Below, piece by piece: positions 1 through 64,000 of a DNA stretch of 64,000 nucleotides; the stretch's first letter is position 1; every line of letters begins with the position of its first letter. The stretch covers positions 682,001 to 746,000 of the forward strand of contig NZ_CP107551.1 of the NCBI RefSeq assembly GCF_025837095.1. Direction: 5' to 3'. The stretch comes from Rhodococcus sp. Z13. Its GTDB lineage: Bacteria; Actinomycetota; Actinomycetes; Mycobacteriales; Mycobacteriaceae. Under the pieces are notes generated by a model. It had not been told where the DNA came from. It searched no databases and saw only the letters and a list, made by a program, of their open reading frames with translations. The position numbers and the translations under genes were made by a program.

Positions 1-288
1 TCGGCGCTCTACGCGCTCGCGCGCCGCGCCTGGCCGCGACGGGGTGGGGCGCTCGGTGCCGTGACCTTCGGGTTGTGGCACATCGTGCCCGCCCGCAACG
101 GCGGCGACTCGGTGGCCGGCACCGTCCTGCTCACCGGCCTGTCGGGCCTGCTGTTCGACGAACTGCGGCGCCGCAGCGGCAGCGTCGTCGCCCCGATGCT
201 GGCCCATCTGGCGATCAACGTTGGCGGGGCCGTCGCCGTGGGTGTCGCCGCGCCCCCGGATCCCGATCCACGCGACGTGCGGCGATAG
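1..288 (+). CDS. CPBP intramembrane metalloprotease, C-terminal fragment
   Basis: The reading frame is open from the first base of the window to a TAG, so the N-terminal part lies outside. The visible 95 residues contain FGLWH and, about 50 residues later, HLAIN. These fit the second and third conserved motifs of CPBP (Abi/CAAX-like) membrane proteases, where the two histidines belong to the metal site. The segments around them are hydrophobic, as expected of transmembrane helices. The substrate cannot be told; family members process prenylated proteins, bacteriocins or anti-sigma factors. The next gene starts 11 bases after the stop, so the two may be cotranscribed. Confidence 0.75.
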   Translation, partial: SALYALARRAWPRRGGALGAVTFGLWHIVPARNGGDSVAGTVLLTGLSGLLFDELRRRSGSVVAPMLAHLAINVGGAVAVGVAAPPDPDPRDVRR

Positions 289-299
289 GCTGCGGCGAC

Positions 300-686
300 A
301 TGGCGCCACGTAGACCAGTCGATCCCGCCGACCTGCGCGCAGCGCTGCTGCGGGTCGGGCCGTGGGTGACGGGGGAGAGCGACGACAAGCCGCCCCGCAC
401 CGATCTCGCCGCCGCGGTGCGGCTCAGCGCCCGTACCCTCGAACAGCTCGCGCCCGGCTCGAGCGTCGAGGTGCGCGTGCCGCCCTTCGTGGCGGTGCAG
501 TGCATCGAAGGGCCGCGGCACACCCGCGGAACCCCGCCGAACGTCGTCGAGACCGATCCGCGCACCTGGCTGCGGCTGGTGGTCGGGGTCCTCGGCTTCG
601 ACGAGGCCGCCGCCACGGGGTCCGTCGACGCCTCCGGGTCGCGTGCCGGGGAGATCGCCCGGTTGCTCCCGCTCGCCCGACTGTGA
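300..686 (+). CDS. Sterol-carrier-family protein (Rv0807-like)
   Basis: This encodes a 128-residue soluble protein starting at ATG 300. The opening MAPRRPVDPADLRAALLRVG and the later VEVRVPPFVAVQCIEG and PPNVVETDP segments resemble the small SCP-like proteins found upstream of purF in mycolic-acid actinomycetes. The assignment rests mainly on position: in M. tuberculosis, Rv0807 lies immediately before purF. Frames further upstream in this register overlap the preceding gene and have no ribosome binding site, so ATG 300 is preferred. Lipid binding is inferred from the family name and has not been shown. There is no signal peptide or membrane segment. Confidence 0.6.
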   Translation: MAPRRPVDPADLRAALLRVGPWVTGESDDKPPRTDLAAAVRLSARTLEQLAPGSSVEVRVPPFVAVQCIEGPRHTRGTPPNVVETDPRTWLRLVVGVLGFDEAAATGSVDASGSRAGEIARLLPLARL

Positions 687-810
687 CCCCTTCAGCCGCC
701 CGCGGCTGTGACCTGCCGGACGGTCGGTCTGCTCACGAGGGCGGGAGCACCCCCTCGGTGGCCGTAGAATGGAGGGTGCCCCGCTTTGTCCAGCCCCAGG
801 GAGCACGTCC

Positions 811-2394
811 GTGACCAGTGCCGATCTGTCGGTCCACACACGTAATCTTCTCGCCTCCACGGAACCCGAGAACGAGCCGCGCGAGGAGTGCGGTGTCTTC
901 GGTGTGTGGGCTCCCGGCGAGGACGTGTCCAAGCTCACCTATTACGGTCTCTACGCTCTGCAGCACCGTGGACAGGAGGCTGCGGGCATCGCCGTGGCCG
1001 ACGGTTCGCAGGTGCTCGTGTTCAAGGACCTCGGTCTCGTGAGCCAGGTCTTCGACGAGCAGACGCTCGCCGCGATGACCGGCCACATCGCCATCGGCCA
1101 CTGCCGTTACTCCACCACGGGTTCGACCACCTGGGAGAACGCGCAGCCGATCTTCCGTACCACCGCCGCGGGTTCCGGCGTCGCGCTCGGGCACAACGGC
1201 AACCTCGTCAACACCGCGGAGCTGGCCGAGCGCGGCCGTCGCCTCGGTGTGCTGGATCCGACCCGGCCGGGTGCCGCGACCTCGGACTCCGACACCATCG
1301 GCGCGCTGCTCGCCCACGGTGCCCGCACCGCGACGCTCGAGGAAGCCGCCATGGAGCTGCTGCCGCAGCTGCGCGGCGCGTTCTGCCTGACCTTCATGGA
1401 CGAGCACACCCTGTACGCGGCCCGCGACCCGTGGGGCATCCGCCCGCTGAGCCTCGGCCGCCTCGACCGCGGCTGGGTCGTCGCCAGCGAGACCGCCGCC
1501 CTCGACATCGTCGGTGCGTCCTTCGTCCGCGACATCGAGCCCGGTGAGCTCCTCGCGATCGACGCCGACGGCGTGCGGTCGTCGCGGTTCGCGAACCCCG
1601 AGCCCAAGGGCTGCGTCTTCGAGTACGTCTACCTTGCCCGCCCCGACTCGACGATCGCCGGTCGCTCCGTGCATGCGACCCGCGTCGAGATCGGCCGCCG
1701 GCTCGCGAAGGAACACCCGATCGACGCCGATCTCGTCATCCCGGTTCCCGAGTCGGGCACGCCGGCCGCGGTCGGTTATGCGCAGGGCTCGGGTCTGCCC
1801 TACGGCCAGGGCCTGATGAAGAACGCCTACGTCGGCCGTACCTTCATCCAGCCGAGCCAGACGATCCGCCAGCTCGGTATCCGCCTCAAGCTCAACCCGC
1901 TGCGTGAGGTCATCCGCGGCAAGCGCCTCGTCGTGGTCGACGATTCGATCGTGCGCGGCAACACCCAGCGCGCCCTGATCCGGATGCTCCGCGAGGCCGG
2001 TGCCCTCGAGATCCACGTGCGCATCGCCTCGCCGCCGGTCAAGTGGCCCTGCTTCTACGGCATCGACTTCGCGTCGCCGGCCGAGCTGATCGCCAACGGT
2101 GCGGGCACCCGCGACAGCGTCGAGGAGGGTCACGACTACGACGAGATGGTCGAGATGGTGCGCCGCTCGATCGGTGCCGACTCGCTCGGTTACATCTCGA
2201 TCGACGGCATGATCGGCGCCACCGAACAGCCCGCATCCCGTTTGTGCGCTGCGTGTTTCGACGGGCACTACCCGATCGAACTCCCCACCGAACACGCAGT
2301 GGGCAAGGATGTTCTCGAAGGCGTCGTCGACACCGACTCCGCCACCCCGACCGTTCTCGACAACGACAACGCGGACGTTCTCAGCCGTCCGTAG
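811..2394 (+). CDS. purF: Amidophosphoribosyltransferase PurF
   Basis: PurF catalyses the first committed step of purine synthesis, making phosphoribosylamine from PRPP and glutamine. I chose GTG 811, preceded by CAGGGAG; the frame extends upstream but without a good ribosome site. The protein is 527 residues. EECGVFGVW places the catalytic cysteine at residue 27, so 26 residues form a propeptide that must be removed to expose Cys1. An N-terminal Ntn glutaminase domain is followed by a phosphoribosyltransferase domain with the PRPP loop VVVDDSIVRG near residue 375. Cysteines in KGCVF, WPCFYG and LCAACF fit the ligands of the [4Fe-4S] cluster of the Bacillus-type enzyme. purM follows 136 bases later. 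Confidence 0.96.
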   Translation: MTSADLSVHTRNLLASTEPENEPREECGVFGVWAPGEDVSKLTYYGLYALQHRGQEAAGIAVADGSQVLVFKDLGLVSQVFDEQTLAAMTGHIAIGHCRYSTTGSTTWENAQPIFRTTAAGSGVALGHNGNLVNTAELAERGRRLGVLDPTRPGAATSDSDTIGALLAHGARTATLEEAAMELLPQLRGAFCLTFMDEHTLYAARDPWGIRPLSLGRLDRGWVVASETAALDIVGASFVRDIEPGELLAIDADGVRSSRFANPEPKGCVFEYVYLARPDSTIAGRSVHATRVEIGRRLAKEHPIDADLVIPVPESGTPAAVGYAQGSGLPYGQGLMKNAYVGRTFIQPSQTIRQLGIRLKLNPLREVIRGKRLVVVDDSIVRGNTQRALIRMLREAGALEIHVRIASPPVKWPCFYGIDFASPAELIANGAGTRDSVEEGHDYDEMVEMVRRSIGADSLGYISIDGMIGATEQPASRLCAACFDGHYPIELPTEHAVGKDVLEGVVDTDSATPTVLDNDNADVLSRP

Positions 2395-2530
2395 AAGCTG
2401 GTCGGGTACCGTAAGTGCCGCGGTCGGCACTGTGCGGCGCGTGTTTCGCATGCCCGGACACGGGTGCCCGTTCGCACCACGTAGCCAACGTTCATAGATC
2501 GATACAACTCGAGGCTGGAGCCGACAACTC

Positions 2531-3604
2531 ATGACCGAGGACGCAACCCCCGGAGCTTCCTACGCCGCTGCGGGCGTGGACATCGAGGCCGGTGACCGTG
2601 CCGTCGAACTGTTCGCGCCGCACGCGAAGAGGGCCACCCGCCCGGAGGTCCTGGGCGGCCTGGGAGGGTTCGCCGGTCTGTTCGCCCTCAAGGGCGGATA
2701 CAAGGAGCCGCTGCTCGCGGCGTCCACCGACGGTGTCGGCACCAAGCTGGCCGTCGCCCAGGCGCTCGACAAGCACGACACCGTGGGGCTCGACCTCGTC
2801 GCGATGGTCGTCGACGACCTCGTGGTGTGCGGTGCGGAGCCGCTCTTCCTGCAGGATTACATCGCCGTCGGCCGGGTCGTCCCCGAGCGCGTGGCGGAGA
2901 TCGTCGCGGGCATCGCCGAGGGCTGCGTCCAGGCCGGCTGCGCGCTGCTCGGCGGCGAGACCGCCGAGCACCCCGGTGTGATGGCCGCCGACGACTACGA
3001 CCTGTCCGCCACCGGTGTGGGCATCGTCGAGGCCGACAAGCTGCTCGGCCCCGAGCGCGTGCGCCCCGGCGACGTCGTCATCGCCATGGGCTCCTCGGGC
3101 CTGCACTCGAACGGCTACTCGCTGGCCCGCAAGGTGCTGCTCGACATCGACAAGATGAGCCTGACGGCGCACGTCGACGAGTTCGGCCGCACCCTCGGTG
3201 AGGAGCTGCTCGAGCCGACCCGCATCTACGCCAAGGACTGCCTGGCGCTCGCCGCCGAGACCGAGGTGCGCACCTTCTGCCACGTCACCGGTGGCGGTCT
3301 GGCCGCGAACCTCGCGCGCGTGATGCCGAAGGGTCTCGTCGCCGAGCTCGACCGCACCACGTGGAGCCCCGCGCCGGTGTTCGGGCTCATCGCCCAGCGC
3401 GGCCGCGTCGAGCGGGCCGAGATGGAGAAGACGTTCAACATGGGCGTCGGCATGGTCGCGATCGTCGCCCCCGAGGACGTCGACCGCGCGCTGGCCGTGC
3501 TCACCGCCCGGCACATCGACTGCTGGACCCTCGGCACCGTCCGTAAGGCCCAGGACGGCTCCGATGAGCGCGCCGTGCTGCTCGGGGACCACCCCCGCTT
3601 CTGA
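2531..3604 (+). CDS. purM: Phosphoribosylformylglycinamidine cyclo-ligase PurM
   Basis: This AIR synthetase closes the imidazole ring in the fifth step of purine synthesis, using ATP. The 357-residue product has the PurM/AIRS layout. STDGVGTKLAVA lies near residue 63, DYIAVG near 110, LLGGETAEHPGVM near 140 and HVTGGGLAANLARV near 250. All are expected for the ATP-grasping dimer interface. The start ATG 2531 follows an AACTC-rich spacer after a weak purine stretch. purF-purM is the usual actinobacterial pair, and a strong hairpin follows 19 bases after the stop. The enzyme acts in the cytoplasm. Confidence 0.96.
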   Translation: MTEDATPGASYAAAGVDIEAGDRAVELFAPHAKRATRPEVLGGLGGFAGLFALKGGYKEPLLAASTDGVGTKLAVAQALDKHDTVGLDLVAMVVDDLVVCGAEPLFLQDYIAVGRVVPERVAEIVAGIAEGCVQAGCALLGGETAEHPGVMAADDYDLSATGVGIVEADKLLGPERVRPGDVVIAMGSSGLHSNGYSLARKVLLDIDKMSLTAHVDEFGRTLGEELLEPTRIYAKDCLALAAETEVRTFCHVTGGGLAANLARVMPKGLVAELDRTTWSPAPVFGLIAQRGRVERAEMEKTFNMGVGMVAIVAPEDVDRALAVLTARHIDCWTLGTVRKAQDGSDERAVLLGDHPRF

Positions 3605-3622
3605 CGCTCTCAGCGGCGCTCC

Positions 3623-3679
3623 GGACACGACGAAAGGCCGGTTCCCACGGAAGGTGGGAACCGGCCTTTCGTCGTGTCC
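3623..3679. terminator. 26-bp perfect hairpin after purM
   Basis: Arms 3623-3648 and 3654-3679 are perfectly complementary over 26 bases, with a five-base GGAAG loop. The core is AAAGGCCGGTTCCCAC. The right arm includes CTTTCG but no long T run, as is common for actinobacterial terminators. It lies 19 bases after the purM stop and could stop transcription from either side. Confidence 0.85.
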
Positions 3680-3872
3680 TTCGGCTGTGTCCACGGATCC
3701 GACCGTGTCGAGGGATCGGCAGTGCCGTCGAATTCGGCGGTATCGCGAATTCGACTGTGTCCGTGGATTCGACGCCGCTCGTGGATTCGGCCGTGCCGAC
3801 GGATCTTCCGACGGTCGCGTGGTCTCGCGGCGTTGCCGGCGAGACAGCCCCCGGCGTACGCGGACTACACCA

Positions 3873-3914
3873 CCGACGGAGGGGGAGCCGGAAGTCGGCT
3901 ACCCCCTCCGTCGG
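3873..3914 (-). terminator. Hairpin after the DUF3073 gene
   Basis: Arms CCGACGGAGGGGG (3873-3885) and CCCCCTCCGTCGG (3902-3914) pair perfectly. The stem continues with AGCCG/CGGCT past a single bulged A, closing a five-base loop. It lies 15 bases beyond the stop of the minus-strand gene at 3930, so it is its likely terminator. Confidence 0.75.
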
Positions 3915-3929
3915 AGAGAATGATGTAGG

Positions 3930-4121
3930 TCAGCGACGCCAGTCGTCGTCGTAATCGTCGTCCCAACCGGAACGCTGATCGGCGAAGACCTCGTCCCGCT
4001 GCGAGTTGGGTGCTGCGCCCGACAGCTCTCGCTGGAGGCTCTCGAAGTCGGTGGACGGCGAGCTGTACTTGAGTTGCCGTGCAACCTTGGTCTGCTTTGC
4101 CTTAGCCCGGCCGCGGCCCAT
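3930..4121 (-). CDS. DUF3073 domain-containing small protein (Rv0810c-like)
   Basis: This is a 63-residue protein starting at ATG 4121. The basic N-terminus MGRGRAKAKQTKVARQLKYS and the very acidic tail rich in Asp and Trp (WDDDYDDDWRR) are the signature of actinobacterial DUF3073 proteins. A longer upstream frame exists but is composition noise. In M. tuberculosis the homologue Rv0810c holds the same place, convergent with purM. The function is unknown. The split charge pattern suggests binding to nucleic acid or to a protein partner, but that is speculation. The gene is monocistronic, with its own terminator downstream. Confidence 0.85.
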   Translation of the reverse strand: MGRGRAKAKQTKVARQLKYSSPSTDFESLQRELSGAAPNSQRDEVFADQRSGWDDDYDDDWRR

Positions 4122-4316
4122 GGCCAACCCCCTCGCGCTTTGACGGGGCGGCCTGGGGAAGTGGCGGCCCCGGTTCGTTGAGTATTTTCCTGGAGCCCAC
4201 TTTAGCGTGGAAAACGCTCTTCCGCCTCCCACGACCGGGAAGGCCGGTGTCCGTTACGTCTCATAACGAACTCCGACCTGCGCGAACGGTGTGCGGACTG
4301 TGAGAAAGATGCCTCT

Positions 4317-5297
4317 TCAGAACACCCCCGGGACAGCACGAACCGTGCCGACACGCACTCCACCACCGAGAACGGGCTGCGACGCGAGTCCGGCGAGCCG
4401 CTCGACATCGAACGTCGCGGTGTGGCCGAGTTCACTGGTGGCGAGCCGCTGGAGCAGGGCGGCGGTGAGGGGGAGACGGGCCCGCTCGTGCCCGTCGTCG
4501 ATCTTGAAGGCGAAGGCCGTGCCGTTCGGCAGCGCCCCGGCGTGGATGCCGTCGGCGCCCGCCTTGCACAGCAGTCCGTCCACGGCGCCCATCAGCTCGA
4601 GATCGTCCTTGCCGGAGCCGGAGATCAGGAAGGGATGCTCGCGCACGGCGTCGGCGACAGCCCGCTCGGGCGTGCCGGGCTGGGCGGTGACGAGCCGTGA
4701 GTAGGCGCGGGCGAGGTTGAACAGCGGCATCGGCACGATCGGCAGACCGCATCCGTCGACACCCAGATCGGTGTCCTCGACGTCGTCCGCCAGCTCCAGG
4801 ACGGTCTCGGTCACCAGCTGCTGCAGCGGATGGCCGGCGTCGGTGTAGCCGGCGGTGTCCCAGCCGTTCGCGGCGCACGCGGCGAGCATGGCCGCGTGTT
4901 TGCCGGAACAGTTCATGTAGACCGGCCGACGCTCCCCGCCGGAGGCGAGCACCTCGGCGCGGGCCCGCTCGTTGCCGGGCACGTCCGCCGGGCACGCCAG
5001 GTCGGTCTCCGTGAAACCGGCCCCGTCCAGCAGGCGCTGCACCGCCTCGACGTGCTCGGTCTCGCCCTCGTGGGAGGCGGTGGCGATCGCCAGCTCGGCG
5101 CTGTCCCGTGGGACGAATCCGGCCCGCAGCAGCGCGACCGCCTGCAGAGGCTTGTTCGACGAGCGCGGGTAGATCGGCGTGTGGACCTCGCCGAGCGAGA
5201 CCACGACCTCCCCGGCCGGGTCGAGCACGATCAGCGACCCGCGGTGGACGCACTCCCGGAAACCGGACCGCACCACCTCGACCAGTTCGACACTCAA
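4317..5297 (-). CDS. Asparaginase II family protein
   Basis: This 326-residue protein belongs to the Asparaginase_II family (pfam06089 type), predicted to hydrolyse L-asparagine to aspartate and ammonia. Recognisable blocks are YPRSSNKPLQAVALL near residue 44, ASHEGETEHV, NCSGKHAAML and the C-terminal LGGGVRVGTVR. The start is TTG 5297. It overlaps the stop of the upstream MOSC gene as TTGA and follows GGGAG eight bases earlier, which argues for coupled translation. Longer frames upstream lie inside the MOSC gene. No signal peptide is present, so it is cytoplasmic. Its place at the end of a YgfZ-MOSC-asparaginase set has no obvious metabolic logic. Confidence 0.8.
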   Translation of the reverse strand: MSVELVEVVRSGFRECVHRGSLIVLDPAGEVVVSLGEVHTPIYPRSSNKPLQAVALLRAGFVPRDSAELAIATASHEGETEHVEAVQRLLDGAGFTETDLACPADVPGNERARAEVLASGGERRPVYMNCSGKHAAMLAACAANGWDTAGYTDAGHPLQQLVTETVLELADDVEDTDLGVDGCGLPIVPMPLFNLARAYSRLVTAQPGTPERAVADAVREHPFLISGSGKDDLELMGAVDGLLCKAGADGIHAGALPNGTAFAFKIDDGHERARLPLTAALLQRLATSELGHTATFDVERLAGLASQPVLGGGVRVGTVRAVPGVF

Positions 5298-5977
5298 CGG
5301 TCCACTCCCTTCTGCGTCTGTCCGACGATGCGCCGGGCCCGCTCCGCGACGGTGGGCGCGAGATCGGTCTGCTGTTCGAGCATCGCGGCGACACGCTCGT
5401 GACCGTCGAAGGTGAACAGGTCCCGGACGGTCGCGCCGTGCGCGGGGACGTTCTCGACGACGACGGCGTCGCCCGCCCGCACCGGGCCCTCGGCGACCAC
5501 CTTCAGATAGGCACCGCAGTCGCCGCGCGCGACGAACCGCTTCGCCCAATCGTCCTCGTCCGCCCAGATGCCGAAGGTGCGGCAGGGATTGCGGGGTCCG
5601 GTCACCTCGAGCAGCAACCCGCCGTCACCGACACGCCACCGCTCGCCGACGACCGCCTCGCTGGCGGAGAACCCGGCCACGTGGAGGTTCTCGCCGAACC
5701 AGCCGACGGGCAGTTCCCGGCCGAGCTCGGCGCCCCAGCGCCGGGACTCGTCCTGCGAGTAGGCGTAGACGGCTTTGAAGACACCGCCGTGGTTGGCGGT
5801 GTCGCACTGGCGGTCGCCGATCAGGCCGAGTTCACCGACGTGCACCGGCCCGTCCACGGGCCGCTTGTCGATGGCGGTGACGGGATTGCGTCGCAGCCCG
5901 GTCTCCCGCAGCGTGTGCACCACGCACACGGCGACCACGCTGCCGGCGGCCGTCGACCGCGTCCGTGGCGCGGTCAC
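5294..5977 (-). CDS. MOSC domain-containing protein
   Basis: This encodes 227 residues. MOSC domains are related to the C-terminal part of molybdenum cofactor sulfurase and handle sulfur or Moco-bound groups. Family blocks include IDKRPVDGPVHVGELGLIGD near residue 40, YAYSQDE, FGENLHVAG and VTGPRNPCRTFG, where the cysteine may be the sulfur carrier. The start is GTG 5977, overlapping the stop of the YgfZ-like gene as GTGA. The layout resembles YiiM-like 6-hydroxylaminopurine resistance proteins, which is an alternative role. No membrane segment was seen. The TTGA junction to the asparaginase gene downstream completes a coupled operon. Confidence 0.82.
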   Translation of the reverse strand: MTAPRTRSTAAGSVVAVCVVHTLRETGLRRNPVTAIDKRPVDGPVHVGELGLIGDRQCDTANHGGVFKAVYAYSQDESRRWGAELGRELPVGWFGENLHVAGFSASEAVVGERWRVGDGGLLLEVTGPRNPCRTFGIWADEDDWAKRFVARGDCGAYLKVVAEGPVRAGDAVVVENVPAHGATVRDLFTFDGHERVAAMLEQQTDLAPTVAERARRIVGQTQKGVDR

Positions 5978-7104
5978 CGGCCGCGCAACCGGTCGACCGC
6001 TGCCCTTCCTGCCGGTACACCCTCGTCCGGTGGTACGGAGTCCGGGTCGATGGAGGCCGCGCACGGTCCGGCGACGAGCGCGGTGTCCGGGGTGATCGTG
6101 CGCTTGACGAGGGCCAGGGCGATGGGCCCGAGTTCGAAGTGGTCGACGACGGTGCCGATCCGGCCGACGGGACGGCCCCCGGCGGTAACGGCCTCACCCG
6201 TCTCGGGGCGCCCGTCCGCGGAGCCGTCGAGGTGCAGCAGCACGAGATGCCGCGGCGGCTTGCCGAGATTGTGCACGCGGGCGACGGTCTCCTGCCCGCG
6301 ATAGCAACCCTTGTCGAGGTGGACTGCGCCGTGCTCGGCGGGTCCGCCGATCCAGCGGGCCTCGTGCGGGATGGTGCGGTCGTCGGTGTCCACTCCGATA
6401 CGCGGGCGCAGCGACTCGACGCGCAGCGCCTCGAACGCCCACGTGCCGGCCGGCCGGACGCCGGCGCCGGTGAGCGCGGTGACGATCCCGGCCAGCCTGT
6501 CGCGGGGGACCAGCAGGTCGAAGGCGTCGTCGGTGGGCCAGGGCATCCGCCGCACGAAACCGCCGCCGGGCAGGGCGACCGCGGCGTAGGGCCGGTCGGG
6601 CAGCGAGTCTAGGCCGAGGGCCGCCGCAACCTCCGGGCGTCGCGTGTCGGGGCCCAGCAGCGTCAGTACGGCCAGTTCGTTGCCGTCCCGGGGTTCGGCC
6701 TTGGACCAGAAGACCATCTTCTTCAGGAAGGCCAGCAGGTCGGCGCCGCGGGCGGGTTCGGTGTCGATCCAGGTGACGCCGTCGAGGTCGGTCTGCACGA
6801 AGTGGTGTTCGATGCGGCCGTTGGCGTCGAGGCTCAGGTTCTCCGCGGACGTGCCGTCGGGGAGGGCGGCCACGTGCTGGCTCGAGATGGTGTGCAGCCA
6901 GCTCAGGCGCTCCTCGCCGGGAACTGCGATGACGAAGCGGGTGGAGCGGTCCACCACGGCGGCTCCGGTGGAGGCTGCGCGCTGTTCGCCCAGTGGATCG
7001 CCGTAGTGCCAGGGCAGTCCGGCATCGGGGCCCTCGGCGGGCGAAGCGACCGCATCGGGAAGGGCGAGCAGGGGACTCTCGGACACGATCGGAGACTCGG
7101 TCAC
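5974..7104 (-). CDS. YgfZ/GcvT-like folate-binding protein
   Basis: This 376-residue protein is related to the glycine-cleavage T protein but is of the YgfZ type, which uses tetrahydrofolate to help maintain Fe-S enzymes. The diagnostic DKGCYRGQET, with Cys267, is present. Start GTG 7104 gives MTESPIVSESP and lies 57 bases from the divergent pabC-like gene, so the promoters face away from each other. M. tuberculosis Rv0811c/Rv0812 show the same divergent arrangement. The protein is cytoplasmic and heads the YgfZ-MOSC-asparaginase operon. Confidence 0.88.
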   Translation of the reverse strand: MTESPIVSESPLLALPDAVASPAEGPDAGLPWHYGDPLGEQRAASTGAAVVDRSTRFVIAVPGEERLSWLHTISSQHVAALPDGTSAENLSLDANGRIEHHFVQTDLDGVTWIDTEPARGADLLAFLKKMVFWSKAEPRDGNELAVLTLLGPDTRRPEVAAALGLDSLPDRPYAAVALPGGGFVRRMPWPTDDAFDLLVPRDRLAGIVTALTGAGVRPAGTWAFEALRVESLRPRIGVDTDDRTIPHEARWIGGPAEHGAVHLDKGCYRGQETVARVHNLGKPPRHLVLLHLDGSADGRPETGEAVTAGGRPVGRIGTVVDHFELGPIALALVKRTITPDTALVAGPCAASIDPDSVPPDEGVPAGRAAVDRLRGR

Positions 7105-7160
7105 GACACCAGTCTATGGGGAACCGGGCCGAGGGGCGGTCAGTGGCTAGGGTGGAGGCC

Positions 7161-8015
7161 ATGGCTGACCGCGTGCTGGTGACATTGGACGGCGAGGTCA
7201 GGGATGCCGACGCACCCCTGCTGCACGCCGACGATTTCGGAGTTCTGCGTGGCGACGGCGTGTTCGAGACCCTGCTCGTCCGGAAGGGACGGGCGTGCGC
7301 CGTCGAACTGCACCTGGCGCGTCTCGCGGCTTCCGCCGAGGCTGCGGACCTGCTCGAACCCGACCGCGATGCGTGGCGCCGGGCGATCGGCGTGGCGTTG
7401 AAGGAGTGGGGCGACGAGCGCGAGGGCGTGTTGCGGCTGGTCTACACGCGTGGCCGTGAAGGAGCCGACGTCCCGACGGCCTTCCTGTTGATGACCCCGG
7501 TCGCCGAGCGGGTCGAGAAGGCCCGCCGCGACGGCGTGTCGGTGGTGACGCTCGAGCGGGGTTTCTCCGCGGATCTGGCGCAGCGGGCGCCCTGGCAGCT
7601 GCTGGGGGCCAAGACGTTGTCGTATGCGACGAACATGGCGGCGCTGCGGCACGCCGAGTCGGTCGGCGCCGACGACGTCGTCTTCACCAGCTCCGAGGGA
7701 TACGTGCTCGAGGGTCCGCGGTCGACGGTGCTCGTCGCGCGGGGCCGGTCGCTCGTCACCCCGCCGCCCGAGCAGGGCATCCTGCCCGGCACGACGCAGC
7801 AGGCGCTGTTCGACCTTGCGGGGGAGCGGGATCTGGTGGCGCGGTACGAGCCGCTGCGCCCGGCGGATCTGGTGGTCGCCGACGGGGTGTGGCTGATCTC
7901 GAGTGTGGCTCTGGCGGTGCGCGTGCACACCCTCGACGGGCACGCGCTGACGCCGCGCTTCCCTGTGGGGGAGCTCGAGAAGCTGGTGGACGAGGCGGTC
8001 GACGCGGCGCGCTGA
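7161..8015 (+). CDS. pabC: Aminodeoxychorismate lyase-like, class IV PLP enzyme
   Basis: This is a 284-residue fold-type IV PLP protein, syntenic with Rv0812. It most likely releases p-aminobenzoate and pyruvate from 4-amino-4-deoxychorismate for folate synthesis. A branched-chain or D-amino-acid aminotransferase role cannot be excluded. The Schiff-base lysine is Lys151 in LLGAKTLSYATN. FGVLRGDGVFETLLV near residue 24 and GILPGTTQQAL near 207 are typical of the family. Start ATG 7161 follows GGTGGAGG at an ideal distance; frames extending into the YgfZ gene are not used. No operon partner is adjacent on this strand before the cyd genes. Confidence 0.85.
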   Translation: MADRVLVTLDGEVRDADAPLLHADDFGVLRGDGVFETLLVRKGRACAVELHLARLAASAEAADLLEPDRDAWRRAIGVALKEWGDEREGVLRLVYTRGREGADVPTAFLLMTPVAERVEKARRDGVSVVTLERGFSADLAQRAPWQLLGAKTLSYATNMAALRHAESVGADDVVFTSSEGYVLEGPRSTVLVARGRSLVTPPPEQGILPGTTQQALFDLAGERDLVARYEPLRPADLVVADGVWLISSVALAVRVHTLDGHALTPRFPVGELEKLVDEAVDAAR

Positions 8016-8105
8016 GCGCGATTGTGCTGTCGCGGGGGGGACGGCGCACGATGTGATGTGTGTCCGATGTGTCCGGCGACACGAACGGGTTCCCCTCCAC
8101 CCTTT

Positions 8106-8128
8106 CGCTACTACATTCGGTAGTAGCG
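8106..8128. promoter_or_regulatory. Dyad upstream of cydA
   Basis: The nine-base arms CGCTACTAC and GTAGTAGCG are separated by ATTCG, 100 bases before the cydA start. The TACTAC/GTAGTA half-sites look like an operator more than a terminator. They recall BlaI/MecI-type sites, but that is a weak comparison from memory. The dyad probably controls the cydABDC operon. Confidence 0.5.
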
Positions 8129-8228
8129 GGTCGGCCTCCGAGCGAGGCGTACCCGTGCGACCGAGAACCGGAGCGTAGGCCCGCGCTCCGGATTCCCTCT
8201 GTACTCGGGGCCTCACCTCGGAGTGGCA

Positions 8229-9727
8229 ATGGACGTGTTGGATCTGTCCCGGTGGCAGTTCGGGATCACGACGGTGTATCACTTCATCCTCGTGCCGCTG
8301 ACGATCGGCCTCGCGCCGCTCGTCGCGATCATGCAGACGATGTGGGTGGTCACCGGCAAGGACCACTGGTACCGCCTCACGAAGTTCTTCGGGAAGATGT
8401 TCCTCATCAACTTCGCGCTCGGTGTCGCCACCGGCATCGTGCAGGAGTTCCAGTTCGGCATGAACTGGAGCGAGTACTCCCGGTTCGTGGGGGACGTCTT
8501 CGGCGCACCCTCGCACTCGAAGGCCTCGTCGCCTTCTTCATGGAGTCGACCTTCCTCGGCCTGTGGATCTTCGGCTGGACGCGCCTGCCGAAACTCGTTC
8601 ACCTCGCGACGATCTGGTTCGTCGCGATCGGCGTGAACGCCTCCGCCTTCTTCATCATCGCGGCGAACTCGTTCATGCAGCATCCCGTCGGGGCCACCTA
8701 CAACCCCGAGACCGGACGCGCCGAGCTGACGAGCATCTGGGAACTGCTCACCAACAACACCGCGCTGGCCGCGTTCCCTCACGCCGCCACCGGCGGATTC
8801 CTCACCGCCGCAACGTTCATCGCCGGCATCGGTGGATGGTGGATGGTCCGCAACATGCGTCGCGCCGCCGCGATCCGCGCCACCGAACCCGGTGAGGCCC
8901 AGCGACTCGAGGACGACGCCCGCGGGCTGTTCCGCCCCGCCACCCGCCTCGGCCTGATGGTCATGATCATCTCCGGCATCGGACTCTTCGTCACTGGCGA
9001 CATCCAGGCCAAGCTCATGTTCGAGCAGCAGCCGATGAAGATGGCCTCGGCCGAATCCCTGTGCCACACCGAGACGGATCCCAACTTCTCGATCCTCACC
9101 ATCGGTACGCACAACGACTGCGACGGCGTGATCCACGTCCTCGACGTGCCCTACGTGCTGCCCTTCCTCGCGCAGGGCGAATTCACCGATGTGACCCTCG
9201 AAGGTGTCGAGGACCTGCAGGCGCAGTACGAGGAGCAATTCGGCCCCGGCAACTACAAGCCCAACCTGTTCGTCACCTACTGGTCGTTCCGCGCGATGAT
9301 CGGCCTCGCCGCCGGATCCGCGGCACTGGCCCTGGCCGGGCTGTGGGTCACCCGCGGCGGCCGGGTCCCCGACCAGAAGTGGTTCTCGCGGCTGTCGATC
9401 ATCGCGATCCCCACGCCCTTCCTCGCCAACAGCGCCGGCTGGATCTTCACCGAGATGGGCCGCCAGCCCTGGGTGGTGCACCCGAATCCGACCGGCGTGG
9501 ACATGATCCGGCTGACCGTCGATCAGGGTGTCTCCGACCACGCGGCCGGAGCGGTGCTCACCTCGCTGATCGCCTTCACCCTCGTCTACGCGGCGCTCGG
9601 CGTGGTGTGGTTCTGGCTCATCCGCAAGTACGCGATGGAAGGCCCGCAGGAGCACGACGCCCAGCCGCCGGGCACCGACGACGACACCGACGACACGCAG
9701 CCCAAGCAGCTGTCCTTCGCGTACTAG
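8229..9727 (+). pseudogene. cydA: Cytochrome bd oxidase subunit I, one-base frameshift
   Basis: CydA is the quinol-oxidising, heme b558/b595/d subunit of cytochrome bd in the inner membrane. Two frames together give the whole protein. ATG 8229, five bases after GGAG, opens [19 protein letters not shown] and runs to GDVFGAP at 8510. The protein then resumes as [15 protein letters not shown] in the frame beginning at 8510. Restoring one C in the CCC at 8508-8510 gives 499 residues, the family length, with no other defect. The conserved His near residue 19 and the GRQP segment near the C-terminus are present. This is either a true null mutation or a homopolymer sequencing error; the intact cydB, cydD and cydC favour error or a recent mutation. 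Confidence 0.85.
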
Positions 9728-9739
9728 GAGAGTGCGGAC

Positions 9740-10777
9740 ATGGGACTCCAGGAAGTCTGGTTCATCCTCATCGCAGTTCTGTTCACGGGCTACTTCGTCC
9801 TCGAAGGCTTCGACTTCGGCGTCGGCATGCACTTCCCCGTCCTCGGCCGGGGCAGCAGCCCGGAGGCGGACACCCGCCGCCGGGTGCTGCTCAACACAAT
9901 CGGCCCGGTCTGGGACGGCAACGAGGTCTGGCTCATCACCGCCGGCGGTGCCCTGTTCGCCGCGTTCCCCGAGTGGTACGCCACCCTGTTCTCCGGTTTC
10001 TACCTGCCGCTGTTGCTGATCCTGCTCGCCCTGATCGTGCGGGTGTGCGCCATCGAATGGCGCGGCAAGATCGACGACCCGGCCTGGCGTCGCCGCTGCG
10101 ATCTGGGCATCATGTTCGGCTCGTGGGTGCCCGCCGTGCTGTGGGGTGTCGCCTTCGCGAACATCGTGCGCGGCGTCGCGATCGACGCCGACAAGCAGTA
10201 CGTCGGCGGCTTCTTCGACCTGCTCAATCCCTACGCCCTGCTCGGCGGCGCGACCACCGCGATCGTCTTCGCCCTGCACGGTGCGGTCTTCATCGCACTG
10301 AAGACCGAGGGGCCGGTCCGCACCGACGCGGTGGCTCTGTCCCGGAAGCTGGCCGTGCCGGCGGTCCTCGTCGCCGGTGCGTTCGTGGTGTGGACCCAGA
10401 TCGCCTACGGCAAGGGCTGGACGATCGCGCTCGTCGCCGTGGCAGGAGTCTCCCTGCTCGCGGTGGTCGCACTGACCGCCGCCGCACGGGAGGGCTGGGC
10501 GTTCGTGTTCACCACCGTCGCGATCGTCGCGACCTCGGTGCTGCTGTTCGCGTCGCTCTTCCCGAACGTCATGCCCTCGACACTCGACCCGTCCTGGTCG
10601 CTGACCATCGAGAACGCCTCGTCGAGCCCCTACACTCTGAAGGTCATGACGTGGGCCGCCGCATTCATGACGCCGGTCGTCCTGGCCTACCAGGGTTGGA
10701 CCTACTGGGTGTTCCGTCAGCGTCTGTCGACCGACCACATCCCGCACTCGATCGGGCTGAAGATCGGCTCGAAGTGA
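9740..10777 (+). CDS. cydB: Cytochrome bd oxidase subunit II
   Basis: This 345-residue polytopic membrane protein pairs with CydA. It opens MGLQEVWFILIAVLFTGYFVLEGFDFGVGM, the standard CydB N-terminus, and NTIGPVWDGNEVWLI follows near residue 52. About eight or nine hydrophobic segments are visible. CydB scaffolds the heme-bearing subunit of the proton-motive, high-oxygen-affinity terminal oxidase. It begins 12 bases after the cydA stop with AGGAGAG as ribosome site. Its GTGA overlap with cydD shows that the whole assembly set is one operon. The sequence is complete. Confidence 0.95.
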   Translation: MGLQEVWFILIAVLFTGYFVLEGFDFGVGMHFPVLGRGSSPEADTRRRVLLNTIGPVWDGNEVWLITAGGALFAAFPEWYATLFSGFYLPLLLILLALIVRVCAIEWRGKIDDPAWRRRCDLGIMFGSWVPAVLWGVAFANIVRGVAIDADKQYVGGFFDLLNPYALLGGATTAIVFALHGAVFIALKTEGPVRTDAVALSRKLAVPAVLVAGAFVVWTQIAYGKGWTIALVAVAGVSLLAVVALTAAAREGWAFVFTTVAIVATSVLLFASLFPNVMPSTLDPSWSLTIENASSSPYTLKVMTWAAAFMTPVVLAYQGWTYWVFRQRLSTDHIPHSIGLKIGSK

Positions 10778-12522
10778 CCCTCACCCGCCCGGCCGATCCG
10801 TCCGTCACCCCCGCCGGCGCCACCGCGCGCCGGCGGGGGCCGGTGGATCCGCGGTTGTGGCGCCGCTCCGCCTCGGCGCGCGGATATCTCGCGCTGTCCG
10901 TGCTCACCTCGGTGGTCGACGTCGTGATGGTCGTGGTCACCGCCCTGGTGATCGGCCGGGTGCTCGCGGGCGTCATCACCACCGACGCCCGGTCCGTCGG
11001 CGACTGGTCCCGCGATCTGGCGGTGCTCGCCGGGGCGATCGCCGTGCGGGTCGCGGTGACGTGGCTGCAGTCGCGGTTCGCGCACCGCTCGGCGACCCGC
11101 GTCGTCACCGAACTCGAACACGCCGTGCTGACCGCGGCCGCGGATCTCCCGCCCCGCGAACTCGATCCACGCCGCGACGAGATCGCCGTCGTCCTCACCC
11201 GCGGACTCGACGGGCTGAAGGACTATCTCACCGGCTACATCCCGGCGCTGATCCTCGCCGTGATCCTCACCCCGGTGACGATCGTCGTCATCGCCCTGCA
11301 CGACCTCACGTCGGCGATCATCGTCGTCGTCACCCTGCCGCTCATCCCGATCTTCATGATCCTCATCGGCCTGCTCACCAAGGGGAAGGCCGACCGCACG
11401 CTGCGCGCGATGACCACCCTGTCGTCGCAACTGCTCGACCTGCTCGCCGGACTGCCGACGCTGCGCGCCCTCGGCAGGGAGAAGGGCCCGGCCGCCCGGG
11501 TCCGCGAACTCGGCGACGACCACCGGAAGACCACGATGTCCGCGTTGCGCGTCGCCTTCCTGTCCGGGACGGTGCTGGAGTTCCTGGCGACCCTGTCGGT
11601 CGCGTTGGTCGCGGTGAGCATCGGCATGCGGCTGGTGAACGGTTCCATGCCGCTCGAGGCCGGGATCGTCGCGCTGATCCTCGCCCCCGAGGCGTACCTG
11701 CCGCTGCGCACCGTGGGCAGCAGGTTCCACGCCGCCGAGGACGGGATGGCCGCCGCCGAGAAGGCGTTCGCCGTGCTCGACGCCGTCCCGCCCGCCGACC
11801 GGGCGGACCCGGGCCCGGAAGCGCAGCCCGCCGGCCCCGCCACGGCCTGCGAGATCGTCCTCGCCGGTGTGTCCGTCGCCGGTCGCGACGGGCACGCACC
11901 GCACCGGCTCGACGCCGTGTGCCGGCCCGGCCGGATCACCGCGCTCACCGGCGCCAACGGCGCCGGCAAGTCCTCGACCCTGCTCGCCGTGCTCGGCCTC
12001 GCCGACCTCGCGGAGGGCTCGGTCACCGTCGACGGCACCCCCGTCCACGGCGACGAGGCGTGGTGGAGCCGCGTCGCGTGGCTGCCGCAGCGACCGGTGC
12101 TGCTGCCCGGCACCCTCGCCGACAACCTGCGGCTCACCGGCGCCGACCCCGACTCGGACCTTCTCGACGAGGTTTGTGCCGCAACGGGATTCGACGCGGT
12201 TCTGGCCGAGCTACCGGACGGCTGGGACACCCGCGTCGGAACGGGCGGAACCGGACTGTCACTCGGGCAGCGTCAGCGGCTCGCCCTCACCCGCACTCTC
12301 GCGTCGCCACGCTCGGTGCTGCTGCTCGACGAGCCCACCGCCCATCTCGACCCCGACTCCGAGGCCACCGTGCTCGCCACCCTGCGCGAACTCGCCCGTG
12401 CCGGTCGCACCGTGGTGGTGGTCGCGCACCGACCCACCCTGCTCTCGATCGCCGACGAGATCGTCACCGTCCACTCCGAGCGTGCGGACGCCGCACGGGC
12501 GGGCGAGGAGGTGTCCCGATGA
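10774..12522 (+). CDS. cydD: Heterodimeric ABC exporter subunit CydD
   Basis: CydD is one half of the CydDC exporter needed for cytochrome bd assembly and linked to export of reduced thiols or heme-related cargo. The 582-residue protein has an N-terminal six-helix membrane domain (about 30-310) and a C-terminal ATPase domain. Walker A is GANGAGKSS at 393-401, followed by the signature LSLGQRQRL, Walker B VLLLDEPTAHLD and the switch VAHR. Start GTG 10774 overlaps the cydB stop as GTGA. It is a separate gene from cydC, as in mycobacteria; some actinomycetes have a CydDC fusion. All ATPase motifs are intact. Confidence 0.92.
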   Translation: MTLTRPADPSVTPAGATARRRGPVDPRLWRRSASARGYLALSVLTSVVDVVMVVVTALVIGRVLAGVITTDARSVGDWSRDLAVLAGAIAVRVAVTWLQSRFAHRSATRVVTELEHAVLTAAADLPPRELDPRRDEIAVVLTRGLDGLKDYLTGYIPALILAVILTPVTIVVIALHDLTSAIIVVVTLPLIPIFMILIGLLTKGKADRTLRAMTTLSSQLLDLLAGLPTLRALGREKGPAARVRELGDDHRKTTMSALRVAFLSGTVLEFLATLSVALVAVSIGMRLVNGSMPLEAGIVALILAPEAYLPLRTVGSRFHAAEDGMAAAEKAFAVLDAVPPADRADPGPEAQPAGPATACEIVLAGVSVAGRDGHAPHRLDAVCRPGRITALTGANGAGKSSTLLAVLGLADLAEGSVTVDGTPVHGDEAWWSRVAWLPQRPVLLPGTLADNLRLTGADPDSDLLDEVCAATGFDAVLAELPDGWDTRVGTGGTGLSLGQRQRLALTRTLASPRSVLLLDEPTAHLDPDSEATVLATLRELARAGRTVVVVAHRPTLLSIADEIVTVHSERADAARAGEEVSR

Positions 12523-14186
12523 ACGATCTGCGTCGCGCCATGGCCCTGCTCGAACTCGAATCCCGGCGTGTCCTGACGGCCGTCGCCGCCGGCGTCGCGA
12601 CCCTCGGCAGCGCCCTGCTGCTGGCGGGCCTGTCGGCCTGGCTGATCGTCCGCGCCTGGGAGATGCCGCCGGTGCTCGACCTGACCGTCGCCGTCGTCGC
12701 CGTGCGCGCCCTGGGCATCTCCCGCGGGCTGTTCCGCTACTTCGAGCGACTGGCCACCCACGAGACCGCGCTGCGCGGCACCACCTCGGCTCGCGCGAAC
12801 CTCTACCGGCGACTCGCCGAGGGCGATCCCGCCGCCGCGGCCGGACTGGGCCGCGGCGACCTGCTCGCCCGCACCGGATCCGACGTCGACGCGCTCGGGG
12901 ACGTGGTGGTCCGCGCCCTCGTGCCCATCGCCGTGGCCGCGGTGCTGTCCGTCGCGGCGGTGGTGACCCTCGCGGTCATCACACCCGCCGCCGGGGCGGT
13001 GCTCGCCGTCGCCCTGCTCGTCGCGGGAGTGCTGGCACCCTGGCTGTCCGCGCGGGCGGCCGCCACCGCCGACGCCCGCGCCGACGCCGCACGCACCCGG
13101 TTCACCGAGGACGCCGTCACCGTCCTCGACCACGCGGCGGAACTGCGGGTCGCGGGACGGCTGGCGCCGCTCGCACGCCGGGCCCGCGCCTCGAACGTCG
13201 CGTCGGTCCGCGCCACCGACCGGTCGGCGGTTCCCTCGGCGTTCGCCGACGCCGCGGCACCCCTCGCCGTCGGGGCGAGCGTCCTCGGGTCGCTGCTGAT
13301 CGGCATCACCGTCTTCGGCTCCGCCCCCGACGCGATGAGCCCGACCACCCTGGGTGTGCTCGTGCTGCTGCCGCTGTCGGCCTTCGAGGCCACCTCCGTG
13401 CTCCCGGCTGCGGCCCAGACCCTCAACCGGGCCCGCTCGGCGGCCGGGCGGATCGTGGACCTGCTCGACCGGGCGGATCGCCCGGTGCCGCGCGGCACCG
13501 CACCGGCCGACGGGCCGGGCCGGCTGCAGGCCGTGGGGTTGTGCAGCGGCTGGCCGGACGGGACGGTCACCGCACCGCTAGATCTCGACGTGCCCTCCGG
13601 CAGCCGGATCGCGATCGTCGGGAGCAGCGGCAGCGGCAAGACCACCGCCCTGATGACCCTGGCGGGACTGCTCCCGCCCCGCGCCGGGGCGGTCACCCTC
13701 GACGGCACCGACCTCGTCGACGTGGATCCGGACGCCCTGCGCCGCCGCATCGGTTTCTTCGCCGAGGACGCGCACCTGTTCGACACGTCGATCCTCGAGA
13801 ACCTGCGGGTCGCGCGGGGGGACATCGACGAGGACGAGGCACGCACCGCCCTCGCCGCGGTCGGGCTGGGGGAGTGGGTGGACGGGTTGCCGGACGGCGT
13901 CCACACCGTGCTCGGTGCGGGAGCCCGGACGGTCTCCGGTGGTCAGCGGAGACGCATCCTGCTGGCCCGGGCGCTGCTGTCGCCGGCACAGATCCTGCTG
14001 CTCGACGAACCCACCGAGCATCTCGACGACGAGGCGGCGGAGCAGTTGCAGCGCCGGCTCCTCGACCGGGAGGCCGGTCTCGTGGACCCGGATCGCAGTG
14101 TCGTGGTCGTCACGCACCGGCTGCCCTGTGACACCGCAGCCGACCGGGTTGTTCGCGTCGAGAAAAATGCGTTGCCCGCCTCGTGA
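12519..14186 (+). CDS. cydC: Heterodimeric ABC exporter subunit CydC
   Basis: This 555-residue partner of CydD has an N-terminal membrane domain with LEAGS-like hydrophobic helices and a C-terminal ATPase domain. Walker A is GSSGSGKTT at 368-376, the signature is VSGGQRRRI, Walker B is ILLLDEPTEHLD, and the H-loop is VTHR. Start ATG 12519 overlaps the cydD stop as ATGA. The D-loop and Q-loop regions look normal, so both ATP sites of the heterodimer could be active. No strong terminator is obvious after the stop, although the next gene is convergent. It ends the cyd operon. Confidence 0.92.
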   Translation: MNDLRRAMALLELESRRVLTAVAAGVATLGSALLLAGLSAWLIVRAWEMPPVLDLTVAVVAVRALGISRGLFRYFERLATHETALRGTTSARANLYRRLAEGDPAAAAGLGRGDLLARTGSDVDALGDVVVRALVPIAVAAVLSVAAVVTLAVITPAAGAVLAVALLVAGVLAPWLSARAAATADARADAARTRFTEDAVTVLDHAAELRVAGRLAPLARRARASNVASVRATDRSAVPSAFADAAAPLAVGASVLGSLLIGITVFGSAPDAMSPTTLGVLVLLPLSAFEATSVLPAAAQTLNRARSAAGRIVDLLDRADRPVPRGTAPADGPGRLQAVGLCSGWPDGTVTAPLDLDVPSGSRIAIVGSSGSGKTTALMTLAGLLPPRAGAVTLDGTDLVDVDPDALRRRIGFFAEDAHLFDTSILENLRVARGDIDEDEARTALAAVGLGEWVDGLPDGVHTVLGAGARTVSGGQRRRILLARALLSPAQILLLDEPTEHLDDEAAEQLQRRLLDREAGLVDPDRSVVVVTHRLPCDTAADRVVRVEKNALPAS

Positions 14187-14215
14187 ACCGAGCGTAGTTT
14201 CGCTGGTACACGAGG

Positions 14216-14271
14216 AAGGAGGTGGTCTGAAAGTGGTAGATATTCGGACGCGTGAGGTGGCTACCCGCTAG
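14216..14271 (+). other. Perfect Shine-Dalgarno with a 12-codon open frame
   Basis: AAGGAGGT at 14216-14223 matches the anti-Shine-Dalgarno sequence exactly. Nine bases later GTG 14233 opens a 12-codon frame, read as VVDIRTREVATR with a first-codon Met, ending at TAG 14271. The frame lies 30 bases after cydC and no plus-strand gene follows, so it is not an obvious leader. It may be a microprotein or the remnant of a leader region. I do not recognise it. Confidence 0.35.
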
Positions 14272-14476
14272 CTGCTCGCCGACGACGGAATTCACCGACC
14301 GCGCGTGCGGCTGGCGAATCCCAGGTAGTCACCCGGCCCCCGAGTCCCCGATCCGTCCGATCGGGATCACCGGTACGACGGAGCGATCCGTCCCGGCGAC
14401 ACGGCTCGGGGGTCGTCCGCGTTCGGGGAAGCGTTCCCGGCGGTGTGTTCGCGGAGGGAGTGCGGAGCCGCCGCGG

Positions 14477-15142
14477 TCAGCCGACGTAGCGCGTCAGCCG
14501 CGCGGACATTCGGGGCTTCAGCTCGCCGTCGGCGGTGACCCGCTCCTCGACGTAGGCCAGATCGCCGCCGTCCACGATGCCGTAGAGACGCTTGGCGCCG
14601 CCGACGACCTCACCGGACTTGGTACGGATGACGACGTCGGTCGCGACCTCCCAGGAGGACTGCGTCAGCGCGGTGCCGTAGTACAGCTCGACCACACCGG
14701 AGCTGTGCGTCAGCAGCAGCTCCAGGGTCTCGGGATCGTCGCTGCCGGGAGCACCCTTGCCGGACACCCGCCAGAAGCCGCTCTCACGACGGTCCTCGGC
14801 GACGTACGCCCCGGACTCGTCGAGACGCCACGACCGGGCCTCCCAGGTGAGGAACTCCCCGCCGTTGTGTGCGACGACGATCTGCTGACCGAACGGGTAG
14901 TCGCCGGTCTCGGGATCGTTGGCCTCGCCCTCGCCGCGCCACACGCCGACCATCGGCAGGACCGCGAGCAGGGCGGGGTTCAGATCCGGACCGAGCCGCA
15001 GGTTCGCGGTGTCCTCGGCGCCCGGCAGTCCCTCGAGAACGGGGATGTTGAGCTCTGCGGTGACGCGTGCGCGTTCGGCCGCCCGAGCGATGGCCTCGTC
15101 GCCGCTACGTCGCGCGCCGCCGTCCGATCCGGCGCCGGTCAC
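14477..15142 (-). CDS. Nitrobindin-like beta-barrel protein (Rv0813c-like)
   Basis: This 221-residue protein of the FABP-like/nitrobindin fold is syntenic with Rv0813c. The signature [20 protein letters not shown] lies near residue 66, and a ten-stranded barrel pattern continues to the C-terminus. Heme-binding nitrobindins have a histidine in a P-H-x-x-A-x-L block near the end; here the block reads KPRMSARL, with Arg in that place. Binding of a fatty acid or another small ligand is therefore as likely as nitric oxide chemistry. Start GTG 15142 overlaps the stop of the small membrane gene upstream as GTGA. The protein is cytoplasmic. Confidence 0.8.
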
Positions 15143-15237
15143 GATCCGTCGGTGACGACGCGGTAGATGGTGTACAGCGCGAACCAGGTGATGAGCACCG
15201 CCGCGACGACCAGGAGAATTTCGAAGAAGATGACCAC
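15139..15237 (-). CDS. 32-residue membrane protein
   Basis: This short gene starts at GTG 15237 with [18 protein letters not shown] and ends YRVVTDGS. One transmembrane helix covers about residues 2-24 and a short cytoplasmic tail follows. Its TGA overlaps the GTG of the nitrobindin-like gene as GTGA, which supports real translation and coupling. Small proteins of this kind are found beside Rv0813c homologues, but no function is known. The sulfurtransferase-operon terminator lies just upstream, so this pair has its own promoter between 15238 and 15273. Confidence 0.65.
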
Positions 15238-15273
15238 GCGGTCATTCTAGACGGCGTACTTTCCACCGCACGA

Positions 15274-15308
15274 CGAAGGGCCCCGCTCCACCGGAGCGGG
15301 GCCCTTCG
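15274..15308 (-). terminator. Terminator of the sulfurtransferase operon
   Basis: Arms CGAAGGGCCCCGCTCC (15274-15289) and GGAGCGGGGCCCTTCG (15293-15308) pair perfectly over 16 bases around a three-base loop. The hairpin lies 18 bases beyond the sseC stop on the minus strand. Confidence 0.85.
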
Positions 15309-15325
15309 GTCGGTCGTCCGTGTGA

Positions 15326-15631
15326 CTACTTGGCGACCGTCACGTCGACGTTGTGCACGCCGGGAGCCGTCGGGCTCACGGTCGCGGTGCCGTTGCCGGA
15401 GCTCGACAGCGCACGGACCTTCCAGTCGCCGGGGGCGGCGAAGAAACGGAAGTCGCCGGTCGCCGAGGCGACGACCTCGGCGGTGAACTCGTCGGTGCTG
15501 TCGAGCAGACGCACGAAGGCGCCGCCCACGGGCTCACCGTCGGCGTTCAGGACACGGCCGGTGATGACCGTCTCCTTCTCGGTGTCCACGCCGGCGGGCA
15601 GGGTCTGGGTCTGGACGGGGGCTCCGCACAT
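15326..15631 (-). CDS. sseC: DUF1416 protein SseC
   Basis: This 101-residue protein starts at ATG 15631 with MCGAPVQTQTLPAG. The rest has the pattern of a carboxypeptidase-regulatory-like beta sandwich (TGRVLNADGEPVGGAFVRLL). It corresponds to SseC2 (Rv0814c), which always follows a thiosulfate sulfurtransferase gene. The N-terminal MCG cysteine could accept sulfur, but the exact role is not established. The gene begins two bases after the sulfurtransferase stop, so translation is almost certainly coupled. The operon terminator follows directly. Confidence 0.9.
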   Translation of the reverse strand: MCGAPVQTQTLPAGVDTEKETVITGRVLNADGEPVGGAFVRLLDSTDEFTAEVVASATGDFRFFAAPGDWKVRALSSSGNGTATVSPTAPGVHNVDVTVAK

Positions 15632-15633
15632 GA

Positions 15634-16470
15634 TCAGTTGACCTCCAGTTCGATCGGGGCGCCGACGAGCGAGCCGTACTCGACCCAGCTGCCGTCGTAG
15701 TTCTTGACGTTCTTCTTGCCGAGGATCTCCTGCAGCACGAACCAGGTGTGGCTCGAGCGCTCGCCGATACGGCAGTAGGCGATGGTCTCCTTGCTGTCGT
15801 CGAAGCCCTTCTCGGCGTACAGCTTCTCGAGTTCCTCGTCGGACTTGAAGGTGCCGTCCTCGTTGGCGGTGGTGCTCCACGGGATGTTGATGGCACCGGG
15901 GACGTGGCCGCGCTGCTGGGCCTGCTCCTGCGGGAGGTGGGCCGGGGCGAGGATCTTGCCGGAGAACTCGTCGGGCGAGCGCACGTCGACGATGTTCTTG
16001 GTGCCGATCGAGTCGATCACCTCGTCGCGGAAGGCGCGGATCGAGTGGTCGGGCTCGGCGGCCTTGTACTCGGTGGCCGGGCGGGTGACCTCGTCCTTCG
16101 ACAGCGGACGGCCGTCGAGCTCCCACTTCTTGCGGCCACCGTCGATGAGCTTGACGTCCTTGTGCCCGTAGATCTTGAAGTACCAGTAGGCGTAGGCGGC
16201 GAACCAGTTGTTGTTACCGCCGTAGAGCACGACGGTGTCGTCGTTGGCGATGCCCTTGCGGGAGAGCAGCTCGGAGAACTGCTCGCGGTTCAGGAAGTCG
16301 CGGCGGACGCCGTCCTGCAGGTCCTTGCGCCAGTCGAGCTTGACGGCACCCTCGATGTGCCCACCGTCGTAGGCGCTGGTGTCCTCGTCGACCTCGACGA
16401 AGACGACCTTCGGGGTGCCGAGGTTCTGCTCGGCCCAGTCGGCGGAGACCAGGACGTCGGAGCGAGCCAT
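15634..16470 (-). CDS. cysA2: Thiosulfate sulfurtransferase (CysA2/SseA type)
   Basis: This 278-residue tandem-rhodanese enzyme transfers sulfane sulfur from thiosulfate to cyanide or to a cellular acceptor. The N-terminal inactive rhodanese domain (about 5-130) includes DWRKDLQDGVRRDF. The C-terminal domain carries the active cysteine, Cys233, in AYCRIGERSSHTW, matching the CRxGx[RT] loop of thiosulfate sulfurtransferases. The start is ATG 16470. It sits between a DUF4395 gene and sseC and downstream of a polycysteine leader, which ties its expression to cysteine supply. It is cytoplasmic and was likely also named sseA. Confidence 0.93.
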   Translation of the reverse strand: MARSDVLVSADWAEQNLGTPKVVFVEVDEDTSAYDGGHIEGAVKLDWRKDLQDGVRRDFLNREQFSELLSRKGIANDDTVVLYGGNNNWFAAYAYWYFKIYGHKDVKLIDGGRKKWELDGRPLSKDEVTRPATEYKAAEPDHSIRAFRDEVIDSIGTKNIVDVRSPDEFSGKILAPAHLPQEQAQQRGHVPGAINIPWSTTANEDGTFKSDEELEKLYAEKGFDDSKETIAYCRIGERSSHTWFVLQEILGKKNVKNYDGSWVEYGSLVGAPIELEVN

Positions 16471-16572
16471 GGATGTTCCTTTCGGGTGATGGATCTGCGA
16501 GTTTCTGTCCCGGCACGCGGAGGATCCCCCGCGCCGGTGAGGATGTACGGGATGTCGGTCGGTGACCGCCGG

Positions 16573-17037
16573 TCAGGCGGCCACGCGACGCATTCGGGCG
16601 ATCAGCGGGTAGATACGGCAGCCCAGGCAGACACCGAAAGCGGCGTTGAGCAGTGCCGCGAACAGGGCGAACCCTGCGGCGACCGCCCCCAGAACGACCG
16701 CGCCGGTGAGGAACCCGACGGTTCCGACGGCGGCGAAGACGAATCCGACCAGCTGCGCGAACCGCAGCGGCTCCACCGGCTCGGTCTCGGTCGGAGCACC
16801 GAGGCGGGGAGCGACGAGACGGGCGAAGAGCGCACCGTACGGGCTGCGGCGCGGCCCGAGCGCTGCTCCGAGCGCGAACACGATCGTCTGGACGGCCAGG
16901 ATCACGGCCGCCGCGACGGGAGAGAACGCAGCGGCGACCAGGGCGACGACGAGGACACCGGTGGTGATCCAGGCTGCGAAACGGGGACCTCGAACGTCGA
17001 CCTGTCGGACGGGCGTTCCGGAGGTGGTACCGGACAT
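16573..17037 (-). CDS. DUF4395 integral membrane protein
   Basis: This 154-residue protein has four predicted membrane helices (about 22-60 and 88-140). A CLGC motif near residue 137 in FGVCLGCRIYPL is the hallmark of DUF4395. The paired cysteines at the membrane edge suggest a thiol-redox or sulfur-transfer role with the adjacent sulfurtransferase, though no biochemical function is established. Start ATG 17037 follows CAGGAG. It is the first main gene after the polycysteine leader at 17149-17214, with 111 bases between, and is 102 bases before the sulfurtransferase gene. Confidence 0.88.
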   Translation of the reverse strand: MSGTTSGTPVRQVDVRGPRFAAWITTGVLVVALVAAAFSPVAAAVILAVQTIVFALGAALGPRRSPYGALFARLVAPRLGAPTETEPVEPLRFAQLVGFVFAAVGTVGFLTGAVVLGAVAAGFALFAALLNAAFGVCLGCRIYPLIARMRRVAA

Positions 17038-17148
17038 GGGGAAACTCCTGCTGGAATCGATATCGCTGGGCGGTGATCGACGGTGGACCGCGGGCGATTC
17101 GTGTGTGGGGCGGTACGGGCCGCCGCTACGGAAAGGTCGCCGGAACGG

Positions 17149-17214
17149 TCAACAGCAGGGACAACAACAGCCACCGAGGCGGCACAGATCGACTGCGCGG
17201 CGTCGGGTGAGCAT
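17149..17214 (-). CDS. Polycysteine leader peptide (cysteine attenuator)
   Basis: This is a 21-residue open frame from ATG 17214 to TGA 17149. It starts MLTRRRAVDLCRL and ends GGCCCPCC, with six cysteines in all, five of them in the last six residues. It lies 111 bases upstream of the DUF4395-sulfurtransferase-sseC operon. Such polycysteine leaders are known from mycobacteria (published work by the Gray and Wade groups, including one upstream of cysA2). There, ribosome stalling at Cys codons when cysteine is scarce increases downstream expression. A possible -10 TAAACT lies about 30 bases before the ATG. The N-terminal TRRRAVDL is shared with other actinobacterial sulfur-gene leaders. Confidence 0.88.
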   Translation of the reverse strand: MLTRRRAVDLCRLGGCCCPCC

Positions 17215-17280
17215 CAGCTCGTGGCGGTTCTGCACGTGTGGCAGTTTAGCCGACTTGCCGCAGGAGAGAACCCCCGGGGA

Positions 17281-17700
17281 TCACAGGGAGGCGAGGGCCG
17301 TGCGCAGGTCCTCCGCGGTCGGCACACCCGACGCGCGGAACCGCTCCCGGCCCGCTCCGTCGAAGACGAACGTCGTGGGCAGCGACAGCACACCGAGTTT
17401 CCTTGCCGGCAGCGGGTTCTCGTCGAGATCCAGTTCGACGTCGCGGGCGCTGCCCGGTGCGGTGTCGAGTACCTGCGTGACCACGCGGCGCACCGCCGCG
17501 CAGGGTCCGCACCAGGACGCGGAGAAGTGCAGGACCACCGGTACGCCGACCCCGACCCCGACCGCGGCGAGCACCGGATCGAGTTCGGGGGCCGCGGCGC
17601 CGGCGTCGACGGCGCGGAAGGTGCCCGACCGGACGCGCAGGAGCATCCCGGCGCCGAGTGTGGCGACAATCACGACGAGAAGAACGACGAGTGCGATCAT
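17281..17700 (-). CDS. Thioredoxin-like membrane-anchored protein (ThiX-like)
   Basis: This 139-residue protein has an N-terminal signal-anchor helix (MIALVVLLVVIVATLGAGML) and a thioredoxin fold with the active motif SASWCGPC at about 61-68 and the cis-proline loop SLPTTFVF near 107. It is probably membrane-tethered with the redox site outside. It corresponds to Rv0816c. ATG 17700 overlaps the stop of the lmeA gene as ATGA, so the two are coupled. A disulfide reductase or resolving role for exported proteins is inferred from the anchor and motif. It lies just upstream of the cysteine-responsive leader and does not share that leader. Confidence 0.87.
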   Translation of the reverse strand: MIALVVLLVVIVATLGAGMLLRVRSGTFRAVDAGAAAPELDPVLAAVGVGVGVPVVLHFSASWCGPCAAVRRVVTQVLDTAPGSARDVELDLDENPLPARKLGVLSLPTTFVFDGAGRERFRASGVPTAEDLRTALASL

Positions 17701-18479
17701 GCCGGCGTCTGCACCTCCTGCAGATCGATGACGGTGTCGTGGACCTCGCCCTCGACGACGATGCGCGACCCGCGCGCCTCGACCGACGTGGGCCGGACCC
17801 CGAAGGGCAGATTCTGCGGCTCGATCGTGGTGGTGAACAGACCGAGCACGGTGGGCTTCAGGATCTCCGGGACCGTGAAGTCGGCACGGCCCTCGGGCCC
17901 GAAGTACAGATCCGACGCGACGATGTGGACGCGGTCGCCGTCGAGGATCAGATCGGCCTGGACGCTGACCGTCGCCTCCTCCGGTCCGATGGGCACCGTG
18001 CCGGTGAGGACGACGCCGCCGGCGGTGGTCGGGCCGGACCCGCCGGAGCCGCCCGTGCCGTCGGACTTGTTCTCGGGCGGGGCGGAAACCTGCAGGTCAG
18101 GGATGCCGTAGAGCTGTCCGAGTTCGGTCGCGTCGATCAGGATGCGGCCGTAGAGCAGGTCGACGGGAACGGACCGGATCGACCCGTCGAGCACGTCGCC
18201 GGCCGCGGCGTGCGCACCGATGAGATTGGCCTCGACCGTGATGTCCCCGAGCAGCTCGGTGTGGAAGTTGTCGGCCACGATCTCGACGTTCTCGTAGTGG
18301 CCGTTGCGGGCCTGGAGGAGGAACGGGAAACCGTGGATCGTCACGGCCGGATCGGCCTCCAGCGTCCCGCCCTCGCGCAGCGCGCGGGAGACGCGGTACT
18401 CGGACCAGGCCGCCGCCCCGCAGTCGGCGAGGACGGCGAGGCCGAGCAGGACGACGAGACCGAAGAGGAGTTTGCGCAC
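17697..18479 (-). CDS. lmeA: LmeA-like DUF2993 phospholipid-binding protein
   Basis: This 260-residue exported protein has an N-terminal signal or anchor (MRKLLFGLVVLLGLAVLADC) and a DUF2993 domain. The homologue Rv0817c/MSMEG_5785, LmeA, binds phosphoinositides in the periplasm and is needed for lipomannan mannosylation. The gene order lmeA-thioredoxin matches. Start GTG 18479 is used. A Gly/Ser-rich insertion (GTGGSGGSG near 143) probably loops out of the beta-rich fold. The gene is divergent from glnR with 166 bases between. Confidence 0.85.
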   Translation of the reverse strand: MRKLLFGLVVLLGLAVLADCGAAAWSEYRVSRALREGGTLEADPAVTIHGFPFLLQARNGHYENVEIVADNFHTELLGDITVEANLIGAHAAAGDVLDGSIRSVPVDLLYGRILIDATELGQLYGIPDLQVSAPPENKSDGTGGSGGSGPTTAGGVVLTGTVPIGPEEATVSVQADLILDGDRVHIVASDLYFGPEGRADFTVPEILKPTVLGLFTTTIEPQNLPFGVRPTSVEARGSRIVVEGEVHDTVIDLQEVQTPA

Positions 18480-18555
18480 GCCCCCATTGTGTCGGACGCG
18501 CGCGGACGGGTGCCGTGGCCGTACGCTGCTGGCGTCGTACCCGGGAATTCTTCTG

Positions 18556-18571
18556 CTTACATGCCGGTAAC
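18556..18571 (+). promoter_or_regulatory. Possible GlnR box upstream of glnR
   Basis: CTTAC-ATGCCG-GTAAC fits the a-site/b-site half of the actinobacterial GlnR consensus gTnAC-N6-GnAAC. A further GTTAC begins at 18581, making GTAAC/GTTAC an inverted pair as well. The site lies 75 bases before the glnR start, so autoregulation is possible. It could also belong to lmeA. Confidence 0.35.
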
Positions 18572-18645
18572 AAAAGGAGCGTTACTGTGTACCACAACGT
18601 AGACGACCACGATCCGCGCAGGTCGCGCGAAGAAATGGAGGCCCA

Positions 18646-19439
<794 letters not shown>

Positions 19440-19443
<4 letters not shown>

Positions 19444-20351
19444 GCCTCTCCCCGGATTTCGTCGTCCGTCCCTCCGCCGATCACGTCGACGCCGTGCGCG
19501 CCCTGCTGGCGCGCGCCACGGAGACCGACGGCACCGCGCCGATCTCCGAGCAGGCGGTGCACTCGCTCACCCGCGATCTCGGCGCGCGGCACCTCGTCGC
19601 CGTGGCCGAGGACGGCACCGTCACCGGCTATGCCAACGTCGTGCCCGCGCAGGACGGGCATCCCGCGATGGCCGAGGTCGTCGTCGACCCGCCGCGCCGC
19701 GGCCACGGCCTCGGCCGGGACCTCGTGGCGCGGGCGCTCGACGAGGGCGGCGACGGCACCCGGGTCTGGGCGCACGGCGACCTGCCCGCCGCGCAGGCGG
19801 TCGCACGGCATCTCGGCCTGACCGGGGTGCGCGAGCTGCTGCAGATGCGCCGGTCGCTCACCGAACCCGACCTGCCCGCACTCGAGGTCCCGGACTCGGT
19901 GCTGCTGCGCACCTACGCCGGCCCGCAGGACGACGCCGAACTGCTCCGTGTCAACGCCGCCGCCTTCTCCTGGCATCCCGAGCAGGGCCGGTGGACCGCC
20001 TCCGACGTCGAGGACCGCCGCCGCGAGTCGTGGTTCGACCCGGAGGGCCTGTTCCTCGCGTTCGACCCCGCCGACCCCGACCGGCTGCTGGGCTTCCACT
20101 GGACCAAGGTGCACCCCGCCACCGCCTCCGACCCGGAGCTCGGCGAGGTGTACGTCGTGGGCATCGACCCGGAGGCGCAGGGCCGGGGACTCGGGCGCCT
20201 GCTCACCCTCGCCGGCCTGCACCACCTGCGCGACCGCGGGCTGCCCACGGTGCTGCTGTACGTCGAGGGCGACAACACCGCCGCTCTGAACACCTACGGC
20301 AAGCTCGGCTTCGAGCGGTTCCACGTCGACGTCGCGTACGCGCGGACATAG
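19440..20351 (+). CDS. mshD: Mycothiol synthase MshD
   Basis: MshD acetylates Cys-GlcN-Ins with acetyl-CoA in the last step of mycothiol synthesis. The 303-residue protein has two tandem GNAT domains. The N-terminal one is degenerate ([16 protein letters not shown] near 80). The C-terminal one has the CoA loop [17 protein letters not shown] near 238 and the end [25 protein letters not shown] near 181 is typical of MshD. ATG 19440 overlaps the glnR stop as ATGA. Rv0818-Rv0819 show the same order. A short GCTCGC-TCC-GCGAGC hairpin follows at 20356. Confidence 0.95.
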
Positions 20352-20416
20352 TCCTGCTCGCTCCGCGAGCGGTTCCGGGTGATCGTCGACACACCATCGC
20401 CAGGTGTATCCGTCCT

Positions 20417-20438
20417 GTTCACGTTCCGTTCACCTTCG
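20417..20438 (+). promoter_or_regulatory. PHO box of pstSCAB
   Basis: Two contiguous 11-base direct repeats, GTTCACGTTCC and GTTCACCTTCG, match the actinobacterial PhoP-binding PHO box. They lie 108 bases before the pstS start. Activation under phosphate starvation by a PhoP/RegX3-type regulator is the expected outcome. Confidence 0.85.
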
Positions 20439-20545
20439 GTCGTCCGGTTGGCCACCGGACGCTTCTAGCTTCTTCTTCGGGCCGGGGATCAGCCCCGGCC
20501 CGCGCCCATCGGCGCGGTCGTGGAGCGACGTCCGAAGGAGAACAG

Positions 20546-21670
20546 GTGAATCTCGAGCGCAAGGTTGCTCTGCTCGGTGCGGTGGCCGCGGGTGCCCTCA
20601 CCCTCGCCGCGTGCGGTACCGACGACAACTCCGGCTCCGTGGACGTCGACGCGTCCGCCTCCGCCGCCACCTGCGACGGCAAGGCCAACCTGTCGTCCGC
20701 GGGGTCCTCGGCGCAGAAGAACGCCATGGACCAGTTCGTGTCCACCTACATCGCGGTGTGCAATCAGAAGGGCGCGAACGTCAACGTCGCGTACAACCCC
20801 ACCGGTTCCGGCGACGGCCGCACCCAGTTCGCCGCGAAGCAGATCGACTTCGCCGGTTCCGACTCCGCGATCACGGGGGAGCAGGCCGCGCAGGCCGCCG
20901 AGCGCTGCGCAGGCAACCCCGCCTGGAACCTGCCGCTGGTCTTCGGCCCGGTCGCCCTGGCCTACAACATCGACGGTGTCGACGACCTCGTGCTCGACGC
21001 CGAGACCACAGCGAAGATCTTCAACGGCTCGATCACGAAGTGGAACGACCCGGCCATCGCCGCCCTCAACGAGGGGATCGAGCTGCCGGACGCCGGCATC
21101 ACCCCGATCGTGCGGTCCGACTCGTCGGGCACCACCGACAACTTCCAGCAGTACCTCGAGACCGCGTCGAACGGCGCCTGGACCAGCGGTGCCGGATCCG
21201 ACTTCACCGGCGGGGTCGGAGAGGGCGCGAAGGGCTCGGCCGGTGTCGCCCAGGCCGTGGCCGGTTCACCGAACTCCATCACCTACGTCGAGAAGTCCTT
21301 CGCCGACCAGAACGGTCTGTCCGTCGCGCGGATCGACAACGGCTCCGGCCCCGTCGAGCTGACCGAGGAGACCGCCGGCAAGGCGATCGAGGGCGCCGAG
21401 TTCGTCCCGGCCTCCGAGGGCGACCTGACTCTGGACCTGTCGTCGATCTTCGGCAGCTCCGAGGAGGGCGCCTACCCGCTGGTGCTCGCCACCTACGAGA
21501 TCGTCTGCTCCGCCGGATACGACGCCGACACCGCTGCCGCCGTGAAGTCCTTCCTGATCTCCGCCGCGACCGAAGGCCAGGACGGGCTCGCCGAGCAGGG
21601 CTACGTCCCGCTGCCGGAGACCTTCAAGACCCGGCTCACCGAGTCGATCGACGCGATCACTGCAGAGTGA
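20546..21670 (+). CDS. pstS: Phosphate-binding lipoprotein PstS
   Basis: This is a 374-residue periplasmic-side phosphate-binding protein of the PstSCAB importer. The signal peptide ends in a lipobox LTLAAC with the lipidated Cys23. Phosphate-contact blocks follow: SSAGSSAQKNAM, NPTGSGDGRTQF, DFAGSDSAI and VRSDSSGTTDNF. Start GTG 20546 follows AAGGAG at 20535-20540. The protein is anchored on the outer face of the membrane and heads the operon behind the PHO box. The acidic Asp/Ser-rich stretch after the lipid anchor (DDNSGSVDVDASAS) is a flexible linker. Confidence 0.95.
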   Translation: MNLERKVALLGAVAAGALTLAACGTDDNSGSVDVDASASAATCDGKANLSSAGSSAQKNAMDQFVSTYIAVCNQKGANVNVAYNPTGSGDGRTQFAAKQIDFAGSDSAITGEQAAQAAERCAGNPAWNLPLVFGPVALAYNIDGVDDLVLDAETTAKIFNGSITKWNDPAIAALNEGIELPDAGITPIVRSDSSGTTDNFQQYLETASNGAWTSGAGSDFTGGVGEGAKGSAGVAQAVAGSPNSITYVEKSFADQNGLSVARIDNGSGPVELTEETAGKAIEGAEFVPASEGDLTLDLSSIFGSSEEGAYPLVLATYEIVCSAGYDADTAAAVKSFLISAATEGQDGLAEQGYVPLPETFKTRLTESIDAITAE

Positions 21671-21730
21671 CCAACCGATCATCGACCCGACCGTCGCTGC
21701 CGAATACGCTGAGAAGGATTGAGAGCGCAC

Positions 21731-22783
21731 ATGAGTGACGCGCCTGTCACGTCGGTTCCTCTCTCGACCGACGAACCGACCCGCTCGGGAACGGGCGGCC
21801 CCACCGGCAGCACGGAGGACACGATCGGTACCCCACCCTCACCGGAACGCACCCGCAAGACGGTCGTGCGCCCGGGCGACAGGATCTTCGGTTCACTGGC
21901 CACCGGCTCGGCCGTCCTGATCTCCGTGATCATCGGCGCCATCGCCGTCTTCCTGGTGTGGCGCGCCGTGCCCGCCCTGGAACGCAACCAGGTCAACTTC
22001 CTCACCAGCCGCGAATGGATCACCCAGGACGTCGCCGACATGGCGTTCGGTGTCCTCGACCTGTTCCAGGTGACGGTCCTCGTCTCGCTCTTCGCGCTGG
22101 CCCTGGCGATGCCCGTCGCCCTCGGCATCGCGATCTTCCTGACGATGTACTGCCCGGATCGCGTCCGGAAACCGCTCGCGTACGTGATCGACCTGCTCGC
22201 CGCGGTCCCGTCCATCGTCTACGGCCTGTGGGGCATGCTCGTCCTCGCACCCTTCCTGCGTCCCGTCGCGGAATGGCTCAACACCAACCTCGGCTGGTTC
22301 CCGCTGTTCGCGACCGGAAGCGGCTCCATCATGGGTGGCGGCACGATCTTCACCGCGGGCATCGTCCTGGCCGTGATGATCCTGCCGACGATCGCCGCGG
22401 TCAGCCGCGAGGTGTTCGTGCAGACTCCCGTCTCCCACGTCGAGGCCGCCCTCGCGCTCGGCGCCACCCGCTGGGAAGTGGTGCGCACCGCCGTCATCCC
22501 GTTCGGCAAGTCCGGCTACATCAGCGGGTCGATGCTCGGTCTCGGCCGCGCGCTCGGCGAGACCATGGCGCTCTACCTCATCCTGCGCACCACCTCGCAG
22601 CCGTTCTCGTGGTCGCTGTTCGACGGCGGCGCGACCATCGCCTCCAAGATCGCCCTCGGCTATGCCGAGTTCAACAACGACATCCAGGCCGGCGCCTACA
22701 TCGCCGCCGGTCTCGTACTGTTCGTGCTCACCTTCGTGGTCAACGCCGCCGCGCGCATGATCGTCGCAGGAAAGAAGGACTGA
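21731..22783 (+). CDS. pstC: Phosphate ABC transporter permease PstC
   Basis: This 350-residue permease has a long polar N-terminal tail of about 50 residues rich in Thr, Ser, Pro and Gly. Six membrane helices follow. The EAA loop reads EAALALGATRWEVVRTAVIPFGKSG and DLLAAVPSIVYGLWG is the conserved PstC block. ATG 21731 was preferred over an upstream start because it gives the usual N-terminus. It forms the membrane channel with PstA. The operon order pstS-pstC-pstA-pstB is canonical, with 60 bases after pstS and four bases before pstA. Confidence 0.95.
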   Translation: MSDAPVTSVPLSTDEPTRSGTGGPTGSTEDTIGTPPSPERTRKTVVRPGDRIFGSLATGSAVLISVIIGAIAVFLVWRAVPALERNQVNFLTSREWITQDVADMAFGVLDLFQVTVLVSLFALALAMPVALGIAIFLTMYCPDRVRKPLAYVIDLLAAVPSIVYGLWGMLVLAPFLRPVAEWLNTNLGWFPLFATGSGSIMGGGTIFTAGIVLAVMILPTIAAVSREVFVQTPVSHVEAALALGATRWEVVRTAVIPFGKSGYISGSMLGLGRALGETMALYLILRTTSQPFSWSLFDGGATIASKIALGYAEFNNDIQAGAYIAAGLVLFVLTFVVNAAARMIVAGKKD

Positions 22784-22787
22784 CCCC

Positions 22788-23699
22788 GTGTCGACCACCA
22801 CGCTCGTCTCTCCGGTCAAGACCCCCACCTTCCAGAAGGTCGGCGGCCGCCGCCGGATCAAGGACGTCGCCGCCACCGTGCTGGTGACCCTGTCGGTCCT
22901 CGTCGCGCTCGTGCCGCTGGCCTGGGTGCTGATCACCGTGATCGCGAAGGGCCTGCCGGCGCTGTTGTCGGCGACCTGGTTCACGCACTCGCTCAGCGGC
23001 CTGACGGCCTCCTCGACGGGCGGTGGCATCTACCACGCGCTGGTCGGCACCCTGCTGCAGGGACTGGTCTGCGCGGTCATCTCGATCCCGCTCGGTGTGT
23101 TCGTCGCGATCTACCTCGTCGAGTACGCGGGCGGGTCGAAGCTGGGGCGGATCACCACGTTCATGGTCGACATCCTCAGCGGTGTCCCTTCGATCGTCGC
23201 GGCGCTGTTCGTCTACGCCCTGTGGGTGTCGACCTTTGGCATGCCCAAGTCGGGTTTCGCGGTGGCCCTCGCCCTGGTGCTGCTGATGGTGCCGGTCGTG
23301 GTGCGCAGCACGGAAGAGATGCTGCGGATCGTGCCGCAGGATCTGCGCGAGGCGTCCTACGCCCTCGGCGTGCCGAAGTGGAAGACCATCGCCCGGATCG
23401 TGCTGCCCACCTCGCTCGCCGGCATCGTCACCGGCATCATGCTGGCCCTGGCCCGCGTCATGGGTGAGACCGCGCCGCTGCTGATCCTCGTGGGCTACGC
23501 CCCCTTCATCAATTTCGACCTGTTCGGCGGTGAGCAGGGCACCCTCCCGGGTGTCATGGTCGCCGAGATGAACAACCCGACCGCCGCCGGTTCCCAGCGC
23601 ATCTGGGGTGCCGCGCTCACCCTGATCCTCGTCATCGCGGTCCTCAACATCGCCGCGAAGCTGATCAGCCGGTACTCGCAGGTCGGTTCCCGGAAGTAA
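22788..23699 (+). CDS. pstA: Phosphate ABC transporter permease PstA
   Basis: This 303-residue permease partner of PstC starts at GTG 22788 behind AAAGAAGGACTGA. Six helices are visible. The conserved [19 protein letters not shown], the EAA-type loop [20 protein letters not shown] and [12 protein letters not shown] are diagnostic of PstA. No defect is seen. With PstC it makes the trans-membrane path for phosphate, energised by PstB. It is cotranscribed with the rest of the PHO-box-controlled operon. Confidence 0.95.
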
Positions 23700-23748
23700 C
23701 CCTTTCAGACCTCTTCTCACCCCCGATACACCAGTAGGGAGCCGGTTC

Positions 23749-24525
23749 ATGGCCAAGCGCCTGGATCTCAAGGACGTCAACATCTACTACGGGAAGTTCC
23801 ACGCCGTGGCCGACGTGACGCTGTCCGTGCCGCCGCGCAGCGTCACCGCGTTCATCGGCCCGTCCGGCTGCGGCAAGTCCACTGTGCTGCGGTCCATCAA
23901 CCGCATGCACGAGGTGACGCCCGGCGCCCGCGTCGAGGGTTCGATCCTCCTCGACGGCGAGGACATCTACGGCTCGAACGTCGACCCGGTGGGTGTACGC
24001 AAGACGATCGGCATGGTCTTCCAGCGCCCCAACCCGTTCCCCACGATGTCCATCCGCGACAACGTCGTCGCCGGCCTCAAGCTCCAGGGGGTCCGCGACC
24101 GGAAGACCCTCGACGAGGTCGCCGAGAAGTCGCTGCGCGGCGCCAACCTGTGGAACGAGGTCAAAGACCGTCTCGACAAGCCCGGTGGTGGCCTGTCCGG
24201 GGGACAGCAGCAGCGTCTGTGCATCGCCCGAGCCATCGCGGTCCAGCCCGACGTGCTGCTCATGGACGAGCCCTGCTCGGCTCTCGACCCGATCTCGACG
24301 CTGGCCATCGAGGATCTGATCGGGGAGCTGAAGAAGGACTTCACGATCGTCATCGTCACGCACAACATGCAGCAGGCCGCGCGTGTCAGCGACCAGACGG
24401 CGTTCTTCAACCTCGAGGCCACCGGTCGCCCGGGCGGCCTCGTGGAGATCGACGACACCGAGAAGATCTTCTCGAACCCGAGCAAGAAGGCCACCGAGGA
24501 CTACATCTCGGGCCGCTTCGGATAG
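23749..24525 (+). CDS. pstB: Phosphate ABC transporter ATPase PstB
   Basis: This 258-residue ATPase energises the Pst importer. Walker A is GPSGCGKST at 37-45, the Q-loop is [10 protein letters not shown], the signature LSGGQQQRL, Walker [14 protein letters not shown] and the switch VTHNM. PNPFPTM is typical of PstB. Start ATG 23749 follows AGGGAG. It corresponds to PhoT (Rv0820). A strong bidirectional terminator follows 18 bases after the stop. The cytoplasmic protein probably contacts PhoU, encoded convergently just downstream. Confidence 0.96.
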
Positions 24526-24543
24526 GCCACGCGACCACCACTC

Positions 24544-24592
24544 CTGCGAAAGGGCCCCGACCGGAACTCGTCCGGCCGGGGCCCTTTCGCAG
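24544..24592. terminator. Bidirectional terminator between pstB and phoU
   Basis: The 16-base arms at 24544-24559 and 24577-24592 (core AAAGGGCCCCG) are perfect. They are extended by CCGGA/TCCGG after one A-C mismatch, with an ACTCG loop. The hairpin lies between two convergent stops and can serve both genes. Confidence 0.85.
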
Positions 24593-24599
24593 CAGGGGA

Positions 24600-25307
24600 T
24601 CAGGAGTTCTCGGGATATACCGCGAGACGGTCGGCCTTCTCGCCGAGGCGGTGGATCTCCTCCTCGGTGGGCAGCTTGCCGGTGACCAGGAAGATGACCC
24701 GGCGGCCCACCTCCACGGCGTGGTCGGCGAACCGCTCGTAGTAGCGGCCGAGCAGGGTGACGTCGACGGCCGCGGCGACACCGTGCTCCCACTCCCGGTC
24801 CATGAGCACGGTGAACAGATGCCGGTGCAGATCGTCCATCGCCTCGTCCTCGTGGTGGAGGCGGGCGGCCCGCGCCGGATCGCGCGTCTCGAGGATCTCG
24901 CGGGTCGCGGCGCCGAGGGCCACGGCGATCCGTCCCATCTCCGCGAAGTAACCCTTCACCTCGTCCGGCAGGACGTGCTGGGGATGGCGGCGGCGGGTGG
25001 CCTTCGCGATGTGCAGGGCCAGGGCGCCCATGCGGTCGATGTCGGCGACGATCTGGATGCCGCTGACCACCGCCCGCAGGTCGCCGGCGACCGGCCCTTG
25101 CAGGGCGAGCAGCTGGAACGCCTTCTCCTCACAGGTCGCGCCGAGGGTGGTGATCTTCTCGTGCTCGTCGATCACCTGCTCGGCGACGGCGAGATCGGCT
25201 TCGAGAAGGGCTCGGGTGGACCGCTCCATCGCGGTTCCGGCGAGCCCGGCCATCTCACCGAGGAGATTCCCGAGCTCGACCATCTGTTCGTTGTAGGCGA
25301 CGCGCAT
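24600..25307 (-). CDS. phoU: Phosphate-signalling protein PhoU
   Basis: This 235-residue all-helical protein has two three-helix repeats, each with a metal-binding block: [18 protein letters not shown] near 90 and [15 protein letters not shown] near 190. PhoU links the Pst transporter to the phosphate two-component system and damps it when phosphate is plentiful. It corresponds to PhoY2 (Rv0821c). It is convergent with pstB, not part of the pst operon, and carries its own PHO box 42 bases before the start at 25307. The sequence is complete. Confidence 0.94.
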
Positions 25308-25348
25308 AATGGCACAGCCTACGACCCGGACGGGTCCGGTCAGCGAGC

Positions 25349-25370
25349 ATCGGATGAACCGGAGATGAAC
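25349..25370 (-). promoter_or_regulatory. PHO box of phoU
   Basis: Read on the minus strand, two adjacent 11-base repeats, GTTCATCTCCG and GTTCATCCGAT, form a PHO box 42 bases upstream of phoU. It has the same phase and half-site as the pstS box. PhoU should therefore be induced together with the transporter. Confidence 0.75.
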
Positions 25371-25405
25371 ACGAGGCGGCCTCGGCGGATCGCCCGACCA
25401 CCCCG

Positions 25406-27820
25406 CTACGTGCAGAGATCGTCGGCGGCGTTGGTGATCGCGAGGTCCGCGGGCAGCTCCACGGCCGAGTCGGTCTGCGACTGGATCTCCAGCGGCCCGA
25501 GCTGCGTGCCGGCCTCGGCGGGAGGGACGACGGTGCCGTCGAAGCTGGTGCCGAGCACGATCTCGATGATGCTGCCCAGCTGCGCGGAGGCCGGAGCCTC
25601 CTGCAGGACCGCGCCGGGGAAGGCGGAGGCGACCGTCGCGGCCTCGACCTCGTTGCCCGCGGCGAACCGGATCACCGTCCTGGTGCTGGTTCCCGACGCG
25701 TAGTTGCCCACCGAGTAGACGGGGAAGCCGTAGGCCGCGACGGTCTCCGCGGTCTGCGCCGCGAGACCGGAGACACCGGAGGCGTTCGAGACCTGCACCG
25801 GGATGATCGACGGGTCGACGGCGACCTGCGGCGGAAGCGGTTCGGCGGGGGCCGCCGACGTGGCCGCGTCGTCGTCCACTTCCCGCTTCTCACCGGGCAG
25901 CGGCAGGTCGTCGATGATGGCGGTGAAGATCGCCTCGATGTCGTCGAGGCGGGGGATCTCGTTGCCCCAGTCGTTGGTGCCGGCCGTGGGGACGGTCAGG
26001 AACGACACCGCGCCGGCGTCGACGTTCTGCATCGACCGGGCCAGCTTCACGAGCGACTCGGCGTTGACGTTCTCGACGAAGGTCGCGCGGGTGAAAGCAC
26101 CGACGAGGCCGTTGAGCTTGCCGGGGTCGAGCAGCACCTTGTTCGACAAGGTCGACCGCAGCAGCGAGGAGAGGAACTTCTGCTGGCGGGTGATGCGCCC
26201 GTAGTCGCTGTTGCCCTCCGAGTCGATCTTGCGGGCGCGCACGTAGTTCAGGGCGTCGCGACCGCCGAGGGTGTGCCGGCCGGGGGTCTCGATGACGGTG
26301 CCGAGCTCGTTGTCGATGAGCGGGATCGGGGTGCACACCTCGACACCGCCGATCTCGTCGACCATCGATTCGAAGCCGGCGAAGTCGATTCCCACGAAGT
26401 GCCCGATCTTCAGGCCGGACATCTTCTGGATCACCTTGACCAGGCACTTCGGTCCGCCCAGCGCGTAGGTGGCGTTGAGCTTGTCGCCGTCGGCGGCGGG
26501 ATACAGTTCGCTGCCGTACTCGCCGGTGTTGCTGTCCCACTCGCGGCAGACCGGACGTTCGACGTCGAGGTCGCGGGGGAACGAGACCGCGACCACGCGG
26601 CTGCGGTCGGCCGGGATGTTCACGAGGATCACGGTGTCGGCGCGGGCGCCCTCGGCGTCCTCGACGGTACCGGCACCCATCTCACCGCTGGCGCCTGCGC
26701 GGGTGTCGGTGCCGACGATCAGATAGGTCTCGTCACCGGTCTGCCCGATGGGGTCGACGATGTCGCTCGAGTCGGTGTCCAGGGCGGCGATCTGGGACAG
26801 ACCGGCCTCGGTGGACCGCACGTAACTCCACACCGACCCGGTGCCGACGAGGGCCACGACCGACACGAACGCGACGGCGGCCCGCGCCGCCGTGCGCCAC
26901 CGGCGTTGCTTGCGCTGCTTGCTCTGGGCGAGACGGCTGACGTCGCTGCGGCCCACCGGCCGGGGACGCGCGGCACGGTGTGCGGTCGTTCCGGAGTCGG
27001 CGGCCGGTGCCGGATCCTCGTCGGGCGCGGGAACGGCCGCGGCGGGTACGGCTTCGGCTGAGTCGATCGCTGCAACAGGGTCGATCGCTGCAGCAGGGTC
27101 GATCGCTGCAGCGGGGTCGATCGCCGCAGCGGGGTCGATCTTCACCGTGGGACTGTCGTCCGACGGGATCGCGGCGCGGGGCGGGGCGACCGGCGGCGGA
27201 ACCGGGGGAGCGGACGGCACCTGCGGAGGCTGTGAAGCCTGCGGTACACGCGTGGGCTGCGGGCCCGGCGGGGGAACCGGGACGGAAGCCTGCGACGGGG
27301 GCGCAGCAGGAGGCCGCGGAGGGGTCTGGATCCGCGGCGGAACCGGCGCCGCCGGATGCTGCGGTGCCGCGGGTCCGGGTGGTGCCGAGGTTCCGGGCGG
27401 TACCACCGGTGACTGCGCCGCAGCGGGAGGCTGTGGGGCCGGTGACTGTGTGGTCGGAGGTTGGGTGGTCGGAGGTTGGGGAGCCGGGGTCCGCGGGCGT
27501 ACCGGGGGCAACCCGGAGGTCGCGGTCCGCGGCGGCTCGGCGGGAGCCTCAGGCGGCTCGGGGGACAGGGCGTCCGACCGCCGGCCCATCTTGTTCAACA
27601 GCTCCGCGACGGTGAGCTGCTCCGGATCGTCCGCGTCGGCCGCCCGCCGGCTGCGCGCACTCTCCGACCGCTGCGACCCGAGGCCGTCGTCGGCGGATCG
27701 ATGCGCACCACCTGGCCGGTGGGAGCGGTTGGACCGGGAGTCCCGGTAGGTCGGGTCGGCTATCGGACGTTCCCAAGGAGCGCGAGGGTCCGGGGACCCT
27801 TTGTCGTGCTCCTCGTCCAC
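25406..27820 (-). CDS. LytR-CpsA-Psr family protein with long Pro-rich N-terminus
   Basis: This is an 804-residue LCP protein syntenic with Rv0822c. LCP enzymes attach glycopolymers such as arabinogalactan to peptidoglycan. Residues 1-310 are disordered, rich in Pro, Ala, Gln and Asp, and contain tandem repeats. A single membrane helix follows (about 310-335). The extracellular LCP domain (about 363-575) includes [20 protein letters not shown] and [20 protein letters not shown] with the phosphate-contact Arg and Asp residues. A LytR_C domain (about 673-755, [19 protein letters not shown]) completes it. I chose GTG 27820, ten bases after AGAGAGG; longer frames run into a tandem repeat. Confidence 0.88.
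27063..27134 (-). repeat. Four 18-base tandem repeats inside the LCP gene
   Basis: Four in-frame units of 18 bases (TCGATCGCTGCAGCAGGG and close variants) encode a six-residue Ile-Asp-Pro-Ala-Ala-Ala repeat in the cytoplasmic tail. A perfect 15-base duplication at 27451-27480 lies in the same tail. Copy number may vary between strains. Confidence 0.85.
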
Positions 27821-27836
27821 CGATACCAACCTCTCT

Positions 27837-27890
27837 GCGGGTCTGCCCGCATTCGTACGTGCTGCGGGTCTTCCCGCACTCGTTCGTGCC
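27837..27890. repeat. 27-base tandem repeat upstream of the LCP gene
   Basis: Two adjacent 27-base units, 27837-27863 and 27864-27890, match at 23 positions. The first starts GCGGGTCTGCCCGCATTCGT. They lie just upstream of the chosen LCP start, in the presumed leader or promoter. Confidence 0.8.
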
Positions 27891-28028
27891 CGTCGCACAC
27901 GGCACCGCTCGCAGGCAGCCGTCGTGACGACTCCGTAATGATACTGATCGTCTGTTACGTGTGACGGCTACACGACGGGCGTGGCTCACACTCCGGCGCG
28001 CCGCCGCGCCGGTCGATCATGCCCGACC

Positions 28029-29171
28029 TCAGCCGCCCGAATGCATGATGTCGGCGCCCACCGGGACGCAGGTGTCCTCGGGGTCGTCGAGCCAGCCGTC
28101 CGGAAGAGCGACGCTGCTCGGGGAACCCTGACGTCCCCGCGGGCCCTCGGCGTCGGCCGGGAACGGCACGTCGTGGTCGAGCTTGCCCAGCAGGTCGTCG
28201 AGCTCGGCGAGCGTCGACACCCGCGCCAGGCCGTTGCGGATCTCGGAACCGGCCGGGAAGCCGCGCAGGTACCACGCGATGTGCTTGCGCATGTCGCGCA
28301 GACCACGGTCCTCGCCGTGGTGGTCGGCGAGCAGCTCGGCGTGCCGCCGCATGATCTGCGCCACTTCACCGAGATTCGGCGGGGTCGGGATCGGACGGCC
28401 GTTGAGGGCGGCGCTGAGCTCGGCGAAGAGCCAGGGACGGCCGAGGCAGCCGCGACCCACGACGACGCCGTCACATCCGGTCTGCGTCATCATGCGCTCG
28501 GCGTCCGAAGCGTCGAAGATGTCGCCGTTACCGAGCACCGGGACGTCCGTGACGTGCTCTTTCAGCCGCGCGATCTCGTTCCAGTCCGCCTCACCCGAAT
28601 ACCGCTGCGCGGCGGTCCGGGCGTGCAGGGCCACGGCCGCGGCACCCTCGGCGGCCGCGATCCGGCCGGCGTCGAGGTGGGTGTGGTGCTCGTCGTCGAT
28701 CCCGATGCGGAACTTGACGGTGACCGGGATGTCGGTGCCCTCGGTGGCGCGCACCGCCGCCGCCACGATCTGCCCGAACAACCGGCGCTTGTAGGGCAGG
28801 GCCGAACCGCCGCCCTTCCTGGTCACCTTCGGCACCGGGCAGCCGAAGTTCATGTCGATGTGGTCGGCGAGATCCTCGTCGACGATCATCTTCGCCGCCG
28901 CGTAGGTGGTGTCCGGGTCCACGGTGTACAGCTGCAGCGACCGAGGCGTCTCCGTCGGACCGAAGGTCGTCATGTGCATGGTGACCGGGTGCCGCTCGAC
29001 GAGAGCGCGGGCGGTGACCATCTCGCACACGTACAGCCCCGAGGTGCTGCCGGCCCGCTCGAGTTCGAGCTCGCGGCACAGCGTGCGGAATGCGACGTTC
29101 GTCACTCCGGCCATCGGCGCCAGCACCACCGGGCTGTTCAGTTCGAGCGAGCCGATGCGGAGCGAAGACAT
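28029..29171 (-). CDS. dus: tRNA-dihydrouridine synthase
   Basis: This is a 380-residue FMN enzyme that reduces uridine in the tRNA D-loop; it is syntenic with Rv0823c. The TIM barrel opens with PVVLAPMAGVTNVAFR. The catalytic Cys111 lies in MNFGCPVPKV, and KFRIGIDDEHHTHLD and VVVGRGCLGRPWLF are conserved FMN-contact blocks. ATG 29171, five bases after GAGGT, is preferred to a TTG 15 bases upstream. The C-terminal helical tRNA-binding part is normal in length. It acts alone in the cytoplasm, and a hairpin precedes it from the desA1 side. Confidence 0.92.
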   Translation of the reverse strand: MSSLRIGSLELNSPVVLAPMAGVTNVAFRTLCRELELERAGSTSGLYVCEMVTARALVERHPVTMHMTTFGPTETPRSLQLYTVDPDTTYAAAKMIVDEDLADHIDMNFGCPVPKVTRKGGGSALPYKRRLFGQIVAAAVRATEGTDIPVTVKFRIGIDDEHHTHLDAGRIAAAEGAAAVALHARTAAQRYSGEADWNEIARLKEHVTDVPVLGNGDIFDASDAERMMTQTGCDGVVVGRGCLGRPWLFAELSAALNGRPIPTPPNLGEVAQIMRRHAELLADHHGEDRGLRDMRKHIAWYLRGFPAGSEIRNGLARVSTLAELDDLLGKLDHDVPFPADAEGPRGRQGSPSSVALPDGWLDDPEDTCVPVGADIMHSGG

Positions 29172-29260
29172 GAGTACCTCTGGCAAACGTTGTGACGAAG
29201 AAATCGGTTGTGCGGCAGTCGAATCGAGGGGCCCGAATGCGGTTCGCCGCAGGAACGGCC

Positions 29261-29290
29261 GTGCCCGGCACCGAAACCGGTACCGGGCAC
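29261..29290 (-). terminator. Hairpin downstream of desA1
   Basis: GTGCCCGG and CCGGGCAC form the outer stem. After one mismatch it continues with ACCG/CGGT around a four-base loop. The hairpin lies 83 bases beyond the desA1 stop, before the dus start. Confidence 0.5.
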
Positions 29291-29372
29291 AGGATAACCG
29301 TTGTGGCAGGTCGGGCCCGAATCCCGACCGCGGGGCGTGATATCGGACTCAGGCCCCGGCGCCGATCGGGAC

Positions 29373-30326
29373 TCAGGCGTCCGCGCCGACCTTCTCGCGC
29401 TTGGCGGCCTCACGAGCGAGCATGCGGTCGCGCATCCCCTCGAACTTCTCGGCCTGCCGGCCGAGGTCCTCGAGGAAGACACCGAGCTCCTCGAGGCTCT
29501 GCTGGGCGTCGCTGCCGAGATCGCGCTCGAAGACCTTCCACTTGCGCAGCACCGGCATGACCACGTCGTCGAGATGCTGACGCAGGTCGTAGATGCCGTG
29601 CTTGGCCATGAGCACACCGTTGCGGCGGAAGTTGGGCATCCCGGCGCCGGGCATCTGGAAGTTCTTCAGAACCTCCACGATCGCCGCGAGCGTCTGCGCG
29701 GGCGCCAGTTCGAGCGCCGCCTCGCAGATGTTGCGGTAGAAGATCATGTGCAGGTTCTCGTCGGCCGCGATGCGCTGCAGCATCTTGTCGGCGATCGGGT
29801 CGTTGCAGGCCCGGCCGGTGTTCCGGTGCGACACGCGGGTCGCGAGCTCCTGGAAGGTCACGTAGGCGACGGAGTGGAGCATGCCGGTGGAGTTCGGCGA
29901 CGCGAAGCCATTGGTCATGTGTTCCATACGGGCGTTCTCCAGCGCGACCGGATCCACGCCGCGGGTGACCACCAGGTAATCGCGCATGACGATGCCGTGA
30001 CGGTTCTCCTCGGCGGTCCACCGGCCCACCCAGGTGCCCCACGCGCCGTCGCGGGAGAAGCTCTCCGCGATCTCGCGGTGGTAGGACGGCAGGTTGTCCT
30101 CGGTGAGGAGATTGGTGATCATCGCGGCCTTGGCGACCTCGTCGAGCCGTGACTGCTCGGGCTCCCAGTCCACGCCACCCAGCGCGGCGAAGTTCCGTCC
30201 CTCGTCCCACGGCACGTAGTCGTGGGGGTGCCAGTCCTTCGCCATCGAGAGGTGGCGGTTGACGTTCTCCTCGGCCACGGGTTCCAGTTCGCGCAGCAAC
30301 TCCAGCTGCGTCAGAACTCGCGTCAT
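29373..30326 (-). CDS. desA1: Acyl-ACP desaturase DesA1
   Basis: This 317-residue soluble diiron desaturase is syntenic with Rv0824c. It inserts a double bond into long acyl-ACP chains, in mycobacteria on the mycolic acid path. Diiron ligands are visible as TAEENRHG near residue 106 (E-E-x-x-H) and ADENLHMIF near 190 (second E-x-x-H). The helical-bundle blocks SFSRDGAWGTWVGRW and MPGAGMPNFRRNGVLMAKHG are conserved. Start ATG 30326 follows a GAGG stretch. The gene is monocistronic with a 200-base leader side and a hairpin downstream. It is cytoplasmic and needs ferredoxin or another electron donor. Confidence 0.93.
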   Translation of the reverse strand: MTRVLTQLELLRELEPVAEENVNRHLSMAKDWHPHDYVPWDEGRNFAALGGVDWEPEQSRLDEVAKAAMITNLLTEDNLPSYHREIAESFSRDGAWGTWVGRWTAEENRHGIVMRDYLVVTRGVDPVALENARMEHMTNGFASPNSTGMLHSVAYVTFQELATRVSHRNTGRACNDPIADKMLQRIAADENLHMIFYRNICEAALELAPAQTLAAIVEVLKNFQMPGAGMPNFRRNGVLMAKHGIYDLRQHLDDVVMPVLRKWKVFERDLGSDAQQSLEELGVFLEDLGRQAEKFEGMRDRMLAREAAKREKVGADA

Positions 30327-30551
30327 CCTCTGATACCCCTCACGTCGTGTCGCATCTGCTCTGCCAGGCTACGGATGTACGGATCGGGTCCTGGTCCGGG
30401 CGGTTCGGCGATGTACTGAAGATGTACTGAACCCCCCGGACAGTGGCCGCCCTCACATTCGTCCGCACCACCGTACAGGTCCACCCGGGAGGTCGGCAGC
30501 ACGGTCCCGATCCGCGCCGCAGCTCCCGGGTGGGGACACCCGTGGGCCGTC

Positions 30552-31148
30552 TCAGCGCTTGCCGCCCCCGAGCAGTCCGCCGAGCAGGCCACCGAGGCCG
30601 CCGCCGGAGTTGCCGCCGAGCACGCTTCCGAGCAGGTCGCCGATGCCGCCCGCCCCGCCGCTGTTGCCTCCCGCCTGCTTCAGCAGCCCGCCGAGAAGGT
30701 CGCCGAGACCGCCCTGGGAGGCGCCGGAGGCGCTCGGCGACGCACCACCACCGATCTGCTTGGCGAGATAGGACAGCACGACCGGCGCGATGATCGGGAG
30801 CACCTTGGCGATCAGGTCGTTGCCGCCGGCCCCGTTGACGGAACCGAGGGTGCTGATCACCTGGTCCTTCTTGTCCCCGAAGACGTTGGAGACGATCCGG
30901 TCGCCGTCCTCGGTGTCGATCGCGTCGACGTCCACCCCGCCCTCGGCCAGCGGGGACCCGGAGTGCTTGTCCAGGGCCGAGAGCAGCGACGCGGCGCCCT
31001 CGGGGTGCTGCGCGTTGGCGTCGAGGCCACCGACCAGGGTGGGAAGCGCCGCGCGGATGGCGGTCTCCGCAGTCGGGGTGTCGACGCCGAGGCGCTGAGC
31101 GACCTGGTCGACGGGGATGCGGGACATGAGTTCGTCGAGGCTTGCCAT
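30552..31148 (-). CDS. DUF937 glycine-rich protein
   Basis: This 198-residue protein starts at ATG 31148 with MASLDELMSRIPVDQVAQRL. The N-terminal 120 residues fit DUF937 (helices, GGLDANAQHPEGAASLLSAL), and the last 70 residues are Gly/Leu-rich with LGGLL-type repeats. No signal peptide is visible. DUF937 proteins are common in actinomycetes, and no function is established. The repetitive tail may aggregate or bind membrane. The ribosome site GGCAGGAACG is moderate. Confidence 0.8.
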   Translation of the reverse strand: MASLDELMSRIPVDQVAQRLGVDTPTAETAIRAALPTLVGGLDANAQHPEGAASLLSALDKHSGSPLAEGGVDVDAIDTEDGDRIVSNVFGDKKDQVISTLGSVNGAGGNDLIAKVLPIIAPVVLSYLAKQIGGGASPSASGASQGGLGDLLGGLLKQAGGNSGGAGGIGDLLGSVLGGNSGGGLGGLLGGLLGGGKR

Positions 31149-31234
31149 CGTTCCTGCCTTGGCTTCGGGGGCATCCGGTGCGGTCGCCCGATGCGCCGAG
31201 AGTAGCGACAACCGGGCTGCCGGAGGGTGCGCTT

Positions 31235-31696
31235 TCAGTCCAGCGTGGCGCGGGTGCCCGGCGACCGGCGCAACGCCACGAGACAGCACAGCAACGCGAC
31301 GATCGTGCCGCTGAGCAACAGGACGGTCCCGTTCTGGTTCGTCAGGGTCGTGCTGCGGTTGAGTTGTACGTACTCGCCGTGCGCCTGGAACAGCCGCGTC
31401 CAGAACACCGCTGCGGTCGCGAGTCCGACCAGGGTGCCCGCCCAGCCGGTGGGGACGGAGTCGAACAGGGCCGCCACGAGCAGCAGGACCGCGGCGACGA
31501 CGAGCGGCACCGCCAGCGACTGGTGGAGCGGCAGATCGGAGGTCGCGATGCTCGCCAGGTCGCCGTCGGGGAAACCGTCGCGCAGCGCCGTCAGCGGGAT
31601 CTCCGTGGGGCGGATGCCGCCGACCACCGGCAGAACCGAACCGATGCCCAGCGCCACGGCCGCCAGGAACAGTCCCAGATCGACGAAACTGCGCAT
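31235..31696 (-). CDS. Four-helix membrane protein, unknown function
   Basis: This 153-residue protein starts at ATG 31696 with MRSFVDLGLFLAAVALGIGS. Four hydrophobic segments (about 5-25, 60-82, 85-103 and 124-146) are separated by short polar loops, one carrying TALRDGFPDGDL. I recognise no domain. It is separated from the DUF937 gene by 86 bases on the same strand and may be cotranscribed with it. The topology suggests a small structural or sensory membrane protein, without clear function. Confidence 0.7.
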   Translation of the reverse strand: MRSFVDLGLFLAAVALGIGSVLPVVGGIRPTEIPLTALRDGFPDGDLASIATSDLPLHQSLAVPLVVAAVLLLVAALFDSVPTGWAGTLVGLATAAVFWTRLFQAHGEYVQLNRSTTLTNQNGTVLLLSGTIVALLCCLVALRRSPGTRATLD

Positions 31697-31864
31697 GTTC
31701 CTCCCCAGGTCTGCGAACGGACTGTCGGCTCCTGAGGGGTCACCGTATACAAAGTCGCGCTCGCGCACCGGGTGAAAATGCCGAGACCGAATCCGCTCCT
31801 GCCGAATCGGTGAACCGTAGGCTGAGATCCGTACGGCTGCTGTCGGTACGTGGAGAGGTGCGGG

Positions 31865-32509
31865 ATGACGGACGTGGGGGCCGGCGAAGGGCAGGCGCGG
31901 CAGGGTCTGCCGCCCTGGGCGAAGAAGACGATCGCCGTCGTCGCGACGATCGTGGTGCTCGTCGTCGCGTACTACGTGCTCGCGGCCTTCGTGCCCCGCT
32001 GGTGGGCGCAGCGTGTCGCCGGACTCGCTGACGGCGGTTTCGTGCGCGGAGTGCTGTGGGGTCTGCTGTTCGGCATCCTGTGCACCGCGATCCCGCTCGC
32101 GCTGCTCGCGTGGATCTGGCAGGTCCGCAGCTGGAAGTACCACCGGGTCCTGCAGATCGGCATGGCGGCCCTCGCGCTGCTCGTGGTCCTGCCGAACCTC
32201 ATGACGCTCAGCATCGTGCTCGGCAACGGGAACGCCGCGCACGCGGGGGAGCGGATCCTCGACGTCGACGCCCCCGGTTTCCGGGGTGCCTCGCTGGTCG
32301 GCGCGATCGTCGGCGCCGTCCTCGCGGTGGTGTTCGTCGTGGGGTTGTACCGCTACCGCAAGCGCGGCCGGGATCTGACACAGGCCCGGGAGAGTCTCGA
32401 ACAGCGCCGGCTCGAGGAGCAACGGCTCGAAGCGCGGCGCGAGGCGGAACGCGAACTCGGCCGTGAGGGCGGGGACGTTCCGCCCGGTTCGCACAGCGCG
32501 AAGGGATAG
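31865..32509 (+). CDS. Membrane protein with basic helical tail
   Basis: This 214-residue protein starts at ATG 31865 with MTDVGAGEGQARQGLPPW. Four membrane helices (about 25-45, 66-86, 97-118 and 140-162) are followed by a charged helix rich in Arg and Glu (LEQRRLEEQRLEARREAERE), likely a cytoplasmic coiled coil. Similar proteins in mycolic-acid actinomycetes are annotated as permeases without proof. Its start follows GAGAGGTGCGGG. A 14-bp terminator hairpin comes 15 bases after the stop, so it is transcribed alone. Confidence 0.7.
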   Translation: MTDVGAGEGQARQGLPPWAKKTIAVVATIVVLVVAYYVLAAFVPRWWAQRVAGLADGGFVRGVLWGLLFGILCTAIPLALLAWIWQVRSWKYHRVLQIGMAALALLVVLPNLMTLSIVLGNGNAAHAGERILDVDAPGFRGASLVGAIVGAVLAVVFVVGLYRYRKRGRDLTQARESLEQRRLEEQRLEARREAERELGREGGDVPPGSHSAKG

Positions 32510-32524
32510 GAACCCGGAGACGAG

Positions 32525-32555
32525 GAACGCCGGCGTCGCATCGACGCCGGCGTTC
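32525..32555 (+). terminator. Terminator after the 31865 membrane gene
   Basis: Arms GAACGCCGGCGTCG (32525-32538) and CGACGCCGGCGTTC (32542-32555) are perfectly complementary over 14 bases with a CAT loop. The hairpin sits between this gene and the convergent tRNA-Lys and may serve both. Confidence 0.82.
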
Positions 32556-32563
32556 TCCGTACG

Positions 32564-32636
32564 TGCCCCCAGCAGGGCTCGAACCTGCGACCTGCGGATT
32601 AAAAGTCCGTAGCTCTACCAACTGAGCTATAGGGGC
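32564..32636 (-). tRNA. tRNA-Lys (anticodon TTT)
   Basis: The minus-strand cloverleaf starts GCCCCTATAGCTCAG and ends TGGGGGC plus discriminator A. The seven-base acceptor pairs with one G-T. The anticodon loop CTTTTAA gives TTT, and the T-loop has GGTTCGAGCC. CCA is not encoded. Length is 73 bases. Confidence 0.96.
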
Positions 32637-32998
32637 GTGGGCGCACAGTGTAACCACAGTCCGCGATGTGATCGTAGACGACACGGCCGGGTCGGTGCAG
32701 CCTGCGCGTCGCGCGTTCCGGACCGTCGCATGTGAGGTCGGGCCGACCGGCCCGGAAGACGTGTGTGGCTCGGGTGCCCACCCCCTGCTTCGCACCCGAG
32801 CCGCCCGAATCATACCATTCGGTGTGTTCCGTGGGTAGCCGAGCTGCACGCGTCAAGGCCGCTGTGCCACGGAGTGGCACGGGACGTCCGATGGGCCGCG
32901 GAACGGAGACCGGACCGCTACCTGCATGCGGGGGAACGGGCGCAGACTAGAGTTGTCGTTCGTGGGGGATCACCGAACATGGAAGGCTGTATTTCCCC
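32637..32998. other. Intergenic region between tRNA-Lys and the TetR gene
   Basis: I see no coding gene in this 362-base stretch. It must hold the tRNA-Lys promoter (minus strand) and the TetR promoter (plus strand). Two structures stand out. One is an 11-bp perfect stem GGCTCGGGTGC/GCACCCGAGCC (32767-32777 and 32792-32802) with a 14-base loop. The other is a dyad CCGAAT-N6-ATTCGG at 32805-32822. On the minus strand that dyad overlaps an extended -10-like TATGAT. Confidence 0.6.
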
Positions 32999-33658
32999 AT
33001 GGCTCGTCAACAGGAACGTGCGCGTCGTACCCGAGCAGCAATCGTCCGGTCGGCCGCCGCGGAGTTCGCGAAGCGAGGATTCGCCGCGGCGTCGATCAAC
33101 GCGATCCTGGAGCAGTCCAACGCGACCAAGGGCGCGATGTACTTCCACTTCGCGTCCAAGGAGGATCTCGCCAGGGCGGTGCTCGACGAGGGCATCGAGC
33201 ACTACCGCGCGATCGTCGACAAGTGGATGGACGCACCGGGACTCGATCCCTTCCAGCGTCTGCGCGGCATGGTCGGTGACCTCGGCGCCGCCCTGCACGA
33301 CGATGTGATCATCGCGGCGGAGTTCCGCCTGGTCACCGAGCCGGAGTTCATCGGTGAGGCCCGGTTGCGCGGCAGCACCGTGTGGGGCCGGGCGGGCTAC
33401 CAGCTCGCGGTGCAGGCGCAGGAGCAGGGCTTGTTCAAGCCGGGCGTCGACCTCCGCCGTTTCGTCGAGGCGGTGGCCTCCTCGCTCGCCGGCCAGCGGT
33501 ACCTCGTCGACCTCACCTCGCCCGTGGTCGACGTGCGGGCCCGCTTCGAGGCGTGCCTCGAGGTCCCGCTCGAGGCGATGGCGTCGGAGGAGTGGCTGGC
33601 GAAATGGCGTGAACACGGCTGGCCGGAGATCTCTCCGGAGGCCGGATCGATGCCCTGA
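32999..33658 (+). CDS. TetR regulator, ArpA/ScbR-like
   Basis: This 219-residue regulator starts at ATG 32999. The N-terminal helix-turn-helix is MARQQERARRTRAAIVRSAAA followed by TKGAMYFHFASKEDLARAVLDEG. It closely resembles the gamma-butyrolactone receptors ArpA and ScbR (TKGALYFHF-type motif). The C-terminal ligand domain (80-219) contains LFKPGVDLRRFVEAVASSLAG and several Trp residues near the end. No butyrolactone synthase gene is in view, so the ligand may be different or supplied elsewhere. It is flanked by tRNA genes on both sides and has no operon partner. Confidence 0.82.
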   Translation: MARQQERARRTRAAIVRSAAAEFAKRGFAAASINAILEQSNATKGAMYFHFASKEDLARAVLDEGIEHYRAIVDKWMDAPGLDPFQRLRGMVGDLGAALHDDVIIAAEFRLVTEPEFIGEARLRGSTVWGRAGYQLAVQAQEQGLFKPGVDLRRFVEAVASSLAGQRYLVDLTSPVVDVRARFEACLEVPLEAMASEEWLAKWREHGWPEISPEAGSMP

Positions 33659-33758
33659 GCTGCTGATTTGTGATTCAGGAATGCCGTGGCATAAGCTGTG
33701 CAAGCTCCCAACGGAACGCCAAACCCGTTGAGGGTGCGGTTCGGAGGAATCCGATCGG

Positions 33759-33831
33759 GCCCCCTTCGTCTAGCGGCCTAGGACGCCGCCCTTTCAAGGC
33801 GGTAGCGCGGGTTCGAATCCCGTAGGGGGTA
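33759..33831 (+). tRNA. tRNA-Glu (anticodon TTC)
   Basis: The cloverleaf starts GCCCCCTTCGTCTAG and ends AGGGGGT plus discriminator A. The anticodon stem GCCGCC/GGCGGT encloses a loop with TTC, and GGTTCGAATCC is the T-arm. CCA is not encoded. It is the first gene of the Glu-Asp-Phe-Asp cluster. Confidence 0.96.
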
Positions 33832-33885
33832 CGTTTCGACCCGGTCGAAGCGTGCAGTACCTTGGTACGAGAAGTGAATATGCAT

Positions 33886-33959
33886 GGCCCTGTGGCGCAG
33901 TTGGTTAGCGCGCCGCCCTGTCACGGCGGAGGTCGCGGGTTCGAGTCCCGTCAGGGTCG
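33886..33959 (+). tRNA. tRNA-Asp (anticodon GTC), copy 1
   Basis: The 74-base cloverleaf starts GGCCCTGTGGCGCAG and ends CAGGGTC plus discriminator G. The anticodon loop CTGTCAC gives GTC. It is identical over all 74 bases to the second copy at 34159. Confidence 0.96.
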
Positions 33960-33996
33960 CTTCCAGAACGATCGGCATTCGGTTCGGGTGCCGTCC

Positions 33997-34073
33997 GGCC
34001 AGGTAGCTCAGTTGGTACGAGCGTCCGCCTGAAAAGCGGAAGGTCGCCGGTTCGATCCCGGCCCTGGCCACCA
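33997..34073 (+). tRNA. tRNA-Phe (anticodon GAA), CCA encoded
   Basis: The cloverleaf starts GGCCAGGTAGCTCAG and ends CCTGGCC, discriminator A, then CCA. The anticodon loop CTGAAAA gives GAA. It is the only tRNA of the cluster with an encoded CCA end. Confidence 0.95.
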
Positions 34074-34158
34074 CGGTTGCCCGGCAAGCAGCCATGAATT
34101 GAATATAGACGGCCCACCTTCGGGTGGGTCCTACTGTGGAAACTCCAAAGTTTCTCAT

Positions 34159-34232
34159 GGCCCTGTGGCGCAGTTGGTTAGCGCGCCGCCCTGTCACGGC
34201 GGAGGTCGCGGGTTCGAGTCCCGTCAGGGTCG
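34159..34232 (+). tRNA. tRNA-Asp (anticodon GTC), copy 2
   Basis: This is a second tRNA-Asp, base-for-base identical to the copy at 33886. The preceding nine bases also differ little (CATGG before the acceptor in both). It ends the cluster and is followed by a strong terminator. Confidence 0.96.
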
Positions 34233-34239
34233 CTCCAGG

Positions 34240-34273
34240 CGAAGCCCCGGTATCGATGGATACCGGGGCTTCG
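34240..34273 (+). terminator. Terminator of the tRNA cluster
   Basis: Arms CGAAGCCCCGGTATC (34240-34254) and GATACCGGGGCTTCG (34259-34273) are perfect over 15 bases with a GATG loop. The hairpin starts eight bases after the last tRNA. Confidence 0.88.
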
Positions 34274-34399
34274 TCGCGTCCCGGATCCGTTGTCTTCCGG
34301 TCCTCCTGTTCCGGCCCCGTATCGTCCGCCGGGGAACGGGAGTGTCCGTTGGCGTGAGCGCCCGATACGTGTTCTAGTGTGTGTTCTACGTAACTTGTG

Positions 34400-34411
34400 G
34401 ACACTTGTCCG
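34400..34411. promoter_or_regulatory. GGACA-CT-TGTCC palindrome upstream of the glycosyltransferase
   Basis: This perfect 12-base palindrome sits 36 bases before the chosen glycosyltransferase start. Its core GGACA-NN-TGTCC is the same as in the three operators of the CYP51 locus, but the outer bases match less well. It may be a weaker fourth site or a chance match. Confidence 0.4.
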
Positions 34412-34447
34412 AGCGACCCTGTCCCTCCGAGCGATCCGAGGTGGAAT

Positions 34448-35683
34448 GTGCGCGTAGCTCTGTTGTCGTATCGGAGCAAGCCGCATTGCGGGGGCCAGGG
34501 CGTCTACGTCCGCCATCTCAGTCGCGAACTCGTCGCGCAGGGGCACACCGTCGAGGTGTTCTCGGGGCAGCCCTATCCCGAACTCGATCCCGGCGTGCTC
34601 CTCACCAAGGTGCCCAGCCTGGATCTCTACCGCGACGACGATCCCTTCCGCACCCCGCGGCCGAGCGAGTTCCGCGACCTGATCGACGTCCTCGAGGTCG
34701 CCACCATGTGGACCGCCGGCTTCCCCGAACCACGCACCTTCGGGCTGCGCGTTGCGCGGCTGCTGCGCGAGCGGGCCGCCGACTTCGACGTCGTGCACGA
34801 CAACCAGTCGCTCGGCTCCGGTCTGCTGAAGATCGCCGAGGACCTGCCCCTGGTGGCGACGATCCACCATCCGATCACCCGCGACCGCGAACTCGACCTC
34901 GCCTCGGCCGGTTCCTGGCGTCGCCGCATCACCCTCCGCCGCTGGTACGGCTTCCTGCGCATGCAGGAACGGGTCGCGCGACGGATCCCCACGCTGCTGA
35001 CCGTCTCGGAGAACTCCGCCGCCGACATCCGGTCCGCCTTCGGTATCGAGGCCGACCGCATCCACACCGTCCCGCTCGGGGTGGACACCGACACCTTCGC
35101 GCCCGCCGACGAGCGCGTCCCGGGACGCATCGTGTGCGTCGCCAGCGCCGACGCCCCGCTCAAGGGTGTACCGACCCTGCTCGAGGCGGTCGCGAAGCTG
35201 CGCACCGAACGTGAGGTCGAACTCGTCCTCGTCTCCAGGCTGGCACCCGGCGGGGCCACCGAGAAACTCATCGACGAACTCGCGATCGGCGACGTCGTCC
35301 GCACGGTCTCCGGGATCGACGACGCGGAACTCGCGGGGCTGCTCGCGTCCGCCGAGATCGCCGCGGTGCCGTCCCTCTACGAGGGGTTCTCGCTGCCGGC
35401 CGTCGAGGCGATGTCCTGCGGCACACCGCTCGTCGCCAGCCGCGCCGGTGCCATCCCCGAGGTGGTGGGCGACGCCGGGGTGCTCGTGCCGCCGGGTGAC
35501 GCGCAGCAGCTGGCCGCGGCGCTGGCGGACCTGTTCGACGATCCGGAAGCACGCCGGCGGCTCGGCACGAAGGGTCGGGACCGGGTGCTCGAAAGATACA
35601 GCTGGGCGGCTGTCGCCTCGCAGACCGCCGCCCTCTACGAGCGGGCGATCACCGCGCACCGAGAGGGGAAGAACGGATGCTGA
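34448..35683 (+). CDS. GT4-type glycosyltransferase
   Basis: This 411-residue GT-B glycosyltransferase has an N-terminal acceptor lobe starting RVALLSYRSKPHCGGQGVYV. The C-terminal nucleotide-sugar lobe contains VPLGVDTDTF near 210 and PSLYEGFSLPAVEAMSCGTP near 300, the E-x7-E motif of family GT4. GTG 34448, four bases after GAGGTGG, is the best start; an upstream GTG adds 17 residues without a ribosome site. It overlaps the next methyltransferase by seven bases. The acceptor is unknown. The four-gene neighbourhood suggests building and methylating a glycolipid or glycan. Confidence 0.85.
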   Translation: MRVALLSYRSKPHCGGQGVYVRHLSRELVAQGHTVEVFSGQPYPELDPGVLLTKVPSLDLYRDDDPFRTPRPSEFRDLIDVLEVATMWTAGFPEPRTFGLRVARLLRERAADFDVVHDNQSLGSGLLKIAEDLPLVATIHHPITRDRELDLASAGSWRRRITLRRWYGFLRMQERVARRIPTLLTVSENSAADIRSAFGIEADRIHTVPLGVDTDTFAPADERVPGRIVCVASADAPLKGVPTLLEAVAKLRTEREVELVLVSRLAPGGATEKLIDELAIGDVVRTVSGIDDAELAGLLASAEIAAVPSLYEGFSLPAVEAMSCGTPLVASRAGAIPEVVGDAGVLVPPGDAQQLAAALADLFDDPEARRRLGTKGRDRVLERYSWAAVASQTAALYERAITAHREGKNGC

Positions 35684-36411
35684 CCGTCGACTTCGACCGC
35701 CTGGGCGTCCGGCCCGGGATGCGCGCCATCGACATCGGGGCCGGGCAGGGCCGCCACTCCTTCGAGCTGTACCGCCGCGGGGCGGACGTCGTGGCGTTCG
35801 ACCAGAGCGCCGACGACATGAAGGCCGTGGCCGACATGTTCGTCGCGATGGAACTCGAGGGCGAGGTGCCCGAGGGTGCGCTGGCCCGCGCCGAGGTCGG
35901 CGACGCCCTGGCCCTGCCTTACGAGGACGCGACCTTCGACCTCGTGCTGATCTCGGAGGTGCTCGAGCACGTCCCCGAGGACGAGCGGGCGATCGCGGAA
36001 CTCGTCCGCGTCCTCAAGCCCGGTGGTGTCGCCGCAGTGACGGTGCCCCGCTGGCTGCCGGAGCGTATCTGCTGGGCCCTGTCCGACGCCTACCACGAGG
36101 TGGAGGGCGGGCACGTCCGCATCTACAAGGCCGACGAACTCGCCGCCGAACTCACGAGGGCCGGTCTCGTCGTCACCGGCACCGACCACGCGCACGCTCT
36201 GCACTCGCCCTACTGGTGGCTCAAGTGCGCGGTGGGCGTCGACAACGACGACAACCCGCTCACCAAGGCCTACCACCAGCTGCTGGTGTGGGATCTGATG
36301 AAGGCGCCGTGGATCACCCGCACCGCCGAGAAGCTGCTCGCCCCCCTCATCGGCAAGTCGGTCGTGTTCTATCTCGAGAAGCCGGGTCCCGCCGGTGCTG
36401 CGGCGCGGTGA
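35677..36411 (+). CDS. Class I SAM-dependent methyltransferase
   Basis: This 244-residue Rossmann methyltransferase has motif I AIDIGAGQGRHSFEL near residue 18, FDQSADD at motif II, VEVGDALALPYEDATFDLVL around motif III/IV and VLKPGGVAAVTVP at the post-IV strand. A C-terminal 80-residue extension with HSPYWWLKCAVGVDN and YFLEK-like ends is aromatic-rich and may bind the acceptor. It overlaps the preceding glycosyltransferase by seven bases and the following gene by 17 bases. Substrate unknown; a small-molecule or sugar hydroxyl is likely. Confidence 0.85.
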   Translation: MLTVDFDRLGVRPGMRAIDIGAGQGRHSFELYRRGADVVAFDQSADDMKAVADMFVAMELEGEVPEGALARAEVGDALALPYEDATFDLVLISEVLEHVPEDERAIAELVRVLKPGGVAAVTVPRWLPERICWALSDAYHEVEGGHVRIYKADELAAELTRAGLVVTGTDHAHALHSPYWWLKCAVGVDNDDNPLTKAYHQLLVWDLMKAPWITRTAEKLLAPLIGKSVVFYLEKPGPAGAAAR

Positions 36412-37486
36412 CTCTGCGCCCGCGGTGATGCCGTCGGTGCCGGGCGTGCTGTCACCGGAACAGTGCCTGGACACCGGCCGCGCCATCGCGCGCATGCAGC
36501 AATCGTCCGGTGCGATCCCGTGGTTCCCCGGCGGGCACACCGACCCCTGGGACCACATCGAGTCCGCGATGGCGTTGACCGTCACCGGGCTGCGCGAGGA
36601 AGCGGAGGCCGCTTTCGAGTGGTGCCGCCGCACGCAGCGGCCCGACGGGTCGTGGCCCGTCCGTTTCCGCGGCGACACGATCGAGAACCACGACACCGAC
36701 AGTAATTTCACCGCCTACATCGCGGTGGGGGTGTGGCACCACCATCTCGTCACCGGGGACCGGCAGTTCGTCGAGCACATGTGGCCGACGGTGCGTGCCG
36801 CGCTCGACCTCGTCGTCGACATGCAGCTGCCGGGCGGCCAGATCGCCTGGGCCCGAGGCGAGGGCGGGTTGTGCGACGAGGCGCTGCTGACGGGTTGTTC
36901 GAGCATCCACCAGAGCCTCGGCTGCGGACTCCGGCTCGCCGAACTGGTGGGTGAGTCGCAACCCGACTGGGAGGTCGCGCTGATCCGCCTCGGGCACGCG
37001 CTGCGCCGGCACCCCGAGGTGTTCACCCCGAAGCCCGAGTACTCGATGGACTGGTACTACCCGATCCTCGGCGGTGCGTTGCGGGGACCCGAAGCGCACG
37101 AACGGATCCGGGACCGATGGGTGGACTTCGTGGTCGACGGGCTCGGGATCCGGTGCGTCGACCACCGTCCCTGGGTCACCGGAGCCGAGACCTGCGAACT
37201 GGTGCTGGCCCTCGACACCCTCGGCTACACGGGCCGGGCACGCGGATTGTTCGCCGCCATGCAGCATCTGCGCGATCCGGACGGCTCCTACTGGACCGGC
37301 CTGGTCTACGCGGACGGTAAACGCTGGCCGGTGGAACTGAGTTCGTGGACCAGCGCGGCGGTCGTGCTGGCCGCCGACGCCCTGTCGCGAACGACCGGCG
37401 GCAACTCGATCTTCCGCGACGCGGCGGCACCCGCCCGGCGGCTGGGCGCCGACCGCTGCACGGAGCACTGCCCGGTGCTGGTCTGA
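36395..37486 (+). CDS. Alpha/alpha toroid protein (prenyltransferase/squalene oxidase-repeat-like)
   Basis: This roughly 363-residue helical toroid protein has blocks such as GAIPWFPGGHTDPWDHIESA, RRTQRPDGSWPVRF and DPDGSYWTGLVYADGKRW. They are typical of the (alpha/alpha)6 fold shared by prenyltransferase/terpene cyclase-like and GH-like proteins. The QRPDGSW element resembles a squalene-cyclase QW repeat. GTG 36395 overlaps the methyltransferase end; ATG 36428 is an alternative start. Whether it is catalytic is unclear. Its fixed link to a glycosyltransferase and methyltransferase suggests work on a sugar or isoprenoid part of one product. Confidence 0.7.
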   Translation: MLRRGDSAPAVMPSVPGVLSPEQCLDTGRAIARMQQSSGAIPWFPGGHTDPWDHIESAMALTVTGLREEAEAAFEWCRRTQRPDGSWPVRFRGDTIENHDTDSNFTAYIAVGVWHHHLVTGDRQFVEHMWPTVRAALDLVVDMQLPGGQIAWARGEGGLCDEALLTGCSSIHQSLGCGLRLAELVGESQPDWEVALIRLGHALRRHPEVFTPKPEYSMDWYYPILGGALRGPEAHERIRDRWVDFVVDGLGIRCVDHRPWVTGAETCELVLALDTLGYTGRARGLFAAMQHLRDPDGSYWTGLVYADGKRWPVELSSWTSAAVVLAADALSRTTGGNSIFRDAAAPARRLGADRCTEHCPVLV

Positions 37487-37499
37487 GCTCCCGCGGATC

Positions 37500-39278
<1,779 letters not shown>

Positions 39279-39282
<4 letters not shown>

Positions 39283-40388
39283 GGGGTCCTCCATCCGGGA
39301 TTCGCGGGCAGGGACGAGAAACGCTGCGGGTCGCGCCGGGATCGCCACGCGGCGACGACGGGGGCGAGCTCGGCCGGTGTCGCCCCGTGCAGGATCACGC
39401 TGTCGGCGCCCGCACCGAACTGGTCGGCGATGCGCGACGCGCAGTGACCGGCGCTGCCGGTCGCGCAGGCGGCGAGCCACTCGTCGGGTAGCAGTGACCC
39501 GATCCGCTCCAGCGTCGCGGCCGGTGCCGCATCCAACGGGCCGGGGTGGTCGCGCACGAGCGGATCGTCGCGGAAACGCTTCAGTACGCCCGGGTCCCAG
39601 CCGTTGACGCGGACGAGCACGTCGCCGTAGCCCTGCAGATAGGTGGCGAGCCGGCCGGTGATCTTCCGCAGCCGCAGTTCCTCGGGCACGCTCTCCTCGA
39701 CGGTCGCGAGCACCGCCCAGATCCGTACCGAACCCGGATCGCGTCCGGCCCGCTCGGCGGCGTGCCGCACGGTGCGCACCGCCCGGGCGAGGGTGTCGTC
39801 GGTGAAGAAGGTGTGCAGCACGACGCCGTCGGCGATCCGCCCCGCCAGCTCCAGAGTGCGCTCACCCAGCGCGACCATCAGCACCGGGATGCGGTCCTCG
39901 CCGGTGGCGGTGCGGCGCAGGTACGGGAAGTCCCCGGCGGCGCCGTGGTGGTCGGCCACGGCCTCGCCGCGCCACAGGGTGCGCAGCAGGGCGACGGTGT
40001 CCTCGAGCCGTGCCGAGGTCACCCGCGGCAGGCCTATGAGGTCGGACAACGCGTCGAAGCCGCGGCCGAGTCCGAGAGCGTAGCGGCCGCGGCTGAGCCG
40101 GTGCAGGGTGGTCGCCGCCGTGGCGGTGACGAGCGGGTGCCGCGTGTGTGGGTTGGTCGCCGCGGTTCCGATGCCGAGGCGGTGACTCGCGGCGGCGGCC
40201 GCACCCGCGAGGGCCACGGCGTCCTTCGTGTCGAAACGCTCCGACAGGAACACCGCGCCGAGCCCGGTCCGCTCGGCGTCGGCGATCTCGTCGAGCAGGT
40301 CGTGCGGGTCGTCGGTGTGTCCGGCGAGACCGTAGAACCCGAGTTCCGGACAGTCCGGCTCGGGTGCGGGCCCACCGGGGCGGCTCAC
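39279..40388 (-). CDS. LLM-class F420-dependent oxidoreductase
   Basis: This 369-residue luciferase-like (bacterial luciferase fold) enzyme probably uses F420 and belongs to the TIGR03857-like mycobacterial group. Blocks include LGFYGLAGHTDDPHDLLDEI, FLSERFDTKDAVALAG, LGIGTAATNPHTRHPLVTA and RLSRGRYALGLGRGFD. GTG 40388 overlaps the carboxymuconolactone decarboxylase-like stop as GTGA. It acts in the cytoplasm on an oxidised intermediate, possibly a ketone or alcohol. It has no counterpart in the M. tuberculosis Rv0768-Rv0771 set as I recall it, so it looks like a local addition. Confidence 0.82.
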
Positions 40389-40753
40389 GTGCGCGCCGCC
40401 GCCTTCCTCCGCTGCAGCACGGCACCGACCGCGTTGTCGAGCTTCGAGCCCAGCGGCCAGCCCACGTAGTGGCACAGGAACAGGGCGATCTCGCGGAGCT
40501 GCTGCTCGTCGAGTTCCTCGTTCTTCAGGGCCGCCTCGATCTGGATCTCGGCGATGTCGGTGGCGCCCTGCGCGGTGAGCGCCCCGAGCAGCAGCAGCCG
40601 GCGGTCGCGGATGGTCAGCCCCGGCCGGGTCCAGATGTTCGCGAACAGGTGGTCGGCGGTGACGGCGAAGTGCTCGCCGGGACCGTCCTGCATCTCCCAG
40701 CCGTAGACCTTGGACATCATCTCCAGGCCGCGGCGGCGGGTCTCGTCGGTCAT
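40385..40753 (-). CDS. Carboxymuconolactone decarboxylase-like protein (Rv0771-like)
   Basis: This 122-residue helical protein has the AhpD/CMD fold: TIRDRRLLLLGALTAQGATD, then EELDEQQLREIALFLCHYVGWP. The CxxC of AhpD is absent; a single Cys lies in FLCHYVGW. A ring-opening or lactone decarboxylase role is inferred from the family only. Its ATG 40753 overlaps the stop of the dehydrogenase gene as ATGA. It corresponds in place to Rv0771. Confidence 0.85.
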   Translation of the reverse strand: MTDETRRRGLEMMSKVYGWEMQDGPGEHFAVTADHLFANIWTRPGLTIRDRRLLLLGALTAQGATDIAEIQIEAALKNEELDEQQLREIALFLCHYVGWPLGSKLDNAVGAVLQRRKAAART

Positions 40754-41649
40754 GCGTGCTCCTTCCGGGAACGGGTCTGCGCGATCTCACCCGTGCCGAC
40801 CCCGAGACCGGGGCCGAGATCGGACAGCGCCCGGGCGCCGAGCGGCAGGTCGACCCCGAGCCGGTCGGCGAGATCCAGGGCCAGCGCGAGATCCTTCTCG
40901 CCCAGGACGCGCACGCGCGAGAAGATCGGGAACCAGGAATCGTCCTCCACGAGCGGGGAGGTGGTGTCGCGCCACATGATCGAGCCGGCGCCACCGGTGA
41001 TCGCGTCGGTGTGCCGGACCACCTTGCCGAGTTCGGTGATGTCGAGACCCGCTGCCTCGGCCAGCCGCTGCGCCTCGGTCGCCGCGGTGAACGAGACGAA
41101 GTGGAGCAGGTTGCGGGCGAGCTTCATCCGGGTTCCGGCACCGACCGGCCCGGCGTGCACGACCAGCGAGGCGAAGGTGCCGAACGGCTCGCGGATGCGG
41201 GCGAAGACCTCGTCGCTCGCCCCGACCATCACCGCGAGGGCGCCGTTCCTCGCACCGCCGGCCCCGCCGCTGACGGGTGCATCGACGAGATCGACACCCT
41301 TGTCGGCGCACAGTCCGGCGAGTTCGACGGCGGTGGTGTCGGAGATGGTCGAGTGCACGGCGACCACCGTGCCGGGCCGGGCGGCCGACAGCACTCCGTC
41401 GGGGCCGGTGACGACCTCGCGGACCTGCGCGTCGTCGAGGACGGTCACGCACACCAGGTCGCATTCGGCGGCGAGTCCGGCCGGGGACGAGGCGGCGGTG
41501 GCGCCCTTGTCGGTGAAGGGGGTCATGGCCTCGGGCAGCACGTCGAAGACGGTGAGCCCGGCGGGCCGGTCGAGCAGCCGCTCGGCCATGGGGGAGCCCA
41601 TGTTGCCGAGACCGATGTACCCGGCCCGCCCGATCGTGGAGGCGGTCAC
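40750..41649 (-). CDS. NAD(P)-dependent beta-hydroxyacid dehydrogenase-like (Rv0770-like)
   Basis: This 299-residue enzyme of the 6-phosphogluconate/3-hydroxyisobutyrate dehydrogenase superfamily has the N-terminal Rossmann motif GYIGLGNMGSPMAERL. The substrate loop DAPVSGGAGGARNG and the catalytic lysine region GAGTRMKLARNLLHF (Lys near residue 178) are present. GTG 41649 overlaps the SDR stop as GTGA. It is syntenic with Rv0770. It would oxidise a beta-hydroxy acid or reduce a semialdehyde produced by the adjacent SDR and aldehyde dehydrogenase. Confidence 0.87.
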   Translation of the reverse strand: MTASTIGRAGYIGLGNMGSPMAERLLDRPAGLTVFDVLPEAMTPFTDKGATAASSPAGLAAECDLVCVTVLDDAQVREVVTGPDGVLSAARPGTVVAVHSTISDTTAVELAGLCADKGVDLVDAPVSGGAGGARNGALAVMVGASDEVFARIREPFGTFASLVVHAGPVGAGTRMKLARNLLHFVSFTAATEAQRLAEAAGLDITELGKVVRHTDAITGGAGSIMWRDTTSPLVEDDSWFPIFSRVRVLGEKDLALALDLADRLGVDLPLGARALSDLGPGLGVGTGEIAQTRSRKEHA

Positions 41650-42395
41650 GAGCGGATCACCTGCCCGCCGTCGACGTTGAAGATCTGTCCGGTGATCCAG
41701 CCCGCCTCGTCGGAGAGCAGGAACAGGCACATGCCCACGAGGTCCTGGGGGGTGCCCATCCGCTTGAGCGGCAGCTGCTTCACCATGTCGGCGACCATGT
41801 TCGCGGGCGTGGTGGTGCGGGTCGCCTCGGTGTCGATCGGGCCCGGGGCGATGGCGTTGATACGGATGTTCGACCCGCCGAGTTCGACGGCGAGCTGCTG
41901 GGTGAGACCGTTGATGCCGACCTTCGCGAGCCCGTAGAAGCCCGAGTAGAGCCACGCCGCGGTGGAGGACTGATTGACGATCGAACCGCCCTTCTTCGTC
42001 ATGTGGGGCCACACGGCGCGGGTGACGTTGAGAGCGCCGTCGAGGTTCACGCTCATGAACTTCTTGTAGTAGTCCCACGGAACCGTCAGCAGCAGGTCTA
42101 GTTTCATGCCGCCGTAGATCGCGGCGTTGTTGACGAGATGGTCGACGCCGCCGTAGGTCTCCACGGTCGAGGCAGCGAGAGCCTCGGCCGAGCCGGGATC
42201 GGAGACGTCGACCGCCGTGAAGGTGGCGACACCGCCGTCGGCGACGATCTGTTTGGCGACCTGCTCGCCGAGTTCGGCGTTCAGATCGGCGACCACCACG
42301 TTCGCACCCTCGGCGGCCAGCGCACGCGCGTACGCCTCGCCGATCCCCTGGGCGGCTCCCGTGACGATCGCAGTGCGATCGGTGAAACGTGCCAT
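41646..42395 (-). CDS. Short-chain dehydrogenase (Rv0769-like)
   Basis: This 249-residue classical SDR has the cofactor motif TGAAQGIGEAYARAL near residue 11 and catalytic NNAAIYG, SSTAAWLYSGFYGLAKVG with Ser-Tyr-Lys. VVADLNAE at the end of strand 2 has an Asp, which favours NAD. ATG 42395 is the start; the frame upstream is noise. It is syntenic with Rv0769 and lies 13 bases after the aldehyde dehydrogenase. It probably interconverts a hydroxyl and ketone in the pathway of this operon. Confidence 0.9.
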   Translation of the reverse strand: MARFTDRTAIVTGAAQGIGEAYARALAAEGANVVVADLNAELGEQVAKQIVADGGVATFTAVDVSDPGSAEALAASTVETYGGVDHLVNNAAIYGGMKLDLLLTVPWDYYKKFMSVNLDGALNVTRAVWPHMTKKGGSIVNQSSTAAWLYSGFYGLAKVGINGLTQQLAVELGGSNIRINAIAPGPIDTEATRTTTPANMVADMVKQLPLKRMGTPQDLVGMCLFLLSDEAGWITGQIFNVDGGQVIRS

Positions 42396-42408
42396 CGGAC
42401 AGATCCTT

Positions 42409-43881
42409 TCAGGAAGTGGCGGGTTCGGCGACGAGCTTGGTCTCCAGGTACTCCTCGAAACCGGCCACGCCCATCTCGCGGCCGATCCCGGACTGCTTGT
42501 AACCACCGAACGGCGCGTCGGCGGCGTACCAGATGCCGCCGTTGACGCCGAGCGTGCCGGTGCGCACCCCGGCGACGACCTTCGCGATGCGGTCCGGGTC
42601 GGTGCCGTAGACCGCGCCGGACAGGCCGTAGGGGGAGTCGTTGGCGATGCGGACGGCGTCGTCGTCGCCGTCGTGGGGGAGTATCACCAGCACCGGGCCG
42701 AAGATCTCCTCCTGCGCGGCCCGCGCCGTGTTGTCGAGACCGGTGATCAGGGTGGGTTCGACGTAGAAGCCGCGGTCGTGCTCGGCGGGCCGGCCGCCGC
42801 CGGTGACGATCGTGCCGCCCTCCTCGACGGCGAGGCGGATGTAGCCCTCCACCCGCTGCCGCTGCTTCTCGGAGATGAGCGGTCCGCACACGGTGCCGGG
42901 ATCGCGCGGATCGTCGGGCCGGATCCCGCTCATGGACTTCGCGGTGAGTGCGACGGCCTCGTCGTAGCGCTCGCGGGGGACGACCAGGCGGGTGGTGATG
43001 GCGCAGCCCTGGCCCGCGTGGGTGCAGACGGTGAAGGCGGCCATCGAACACGCGCTGCGCAGGTCGGCGTCGTCGAGGACGAGGAAGGCCGACTTGCCGC
43101 CGAGTTCGAGGAAGACCTTCTTGAGCGTGCCGGAGGCCGCGCGCATCACGGCGCGGCCGGTCGCGGTGGACCCGGTGAACGAGATCAGGTCGACGCGCGG
43201 ATCCTCGCTCAGTTGCGCGCCGAGAGCGTGGTCGCTGGAGGTGACGATGTTCAGCACCCCGGGCGGGATGTCGGTCTCCTCCGCGGCGATCCTCCCCACG
43301 AGCGCGGCGCACCAGGGGGTGTCGGGTGCGGGCTTGAGGACGACGGTGCTGCCGGCGGCCAGAGCCGGGCCGAGCTTGGCGAAGTTGATCTGGTGCGGGA
43401 AGTTCCACGGCGTGATCGCCCCGACGACCCCCACGGCTTCCTTGAGCAGGTAGCGGTGTGTCGGGATGCCCATGGGCGCGGCGTTGCCGAGGTCCTGCCG
43501 CCACTCGTAGTTCTCGGCGAGATCGGCGAAGTAGAGCAGGTCGTCGATCGGGCCCTCGAGATGCGCTGCGCTCGTGAGGAATCGGGGTGCGCCGACCTCG
43601 GCGATGGTGATCTCGCGCAGTTCCTCGATGTGCTCGCGCAGGGCGTCGCGCAGCTGCCGCAGGCACCGGGCGCGGAAGGCGTGGTCCCGGGACCAGTCGG
43701 TGTCGTCGAAGGCGCGCCGCGCGGCGGCGATCGCCGCATCCATGTCGGCGGCGGTGCCCTCCGCGGCGTACCCGAGGAGTTCCTCGTTGCTCGGGTCGGT
43801 GACGGCGAAGGTGCCGCCGCTGCCGGGGACGAGTTTGCCGTCGATCAGGAGAGTGGAGCTGTCGGTGGGGCGAAGTGTCAT
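42409..43881 (-). CDS. aldA: Aldehyde dehydrogenase (Rv0768/AldA-like)
   Basis: This 490-residue NAD(P)-dependent aldehyde dehydrogenase has the N-terminal cofactor fold with ITPWNFPHQINF and FTGSTATGRAVM. The general-base Glu lies in FLELGGKSAFLVL and the nucleophile is Cys293 in AGQGCAITTRL. EEIFGPVLVI and SPYGLSGAVYG are conserved. It heads the minus-strand operon from the start at 43881 behind operator site A and a TTGCCT-18-TATAGT promoter. It turns aldehydes from the P450/SDR steps into acids. Confidence 0.93.
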   Translation of the reverse strand: MTLRPTDSSTLLIDGKLVPGSGGTFAVTDPSNEELLGYAAEGTAADMDAAIAAARRAFDDTDWSRDHAFRARCLRQLRDALREHIEELREITIAEVGAPRFLTSAAHLEGPIDDLLYFADLAENYEWRQDLGNAAPMGIPTHRYLLKEAVGVVGAITPWNFPHQINFAKLGPALAAGSTVVLKPAPDTPWCAALVGRIAAEETDIPPGVLNIVTSSDHALGAQLSEDPRVDLISFTGSTATGRAVMRAASGTLKKVFLELGGKSAFLVLDDADLRSACSMAAFTVCTHAGQGCAITTRLVVPRERYDEAVALTAKSMSGIRPDDPRDPGTVCGPLISEKQRQRVEGYIRLAVEEGGTIVTGGGRPAEHDRGFYVEPTLITGLDNTARAAQEEIFGPVLVILPHDGDDDAVRIANDSPYGLSGAVYGTDPDRIAKVVAGVRTGTLGVNGGIWYAADAPFGGYKQSGIGREMGVAGFEEYLETKLVAEPATS

Positions 43882-43896
43882 CGGACTTCCCTCAGT

Positions 43897-43914
43897 TCTG
43901 GACAGGTGTCTGGA
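43897..43914 (-). promoter_or_regulatory. Operator site A and promoter of the aldA operon
   Basis: The palindrome reads TCTGGACAGGTGTCTGGA. On the minus strand the promoter -35 TTGCCT (43938-43943) is 18 bases from -10 TATAGT (43914-43919), so the operator covers the transcription start. The same 18-base sequence, with one centre base changed, overlaps the promoter of the TetR-CYP123-CYP51 operon. Confidence 0.75.
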
Positions 43915-43966
43915 CTATAGTTCGACACCGCGACCGAAGGCAACGGTTCGCCCGGAAAAGAGCGAA

Positions 43967-44014
43967 ACCGGTGTTGTTCGCGAAAAATTCGAGAATATCG
44001 CGAACAACACCGGT
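43967..44014 (-). terminator. 17-bp dyad downstream of the MpaB-like gene
   Basis: Arms ACCGGTGTTGTTCGCGA (43967-43983) and TCGCGAACAACACCGGT (43998-44014) are perfectly complementary, with a 14-base AT-rich loop. It lies 24 bases after the minus-strand stop at 44038 and before the aldA promoter. The best guess is a terminator; the long loop leaves room for an operator. Confidence 0.55.
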
Positions 44015-44037
44015 CTCGATAGGTCCCGGCGGGGCGG

Positions 44038-44868
44038 TCAGAACACGCGCAGACCGAGCCGTCGTCGCGTCCGCATGTCCACGAGGTAGATCTTCCACAG
44101 CAGCGGCCAGAACCACGGGGTCATGCGGTGGATCCGGCGCACCGCGGCGAGATACCGGTCGAAGCGGCGCTGGTCGTCGGGGGTCCACTCGTAGTGCATG
44201 AGGTCGCGGAACTCCGGTGGCAGGGCTCCGCGGGTGACGAGTTCGAAGGGCCTGCCGAGCAGCCGGTGCAGCAGCCGGCCGAGCCGGCCGAGACGGATCT
44301 CGAGGAAGCTCAGATCGCACAGGGCCGTGAGGTATTCGCGTACCTGGTCGTTCATCGAGATGTCGGCGGCGCCGGCCTTCCACAGTTCCTCGTACTCCTC
44401 GCGGGTCGTGGGCCACGACTCCGGGCGGACGTTCAGGGTGGTGGCGAGGGGCGCGCCGGCGCGCAGGACCCGTGTGTACTGCTCGTCGGTGAGCGGGCCG
44501 TAGAGGAACTCGTGCTGGTCGACGAAGTACTTGAAGAGGCAGACCGCCACCCACAACTGCAGAGTGGGGGAGTTGGCGCTGTAGCGCACCGGGGAGCCCG
44601 GCCTGGAGGTGACCCGGGCGTGGATCCTCCGAACCGACTGTCGCACGAAGTCGCGGTCGTCGTCGTTGCCGAACACCGCGACCGCGAGATAGGTGCCGGT
44701 GGTGCGGGCCCGCTTGACCGGGCGGAGGTCGGCCCGGCCGGAATCGACCTCGCTCTCCACCACGCCTTGGCCGACACCGGGATGCGCCAGCTGCATGATC
44801 ACGTTGGCGGCGTTGATCGTGCCCCCGAGGGGTGAGACGAGGTCGCCGAGAGTGTCGATCGTCCGCAT
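44038..44868 (-). CDS. MpaB-like oxygenase (DUF2236)
   Basis: This 276-residue helical protein of the MpaB/Lcp-like DUF2236 family, heme-dependent in studied members, was read from ATG 44868. GGAGG lies five bases upstream; ATG 44880 is possible but has no such site. Blocks include LGGTINAANVIMQLAHPGVG, KYFVDQHEFLYGPLTDEQY and TTLNVRPESWPTTREEY. The family includes MpaB' of mycophenolic acid synthesis and latex-clearing oxygenases. It may cleave a long isoprenoid or steroid side chain, but that is inference. It is 45 bases from the TetR gene in the same direction and probably co-regulated by it. Confidence 0.8.
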   Translation of the reverse strand: MRTIDTLGDLVSPLGGTINAANVIMQLAHPGVGQGVVESEVDSGRADLRPVKRARTTGTYLAVAVFGNDDDRDFVRQSVRRIHARVTSRPGSPVRYSANSPTLQLWVAVCLFKYFVDQHEFLYGPLTDEQYTRVLRAGAPLATTLNVRPESWPTTREEYEELWKAGAADISMNDQVREYLTALCDLSFLEIRLGRLGRLLHRLLGRPFELVTRGALPPEFRDLMHYEWTPDDQRRFDRYLAAVRRIHRMTPWFWPLLWKIYLVDMRTRRRLGLRVF

Positions 44869-44913
44869 GGCTGCCTCCATCTGAAGACGGACGTGTTCAG
44901 TTCTGCTGCCACT

Positions 44914-45510
44914 CTAACGCGAACGGGTGGTGTCCGGGCAAGCCCCGGCGAGCGCGCCGCGCACGACGGTCTCGTAGATGCGGTCGAGTTCGACCTCGTC
45001 GCCGAGGAAACCGCTGCTCTCGAGCACCGCGAATCCGTGCAGGGCGGCGAACATGCCGACGGCCGTCTCGAGGGTGCGTTCCTCGGGAACGCCGCAGGAG
45101 GCGAGCATCGTGCGCAGGGCGACGTTGGCGTCGAGAGCGGCCGCGAGGAGGCCGTCGCGGTCCACCGGGGCCGTGGTCAGGGCCCGGTACCGCTGGGGAT
45201 GGCCGGTGGCCCACGCGCGGTGGGCGTCGATGAGGGCGCGCAGTCCCTCCGGGCCGCTGCGCCCCATGGCGACCTCGCGCAGGTGTGCGCCCAGTTCGGT
45301 CATGGCGGCGATCTGCACGGCGGCACGGACGTCGTCGAGATTGCGGACGTGGTTGTAGAGCGAGGCGGCGACGACGCCCAGGCGCGACGACAGGGTACTC
45401 ATCGTCAGCGCTTCCCAGCCGAGTTCGTCGACGATCTCCACGGCGGCGGCGACCACCTTGTCTCGGGTGAGCGTGCGCCGGCGGACCGGTCGCGAACTGT
45501 CACGTGCCAT
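44914..45510 (-). CDS. TetR regulator with WHG domain
   Basis: This 198-residue TetR protein has the DNA-binding N-terminus (RRTLTRDKVVAAAVEIVDELG, then VVAASLYNHVRNLDDV). A TetR_C_33-type WHG domain with AHRAWATGHPQRYRAL follows near 95. It is divergent from the P450 gene at 45600, and the 89-base gap holds a dyad ACGAAT-GGT-ATTCGT that is its likely operator. It may control the P450 and the downstream MpaB-like gene. Ligand unknown. Confidence 0.85.
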   Translation of the reverse strand: MARDSSRPVRRRTLTRDKVVAAAVEIVDELGWEALTMSTLSSRLGVVAASLYNHVRNLDDVRAAVQIAAMTELGAHLREVAMGRSGPEGLRALIDAHRAWATGHPQRYRALTTAPVDRDGLLAAALDANVALRTMLASCGVPEERTLETAVGMFAALHGFAVLESSGFLGDEVELDRIYETVVRGALAGACPDTTRSR

Positions 45511-45560
45511 GAAACGAGTCTAAGGGTCTTCCATTCCAAACGAATGTGAGTAGCTTGTAA

Positions 45561-45575
45561 ACGAATGGTATTCGT
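45561..45575. promoter_or_regulatory. Dyad between TetR (44914) and P450 (45600) genes
   Basis: ACGAAT-GGT-ATTCGT is a perfect 15-base dyad in the divergent promoter region. A further half-site AACGAATG begins about 25 bases to the left. It is unlike the GGACA-type operator nearby and is probably bound by the adjacent TetR protein. Confidence 0.6.
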
Positions 45576-45599
45576 AAACCCGTCCACGAGGGTGCATCC

Positions 45600-46826
45600 A
45601 TGACCACATCCCACATCCGTCTCGACGACGCCGACGTCTACACCCGGGGCGTCCCCCACGAACACTTCGCCGAACTGCGCCGCACCTGCCCGGTCCACCG
45701 GCAGCACAGCGAGAACGGTTCCGACTTCTGGGCGGTCACCCGCCACGCCGATGTGATCGCCGTGTCCCGCGACAGTGCCACCTTCTCCTCCGCGCTCGGC
45801 ACGACCCAGATCGACGACTTCGACGAGGAGACCCGGCTCAAGCAGGCCGCGATGCTGCTCAATCTCGATCCGCCCGACCACACCCGGTTGCGGCAGCTCG
45901 TCAGCCGCGGTTTCACCCCGCGGACGATCAAGACGCTCGAGGATCGGATCCGCGAGATCTGCGACCGCACCGTGGGCGAGGCGGTCGAGGCCGCCCGCGA
46001 CGGTGCGGTGATCGACTTCGTGCCCGCGATCTCCGCGCCTCTGCCGCTCGAGGTGATCGCGGCGCTGCTCGGAGCCCCCGCCGAGGATGTCGGCAAGCTC
46101 TACGACTGGTCCAACCGGATGATCGGCTGGGACGATCCCGAATACGGCACCACCCAGGAGGACGGCGAACTCGCCGCCGCCGAGATCTTCCTGTACGCCA
46201 ACGAGATCGCGGCGCAACGGCGTGCCGAACCGCGCGACGACATCGTCTCGAAGCTGGTGCTCCCCGACGAGCACGGGGACACGCTCACCGAGATGGAATT
46301 CGACATGTTCTTCGTGCTGCTCGTCATCGCGGGTAACGAGACCACACGCAACGCCATCTCCGGTGGCATGCAGGCCTTCGTCGACCACCCGGACCAGTGG
46401 CGGCGACTGCAGGAGCATCCCGAGCTGATCCCGAACGCGGTGGAGGAGATCCTGCGCTGGGTGACTCCCGTGGTCGGTTTCCGGCGTACCCCGACCTGCC
46501 CGGCCCGCATCGGCGACCAGCAGGTCGAACGGGGCGACAAGGTGATCCTGTACTACCCGAGCGCGAACCGTGACGAGGAGGCCTTCGAGGATCCGGACGT
46601 CTTCGACATCGGGCGCGACCACAATCCGCACGTCGCCTTCGGTGGCACCGGGGTCCACTTCTGCCTCGGCGCCCACCTGGCGCGTCTCGAGCTGCGGGTG
46701 ATGTTCGAGACCCTGATCGACCGCATCGACCGGGTCGAGCCCGCGGGGGAGCCGAGTCGGCTGCGGTCCAATTTCATCAACGGCATCAAGTCCATGCCGG
46801 TGCGGATACATCCGCGGCAGACGTGA
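45600..46826 (+). CDS. Cytochrome P450 (CYP125/126/142-like)
   Basis: This 408-residue soluble bacterial P450 resembles the CYP124-CYP126-CYP142 sterol-binding group. The I-helix motif is AGNETTRN near residue 245 and ExxR is EEILRW near 285. Cys355 in FGGTGVHFCLGAHLA is the heme thiolate. LNLDPPDHTRLRQLVSRGFTP is typical of the C-helix region. Start ATG 45600 is 89 bases from the divergent TetR gene. It would need the ferredoxin at 50879 or another donor. Side-chain or ring hydroxylation of a steroid or lipid is inferred from neighbours. Confidence 0.88.
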   Translation: MTTSHIRLDDADVYTRGVPHEHFAELRRTCPVHRQHSENGSDFWAVTRHADVIAVSRDSATFSSALGTTQIDDFDEETRLKQAAMLLNLDPPDHTRLRQLVSRGFTPRTIKTLEDRIREICDRTVGEAVEAARDGAVIDFVPAISAPLPLEVIAALLGAPAEDVGKLYDWSNRMIGWDDPEYGTTQEDGELAAAEIFLYANEIAAQRRAEPRDDIVSKLVLPDEHGDTLTEMEFDMFFVLLVIAGNETTRNAISGGMQAFVDHPDQWRRLQEHPELIPNAVEEILRWVTPVVGFRRTPTCPARIGDQQVERGDKVILYYPSANRDEEAFEDPDVFDIGRDHNPHVAFGGTGVHFCLGAHLARLELRVMFETLIDRIDRVEPAGEPSRLRSNFINGIKSMPVRIHPRQT

Positions 46827-46853
46827 ATTCGCCGCTCGGGCCGGATTCGGGCA

Positions 46854-46882
46854 TTGCCGACCCCGCATGGCTGTAGTAATGT
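46854..46882 (+). promoter_or_regulatory. Promoter of the TetR-CYP123-CYP51 operon
   Basis: -35 TTGCCG (46854-46859) and -10 TAATGT (46877-46882) are 17 bases apart. An ATG at 46879 lies inside the -10, so the protein most likely starts at GTG 46903, about 14 bases after the expected transcription start. Confidence 0.6.
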
Positions 46883-46899
46883 CCAGACACGTGTCCAGA
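46882..46899 (+). promoter_or_regulatory. Operator site B, TetR-CYP51 operon
   Basis: The sequence TCCAGACACGTGTCCAGA is, on the other strand, TCTGGACACGTGTCTGGA. That equals site A except at one centre base. It overlaps the -10 and start point of the TetR gene and suits autorepression. Confidence 0.75.
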
Positions 46900-46902
46900 A
46901 AC

Positions 46903-47472
46903 GTGAATCTCGAATCGACCCGCCGCCGCCTGACCGAGAGGCAGGCCGACACGGTTGCGCGACTCACGCAGGCCGCCGTCGAAGTGCTGCGCGAGGAGAA
47001 GTTCACGGGTCTGACCGTCCGGATGGTCGCCGCTCGTGCGGGGGTGGCCCCGGCCACCGCCTACACCTACTTCTCGTCCAAGGAACACCTGATCGCCGAG
47101 GTGTTCTGGCGGCGGCTGGCCACCGCACCCACCGCCGACGCGGCGGAAGCGGAGGGCACCGACCGCGCCGATCGCGTGGTGGCCGTACTGAGGGGTATCG
47201 CCCTGCTGTTGGCCGACGAACCCGAGCTCGCGGCGGCCGTCACCAGCGCACTGCTCGGGCAGGACCCCGACGTCGAACACCTTCGCGGGCGCATCGGCCT
47301 GGACATCCGCAACCGGATCGCCGAGGCCCTCGGCCCCGACCACGACCCGGACGAACTCGAAGCACTCGAACTGCTCTACGCCGGCGCTCTCGTCCGCGCC
47401 GGAATGGGTTACGGCACATACGAAAGGCTCGCCGACAGGCTGGAGAGATCAGCCCGACTGTTATTGGAGTGA
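46903..47472 (+). CDS. TetR regulator (Rv0767c-like)
   Basis: This 189-residue TetR protein has the helix-turn-helix region RLTQAAVEVLREEKFTGLTV and APATAYTYFSSKEHLIAEVF. The C-terminal ligand domain runs from about 85. Start GTG 46903 is preferred because longer starts overlap the promoter and operator B. Three bases separate its stop from the CYP123 start, so it is cotranscribed with the CYP51 operon. It is the prime candidate for binding sites A, B and possibly C. In M. tuberculosis Rv0767c has the same place. Confidence 0.83.
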   Translation: MNLESTRRRLTERQADTVARLTQAAVEVLREEKFTGLTVRMVAARAGVAPATAYTYFSSKEHLIAEVFWRRLATAPTADAAEAEGTDRADRVVAVLRGIALLLADEPELAAAVTSALLGQDPDVEHLRGRIGLDIRNRIAEALGPDHDPDELEALELLYAGALVRAGMGYGTYERLADRLERSARLLLE

Positions 47473-47475
47473 TCC

Positions 47476-48735
47476 ATGATTCAGGCCTTCCCGGACTCCG
47501 CGCCCGCCGCGGGGTCCGCCTCGCTCGACCCGCCCACGTTCGACCCTCTCGTCTTCAATCCCTACGACTACTCCTTCCACGACGACCCGTATCCCACCTA
47601 CCGGCGCCTCCGTGAGGAGGCTCCGCTCTACTACAACCCCGACCTCGACTTCTGGGCCCTGTCCCGGCACGCCGACGTGGTGGCCGCCTTCCGCGACAAC
47701 ATCCGCCTCTCCAGCGCCAACGGCGTCTCGCTCGATCCCGCCGCCTACGGCCCGAACGCGCACAAGGTCATGTCCTTCCTTGCGATGGACGACCCGCGCC
47801 ACATGCGCATGCGCCGCCTCGTCTCCAAGGGGTTCACCCCCCGCCGCGTCGCCGATCTCGAGGACCGCATCCTCGAACTGACGCTCCGCTATCTCGAACC
47901 CGCCCTCAGTGCAGGCGAATTCGACTGGATCGCCGAGGTCGCCGGCAAACTTCCCATGGACGTCATCTCGGAACTCCTGGGGGTACCCGAGGCGGACCGG
48001 GCGGAGATCCGCCGGCTGGCCGACCTCGTCGTCCACCGCGAGGAGGGCGTGCTCGACGTGCCGGTCGCGGCGATGGAGGCGTCCCTGCATCTGGTGGGTT
48101 ACTACGCCGACATGCTCGCCGAGCGTCGCAGGAAGGAGGCTTCCGACCTCACCTCGGCCTTGCTCGCCGCCGAGATCGACGGCGACCGCCTCACCGACGA
48201 CGAGATCATCGGTTTCATGTTCCTCATGGTGGTCGCCGGCAACGAGACCACCACCAAACTCCTCGGCAACGCCCTCTACTGGGGGGCGCACAACAAGGAC
48301 GAAGTGGCACAGGTCCTCTCGACCCCGGACCGCGCCCCGGACTGGGTCGAGGAAACCCTCCGCTACGACACCTCCAGCCAGATCGTCGCCCGCACCGCGG
48401 TCGAGGACATCACCCTGTACGACAGCACCATCCGCGCCGGCGACAAGGTACTGTTGCTCATCGGCTCGGCCAACCGCGACTCCGAGGTGTTCGACGCCGC
48501 CGACGACTTCCGGATCGGCCGCGACAGCTCCCAGAAGATCGCCAGCTTCGGCGGGGGAGTGCACTTCTGCCTCGGCGCCCACCTCGCGCGACTCGAGGCG
48601 AACATCGCGCTCGAGCAGTTCGCCCGTCGCGTCGCCGACTACGAGATCGACGAAGAGAACTGCGTCCGAGTGCATTCCACGAACGTTCGAGGCTTCGCAG
48701 CCCTACCTGTAAAGGTCACCGCACGCCATGCCTAG
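47476..48735 (+). CDS. cyp123: Cytochrome P450 CYP123
   Basis: This 419-residue P450 is close to M. tuberculosis CYP123 (Rv0766c); PYDYSFHDDPYPTYRRLREE and AMDDPRHMRMRRLVSKGFTP match well from memory. The I-helix has AGNETTTKLLGNALYWG, ExxR is EETLRYD, and the heme Cys365 sits in FGGGVHFCLGAHLARLE. Its stop overlaps the next SDR by eight bases. The natural substrate of CYP123 is not known. It presumably shares the ferredoxin encoded three genes downstream. Cytoplasmic. Confidence 0.9.
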   Translation: MIQAFPDSAPAAGSASLDPPTFDPLVFNPYDYSFHDDPYPTYRRLREEAPLYYNPDLDFWALSRHADVVAAFRDNIRLSSANGVSLDPAAYGPNAHKVMSFLAMDDPRHMRMRRLVSKGFTPRRVADLEDRILELTLRYLEPALSAGEFDWIAEVAGKLPMDVISELLGVPEADRAEIRRLADLVVHREEGVLDVPVAAMEASLHLVGYYADMLAERRRKEASDLTSALLAAEIDGDRLTDDEIIGFMFLMVVAGNETTTKLLGNALYWGAHNKDEVAQVLSTPDRAPDWVEETLRYDTSSQIVARTAVEDITLYDSTIRAGDKVLLLIGSANRDSEVFDAADDFRIGRDSSQKIASFGGGVHFCLGAHLARLEANIALEQFARRVADYEIDEENCVRVHSTNVRGFAALPVKVTARHA

Positions 48736-49513
48736 ATTCGAACCCCATCCCGCCCGGCGCCCCGCACTCATCGCCGGGGCGTCCTCCGGAATCGGCACCG
48801 CCACGGCCTACGCCCTCGCGGAGGCCGGGCATCCCGTCGCCCTCGGTGCGCGCCGCGTCGACGAGTGCGAGGCCATCGCCGCCAAGATCCGTGACGAGGG
48901 AGGCGAGGCCTTTGCGCACTTCCTCGACGTCTCGTCCACCGACTCGGTCGACGAGTTCGTCATCGCCGCCGAGCAGGCCCTCGGCCCGGCGGAGATCGTC
49001 GTCTCCGGTGCCGGCGACATGGACTTCGCGTTGCCCCACGAGATGGACCCGGATCGCTTCGCCTTCCAGGTGAACGTCCACCTCATGGGCACACAGCGCC
49101 TGGCGCACCGGGTGCTGCCCGGCATGATCGAACGCACCCGCGGCGACTTCGTCGTCATCGGATCCGACTGCGCCGTGATCCCCCGACCCTGGATGGGTGC
49201 CTACAACGCCGCCAAGACCGGGCTCGAAGCCCTCGTCCGCGAGATGCGGATGGAACTCGAGGGCACCGGCGTCCGCGCATCGGTGGTGCGCCCGGGCCCG
49301 ACGCAGACCGGAGCCGGCATGAACGCCCCGGCGGAGGTCCTCGAACCGATGCTCGAGGACTGGGGGCACTGGGGTTTCGCACGTCACCCCTACTTCCTGC
49401 GCGCATCCGACATCGCCGCGGCCGCCCTCACGGTCGTCTCCGCCCCCCGCGGCGCCCACATCGTGCTCATCGAGGTGCAACCCGAAGCACCCCTGCGGAA
49501 GGACAATCCATGA
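48728..49513 (+). CDS. Short-chain dehydrogenase (Rv0765c-like)
   Basis: This 261-residue SDR has the cofactor motif AGASSGIGTATAYALAEAG near residue 16 and GARRVDECEAI after strand 2, suggesting NADP. The catalytic region is SDCAVIPRPWMGAYNAAKTG, with Tyr and Lys. It lies between CYP123 and CYP51 with an eight-base overlap on the left and an ATGA overlap on the right, matching Rv0765c. A role in oxidising the hydroxyl or aldehyde made by CYP51 is inferred from the gene order. Confidence 0.9.
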   Translation: MPRFEPHPARRPALIAGASSGIGTATAYALAEAGHPVALGARRVDECEAIAAKIRDEGGEAFAHFLDVSSTDSVDEFVIAAEQALGPAEIVVSGAGDMDFALPHEMDPDRFAFQVNVHLMGTQRLAHRVLPGMIERTRGDFVVIGSDCAVIPRPWMGAYNAAKTGLEALVREMRMELEGTGVRASVVRPGPTQTGAGMNAPAEVLEPMLEDWGHWGFARHPYFLRASDIAAAALTVVSAPRGAHIVLIEVQPEAPLRKDNP

Positions 49514-50868
49514 CCACACTCGTCGAACCCCGGAGTGTGTCCGGCGGCGAACACGAACACGGCCACCTCGAAGAACTGCGCACCGACCCGATCGGGCTCA
49601 TGCGCCGCGTCCGGGAGGAGTGCGGCGACGTCGGGGTCTTCCGGCTCGCCGACAAGAAGGTCGTGCTGCTCTCCGGCGCGGAGGCCAACGAGTTCTTCTT
49701 CCGGGCCGGAGACGAGGAACTCGACCAGTCGGCCGCCTACCCGTTCATGAAACCGGTCTTCGGCGAGGGCGTCGTCTTCGACGCCAGCCCGGAACGCCGC
49801 AAGGAGATGCTGCACAACTCGGCGCTGCGTGGTGAACAGATGCGAGGCCACGCCGCCACCATCGACCGCGAGGTGCAGGACATGGTGGCCGGCTGGGGCG
49901 AGGAGGGAGAGATCGACCTCCTCGAATTCTTCGCCGAACTGACCATCTACACCTCGTCGGCCTGCCTGATCGGCAAGAAGTTCCGCGACCAGCTCGACGG
50001 CCGGTTCGCCCGGCTCTACCACGATCTGGAGAAGGGAACGGACGCACTGGCGTTCGTCGACCCCTACGCTCCCATCGAGACCTTCCGGCGACGCGACGAG
50101 GCGCGCCGCGGGCTCGTCGCGCTCGTGCAGGAGATCATGTACGACCGCATCGCGAATCCGCCGCAGGGCAAGGAGGATCGCGACATGCTCGACGTCCTCG
50201 TCTCCATCAAGGACGAGAACGGCAAGGAACGGTTCAGCGCCGACGAGATCACCGGCATCTTCATCTCGATGATGTTCGCCGGGCACCACACCACCTCGGG
50301 CACCGCGGCGTGGGCGCTCATCGAGCTGCTGCGCCATCCCGAGTACATGCAGAAGGTCACCGAGGAGCTCGACGATCTGTACGCCGATGGGAAGAGCGTC
50401 AGTTTCCATGCGCTGCGGCAGATCCCGGTGCTCGAAGCGGTGCTGAAGGAGACGCTGCGTCTGCACCCGCCGCTGATTCTGTTGCTGAGGGTCGCGCGCG
50501 ACGACTTCGAGGTCGCCGGATACCGGATCGCCGCGGGCGATCTCGTGGGAGCGACACCGGCGATCTCCAACCGGATCCCGGAGGACTTCCCGGATCCCGA
50601 CGCCTTCGATCCCGGCCGCTACATCGATCCCCGCCAGGAGGACATCGTCAACCGGTGGACGTGGATCCCGTTCGGTGCCGGCCGGCACCGTTGTGTGGGA
50701 GCGGCGTTCGCGCTCATGCAGTTGAAGGCCGTATTCTCGGTTCTGCTGCGCGACTACGAGTTCGAACTGTCGCAGCCACCCGAGTCCTATCGGAACGACC
50801 ATTCCAAGATGGTCGTCCAGCTCGCCCAGCCGTGTGCCGTCCGGTACCGGCGCCGCCGGGGGAAGTGA
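49510..50868 (+). CDS. cyp51: Sterol 14-alpha-demethylase CYP51
   Basis: This 452-residue P450 is highly similar to M. tuberculosis CYP51 (Rv0764c). EHGHLEELRTDPIGLM, YPFMKPVFGEGVVFDA (substrate B-C loop) and FISMMFAGHHTTSGTA (I-helix with the CYP51-type His) are diagnostic. ExxR is KETLRLHP, and the heme Cys395 lies in FGAGRHRCVGAAFALMQ. CYP51 removes the 14-alpha-methyl group of sterols in three oxidations. Why an actinomycete that does not make sterols keeps it is an open question. The gene is followed 10 bases later by its ferredoxin. Confidence 0.97.
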   Translation: MTTLVEPRSVSGGEHEHGHLEELRTDPIGLMRRVREECGDVGVFRLADKKVVLLSGAEANEFFFRAGDEELDQSAAYPFMKPVFGEGVVFDASPERRKEMLHNSALRGEQMRGHAATIDREVQDMVAGWGEEGEIDLLEFFAELTIYTSSACLIGKKFRDQLDGRFARLYHDLEKGTDALAFVDPYAPIETFRRRDEARRGLVALVQEIMYDRIANPPQGKEDRDMLDVLVSIKDENGKERFSADEITGIFISMMFAGHHTTSGTAAWALIELLRHPEYMQKVTEELDDLYADGKSVSFHALRQIPVLEAVLKETLRLHPPLILLLRVARDDFEVAGYRIAAGDLVGATPAISNRIPEDFPDPDAFDPGRYIDPRQEDIVNRWTWIPFGAGRHRCVGAAFALMQLKAVFSVLLRDYEFELSQPPESYRNDHSKMVVQLAQPCAVRYRRRRGK

Positions 50869-50878
50869 GGGCCACGCC

Positions 50879-51073
50879 GTGAGGATCGAAGCAGATCTCG
50901 ACCTGTGCCAGGGACACGCCATGTGTTCGATGGAGGCCCCCGACGTCTTCGAGGTCCCGAAACACGGTGTGGTCCGGGTTCTTCTCGATCCCGTGCCCGA
51001 GGACCTGCGTCCGGATGCCGAGGCAGCCGTGAAGTACTGCCCCACCCAAGCGCTTCGCATCGTCGAAGACTGA
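50879..51073 (+). CDS. [3Fe-4S] ferredoxin (Rv0763c-like)
   Basis: This 64-residue ferredoxin starts at GTG 50879 with MRIEADLDLCQGHAMC. The cluster ligands are C-x5-C in LCQGHAMC and the distal Cys of YCPTQAL, giving three cysteines for a [3Fe-4S] cluster. The adjacent position to CYP51 matches Rv0763c, the known electron carrier for that P450. A reductase gene is not in view, so electrons probably come from a ferredoxin reductase elsewhere. The gene ends 14 bases before the NTF2-like gene. Confidence 0.93.
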   Translation: MRIEADLDLCQGHAMCSMEAPDVFEVPKHGVVRVLLDPVPEDLRPDAEAAVKYCPTQALRIVED

Positions 51074-51087
51074 CACCAGGAGAAGAC

Positions 51088-51639
51088 ATGGCCACGTTCG
51101 ATCGTGCCGAGCTCGACGAGATGATCGCCCGCTGGATCGACGCGAACAAGCGGGCGGAGGCCGAGGGCGACTGGAAGCCGCTCGCGGACATGTACACCGA
51201 GGACGCCACCTACGGCTGGAACTACGGACCCAAGGACGAGTTCATGGCCGTCGGCCGCGAGGAGATCCGCGAACTCGCGCTGGGGCAGGAGATGGACGGT
51301 CTGCAGGGCTGGCAGTATCCCTACCAGCAGTTCGTGGTGGACGACCGCACCGGCGACGTGATCGGTTTCTGGAAGCAGATCGCCGACGCCACCCGCGACA
51401 ACGGCGAGCACTACACCGTGCAGGGTATCGGCGGCAGCTGGTTCCGCTACGGCGGCAACTTCCAGTGGTCCTGGCAGCGCGACTTCTTCGACTTCGGCAA
51501 CGTCTCACACCTGTTCCTCGAGATGATCACCGCGGACGCGTTGACGGACGGGATGAAGAAGCGCATCGAGCGGTCGACCTCCGGTACCCGCCTGCCCGGC
51601 TGGTACCGGGTCGGCGAGTCCCCGGTACCGCTGTGGTGA
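51088..51639 (+). CDS. NTF2/SnoaL-like protein
   Basis: This 183-residue protein has the cone-shaped alpha+beta fold of the NTF2/SnoaL/ketosteroid-isomerase superfamily: EMIARWIDANKRAEAEGDWK, MYTEDATYGWNYGP and WYRVGESPVPLW at the end. Start ATG 51088 follows CAGGAGAAG. The ketosteroid isomerase dyad cannot be assigned with confidence. M. tuberculosis encodes a KSI-like Rv0760c near its CYP51, but this protein is longer. It could bind or isomerise a steroid-like product of the P450 steps. GTGA overlap leads to the next gene. Confidence 0.75.
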   Translation: MATFDRAELDEMIARWIDANKRAEAEGDWKPLADMYTEDATYGWNYGPKDEFMAVGREEIRELALGQEMDGLQGWQYPYQQFVVDDRTGDVIGFWKQIADATRDNGEHYTVQGIGGSWFRYGGNFQWSWQRDFFDFGNVSHLFLEMITADALTDGMKKRIERSTSGTRLPGWYRVGESPVPLW

Positions 51640-52907
51640 GTGCCGCGGGCACACGGCAGCCGGGCACGGGGGAGTCCTTCGCGGCGCTCTCCCGTGCCGA
51701 CCTCGCCGTGCTGGTGCCCGAACTGCTGCTGTGCGGGCAGCTCATCGACCGCTCCGGCATGGCGCACCTGATCTCGGCGTTCGGGCGGGAGGGGATGACC
51801 GCCGTCGCGATCGAGGAGTGGCAGGCCGCCTCGCCCTGGTACACCCGGCGGATGCAGCGTGCCCTCGGCTTCGAGGGCGACGACGTGGTCACGATCTTCA
51901 AGGGCATGCAGCTCGACATCGGGGCGCCGCCGCAGTTCATGGACTTCCGCTATCGCGTCCACGACCGCGACCACGGTGAGTTCCGGCTCGACCACTGCGG
52001 GGCTCTCATGGACGTGGAGCCGCTCGGCGACGCGTACGTCACTGCGATGTGCCACGACATCGAGGACCCCACCTTCGACGCCACCGCGCTGGCCACCAAC
52101 CCGCACGCCCGTGTGAGGCCGATCCACCGGCCGCCGCGCCGCCCGGCCGACCGGCACCCGCACTGCGCGTGGACCGTCACCATCGACCCGACCTACGACC
52201 CACCGCCGGTCGAGCCGCACACCGAGGCGATGGGCCGGACCGCGGCGGTCGCCGTGGAGCTGAGCCCGATCGTCCGGGAAGGTGAGGGCCGGCACGACTA
52301 TTCGGGTCCGCTGCTCGCCGACCTGCGGTTCGCGGACTTCTCGAGGTCCGCGCTCGTACGGATCGCCGAGGAGGTGTGTCTGCAGCACCACATGCTCGCC
52401 CTCGGTTTCCTCATGGCCGTGCGCAAACGCACCGACGAGGATGCGGCGCTCGACCTCACCCGCAAACAGCTCACCGGCGTCGCGGGCATCACCTCCGAGC
52501 GCATCCGCGACGCCCTCGGCCTGCCGCGCTCGTTCACCGGGCTGGCCACGCTGCTCGACATCCACCCGCTGTTCGCCCCCCGCCGGTACGTCGAGCGGGA
52601 GATCCGGCTCGACGGCGACGGCCTCGTCCTCACGATCGACCGGCGCGGCGGCGCCTTCGACGACGGTTCCTGGCCGAAAATGATCGACTCCGATCACCTC
52701 GGTCCCCTGAATGCACTGGCACGTGGGCTGGACCCGCACTTCTCCACCCGGGTGGTCGCGGAGGACGAGGACGCCCTGGTCGTCGAGGTGGTCCGGGAGG
52801 CCCGGCCGACGAAGGACTGCCCGGAAGTGGCGGTAACACGTTACAGTTCCGGCGCGTACTTCGAGTTCGCCGATCGAGGGATACCCCTGCCACTGACCGT
52901 CCTCTGA
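51636..52907 (+). CDS. Conserved protein of unknown function in the CYP51 operon
   Basis: This 423-residue protein starts at GTG 51636, overlapping the NTF2-like stop as GTGA. I recognise no named domain. Two similar-looking halves are possible: DFRYRVHDRDHGEFRLDHCG near residue 100 and LLADLRFADFSRSALVRIAE near 225. His- and Cys-containing patches (HCGALMDVEPLGDAYVTAMC near 116) could bind metal. There is no signal peptide. The fixed place between CYP51 and the cholesterol oxidase suggests a step in the same pathway. Codon use is like its neighbours. Confidence 0.65.
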   Translation: MSAAGTRQPGTGESFAALSRADLAVLVPELLLCGQLIDRSGMAHLISAFGREGMTAVAIEEWQAASPWYTRRMQRALGFEGDDVVTIFKGMQLDIGAPPQFMDFRYRVHDRDHGEFRLDHCGALMDVEPLGDAYVTAMCHDIEDPTFDATALATNPHARVRPIHRPPRRPADRHPHCAWTVTIDPTYDPPPVEPHTEAMGRTAAVAVELSPIVREGEGRHDYSGPLLADLRFADFSRSALVRIAEEVCLQHHMLALGFLMAVRKRTDEDAALDLTRKQLTGVAGITSERIRDALGLPRSFTGLATLLDIHPLFAPRRYVEREIRLDGDGLVLTIDRRGGAFDDGSWPKMIDSDHLGPLNALARGLDPHFSTRVVAEDEDALVVEVVREARPTKDCPEVAVTRYSSGAYFEFADRGIPLPLTVL

Positions 52908-52926
52908 ACCGTCCAGGAGACCATTC

Positions 52927-54522
52927 GTGAATGTCGAGCACGGGAGTCCGTCCCGCGCCCACCCGGTGTCGCGCCGTTCCTTCCTGCGCGGCGCCGTCGT
53001 CGGCGGCACCGCGGTCGCCGCCCTGTCGCTGTCGCAGATCCCGCGGGCCCGCGCCGAGGTCACCGAGGAACGGCACCGCGCCGTCGTCGTCGGTACCGGT
53101 TTCGGTGGCGCTGTCACCGCGATGCACCTCGGGCGCGCCGGGGTGCAGACCCTGGTCCTCGAACGCGGCATCCGCTGGCCCACGGGACCGAACTCCGAGA
53201 CCTTCCCTCACATGCTGCAGCCGGATCGCCGCATGTCGTGGCTGGCACCGGCCCCGGTGATGCCCGGCGTGCCACCCCTGCCGACCGAGCCGTTCACCGG
53301 GCTCATCGAGCGCATCCCCGGCAACGGGATGGACGTCATGTGCGGCGCCGGGGTCGGCGGCAGTTCCCTGACCTACCACGGTGTGACACTGCAGCCCGAG
53401 GGCCGGTACTTCGCGGCGTCGGTCTCCGAGTCGATCGACTACGACCTGCTCGACGCCGATCACTACCGACGCGTCGAACGCATGTTGCGGATCTCCACGA
53501 TTCCCGACGATCTGCTCGGGCACGAGCGGTACCGGTCGTCGCGCCAGTTCGTGGAGCGGGCCGCCGCCGAGGGGTACGAGCCGGTCCGGTCGCCGATGTG
53601 CATCGACTGGGACGTCCCGCGGCGGGAGCTCACCGGGGAACTGAAGCCCTCCTACACCACGGGCGACGTCATCTTCGGCGCCAACAACGGCGGCAAGTTC
53701 TCGGTCGACGTCACCTATCTCGCCGAGGCCGAGCGCACCGGGCACGTCACGGTGGCGCCGCTGCACCGTGTCAACGACATCGAACGGGCGCCCGACGGCA
53801 CCTGGATCGTCCACGTCGACCGGATCCACACCGACGGCACCGTTCTCGAACGCAAGCGGATCCTCACCCCGTCGCTGTTCCTCGGTGCCGGTTCGGCCGG
53901 CACCACCCGTCTGCTGGTGAAGGCCAGGGCCAGGGGACTCGTGCCGGATCTCCCGGAGGGTGTCGGCACGGGCTGGGGCAACAACGGCGACCGGGTCTTC
54001 GCGGTGACCACACCGCTGCTGAGCCCCGGCGACCACCAGGGCGGCCCGGCCTGTGTGGGGGCCCGCGACCACTCCGACACCGCCGGCCCGGTCATGATCA
54101 TCTCCGGTCCGGTGCCGTTCCCGCTCGACCTCGGCACCACGACGATGATCGGTCTCGGTCTCGTGGAGGGCCGGGGCACATGGCATTACGACGCGGTCCG
54201 CGACGATGCGGTGCTGAACTGGGATCAGACCTACGACCGTGAGCTGACCCGGGCGATCGAGGAGCGCATCCGCCGGATCGCAGGTCCTGCGGCGGTCGTG
54301 ATCGACATCAACGCCGTCGACGTCAACACCTTCCACCCGCTCGGCGGGGCGCCCTTCGGGTCGGTGTGCGACGACGCGGGCCGCGTGCACGGCCAGCGCG
54401 GGCTCTACGTCGTGGACGGCGCGAAGGTGCCCGGCTCGACGGGGGCGTGCAACCCGTCGATGACGATCGCGGCGCTCGCCGAATACGGGGCCGACGACAT
54501 CCTGCGGCGCGACTTCGCCTGA
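52927..54522 (+). CDS. GMC oxidoreductase, cholesterol oxidase-like, Tat-exported
   Basis: This 531-residue flavoprotein has a twin-arginine signal (SRRSFLRGAVVGGTAVAAL) with cleavage near ARAEV. FAD-binding VVVGTGFGGAVTAMHLG is followed by GNGMDVMCGAGVGGSSLTYHG. C-terminal HPLGGAPFG and NPSMTIAALAEYGAD hold the catalytic His and Asn of class I cholesterol oxidases. It should oxidise 3-beta-hydroxysterols to 3-keto-4-ene steroids outside the cell, making hydrogen peroxide. It is the last gene of the CYP51 operon; GTG 52927 follows AGGAGA. A convergent terminator follows. Confidence 0.92.
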   Translation: MNVEHGSPSRAHPVSRRSFLRGAVVGGTAVAALSLSQIPRARAEVTEERHRAVVVGTGFGGAVTAMHLGRAGVQTLVLERGIRWPTGPNSETFPHMLQPDRRMSWLAPAPVMPGVPPLPTEPFTGLIERIPGNGMDVMCGAGVGGSSLTYHGVTLQPEGRYFAASVSESIDYDLLDADHYRRVERMLRISTIPDDLLGHERYRSSRQFVERAAAEGYEPVRSPMCIDWDVPRRELTGELKPSYTTGDVIFGANNGGKFSVDVTYLAEAERTGHVTVAPLHRVNDIERAPDGTWIVHVDRIHTDGTVLERKRILTPSLFLGAGSAGTTRLLVKARARGLVPDLPEGVGTGWGNNGDRVFAVTTPLLSPGDHQGGPACVGARDHSDTAGPVMIISGPVPFPLDLGTTTMIGLGLVEGRGTWHYDAVRDDAVLNWDQTYDRELTRAIEERIRRIAGPAAVVIDINAVDVNTFHPLGGAPFGSVCDDAGRVHGQRGLYVVDGAKVPGSTGACNPSMTIAALAEYGADDILRRDFA

Positions 54523-54532
54523 ACCCGAACGA

Positions 54533-54568
54533 GTGTGGGTCCGGTGGCGATCACCACCGGCCCCACAC
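54533..54568. terminator. Convergent terminator
   Basis: GTGTGGG/CCCACAC and CCGGTGG/CCACCGG pair around a six-base loop with one T-C mismatch. It lies between the cholesterol oxidase stop and the KstD-like stop and may terminate both transcripts. Confidence 0.75.
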
Positions 54569-54577
54569 CTCCGGGGT

Positions 54578-56041
54578 TCAGCCCTTGGCTGCGGAGGCTC
54601 CGGCGCGGCGGCCGAAGAAGCTGCCGTCACCGAGCGAGGTGCCGCTCGCATAACCCCATGCGCACACGCCCGAGGTGCAGCGGCCCGCGGCGAACAGACC
54701 CGGGATCGGCTCACCCGAGACGTGCAGGACCTCCGAGTTCACCGAGGTGCGCAGGCCCCCGAGCGTGAAACCGGCGGTGCAGTTGCGCAGGTCGAGCGCC
54801 GCGATCGGGCTGCCGATCGGCTTGACCCACTCGCCCTTCTTGCCGAGCACCGGATCCTCACCGTGCGCGGCGTGCTTGTTGTACACCTCGACGGTGGTCT
54901 GCAGGGTTCCCTCCGGCAGTCCCATGTCGGATTCGAGTTCGGCGACTGTCTCCGCCACCCACTTGGGCTGGAATCGGAAGAACGGAGTGGAACTCGTTGC
55001 CGCGCAGCCTTCCTCGTAGGACTTCTCGTCGATGATCAGGAACGCCTGGTTGTCGTTCTTGAGCAGGGTGAGCTGGCCGATGCGTCCCGGATAGGTGTCC
55101 TCGGGGACGTACCGCTGGCCGCGGCCGTTGACGAGGATGCCGCGCGCCATGAGCTGCGGGTCGCCGAAGAAGGCGACCTCGGTCGCGTCCATGTGGGCGA
55201 GATCGGCGCCGAGGGCCTGTGCCATCCGGATCGCACGGCCGTCGTGCTCCTCGATCGCCGCGCCCGGCCGGCCCGCGAGTTGCGGGGCGTAGGCCTGCAC
55301 CATCTCCTTGTTGTACGCGAAGCTGCCGGTCGCGAGGACGACACCGCGGCGGGCCTTCACGTGGATCTCCTTGCCGTACTGCTTGGCGACGAGACCGACG
55401 ACGCGGCCGCCGGAGGCGACGATCAGCCGCTGGACGCGCACGTCGTATTCGGCCCGGACACCCAGGCTCTCCGCCACCTGCGCGAGCGGCTGCATGAGCA
55501 TGAAGCCACCGCCCTTCTCGCCGGTCCGCTTGTCCGTCATCTGCGGAACATGGCCGCGCGGAGCTGGTTTCGCGATCTCGTTGAAGGGCGCCGAGTTCTC
55601 CCCGCCGGAGTACATCAGCCCGTCGTCGCCCGGGATCTCCCAGCCCGGCTCACCCCAGAAGCTCTCCTTGAACACCACACCGTTGTCGACGAGCCACTCG
55701 TAGTGTTCGACGCTGCCGTTGCAGTACTCGGTGATCTTCTCCTCGTCGGCACCCGGCCCGAGTGCGGCGAGCATGAAGGTCTTCATGTTCTCGGGGGTGT
55801 CGTCGAAACCGAGCGCTTTCTGCAGCGGGGTACCGCCACCGAGATAGACGATCCCGCCGGACAGCGATGCGGCTCCACCCCACCCGCCGGTGCGTTCGAG
55901 CACGAGGACCTCGGCGCCGGCCCGGGCCGCCTCGATGGAGGCGGACACGCCGGCGATGCCGAAGCCCGCGACGACGACGTCGGCCTCGTGGTCCCAACTG
56001 GTGACGCGGTCGGCGGGGAGGGGATGCAGGTCGCTTGTCAT
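54578..56041 (-). CDS. KstD-like FAD-binding dehydrogenase
   Basis: This 487-residue flavoprotein belongs to the fumarate-reductase/3-ketosteroid-dehydrogenase family and resembles Rv0785. FAD-binding VVVAGFGIAGVSASIEAARAG lies near residue 21, and C-terminal GLFAAGRCTSGVCAWGYASG closes the FAD site. FMLMQPLAQVAESLGVR and RRGVVLATGSFAYNKEM are family blocks. A true delta-1-dehydrogenase role needs the catalytic Tyr pairs, which I cannot place with certainty. It follows the LLM gene by 54 bases that include short repeats, and probably shares its operator-C promoter. Confidence 0.83.
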   Translation of the reverse strand: MTSDLHPLPADRVTSWDHEADVVVAGFGIAGVSASIEAARAGAEVLVLERTGGWGGAASLSGGIVYLGGGTPLQKALGFDDTPENMKTFMLAALGPGADEEKITEYCNGSVEHYEWLVDNGVVFKESFWGEPGWEIPGDDGLMYSGGENSAPFNEIAKPAPRGHVPQMTDKRTGEKGGGFMLMQPLAQVAESLGVRAEYDVRVQRLIVASGGRVVGLVAKQYGKEIHVKARRGVVLATGSFAYNKEMVQAYAPQLAGRPGAAIEEHDGRAIRMAQALGADLAHMDATEVAFFGDPQLMARGILVNGRGQRYVPEDTYPGRIGQLTLLKNDNQAFLIIDEKSYEEGCAATSSTPFFRFQPKWVAETVAELESDMGLPEGTLQTTVEVYNKHAAHGEDPVLGKKGEWVKPIGSPIAALDLRNCTAGFTLGGLRTSVNSEVLHVSGEPIPGLFAAGRCTSGVCAWGYASGTSLGDGSFFGRRAGASAAKG

Positions 56042-56058
56042 GGTGGTCCGTTCTGGTC

Positions 56059-56098
56059 GGTGATCGGGGATCTCGGTGATCGGTGATCTCGGTGATCA
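56059..56098. repeat. 16-base tandem repeat between LLM and KstD-like genes
   Basis: Units GGTGATCGGGGATCTC (56059-56074) and GGTGATCGGTGATCTC (56075-56090), then GGTGATCA, give two and a half copies. The last part includes the LLM stop codon. It may be a slippage tract. Confidence 0.75.
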
Positions 56099-56941
56099 GT
56101 GGTGGAGCTTGGTGGCGAGCCGGTCGAGATAGGCGAGGACGTCCTCCTCGGAGCGGTCGGGGAGTCCGAAGATCACCTCGGTGACACCGGCATCCGCCCA
56201 CATCGCGAGCTGGTCCGCGTCGTAGCGACCCGCGAGAGCGAGCACCTCGGGGGTGCCGCTGCGACCGGCCTCCGCCCAGGCCTTGTGGAGACGCTGGACG
56301 TTCTCGACGACCTCGCGTTCGGTGGGGGTGGTGATCCATCCGTCGGCGTGGCGCACGATCCAGTCGAAGTTGCGGTCGGTCGAACCGGCGCCGAGGAAGA
56401 TCGGGGGGCGGGGCTGCTGAACCGGTTTGGGCCAGGCCCAGCTCGGGCCGAAGCTGACGAAGGTGCCGTCGTAGGACGCCTCCTCTTCGGTCCACAACGC
56501 CTGCATCGCCTCGAGATACTCGCGCAGGGCGGTGCGCTTCTTCTTCGGGGGCACTCCATGGTCGGCGAGTTCCTCTGCGTTCCAACCGAATCCGACACCG
56601 AAGCGCACGCGGCCGCCGGAGAGATGGTCGAGGCTCGCGATCGTCTTGGCGAGCGTGATGGGATCGTGTTCGAGGGGGAGCGCGACGGAGGTGCCCAGCT
56701 CGATCGTCGAGGTCACCGCCGCTGCGAGTCCCAGTGCCACCCAGGGGTCGAGGGTGCGCATGTAACGGTCGTCGGGCAGGGTCTCGTTGCCCGTCCCCGG
56801 GTGGGCGGATTCGCGCCTGACCGGGATGTGGGTGTGTTCGGGAACGTGGAAGCTGTCGAATCCGCACTTCTCGGCGGCTTCGGCGGCGACCTGGGGTCGG
56901 ATCCCTCGGTCACTGGTGAACAGGGTGATTCCGTGGCGCAC
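56096..56941 (-). CDS. LLM-class F420-dependent oxidoreductase
   Basis: This 281-residue luciferase-like protein starts at GTG 56941, six bases after GGAGAGGGG. MRHGITLFTSDRGIRPQVAA and FDSFHVPEHTHIPV are typical of F420-dependent LLM enzymes of the TIGR03619 type. Also seen are RVRFGVGFGWNAEELADHGV, PIFLGAGSTDRNFDWI and the closing AYLDRLATKL. It is the first gene of the operon with the KstD-like gene, behind operator site C. It likely acts on a steroid or related ketone intermediate. Confidence 0.87.
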   Translation of the reverse strand: MRHGITLFTSDRGIRPQVAAEAAEKCGFDSFHVPEHTHIPVRRESAHPGTGNETLPDDRYMRTLDPWVALGLAAAVTSTIELGTSVALPLEHDPITLAKTIASLDHLSGGRVRFGVGFGWNAEELADHGVPPKKKRTALREYLEAMQALWTEEEASYDGTFVSFGPSWAWPKPVQQPRPPIFLGAGSTDRNFDWIVRHADGWITTPTEREVVENVQRLHKAWAEAGRSGTPEVLALAGRYDADQLAMWADAGVTEVIFGLPDRSEEDVLAYLDRLATKLHH

Positions 56942-57004
56942 TATGGCCCCTCTCCTGGTGGCGACGCAAAAAATGTAACGCGTTCTATCTCGGGAGGGAA
57001 GAGG

Positions 57005-57028
57005 TTTTCCGGACAGGTGTCCGGAAAA
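57005..57028. promoter_or_regulatory. Operator site C, 24-base perfect palindrome
   Basis: Eleven-base arms TTTTCCGGACA and TGTCCGGAAAA flank a central GG. The inner 18 bases differ from site A at only two symmetric positions. It lies in the divergent region between the LLM-KstD unit and the TetR gene at 57104. A further half-site CGGACA follows at about 57031. Confidence 0.78.
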
Positions 57029-57103
57029 ATCGGACAAAAGGTACGAAACACGCCCGATGGCTGCCTGAACTATCCTCGATGCGGGTAGGGAACGGAAGGT
57101 GGC

Positions 57104-57760
57104 GTGATGACGGAACAGTCGACGACGGTGGCAGCGACCGAGGGGCGGCTGTCGACGTCGTCACCCGGATCGGATCTGCGCCCCGCCCAGCGTGCGCGCT
57201 ACATGCGGATCATCGCGTCCGCCCGCGAACTGGCGGCCGAGGGTGGCTACGACGCCGTGCAGATGCGCGCGGTGGCCGACCGCTCCGGTGTCGCCCTGGG
57301 GACCGTCTACCGTTACTTTCCATCGAAGAACCACCTGCTCGTCGTGGCTCTCGTCCTCGAGTTCGAGGCGGCCACGGAACGCTTCACGGGCGGCGACATC
57401 CCGGGGGACGGTTCCGCCGAGCGCATCATGAACGTGCTGCGTGCCGCGGTGAGCCGCCTGGCCGAGCGTCCGCTGCTGTACGACGCGCTGGTGCGCGCGG
57501 CGATGTTCGCCGACGCCACCTCGGCTCCCGAACTCGACCGGCTCGGCCAGGTCCTCACGGAGCTGTTCGCCAAGGCCGCCGACATCGAGGTCGTCACCGA
57601 GGAGGTCCTCAACGCGGTCCGCATCGTCGCCGACGTGTGGATGTCGTCGCTGGTGTCCTGGGCGGCGGGCCGGCAGTCGGCCGAGGCGATGCTGGACCAC
57701 ATGGACACCACCGTCACGCTCGTCTTCGACCGTCTGGAACGGCTGCAGCGGGCGAGCTGA
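57104..57760 (+). CDS. TetR regulator (KstR-like)
   Basis: This 218-residue TetR protein, from GTG 57104 or ATG 57107, has RARYMRIIASARELAAEGGY and SGVALGTVYRYFPSKNHLL as the helix-turn-helix region. The C-terminal domain (90-218) includes YDALVRAAMFADATSAPELD, similar to the steroid regulator KstR. It is divergent from the LLM-KstD operon with site C between. The KstR consensus (AAC-type half-sites) is not what lies here, so it may have its own specificity. It could share the operator family with the 46903 regulator. Confidence 0.85.
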   Translation: MMTEQSTTVAATEGRLSTSSPGSDLRPAQRARYMRIIASARELAAEGGYDAVQMRAVADRSGVALGTVYRYFPSKNHLLVVALVLEFEAATERFTGGDIPGDGSAERIMNVLRAAVSRLAERPLLYDALVRAAMFADATSAPELDRLGQVLTELFAKAADIEVVTEEVLNAVRIVADVWMSSLVSWAAGRQSAEAMLDHMDTTVTLVFDRLERLQRAS

Positions 57761-57796
57761 CGCCCGCCCGCTGCACGCGGACTCGCCGAGAGGTGA

Positions 57797-58618
57797 TCAG
57801 CCCTCGGTGGCGGGGACGTTCACGATCCCGATCGTGGGCAGGAAGAAACACGACGTCTCGCTGTTGCGGACGTTGCCGAAGATCGCCGAGAGCACGGTGC
57901 CCGAACCGGTCTCGACCGGCGCGACCCGCGCTCCTCCCGCAGGCAGGGTGCCGGAGACGAACTCCTCGATCGCCTTCTGGACGGTGGGCCGGAGTGCCTC
58001 CGGAACGATGTCCGGCACCGATGCGGCCGCGACCTCACCGATCGTGCCCATCGGGACGATGCCGCCCTGGAAGGTGTTGATGTTGAACCAGGCGAGCTGG
58101 ACGCCGGCGGTGTCGGCCTCGGCATCGAGCCCGAGCGGCACGAAGGCGAACAGGGTCTCGGCCGGATCGACGGCGTTCAGATCGAACCCTGCCACCTGCA
58201 GGTTCGGCCAGGGGCCGGGCACCGCACCTGCCGCCGCCGGGACGACGCCCAGCGGCAGGTTGCCGTCCGCCGCGCAGAAGGGTGCCACGGTGGGGTAGAG
58301 GAACGGCTCGATGCCGAGCGTGCGGAGGAACTCGATCCCGTCCTCGTAGGCAGCGAGCGGGGAGTCCTCGGCGACGTCGGTCAGGCTTCCGTGAGCGTTC
58401 GCGATCGCCTCCGCCGCGGTGAGCGCCGCCGGATCGGCGTCCGGAACACCGCGGAGGGCCTCGAGTGCGGCTGTCAGCGGGTTCTCGGCGGGGGCGGCCG
58501 GCAACTCGACAGGTGCGGGCTCCGCCGTGGCGGCGGTGGGCAGTGCGAGCCCGGCGGCGAGGCCGAGGGCTGCGACCGCGGCGACACGGCGCGAGCGGGG
58601 GAGGTGTCTGCGGCTCAT
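57797..58618 (-). CDS. Secreted protein of unknown function
   Basis: This 273-residue exported protein starts at ATG 58618, after AGGAGAAG. The signal peptide MSRRHLPRSRRVAAVAALGL plus the hydrophobic core ends near TATAEPAPV. The mature part has a Pro/Ala-rich stretch, then a domain with FLRTLGIEPFLYPTVAPFCA and PLGLDAEADTAGVQLAWFN; two Cys near 123 and 263 may form a disulfide. Similar secreted proteins occur in Rhodococcus and Nocardia without a known role. The gene is convergent with the TetR gene. Confidence 0.72.
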   Translation of the reverse strand: MSRRHLPRSRRVAAVAALGLAAGLALPTAATAEPAPVELPAAPAENPLTAALEALRGVPDADPAALTAAEAIANAHGSLTDVAEDSPLAAYEDGIEFLRTLGIEPFLYPTVAPFCAADGNLPLGVVPAAAGAVPGPWPNLQVAGFDLNAVDPAETLFAFVPLGLDAEADTAGVQLAWFNINTFQGGIVPMGTIGEVAAASVPDIVPEALRPTVQKAIEEFVSGTLPAGGARVAPVETGSGTVLSAIFGNVRNSETSCFFLPTIGIVNVPATEG

Positions 58619-58713
58619 GTGGCTTCTCCTGTACGTGGGTCGTGACACCCGGTCGGTGCCCCCACCTGAATCTAAAGTAGAGGTTTAGAGTCTGGCCGGT
58701 CCAGGAGACCACA

Positions 58714-58742
58714 GGGGCGGCGCCCTTCCGGTGCGCCGCCCC
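58714..58742 (-). terminator. Terminator of the metS-metP pair
   Basis: GGGGCGGCGC (58714-58723) pairs with GCGCCGCCCC (58733-58742) around a nine-base loop. It lies 43 bases beyond the small-subunit stop on the minus strand. Confidence 0.7.
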
Positions 58743-58785
58743 GCGGTGTTATCGAACGGTGACCGACCGTGCGGCCGGTGACCGA

Positions 58786-58896
58786 CTATGCGTCGGGATC
58801 GTCCGGATGTCTCCGGAGATGGAGGATGCTCAGCACCAGACCACCCCAGAGGGTGATGAGGGCGAGAAGCATCATGCCGATGGCGGCTCCGCTCAC
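58786..58896 (-). CDS. metS: MetS-like small subunit of NSS transporter
   Basis: This 36-residue membrane peptide starts at GTG 58896 with MSGAAIGMMLLALITLWGG and ends with a charged tail HLRRHPDDPDA. One helix spans residues 4-26. It matches the small subunit that accompanies MetP in Corynebacterium methionine/alanine uptake. GTGA overlap with the transporter gene supports coupled translation. In Corynebacterium the small protein is required for transport. It is too short for most gene finders. Confidence 0.85.
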   Translation of the reverse strand: MSGAAIGMMLLALITLWGGLVLSILHLRRHPDDPDA

Positions 58897-60467
58897 TGGG
58901 TACCTCCTGCAGACGTGCCGTCGGTCACCGACGGGGTGAGGGGACGGTTCTCGTCGAGCTCGTATTCGAGATCGATGCCCTTCCGCCACGGGATGAACGA
59001 CAACACCACCGCCAGCACGATGACGGCTGCCTGCACACTCCAGCCGAAAGCGAGAACCAGGCTGTCGGGCAGGCCACCGTAACCGTCGCGGATGCGGTCG
59101 CGGATCTCGCTGAACAGCATGTAGGCGAGGAGGATCGGCGTGAGGATGCCGGTGAAGAACATCCACCCGGCACCGACCTTGAACGACGACACCGAGTTCA
59201 GATGGTCGCGCAGTTCGGGCAGGCGCCGGTAGATCCACGCCACCACCACCAGGGCCACGAACGCGACGCCCACGATGCCGAACTGGTTCGCGAACCGGTC
59301 CACCACGTCGAGCGTGTTCAGGCCGGTGGTGGTGGGGAACAGCAGCAGCGACACCAGCGCCGACACCCCACCGACGGCGAGCACCGCCGGCACCTTGTCC
59401 ATGCCCGTCTTGTCCTGGAACGCCGAGACGGTCACCTGGATGATGCTGATCATCGAGGTGAAGCCGGCGAAGACGAGCGAGCCGAAGAACATCACGCCGA
59501 AGAACGCGCCGCCCGGCATGCTCGAGATGATAGTCGGGAACGCGATGAACGCGAGCCCGATGCCCCCGGCCACCACTTCACCGACCTCGACGCCCTGCGC
59601 CTGTGCCATGAAGCCCAGCGCCGAGAAGACGCCGATACCCGCGAGGACCTCGAAGCTCGAGTTCGAGAAGCCCACCACCAGACCGGAACCGGTGAGGTTG
59701 GTCTTGCGCTTCAGATACGACGAGTAGGTCACCATGATGCCGAACGCGACGGACAGCGAGAAGAAGATCTGCCCGTACGCTGAGATCCACACCCCGGTGT
59801 CGGTCAGCGCCGACCAGTTGGGGCTGAAGAAAGCGTTCAGGCCGTCCGTCGCACCCTCCAGGGTCAGCGACCGCACGACGAGAACGGCGAACAGCAGGAC
59901 CAGCAGCGGAACGAAGAACCGGTTCGCGTTGCCGATGCCGCGCTGGACCCCGAGCGCGAGGACTCCGAGCACCAGCACCCAGACCAGCAGCAGCGTCCAG
60001 GCGACGCCGGGGACGAAGCTCAGGCCGAAGGTCGCGTCACCGTCCTGCCGGAGGAAGTCCTCGATGAGGAAGCTCTCCGGGTCGTCTCCCCAGGCTTCGG
60101 TGATCGAGAAGAAGGTGTAGCGCAGGGCCCACGCGACGATCACGGCGTAGTACACGCCGATGACGAAGCAGACCAGCACCTGCCACCAGCCGATGAACTC
60201 CGCGCCGCGGCGCAACCGGCGGAACGCCAGGGGAGGCGCTCCCCGGAACTTGTGCCCGATCGCGTAGTCCAGGAACAGCAGCGGGATGCCCGCAGTGAGC
60301 AGTGCGACCAGATACGGGATCAGGAACGCGCCGCCGCCGTTCTCGTAGGCGATGTAGGGGAACCGCCAGATGTTACCGAGGCCGACGGCCGAACCGATCG
60401 CGGCCATGATGAAGACCGACCGGCCCGACCAGACCTCCCGTTTACGTGTGACGTCCTGTTCTGTCAC
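58893..60467 (-). CDS. metP: Sodium-dependent amino acid transporter (NSS, MetP-like)
   Basis: This 524-residue transporter of the neurotransmitter:sodium symporter family begins with REVWSGRSVFIMAAIGSAVGLGNIWRFPY, the NSS helix-1 signature with the sodium site. About eleven or twelve helices are visible, including QIFFSLSVAFGIMVTYSSYL and FPTIISSMPGGAFFGVMFF. The tail is charged. With the small subunit it forms the MetPS importer for methionine or alanine. The substrate is inferred from the MetS partner. Start 60467. Confidence 0.92.
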   Translation of the reverse strand: MTEQDVTRKREVWSGRSVFIMAAIGSAVGLGNIWRFPYIAYENGGGAFLIPYLVALLTAGIPLLFLDYAIGHKFRGAPPLAFRRLRRGAEFIGWWQVLVCFVIGVYYAVIVAWALRYTFFSITEAWGDDPESFLIEDFLRQDGDATFGLSFVPGVAWTLLLVWVLVLGVLALGVQRGIGNANRFFVPLLVLLFAVLVVRSLTLEGATDGLNAFFSPNWSALTDTGVWISAYGQIFFSLSVAFGIMVTYSSYLKRKTNLTGSGLVVGFSNSSFEVLAGIGVFSALGFMAQAQGVEVGEVVAGGIGLAFIAFPTIISSMPGGAFFGVMFFGSLVFAGFTSMISIIQVTVSAFQDKTGMDKVPAVLAVGGVSALVSLLLFPTTTGLNTLDVVDRFANQFGIVGVAFVALVVVAWIYRRLPELRDHLNSVSSFKVGAGWMFFTGILTPILLAYMLFSEIRDRIRDGYGGLPDSLVLAFGWSVQAAVIVLAVVLSFIPWRKGIDLEYELDENRPLTPSVTDGTSAGGTQ

Positions 60468-60566
60468 GGACCATGTCCCTCCACTCGAACGAATGGAGTC
60501 ACGCTATCGCCCGGCGCAGCTACCGGTGTGGCGTTTCCGGCGCGACACGCGAGCCGCTCGACCGGA

Positions 60567-61706
60567 TCAGCCGTCGTCCCAGATCCGAAGGTCCGGTCCG
60601 GCCTCGTCGTCCTCTTCGGGAGCCCCGCGGTAGCGGAGGGCGAACACGATCCACCCCACCACCGCCACCAGCACGAAGCTGATCAACCGGTACACCACGA
60701 CCGCGGACAGTGCCTGCGCGCCGGTCATCCCGCTGGCGGTCAGAGCGGGGACCAGCACCGCGTCCATCACGCCGAGACCGGCCGGTAGCAGGGGGATGGC
60801 GCGGCTCGTGGCGGTGCCGGCCGCGTAGGCGACCGCGATGCCCGCCAGGCTCGGTGCACCACCCACGGCGTAGGCGGCGAAGGCCAGGCACGCCCCGTCG
60901 CACACCCAGTTGCTCAGCGACCAGCCGAACGCGCGGGCCGTGTGCGGGCGGTCGAGCTGCACCGCGCTCAGCTGGGCGACGATCTTGCGCCACGCCCGCG
61001 CGCCGGCGTTCTGTGGCTTCTTGCGGATCCGGTTCACGTTCCGCAACGCGATCAGGCCGATCGACTCGAACGACCCGGGATTGCCCGCTGCGTACTGGAC
61101 CAGCACGACGAGGGCGAGCAATGCACCGAGGGAGAAGATCAGCGAGAAGGGGTTGTTGGTGGCTCCCACGAGCAGCGCACCGACCAGGCCCAGCACCGCC
61201 AGCCCGGCCGCCTGCAGCAGACCGGCCATGACGAGCTGCCAGGTGGCCACCACCGGGGTCGCACCCCAGTTGCGCATCTGCCGGTAGGTGAACGTCGTGC
61301 CCACCACCGGCCCACCCGGCAGTGTCACGCTCATCGAGTTCGCCGCGAGCGCCACCGACAGCGACTGCCGCTGCGAGACCTTCACCCCGGCCGCGGACAG
61401 CAGGGCCCGCTGCACCCGCGCGAAGGTCGACATCTCGGCCATCGACGCGCAGATCGCCGCGGCCACCCAACCCCAGTGCAGGTCGTCGAGACGCTTCACG
61501 CTGTCGCGGAGTTCGGGCCACACCAGCACGATCTCGACGGTGAGCACCGCGACGAGCAGGACACCGATGATCCACTTGAGATGCCGGCGCCGCTTCGGGG
61601 TGAGCGCACCGTTCCCGCTCCCGTTGTTCTCGCCGCCGCCGTTCCCGCCGTTGCTGCTGCCGTTCTCGTTGCCGGGGGTCTCCTCACGGCTCACTTCGTC
61701 GTTCAT
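60567..61706 (-). CDS. YbhN/LPG-synthetase-TM-like membrane protein
   Basis: This 379-residue protein has a 40-residue Asn/Gly/Ser-rich cytoplasmic start (NGSSNGGNGGGENNGSGNG) and about eight helices. AVALAANSMSVTLPGGPVVGTTFTYRQMRNWG and PLLPAGLGVMDAVLVPAL are hallmarks of the UPF0104 lysylphosphatidylglycerol synthase membrane-domain family. Such domains act as lipid flippases or accessory transport modules. It starts exactly where the HAD-PlsC gene ends (no gap), so it belongs to that phospholipid operon. Substrate lipid is unknown. Confidence 0.83.
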   Translation of the reverse strand: MNDEVSREETPGNENGSSNGGNGGGENNGSGNGALTPKRRRHLKWIIGVLLVAVLTVEIVLVWPELRDSVKRLDDLHWGWVAAAICASMAEMSTFARVQRALLSAAGVKVSQRQSLSVALAANSMSVTLPGGPVVGTTFTYRQMRNWGATPVVATWQLVMAGLLQAAGLAVLGLVGALLVGATNNPFSLIFSLGALLALVVLVQYAAGNPGSFESIGLIALRNVNRIRKKPQNAGARAWRKIVAQLSAVQLDRPHTARAFGWSLSNWVCDGACLAFAAYAVGGAPSLAGIAVAYAAGTATSRAIPLLPAGLGVMDAVLVPALTASGMTGAQALSAVVVYRLISFVLVAVVGWIVFALRYRGAPEEDDEAGPDLRIWDDG

Positions 61707-63137
61707 CTACTCGCTGGGCCAGTCCGACAGGGTCCGACGGTAGAGGTCCTCGATCTCGGCGATGTGCTCGTCGAGGTTCTCCTTCGACCAGCCGCTCACG
61801 TCGATCGGCTCGAGCACGGCGACGTCGACGGTACCCGGCCGCACCAGCGTCGAGTGCTTCCACAGGATCTCGCCGGCGTTGCGGATCACCACGGGCACGA
61901 TGGGGACCTGCGCCTGCATCGCGATGTGGAAGGCGCCCTTCTTGAACCGGCCGATCGCCGGGGTCAGCGACCGGGTGCCCTCCGGGGCGATCACGATCGA
62001 CGTCCCCTGCCGAAGTGTCTCGACCACCGGCTCCAGCGCCGCCACCGCACGTTTCGTGTCGGTGCGGTCGACGAAGGTCGCGCCGACGAACCGCAGCAGC
62101 GGGCCGAAGAGCGGGTCGTTGGCCATCTCCTTCTTGGTCACGCCGGTGAAGTCCTGCCGCAGCACCTTCGCCAGCACGACCGGGTCGAGCTGGCTCTGAT
62201 GGTTGAAGATGAACACCGCCGGGCGCGCGGCCCACGCGTTGGCCTCCCCGACGATCCGCACGTCCACCCCCGCCAGCGCCAGCGAGACCTCGGTGCCGAT
62301 GCCGATGATCGAATCCAGCGCGGTCTTGCGGCTGCGGTTGATCAGGCCGAGGCCCAGGCCGGTCCACACCGAACCGAACAGGCCGCCGTAGGCGGCGGCC
62401 GTGCGCACCAGCTCCTTCACCCCCGGGGTGCCGCGCGGGCGGAAACGCAGGATCGGCCAGTCCCGTTCACGGGCGACGGCTTCGAGCCTGCGGTCCGGGT
62501 TGGTGGCGGTGGGGTTGCCGGTGGTCGCGAGGAACTCGACGTCCTCCCCACCGTTGGAGTAGGTGTAGCTGTTCTCCTCGTCGATACCGTGCGTGGCGAT
62601 GAAGTTGCGGGTGGCCTCGGCCTTCCCGCTGCGCCACAACGACTTTCCGTCGACCCGTCCGGTGAGCACCCCGTCCTCCACCTCGAGTGGGGTGAACAGC
62701 AGGTGCTCGATGCCCAGTGCGTCGCCCGCGGCCTGGATCTGGTAGCGCGACGCCGACGAGGCGATCACCACCGTGTGACCCGCGTTCTGGTGCGCGCCGA
62801 CGAGCTGCCAGGCCTCCGGGTAGAGATGCCCCGCGATGGTGGTCATGAACAGCCGTTGCCCGATCTCGTACAGCTCGTCCTCGGTGTGGCCGCGCCAGGC
62901 CTTGAACGCGACGGCGACGAACCGCTCGAAGTCGTCCTCGGTCTCGGTACCGCGCAGCCCGTTGATCATGGTGGCGGCGAGTTCGGAGGCGGAGACCTTG
63001 CCGGCGAGCACCCGGTCGCGGAAGAAGTGGACTCCCGAGAAGCCGTGCACGATGGTGCCGTCGAAGTCGAAGAACGCCGCGATCTCCGGTCCCTGCGGTC
63101 CGTTCCGGACCCGTGCGAGCGCCTGCTCGATGTTCAC
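61707..63137 (-). CDS. plsC: HAD phosphatase / PlsC acyltransferase fusion
   Basis: This 476-residue two-domain protein corresponds to Rv2483c. The N-terminal HAD-IB domain has the catalytic DxD in FFDFDGTIVHGFS near residue 22 and later motifs IASSASRYQIQ and NGGEDVEFL. The C-terminal domain is a 1-acylglycerol-3-phosphate acyltransferase with the H-x4-D box NHQSQLDPVV near 300 and the EGTRS block. It could both acylate lysophosphatidate and dephosphorylate a lipid or sugar phosphate. GTG 63137 overlaps the plsB stop as GTGA. A small N-terminal hydrophobic patch is expected. Confidence 0.9.
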   Translation of the reverse strand: MNIEQALARVRNGPQGPEIAAFFDFDGTIVHGFSGVHFFRDRVLAGKVSASELAATMINGLRGTETEDDFERFVAVAFKAWRGHTEDELYEIGQRLFMTTIAGHLYPEAWQLVGAHQNAGHTVVIASSASRYQIQAAGDALGIEHLLFTPLEVEDGVLTGRVDGKSLWRSGKAEATRNFIATHGIDEENSYTYSNGGEDVEFLATTGNPTATNPDRRLEAVARERDWPILRFRPRGTPGVKELVRTAAAYGGLFGSVWTGLGLGLINRSRKTALDSIIGIGTEVSLALAGVDVRIVGEANAWAARPAVFIFNHQSQLDPVVLAKVLRQDFTGVTKKEMANDPLFGPLLRFVGATFVDRTDTKRAVAALEPVVETLRQGTSIVIAPEGTRSLTPAIGRFKKGAFHIAMQAQVPIVPVVIRNAGEILWKHSTLVRPGTVDVAVLEPIDVSGWSKENLDEHIAEIEDLYRRTLSDWPSE

Positions 63138-64000
63138 CGTTCCACCTTCCTGTTCGACACGTCGAGCGATTCGGCGAACGCCACCCGATCGGCCAGTGCG
63201 ACCAGTTCCGCCGCGAACGCCTGCCGGTGTTCCCGGACCGTCCCGCTCTCGTCGTCGTCCCGATCGAGCAGACCCCGATTGCGGGCGAGTTCGAGGGCCG
63301 TCGCGAACAACTCCGACGACACCGATTCCGGCCCGTGCAACCGGTTCTGCAGCAACATCTGCCGGCCCACCGCGACGCACTCGGCGAGGAAGGCCTCACG
63401 GTCGATCTCGAGCCGGGGATCGCGGACCGCGAGCCGCTCGGCGACGACGAGCTGCGCGTCGAAGAACGACCGCAGCGTGCGGTGCGACATGAAGAAACCC
63501 GTCTCCACAAGCCCGGTGAGGGCCTGTTCCTTCGTCGGCAGCGTGTCGCCCCAGGACGGGACGAGCAGGGCGAGCTCGTCGCGCATCTGGGCCTCGAAGG
63601 TATCGCGGTCGGGAAAGAAGAACTCGAACTTGAGCAGGTCGCGCAGGTTCTTCGCCTCCTCCCACGCCGCCCGCACCGGATCCTCGCCGGGATTGGCGTG
63701 CGCGTAGAGGATCGACAGTTCCATGATCGACCGGTTGACGAACCAATGGATACCGCTGTTGCGGTAGAAGGCCGCGACGAGATGCTGGCCCGGCTGGATC
63801 GAGTAGACCGGCTCCACACCACCGGCATAGGTGGTGACCACCCCCGCATGGGTCAGGGACTCCAGAACGTGCTCGAGGCCGCCCTCGACGTCGAGCACCC
63901 GCATCTCGCCCTGCGGGATGCCGCGGCGGTCCATGTACCGGCGAACCGGGGCGATGACCGCGCGGACCTCCTCGAGTGTCAGCGAGCGGTCGCGCACGCC
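63134..64000 (-). CDS. plsB: Glycerol-3-phosphate acyltransferase PlsB2, C-terminal part
   Basis: The frame is open to the window end at 64000, so the N-terminal catalytic part is missing. The visible 288 residues correspond to the C-terminal region of PlsB2 (Rv2482c): GGVEPVYSIQPGQHLVAAFYRNSGIHWF and NRSIMELSILYA. PlsB makes lysophosphatidate, which the adjacent PlsC-domain protein then acylates, so the pair runs the first two steps of phospholipid synthesis. The stop overlaps the PlsC start as GTGA. Membrane-associated. Confidence 0.9.
   Translation of the reverse strand, partial: GVRDRSLTLEEVRAVIAPVRRYMDRRGIPQGEMRVLDVEGGLEHVLESLTHAGVVTTYAGGVEPVYSIQPGQHLVAAFYRNSGIHWFVNRSIMELSILYAHANPGEDPVRAAWEEAKNLRDLLKFEFFFPDRDTFEAQMRDELALLVPSWGDTLPTKEQALTGLVETGFFMSHRTLRSFFDAQLVVAERLAVRDPRLEIDREAFLAECVAVGRQMLLQNRLHGPESVSSELFATALELARNRGLLDRDDDESGTVREHRQAFAAELVALADRVAFAESLDVSNRKVER

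Follow-up and report, generated by a model that had tools for sequence, protein, structure and literature searches.

Three palindromic sites (A, B and C) in a CYP51-centred gene cluster of Rhodococcus sp. Z13 are probably operators of TetR1, an Rv0767c-type TetR regulator encoded in the same cluster. The sites are conserved among relatives and co-occur with TetR1, and site C has decayed in a relative that lacks it. Judging from the sequence, TetR1 likely represses itself and its neighbours. Positions are those of the window, that is the whole stretch of 64,000 nucleotides that was analysed (Table 1).

Results

An earlier note on this DNA had described A, B and C as copies of one operator, and the three sites lie where it placed them, A and B (on opposite strands) differing by a single centre base. 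It had also reported a 24-base palindrome at 57005-57028, which is present except that the central base pair breaks the symmetry; operator C is the 18-mer within it. The core of A and B is GACANNTGTC, shorter than GGACANNTGTCC. With up to 3 mismatches, we found 6 strand-matches (3 sites) in the window against 0.78 expected, a number reached in 0 of 100 shuffles. By scanning the organism's own genome (4,532,339 bases, one contig) for TCYRGACASSTGTCYRGA, we found 3 sites without mismatch, none with 1 mismatch and 3 with 2 mismatches, while the reversed control pattern gave 1 site at up to 2 mismatches. Hence no site but A, B and C in 4.53 Mb comes within 1 mismatch of the pattern; composition predicts 0.003 exact matches with independent bases and 0.007 with a first-order Markov model. 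On the window shuffles, the genome scan and composition, chance was rejected as the origin of the sites; the note had already called it unlikely. GGACANNTGTCC, the symmetric core, was found four times in the genome (0 for its reversed control): at site C, at 34396-34413, which makes a fourth site, and twice within long open reading frames.

Table 1. Sites and genes of the cluster, in window coordinates
Feature	Position	Strand	Remarks
Candidate operator D	34396..34413	.	Core GGACACTTGTCC; 3 mismatches to 18-base consensus; contested
Glycosyltransferase, methyltransferase, third protein of unknown function	34445..37486	+	Start of glycosyltransferase chosen by homology
Rest of presumed aldA operon	39279..42395	-	Presumed from spacing
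LLM oxidoreductase	from 39279	-	Presumed aldA operon
Presumably carboxymuconolactone-decarboxylase-like	40385-40753	-	Presumed aldA operon
Hydroxyisobutyrate-dehydrogenase type	40750-41649	-	Presumed aldA operon
SDR	41646-42395	-	Presumed aldA operon
aldA, aldehyde dehydrogenase of Rv0768 family	42409..43881	-	First gene behind A; 912.4 bits, cut-off 775
Operator A	43897..43914	-	15 bases upstream of aldA, directly behind -10-like box TATAGT
MpaB/Lcp-type oxygenase	44038..44880	-	In insert between A and B
TetR3	44914..45510	-	In insert between A and B; not general reader
Cytochrome P450	45600..46826	+	In insert between A and B
Operator B	46882..46899	+	Between -10-like box and GTG of TetR1
TetR1, Rv0767c-type TetR regulator	46903..47472	+	Proposed to read A, B, C; start chosen by conservation
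P450 at position of Rv0766c	47476..48735	+	Taken to be CYP123, from position
SDR oxidoreductase	48728..49513	+
CYP51	49510..50868	+	Nearest solved relative M. tuberculosis Rv0764c (E 4.5e-243 to 1e9x)
Single-cluster ferredoxin	50879..51073	+
SnoaL/NTF2-like protein	51088-51639	+	Weak match, below Pfam cut-off
Protein without family match	51633-52907	+
GMC-type oxidoreductase	52927-54522	+
FAD-binding oxidoreductase (NF005512)	54578..56041	-	Not KstD by cut-off
LLM-class F420-type oxidoreductase	56096..56941	-	First behind C on minus strand
KstR-type site TGTAACGCGTTCTA	56974..56987	.	Matches TnnAACnnGTTnnA
Operator C	57008..57025	.	Between LLM gene and TetR2
TetR2, KstR paralogue	57104..57760	+	Recognition region close to that of KstR

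The promoters of A and B share the geometry that the note had pointed out. A TTGC box starts 28 bases before operator B at 17/17 genus loci and 28-29 bases before operator A in 8 of 9 relatives (29 in the window), the exception being L029, where none was found before A. In both promoters, the first operator base is adjacent to or within a -10-like box. From this arrangement we infer that the two operators cover the likely transcription start, so that bound TetR1 would block initiation.

Since A and B hardly differ and enclose an insert whose size varies, one could regard A, B and C as recent copies of each other devoid of any regulatory role. This is extremely improbable, because the sites are kept though their flanks vary, both A and B persist in relative G001 though about 65 kb apart, and related sites precede TetR1 in other families.

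Sites of this type recur in 17 of 18 genus genomes, so the earlier note withstands its own check for conservation among relatives, and operator B is perfect at all 17 genus TetR1 loci. TetR1 has an N-terminal helix-turn-helix (PF00440, 46.3 bits for a cut-off of 24), reaches 48.2 bits against the KstR model NF033703 (cut-off 280), and carries a recognition stretch, ATAYTYF, that is invariant in 28 aligned relatives. The 17 genus genomes with sites are the same 17 that have TetR1. Among 121 family genomes, a perfect site was found in 44 of the 77 with TetR1, being absent from the remaining 33, and in 0 of the 44 without it (Fisher p 4e-12); the reversed control pattern was found in 2/121. As sites and TetR1 come and go together, we propose TetR1 as the reader of A, B and C.

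We then considered the TetR1 genes themselves, with 66 relatives found and 65 scanned, as one is truncated by the end of its contig. In 59 of the 65, a site with no more than 2 mismatches lies near the TetR1 start, compared to 20 of 1300 control stretches from the same loci; none was found there in L054, L069, L080, L085, L087 and L088. Of these six, L069 carries the core, and L085 begins 30 bases into its contig. In an unbiased inverted-repeat search upstream of 48 TetR1 genes, GGACA-N2-TGTCC ranked first (20/48 against 0.25 expected). In all six genomes of genus g29, inferred to be Mycobacterium, TGGACANNTGTCCA is found within about 60 bases upstream of the CYP51-adjacent TetR; one copy is also present in G018, one of three TetR1-negative genomes examined for it.

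The sole genus genome without TetR1, G003, lacks any site within 1 mismatch. Its site C has decayed in an alignable promoter, and the TetR2-LLM-FAD locus and the KstR-type site are kept. This loss is one event, and CYP51 was lost there as well.

A regulator encoded elsewhere might read the sites instead, TetR1 being a mere passenger of the CYP51 cluster. We consider this improbable. TetR1 is found in 70/70 CYP51 family genomes and 7 genomes have it without CYP51, but the two are so nearly always together that co-occurrence cannot fully tell the regulator apart from the cluster. G003 retains site D despite the loss of TetR1, and, for the Rv0762c-Rv0771 part of the M. tuberculosis CYP51 locus, the relevant text of PMC10470581 reports a prediction of control by an ArsR-like protein (Rv0576). 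What argues for TetR1 is that the site stays at its start where the other neighbours differ, including L032, L039 and L082 without CYP51 nearby, which is the usual sign of autoregulation.

TetR3 was rejected as reader: its gene was matched in L023-L028 and L030, but not in L029, L038 or the Dietzia loci, which keep the sites.

The earlier note had left the choice between the TetR proteins at 46903 and 57104; the evidence favours the former, and the latter, TetR2, is paralogous to KstR and has its own KstR-type site. TetR2 is divergent from the LLM operon and its promoter contains site C, but it is very unlikely to read A, B and C. It is missing (E up to 1e-55) from 36 of the 44 family genomes with a perfect site and present in 8, and G003 keeps it although site C has decayed there. 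The whole protein reaches 192.4 bits against NF033703 (cut-off 280), its recognition region is that of KstR, and TGTAACGCGTTCTA is identical in 17/17 genus TetR2 promoters. This site, 20 bases from site C, is the only match in the window to TnnAACnnGTTnnA, the KstR consensus given in PMC1995591; none of A, B and C fits it, in agreement with the note. We therefore think that TetR2 probably reads the separate KstR-type site, to go by these sequences. Five TetR2-like genes of genus g24 lack an A/B/C-type site upstream; since neither kind of site was found there, they add little as a test. KstR itself was also rejected as reader: of 17 genomes with a match to a KstR orthologue, 13 loci were examined, and all 13 have TAGAACGTGTTCTA upstream and no TCYRGACANNTGTCYRGA (up to 2 mismatches).

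The CYP51 protein is closest to solved sterol 14alpha-demethylases. Two names used in the earlier note proved too loose: its "cholesterol oxidase" (52927-54522) reaches 80.8 bits against NF058674 (cut-off 850), and its "KstD-like" protein (54578-56041) 149.8 bits against the 3-ketosteroid dehydrogenase model (cut-off 789). With operon limits deduced, the regulon predicted from A, B and C comprises about 16 genes, or 19 counting site D. The note's single palindromic operator stands, with fewer genes than the roughly 20 proposed, and the list of three real sites lacked the KstR-type site and a possible fourth operator. The glycosyltransferase operon is a possible further target via site D, whose role as operator is weakened by its persistence in G003.

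Discussion

Our data support a model in which a TetR1 dimer would bind the palindrome TCYRGACANNTGTCYRGA. Bound at A, it would prevent transcription of the aldA operon from starting, and at B that of its own TetR1-P450-SDR-CYP51-ferredoxin operon. At C, beside the KstR-type site, it would contribute to the regulation of the LLM/FAD-oxidoreductase operon and possibly of TetR2. TetR1 would be freed by a small molecule, most probably a substrate or intermediate derived from sterols.

We take the M. tuberculosis Rv0760c-Rv0771 order to be TetR, P450, SDR, CYP51 and ferredoxin on one side, with aldA, SDR and more genes on the other. Here, by contrast, an insert (MpaB-type gene, TetR3, P450) lies between the two arms, which have one operator apiece, and the cluster has gained an LLM/FAD/TetR2 module. 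Mycobacteria have a CYP51-adjacent TetR with only about 51% identity to TetR1 and, in addition, another relative of about 68%. CYP51 was matched at 41 of 66 TetR1 loci and aldA at 33 of 66, some contigs being short. On a tree of 55 rows, Rv0767c itself outside, the CYP51 neighbourhood takes 13 changes, a value as low in 6/500 shuffles.

The earlier note did not recognise the site, yet Rv0767c motifs are in print for mycobacteria. As far as the relevant sections of PMC4482099 and PMC6593523 go, a palindrome was predicted for Rv0767c and linked to phytosterol induction; operons with motif X of Mycobacterium sp. VKM Ac-1817D respond to phytosterol (PMC6593523). Rv0767c-bound regions are described as rich in GAC and GTC in the corresponding part of PMC10312376. 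Also in favour of TetR1, the ten genes Rv0762c-Rv0771 drop together to 0.14-0.25 (PMC10470581). In the motif X system, as presented there (PMC4482099, PMC6593523), a TetR likewise lies beside a cyp51-cyp123 cluster with the palindrome at its own start, as site B here, a likeness of placement. The window has the same arrangement, a TetR beside P450-SDR-CYP51-ferredoxin with aldA nearby. Operons for aldehyde dehydrogenase, SDR and P450 are also preceded by motif X, twice together with a KstR site, and 14 operons were predicted in that account compared to three, perhaps four, sites in one cluster here. The letter strings of our palindrome were not found by literature text search; the published motifs are given as logo figures. 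The KstR system, as outlined in PMC1995591, also combines a TetR repressor, a palindromic operator and steroid-type genes, but its operator TnnAACnnGTTnnA is unrelated to TCYRGACANNTGTCYRGA. The new elements are the Rhodococcus case with its anatomy, the use of a loss to assign the regulator, the KstR-type site close by and the distribution across Actinomycetota.

We tentatively propose, as a joint reading that falls somewhat short of an even chance, that TetR1 and its palindrome are an old Actinomycetota-wide pair marking a CYP51-centred catabolic module, and that in Rhodococcus a single promoter connects this module with the KstR network, its two operators standing at an almost constant distance and a KstR paralogue reading the second of them; if so, the TetR1 ligand would reveal the class of substrates on which bacterial CYP51 acts. 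What CYP51 does physiologically in M. tuberculosis is described as unclear, since a full sterol pathway is missing (PMC6469627, in the part concerned). Its role is unclear in bacteria making no sterols, where the regulator-operator pair could help to explain its retention. The two-operator promoter would tie the CYP51 module to the KstR system, and a defined regulator with its operator gives a direct handle, as the molecule that frees TetR1 should point to the substrate of the CYP51 module.

Operators A, B and C in the genome and in their promoters

The earlier proposal of three related operators held: sites A, B and C were all found in the sequence as described, and the whole-genome scan it called for returned them as the only sites with at most one mismatch in the 4.53-Mb genome. 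All three fall within 13.2 kb, and composition predicts 0.003 to 0.007 exact operator matches in this genome. Besides sites C and D, the same genome has two GGACANNTGTCC, both within long reading frames. Elsewhere, one relative carries a fourth one-mismatch site distant from the cluster (TCCGGACACCTGTCCGGC, G006:C1:2977875-2977892), and locus L167 (G018:C19:50341-50354) has TGGACANNTGTCCA; its genome gave no TetR1 match at E up to 1e-30.

Coordinates of operators, regulators and associated features (window positions)
Feature	Position	Remark
TetR gene	32999-33658	219 aa, upstream of glycosyltransferase operon
Site D	34396-34413	symmetric core, upstream of glycosyltransferase-methyltransferase operon
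Glycosyltransferase region	34396-38162	glycosyltransferase-methyltransferase-unknown operon plus convergent methyltransferase
Site A	43897-43914	before aldA
Site B	46882-46899	before TetR1
TetR1	46903-47472	Rv0767c-type regulator
KstR-type site	56974-56987	near C
Site C	57008-57025	LLM gene on one side, TetR2 on the other
TetR2	57104-57760	KstR paralogue

Upstream of operator B, TTGCCG is followed by a TAGTAATG box, and the 3' end of the operator lies three bases from the GTG opening the conserved TetR1 frame. Boxes and operator are constant among genus relatives while the spacer varies. The TTGC box starts 28 bases ahead of B in 17/17 loci and 28-29 bases ahead of A in 8/9 loci, and CTATAG precedes operator A. 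Because the operator starts at the -10 and spans the likely start point, the simplest reading is that its occupancy would block transcription initiation.

TetR1 as the probable reader of the sites

Comparison of genomes makes TetR1 the likely reader of A, B and C. Of the 18 genus genomes, 17 have TetR1, and it is these 17 that contain sites with at most one mismatch; the reversed-pattern control matched in 1/18. Across 121 family genomes, which are related and not independent, a perfect site was found in 44/77 with TetR1 versus 0/44 without; the other 33/77 lack one, and the strict pattern is therefore narrow. TetR2 occurs in 12/121 family genomes and in 8/44 of those with a perfect site. Near the TetR1 start, sites with at most one mismatch were found in 34/65 scannable relatives (66 were found in named contigs) versus 18/1300 control stretches, some of which contain other sites of the same loci; at two mismatches the counts were 59/65 versus 20/1300, the six scanned loci without such a site being L054, L069, L080, L085, L087 and L088. 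In an unbiased search, GGACA-N2-TGTCC was the top-ranked inverted repeat, in 20 of 48 TetR1 upstream stretches (one, L078, a contig-end artefact) versus 0.25 expected.

The only genus genome without both TetR1 and the site is G003, rated 100% complete. Its TetR2-LLM-FAD locus is intact with an unchanged KstR-type site, and the stretch aligned with site C reads CATCCTCCCGCCTGTCCCGT, compared with TTTCCGGACACCTGTCCGGT in relatives such as G006. Since CYP51 is also absent, the cluster was lost, not TetR1 alone, and this counts as one event.

For Rv0767c, PMC4482099 lists a motif with an e-value of 1.2E-14, which that paper does not rank among its highly significant ones. PMC6593523 describes a motif X at 14 operons; phytosterol induced 12 of these >3-fold, and the Rv0767c orthologue is suggested to regulate itself. 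The literature searched, which covers part of what is published, gave no account of this operator from Rhodococcus. The case for the TetR1-operator pairing is a comparative one. The sterol-derived inducer suggested for TetR1 is a guess based on the presence of CYP51 and on expression data from mycobacteria.

A probable second input at site C

All 17 genus TetR2 promoters carry the KstR-type TGTAACGCGTTCTA, and all but that of G003 (16/17) also carry the TetR1 core; by subtraction, their starts lie 35-37 bases apart. The full 18-mer (at most two mismatches) was found in 13/17, and the three promoters lacking it besides G003 keep the core alone, more distant from TetR2. Most of the TetR2 recognition region is common to solved KstR, and KstR itself, like TetR2, could bind the KstR-type site. 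A second TnnAACnnGTTnnA adjoins this site in L121 and L123.

Site D as a candidate

A counterpart of the glycosyltransferase cassette lies near a TetR1 relative in the mycobacterial loci L039 (64-66% identity), L032 and L082, with a perfect operator after a CTATAG- or TTATAG-type box. Among the genus glycosyltransferase promoters, 9/17 have an intact core, including that of G003, which lacks TetR1, so D is just a candidate operator. The 219-aa TetR protein is a possible reader.

Spread and arrangement of TetR1 loci

TetR1 relatives were found in Rhodococcus, Dietzia, Mycobacterium, Nocardia, Saccharopolyspora, Actinomadura and Nonomuraea, and in uncultured Frankia-type and Acidimicrobia-type contigs, with a CYP51 match in 41/66 loci. 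Two contigs titled Bifidobacterium breve (L071, L073) carry CYP51-cluster genes resembling those of other actinobacteria and are probably mislabelled metagenome bins. In compact loci such as that of Dietzia, aldA lies beside TetR1 in divergent orientation, with the site(s) between the two. An insert parts them in Rhodococcus, which would account for the near-identity of A and B on either side of it. G001 keeps two sites ~65 kb apart, assigned to A and B by orientation and position.
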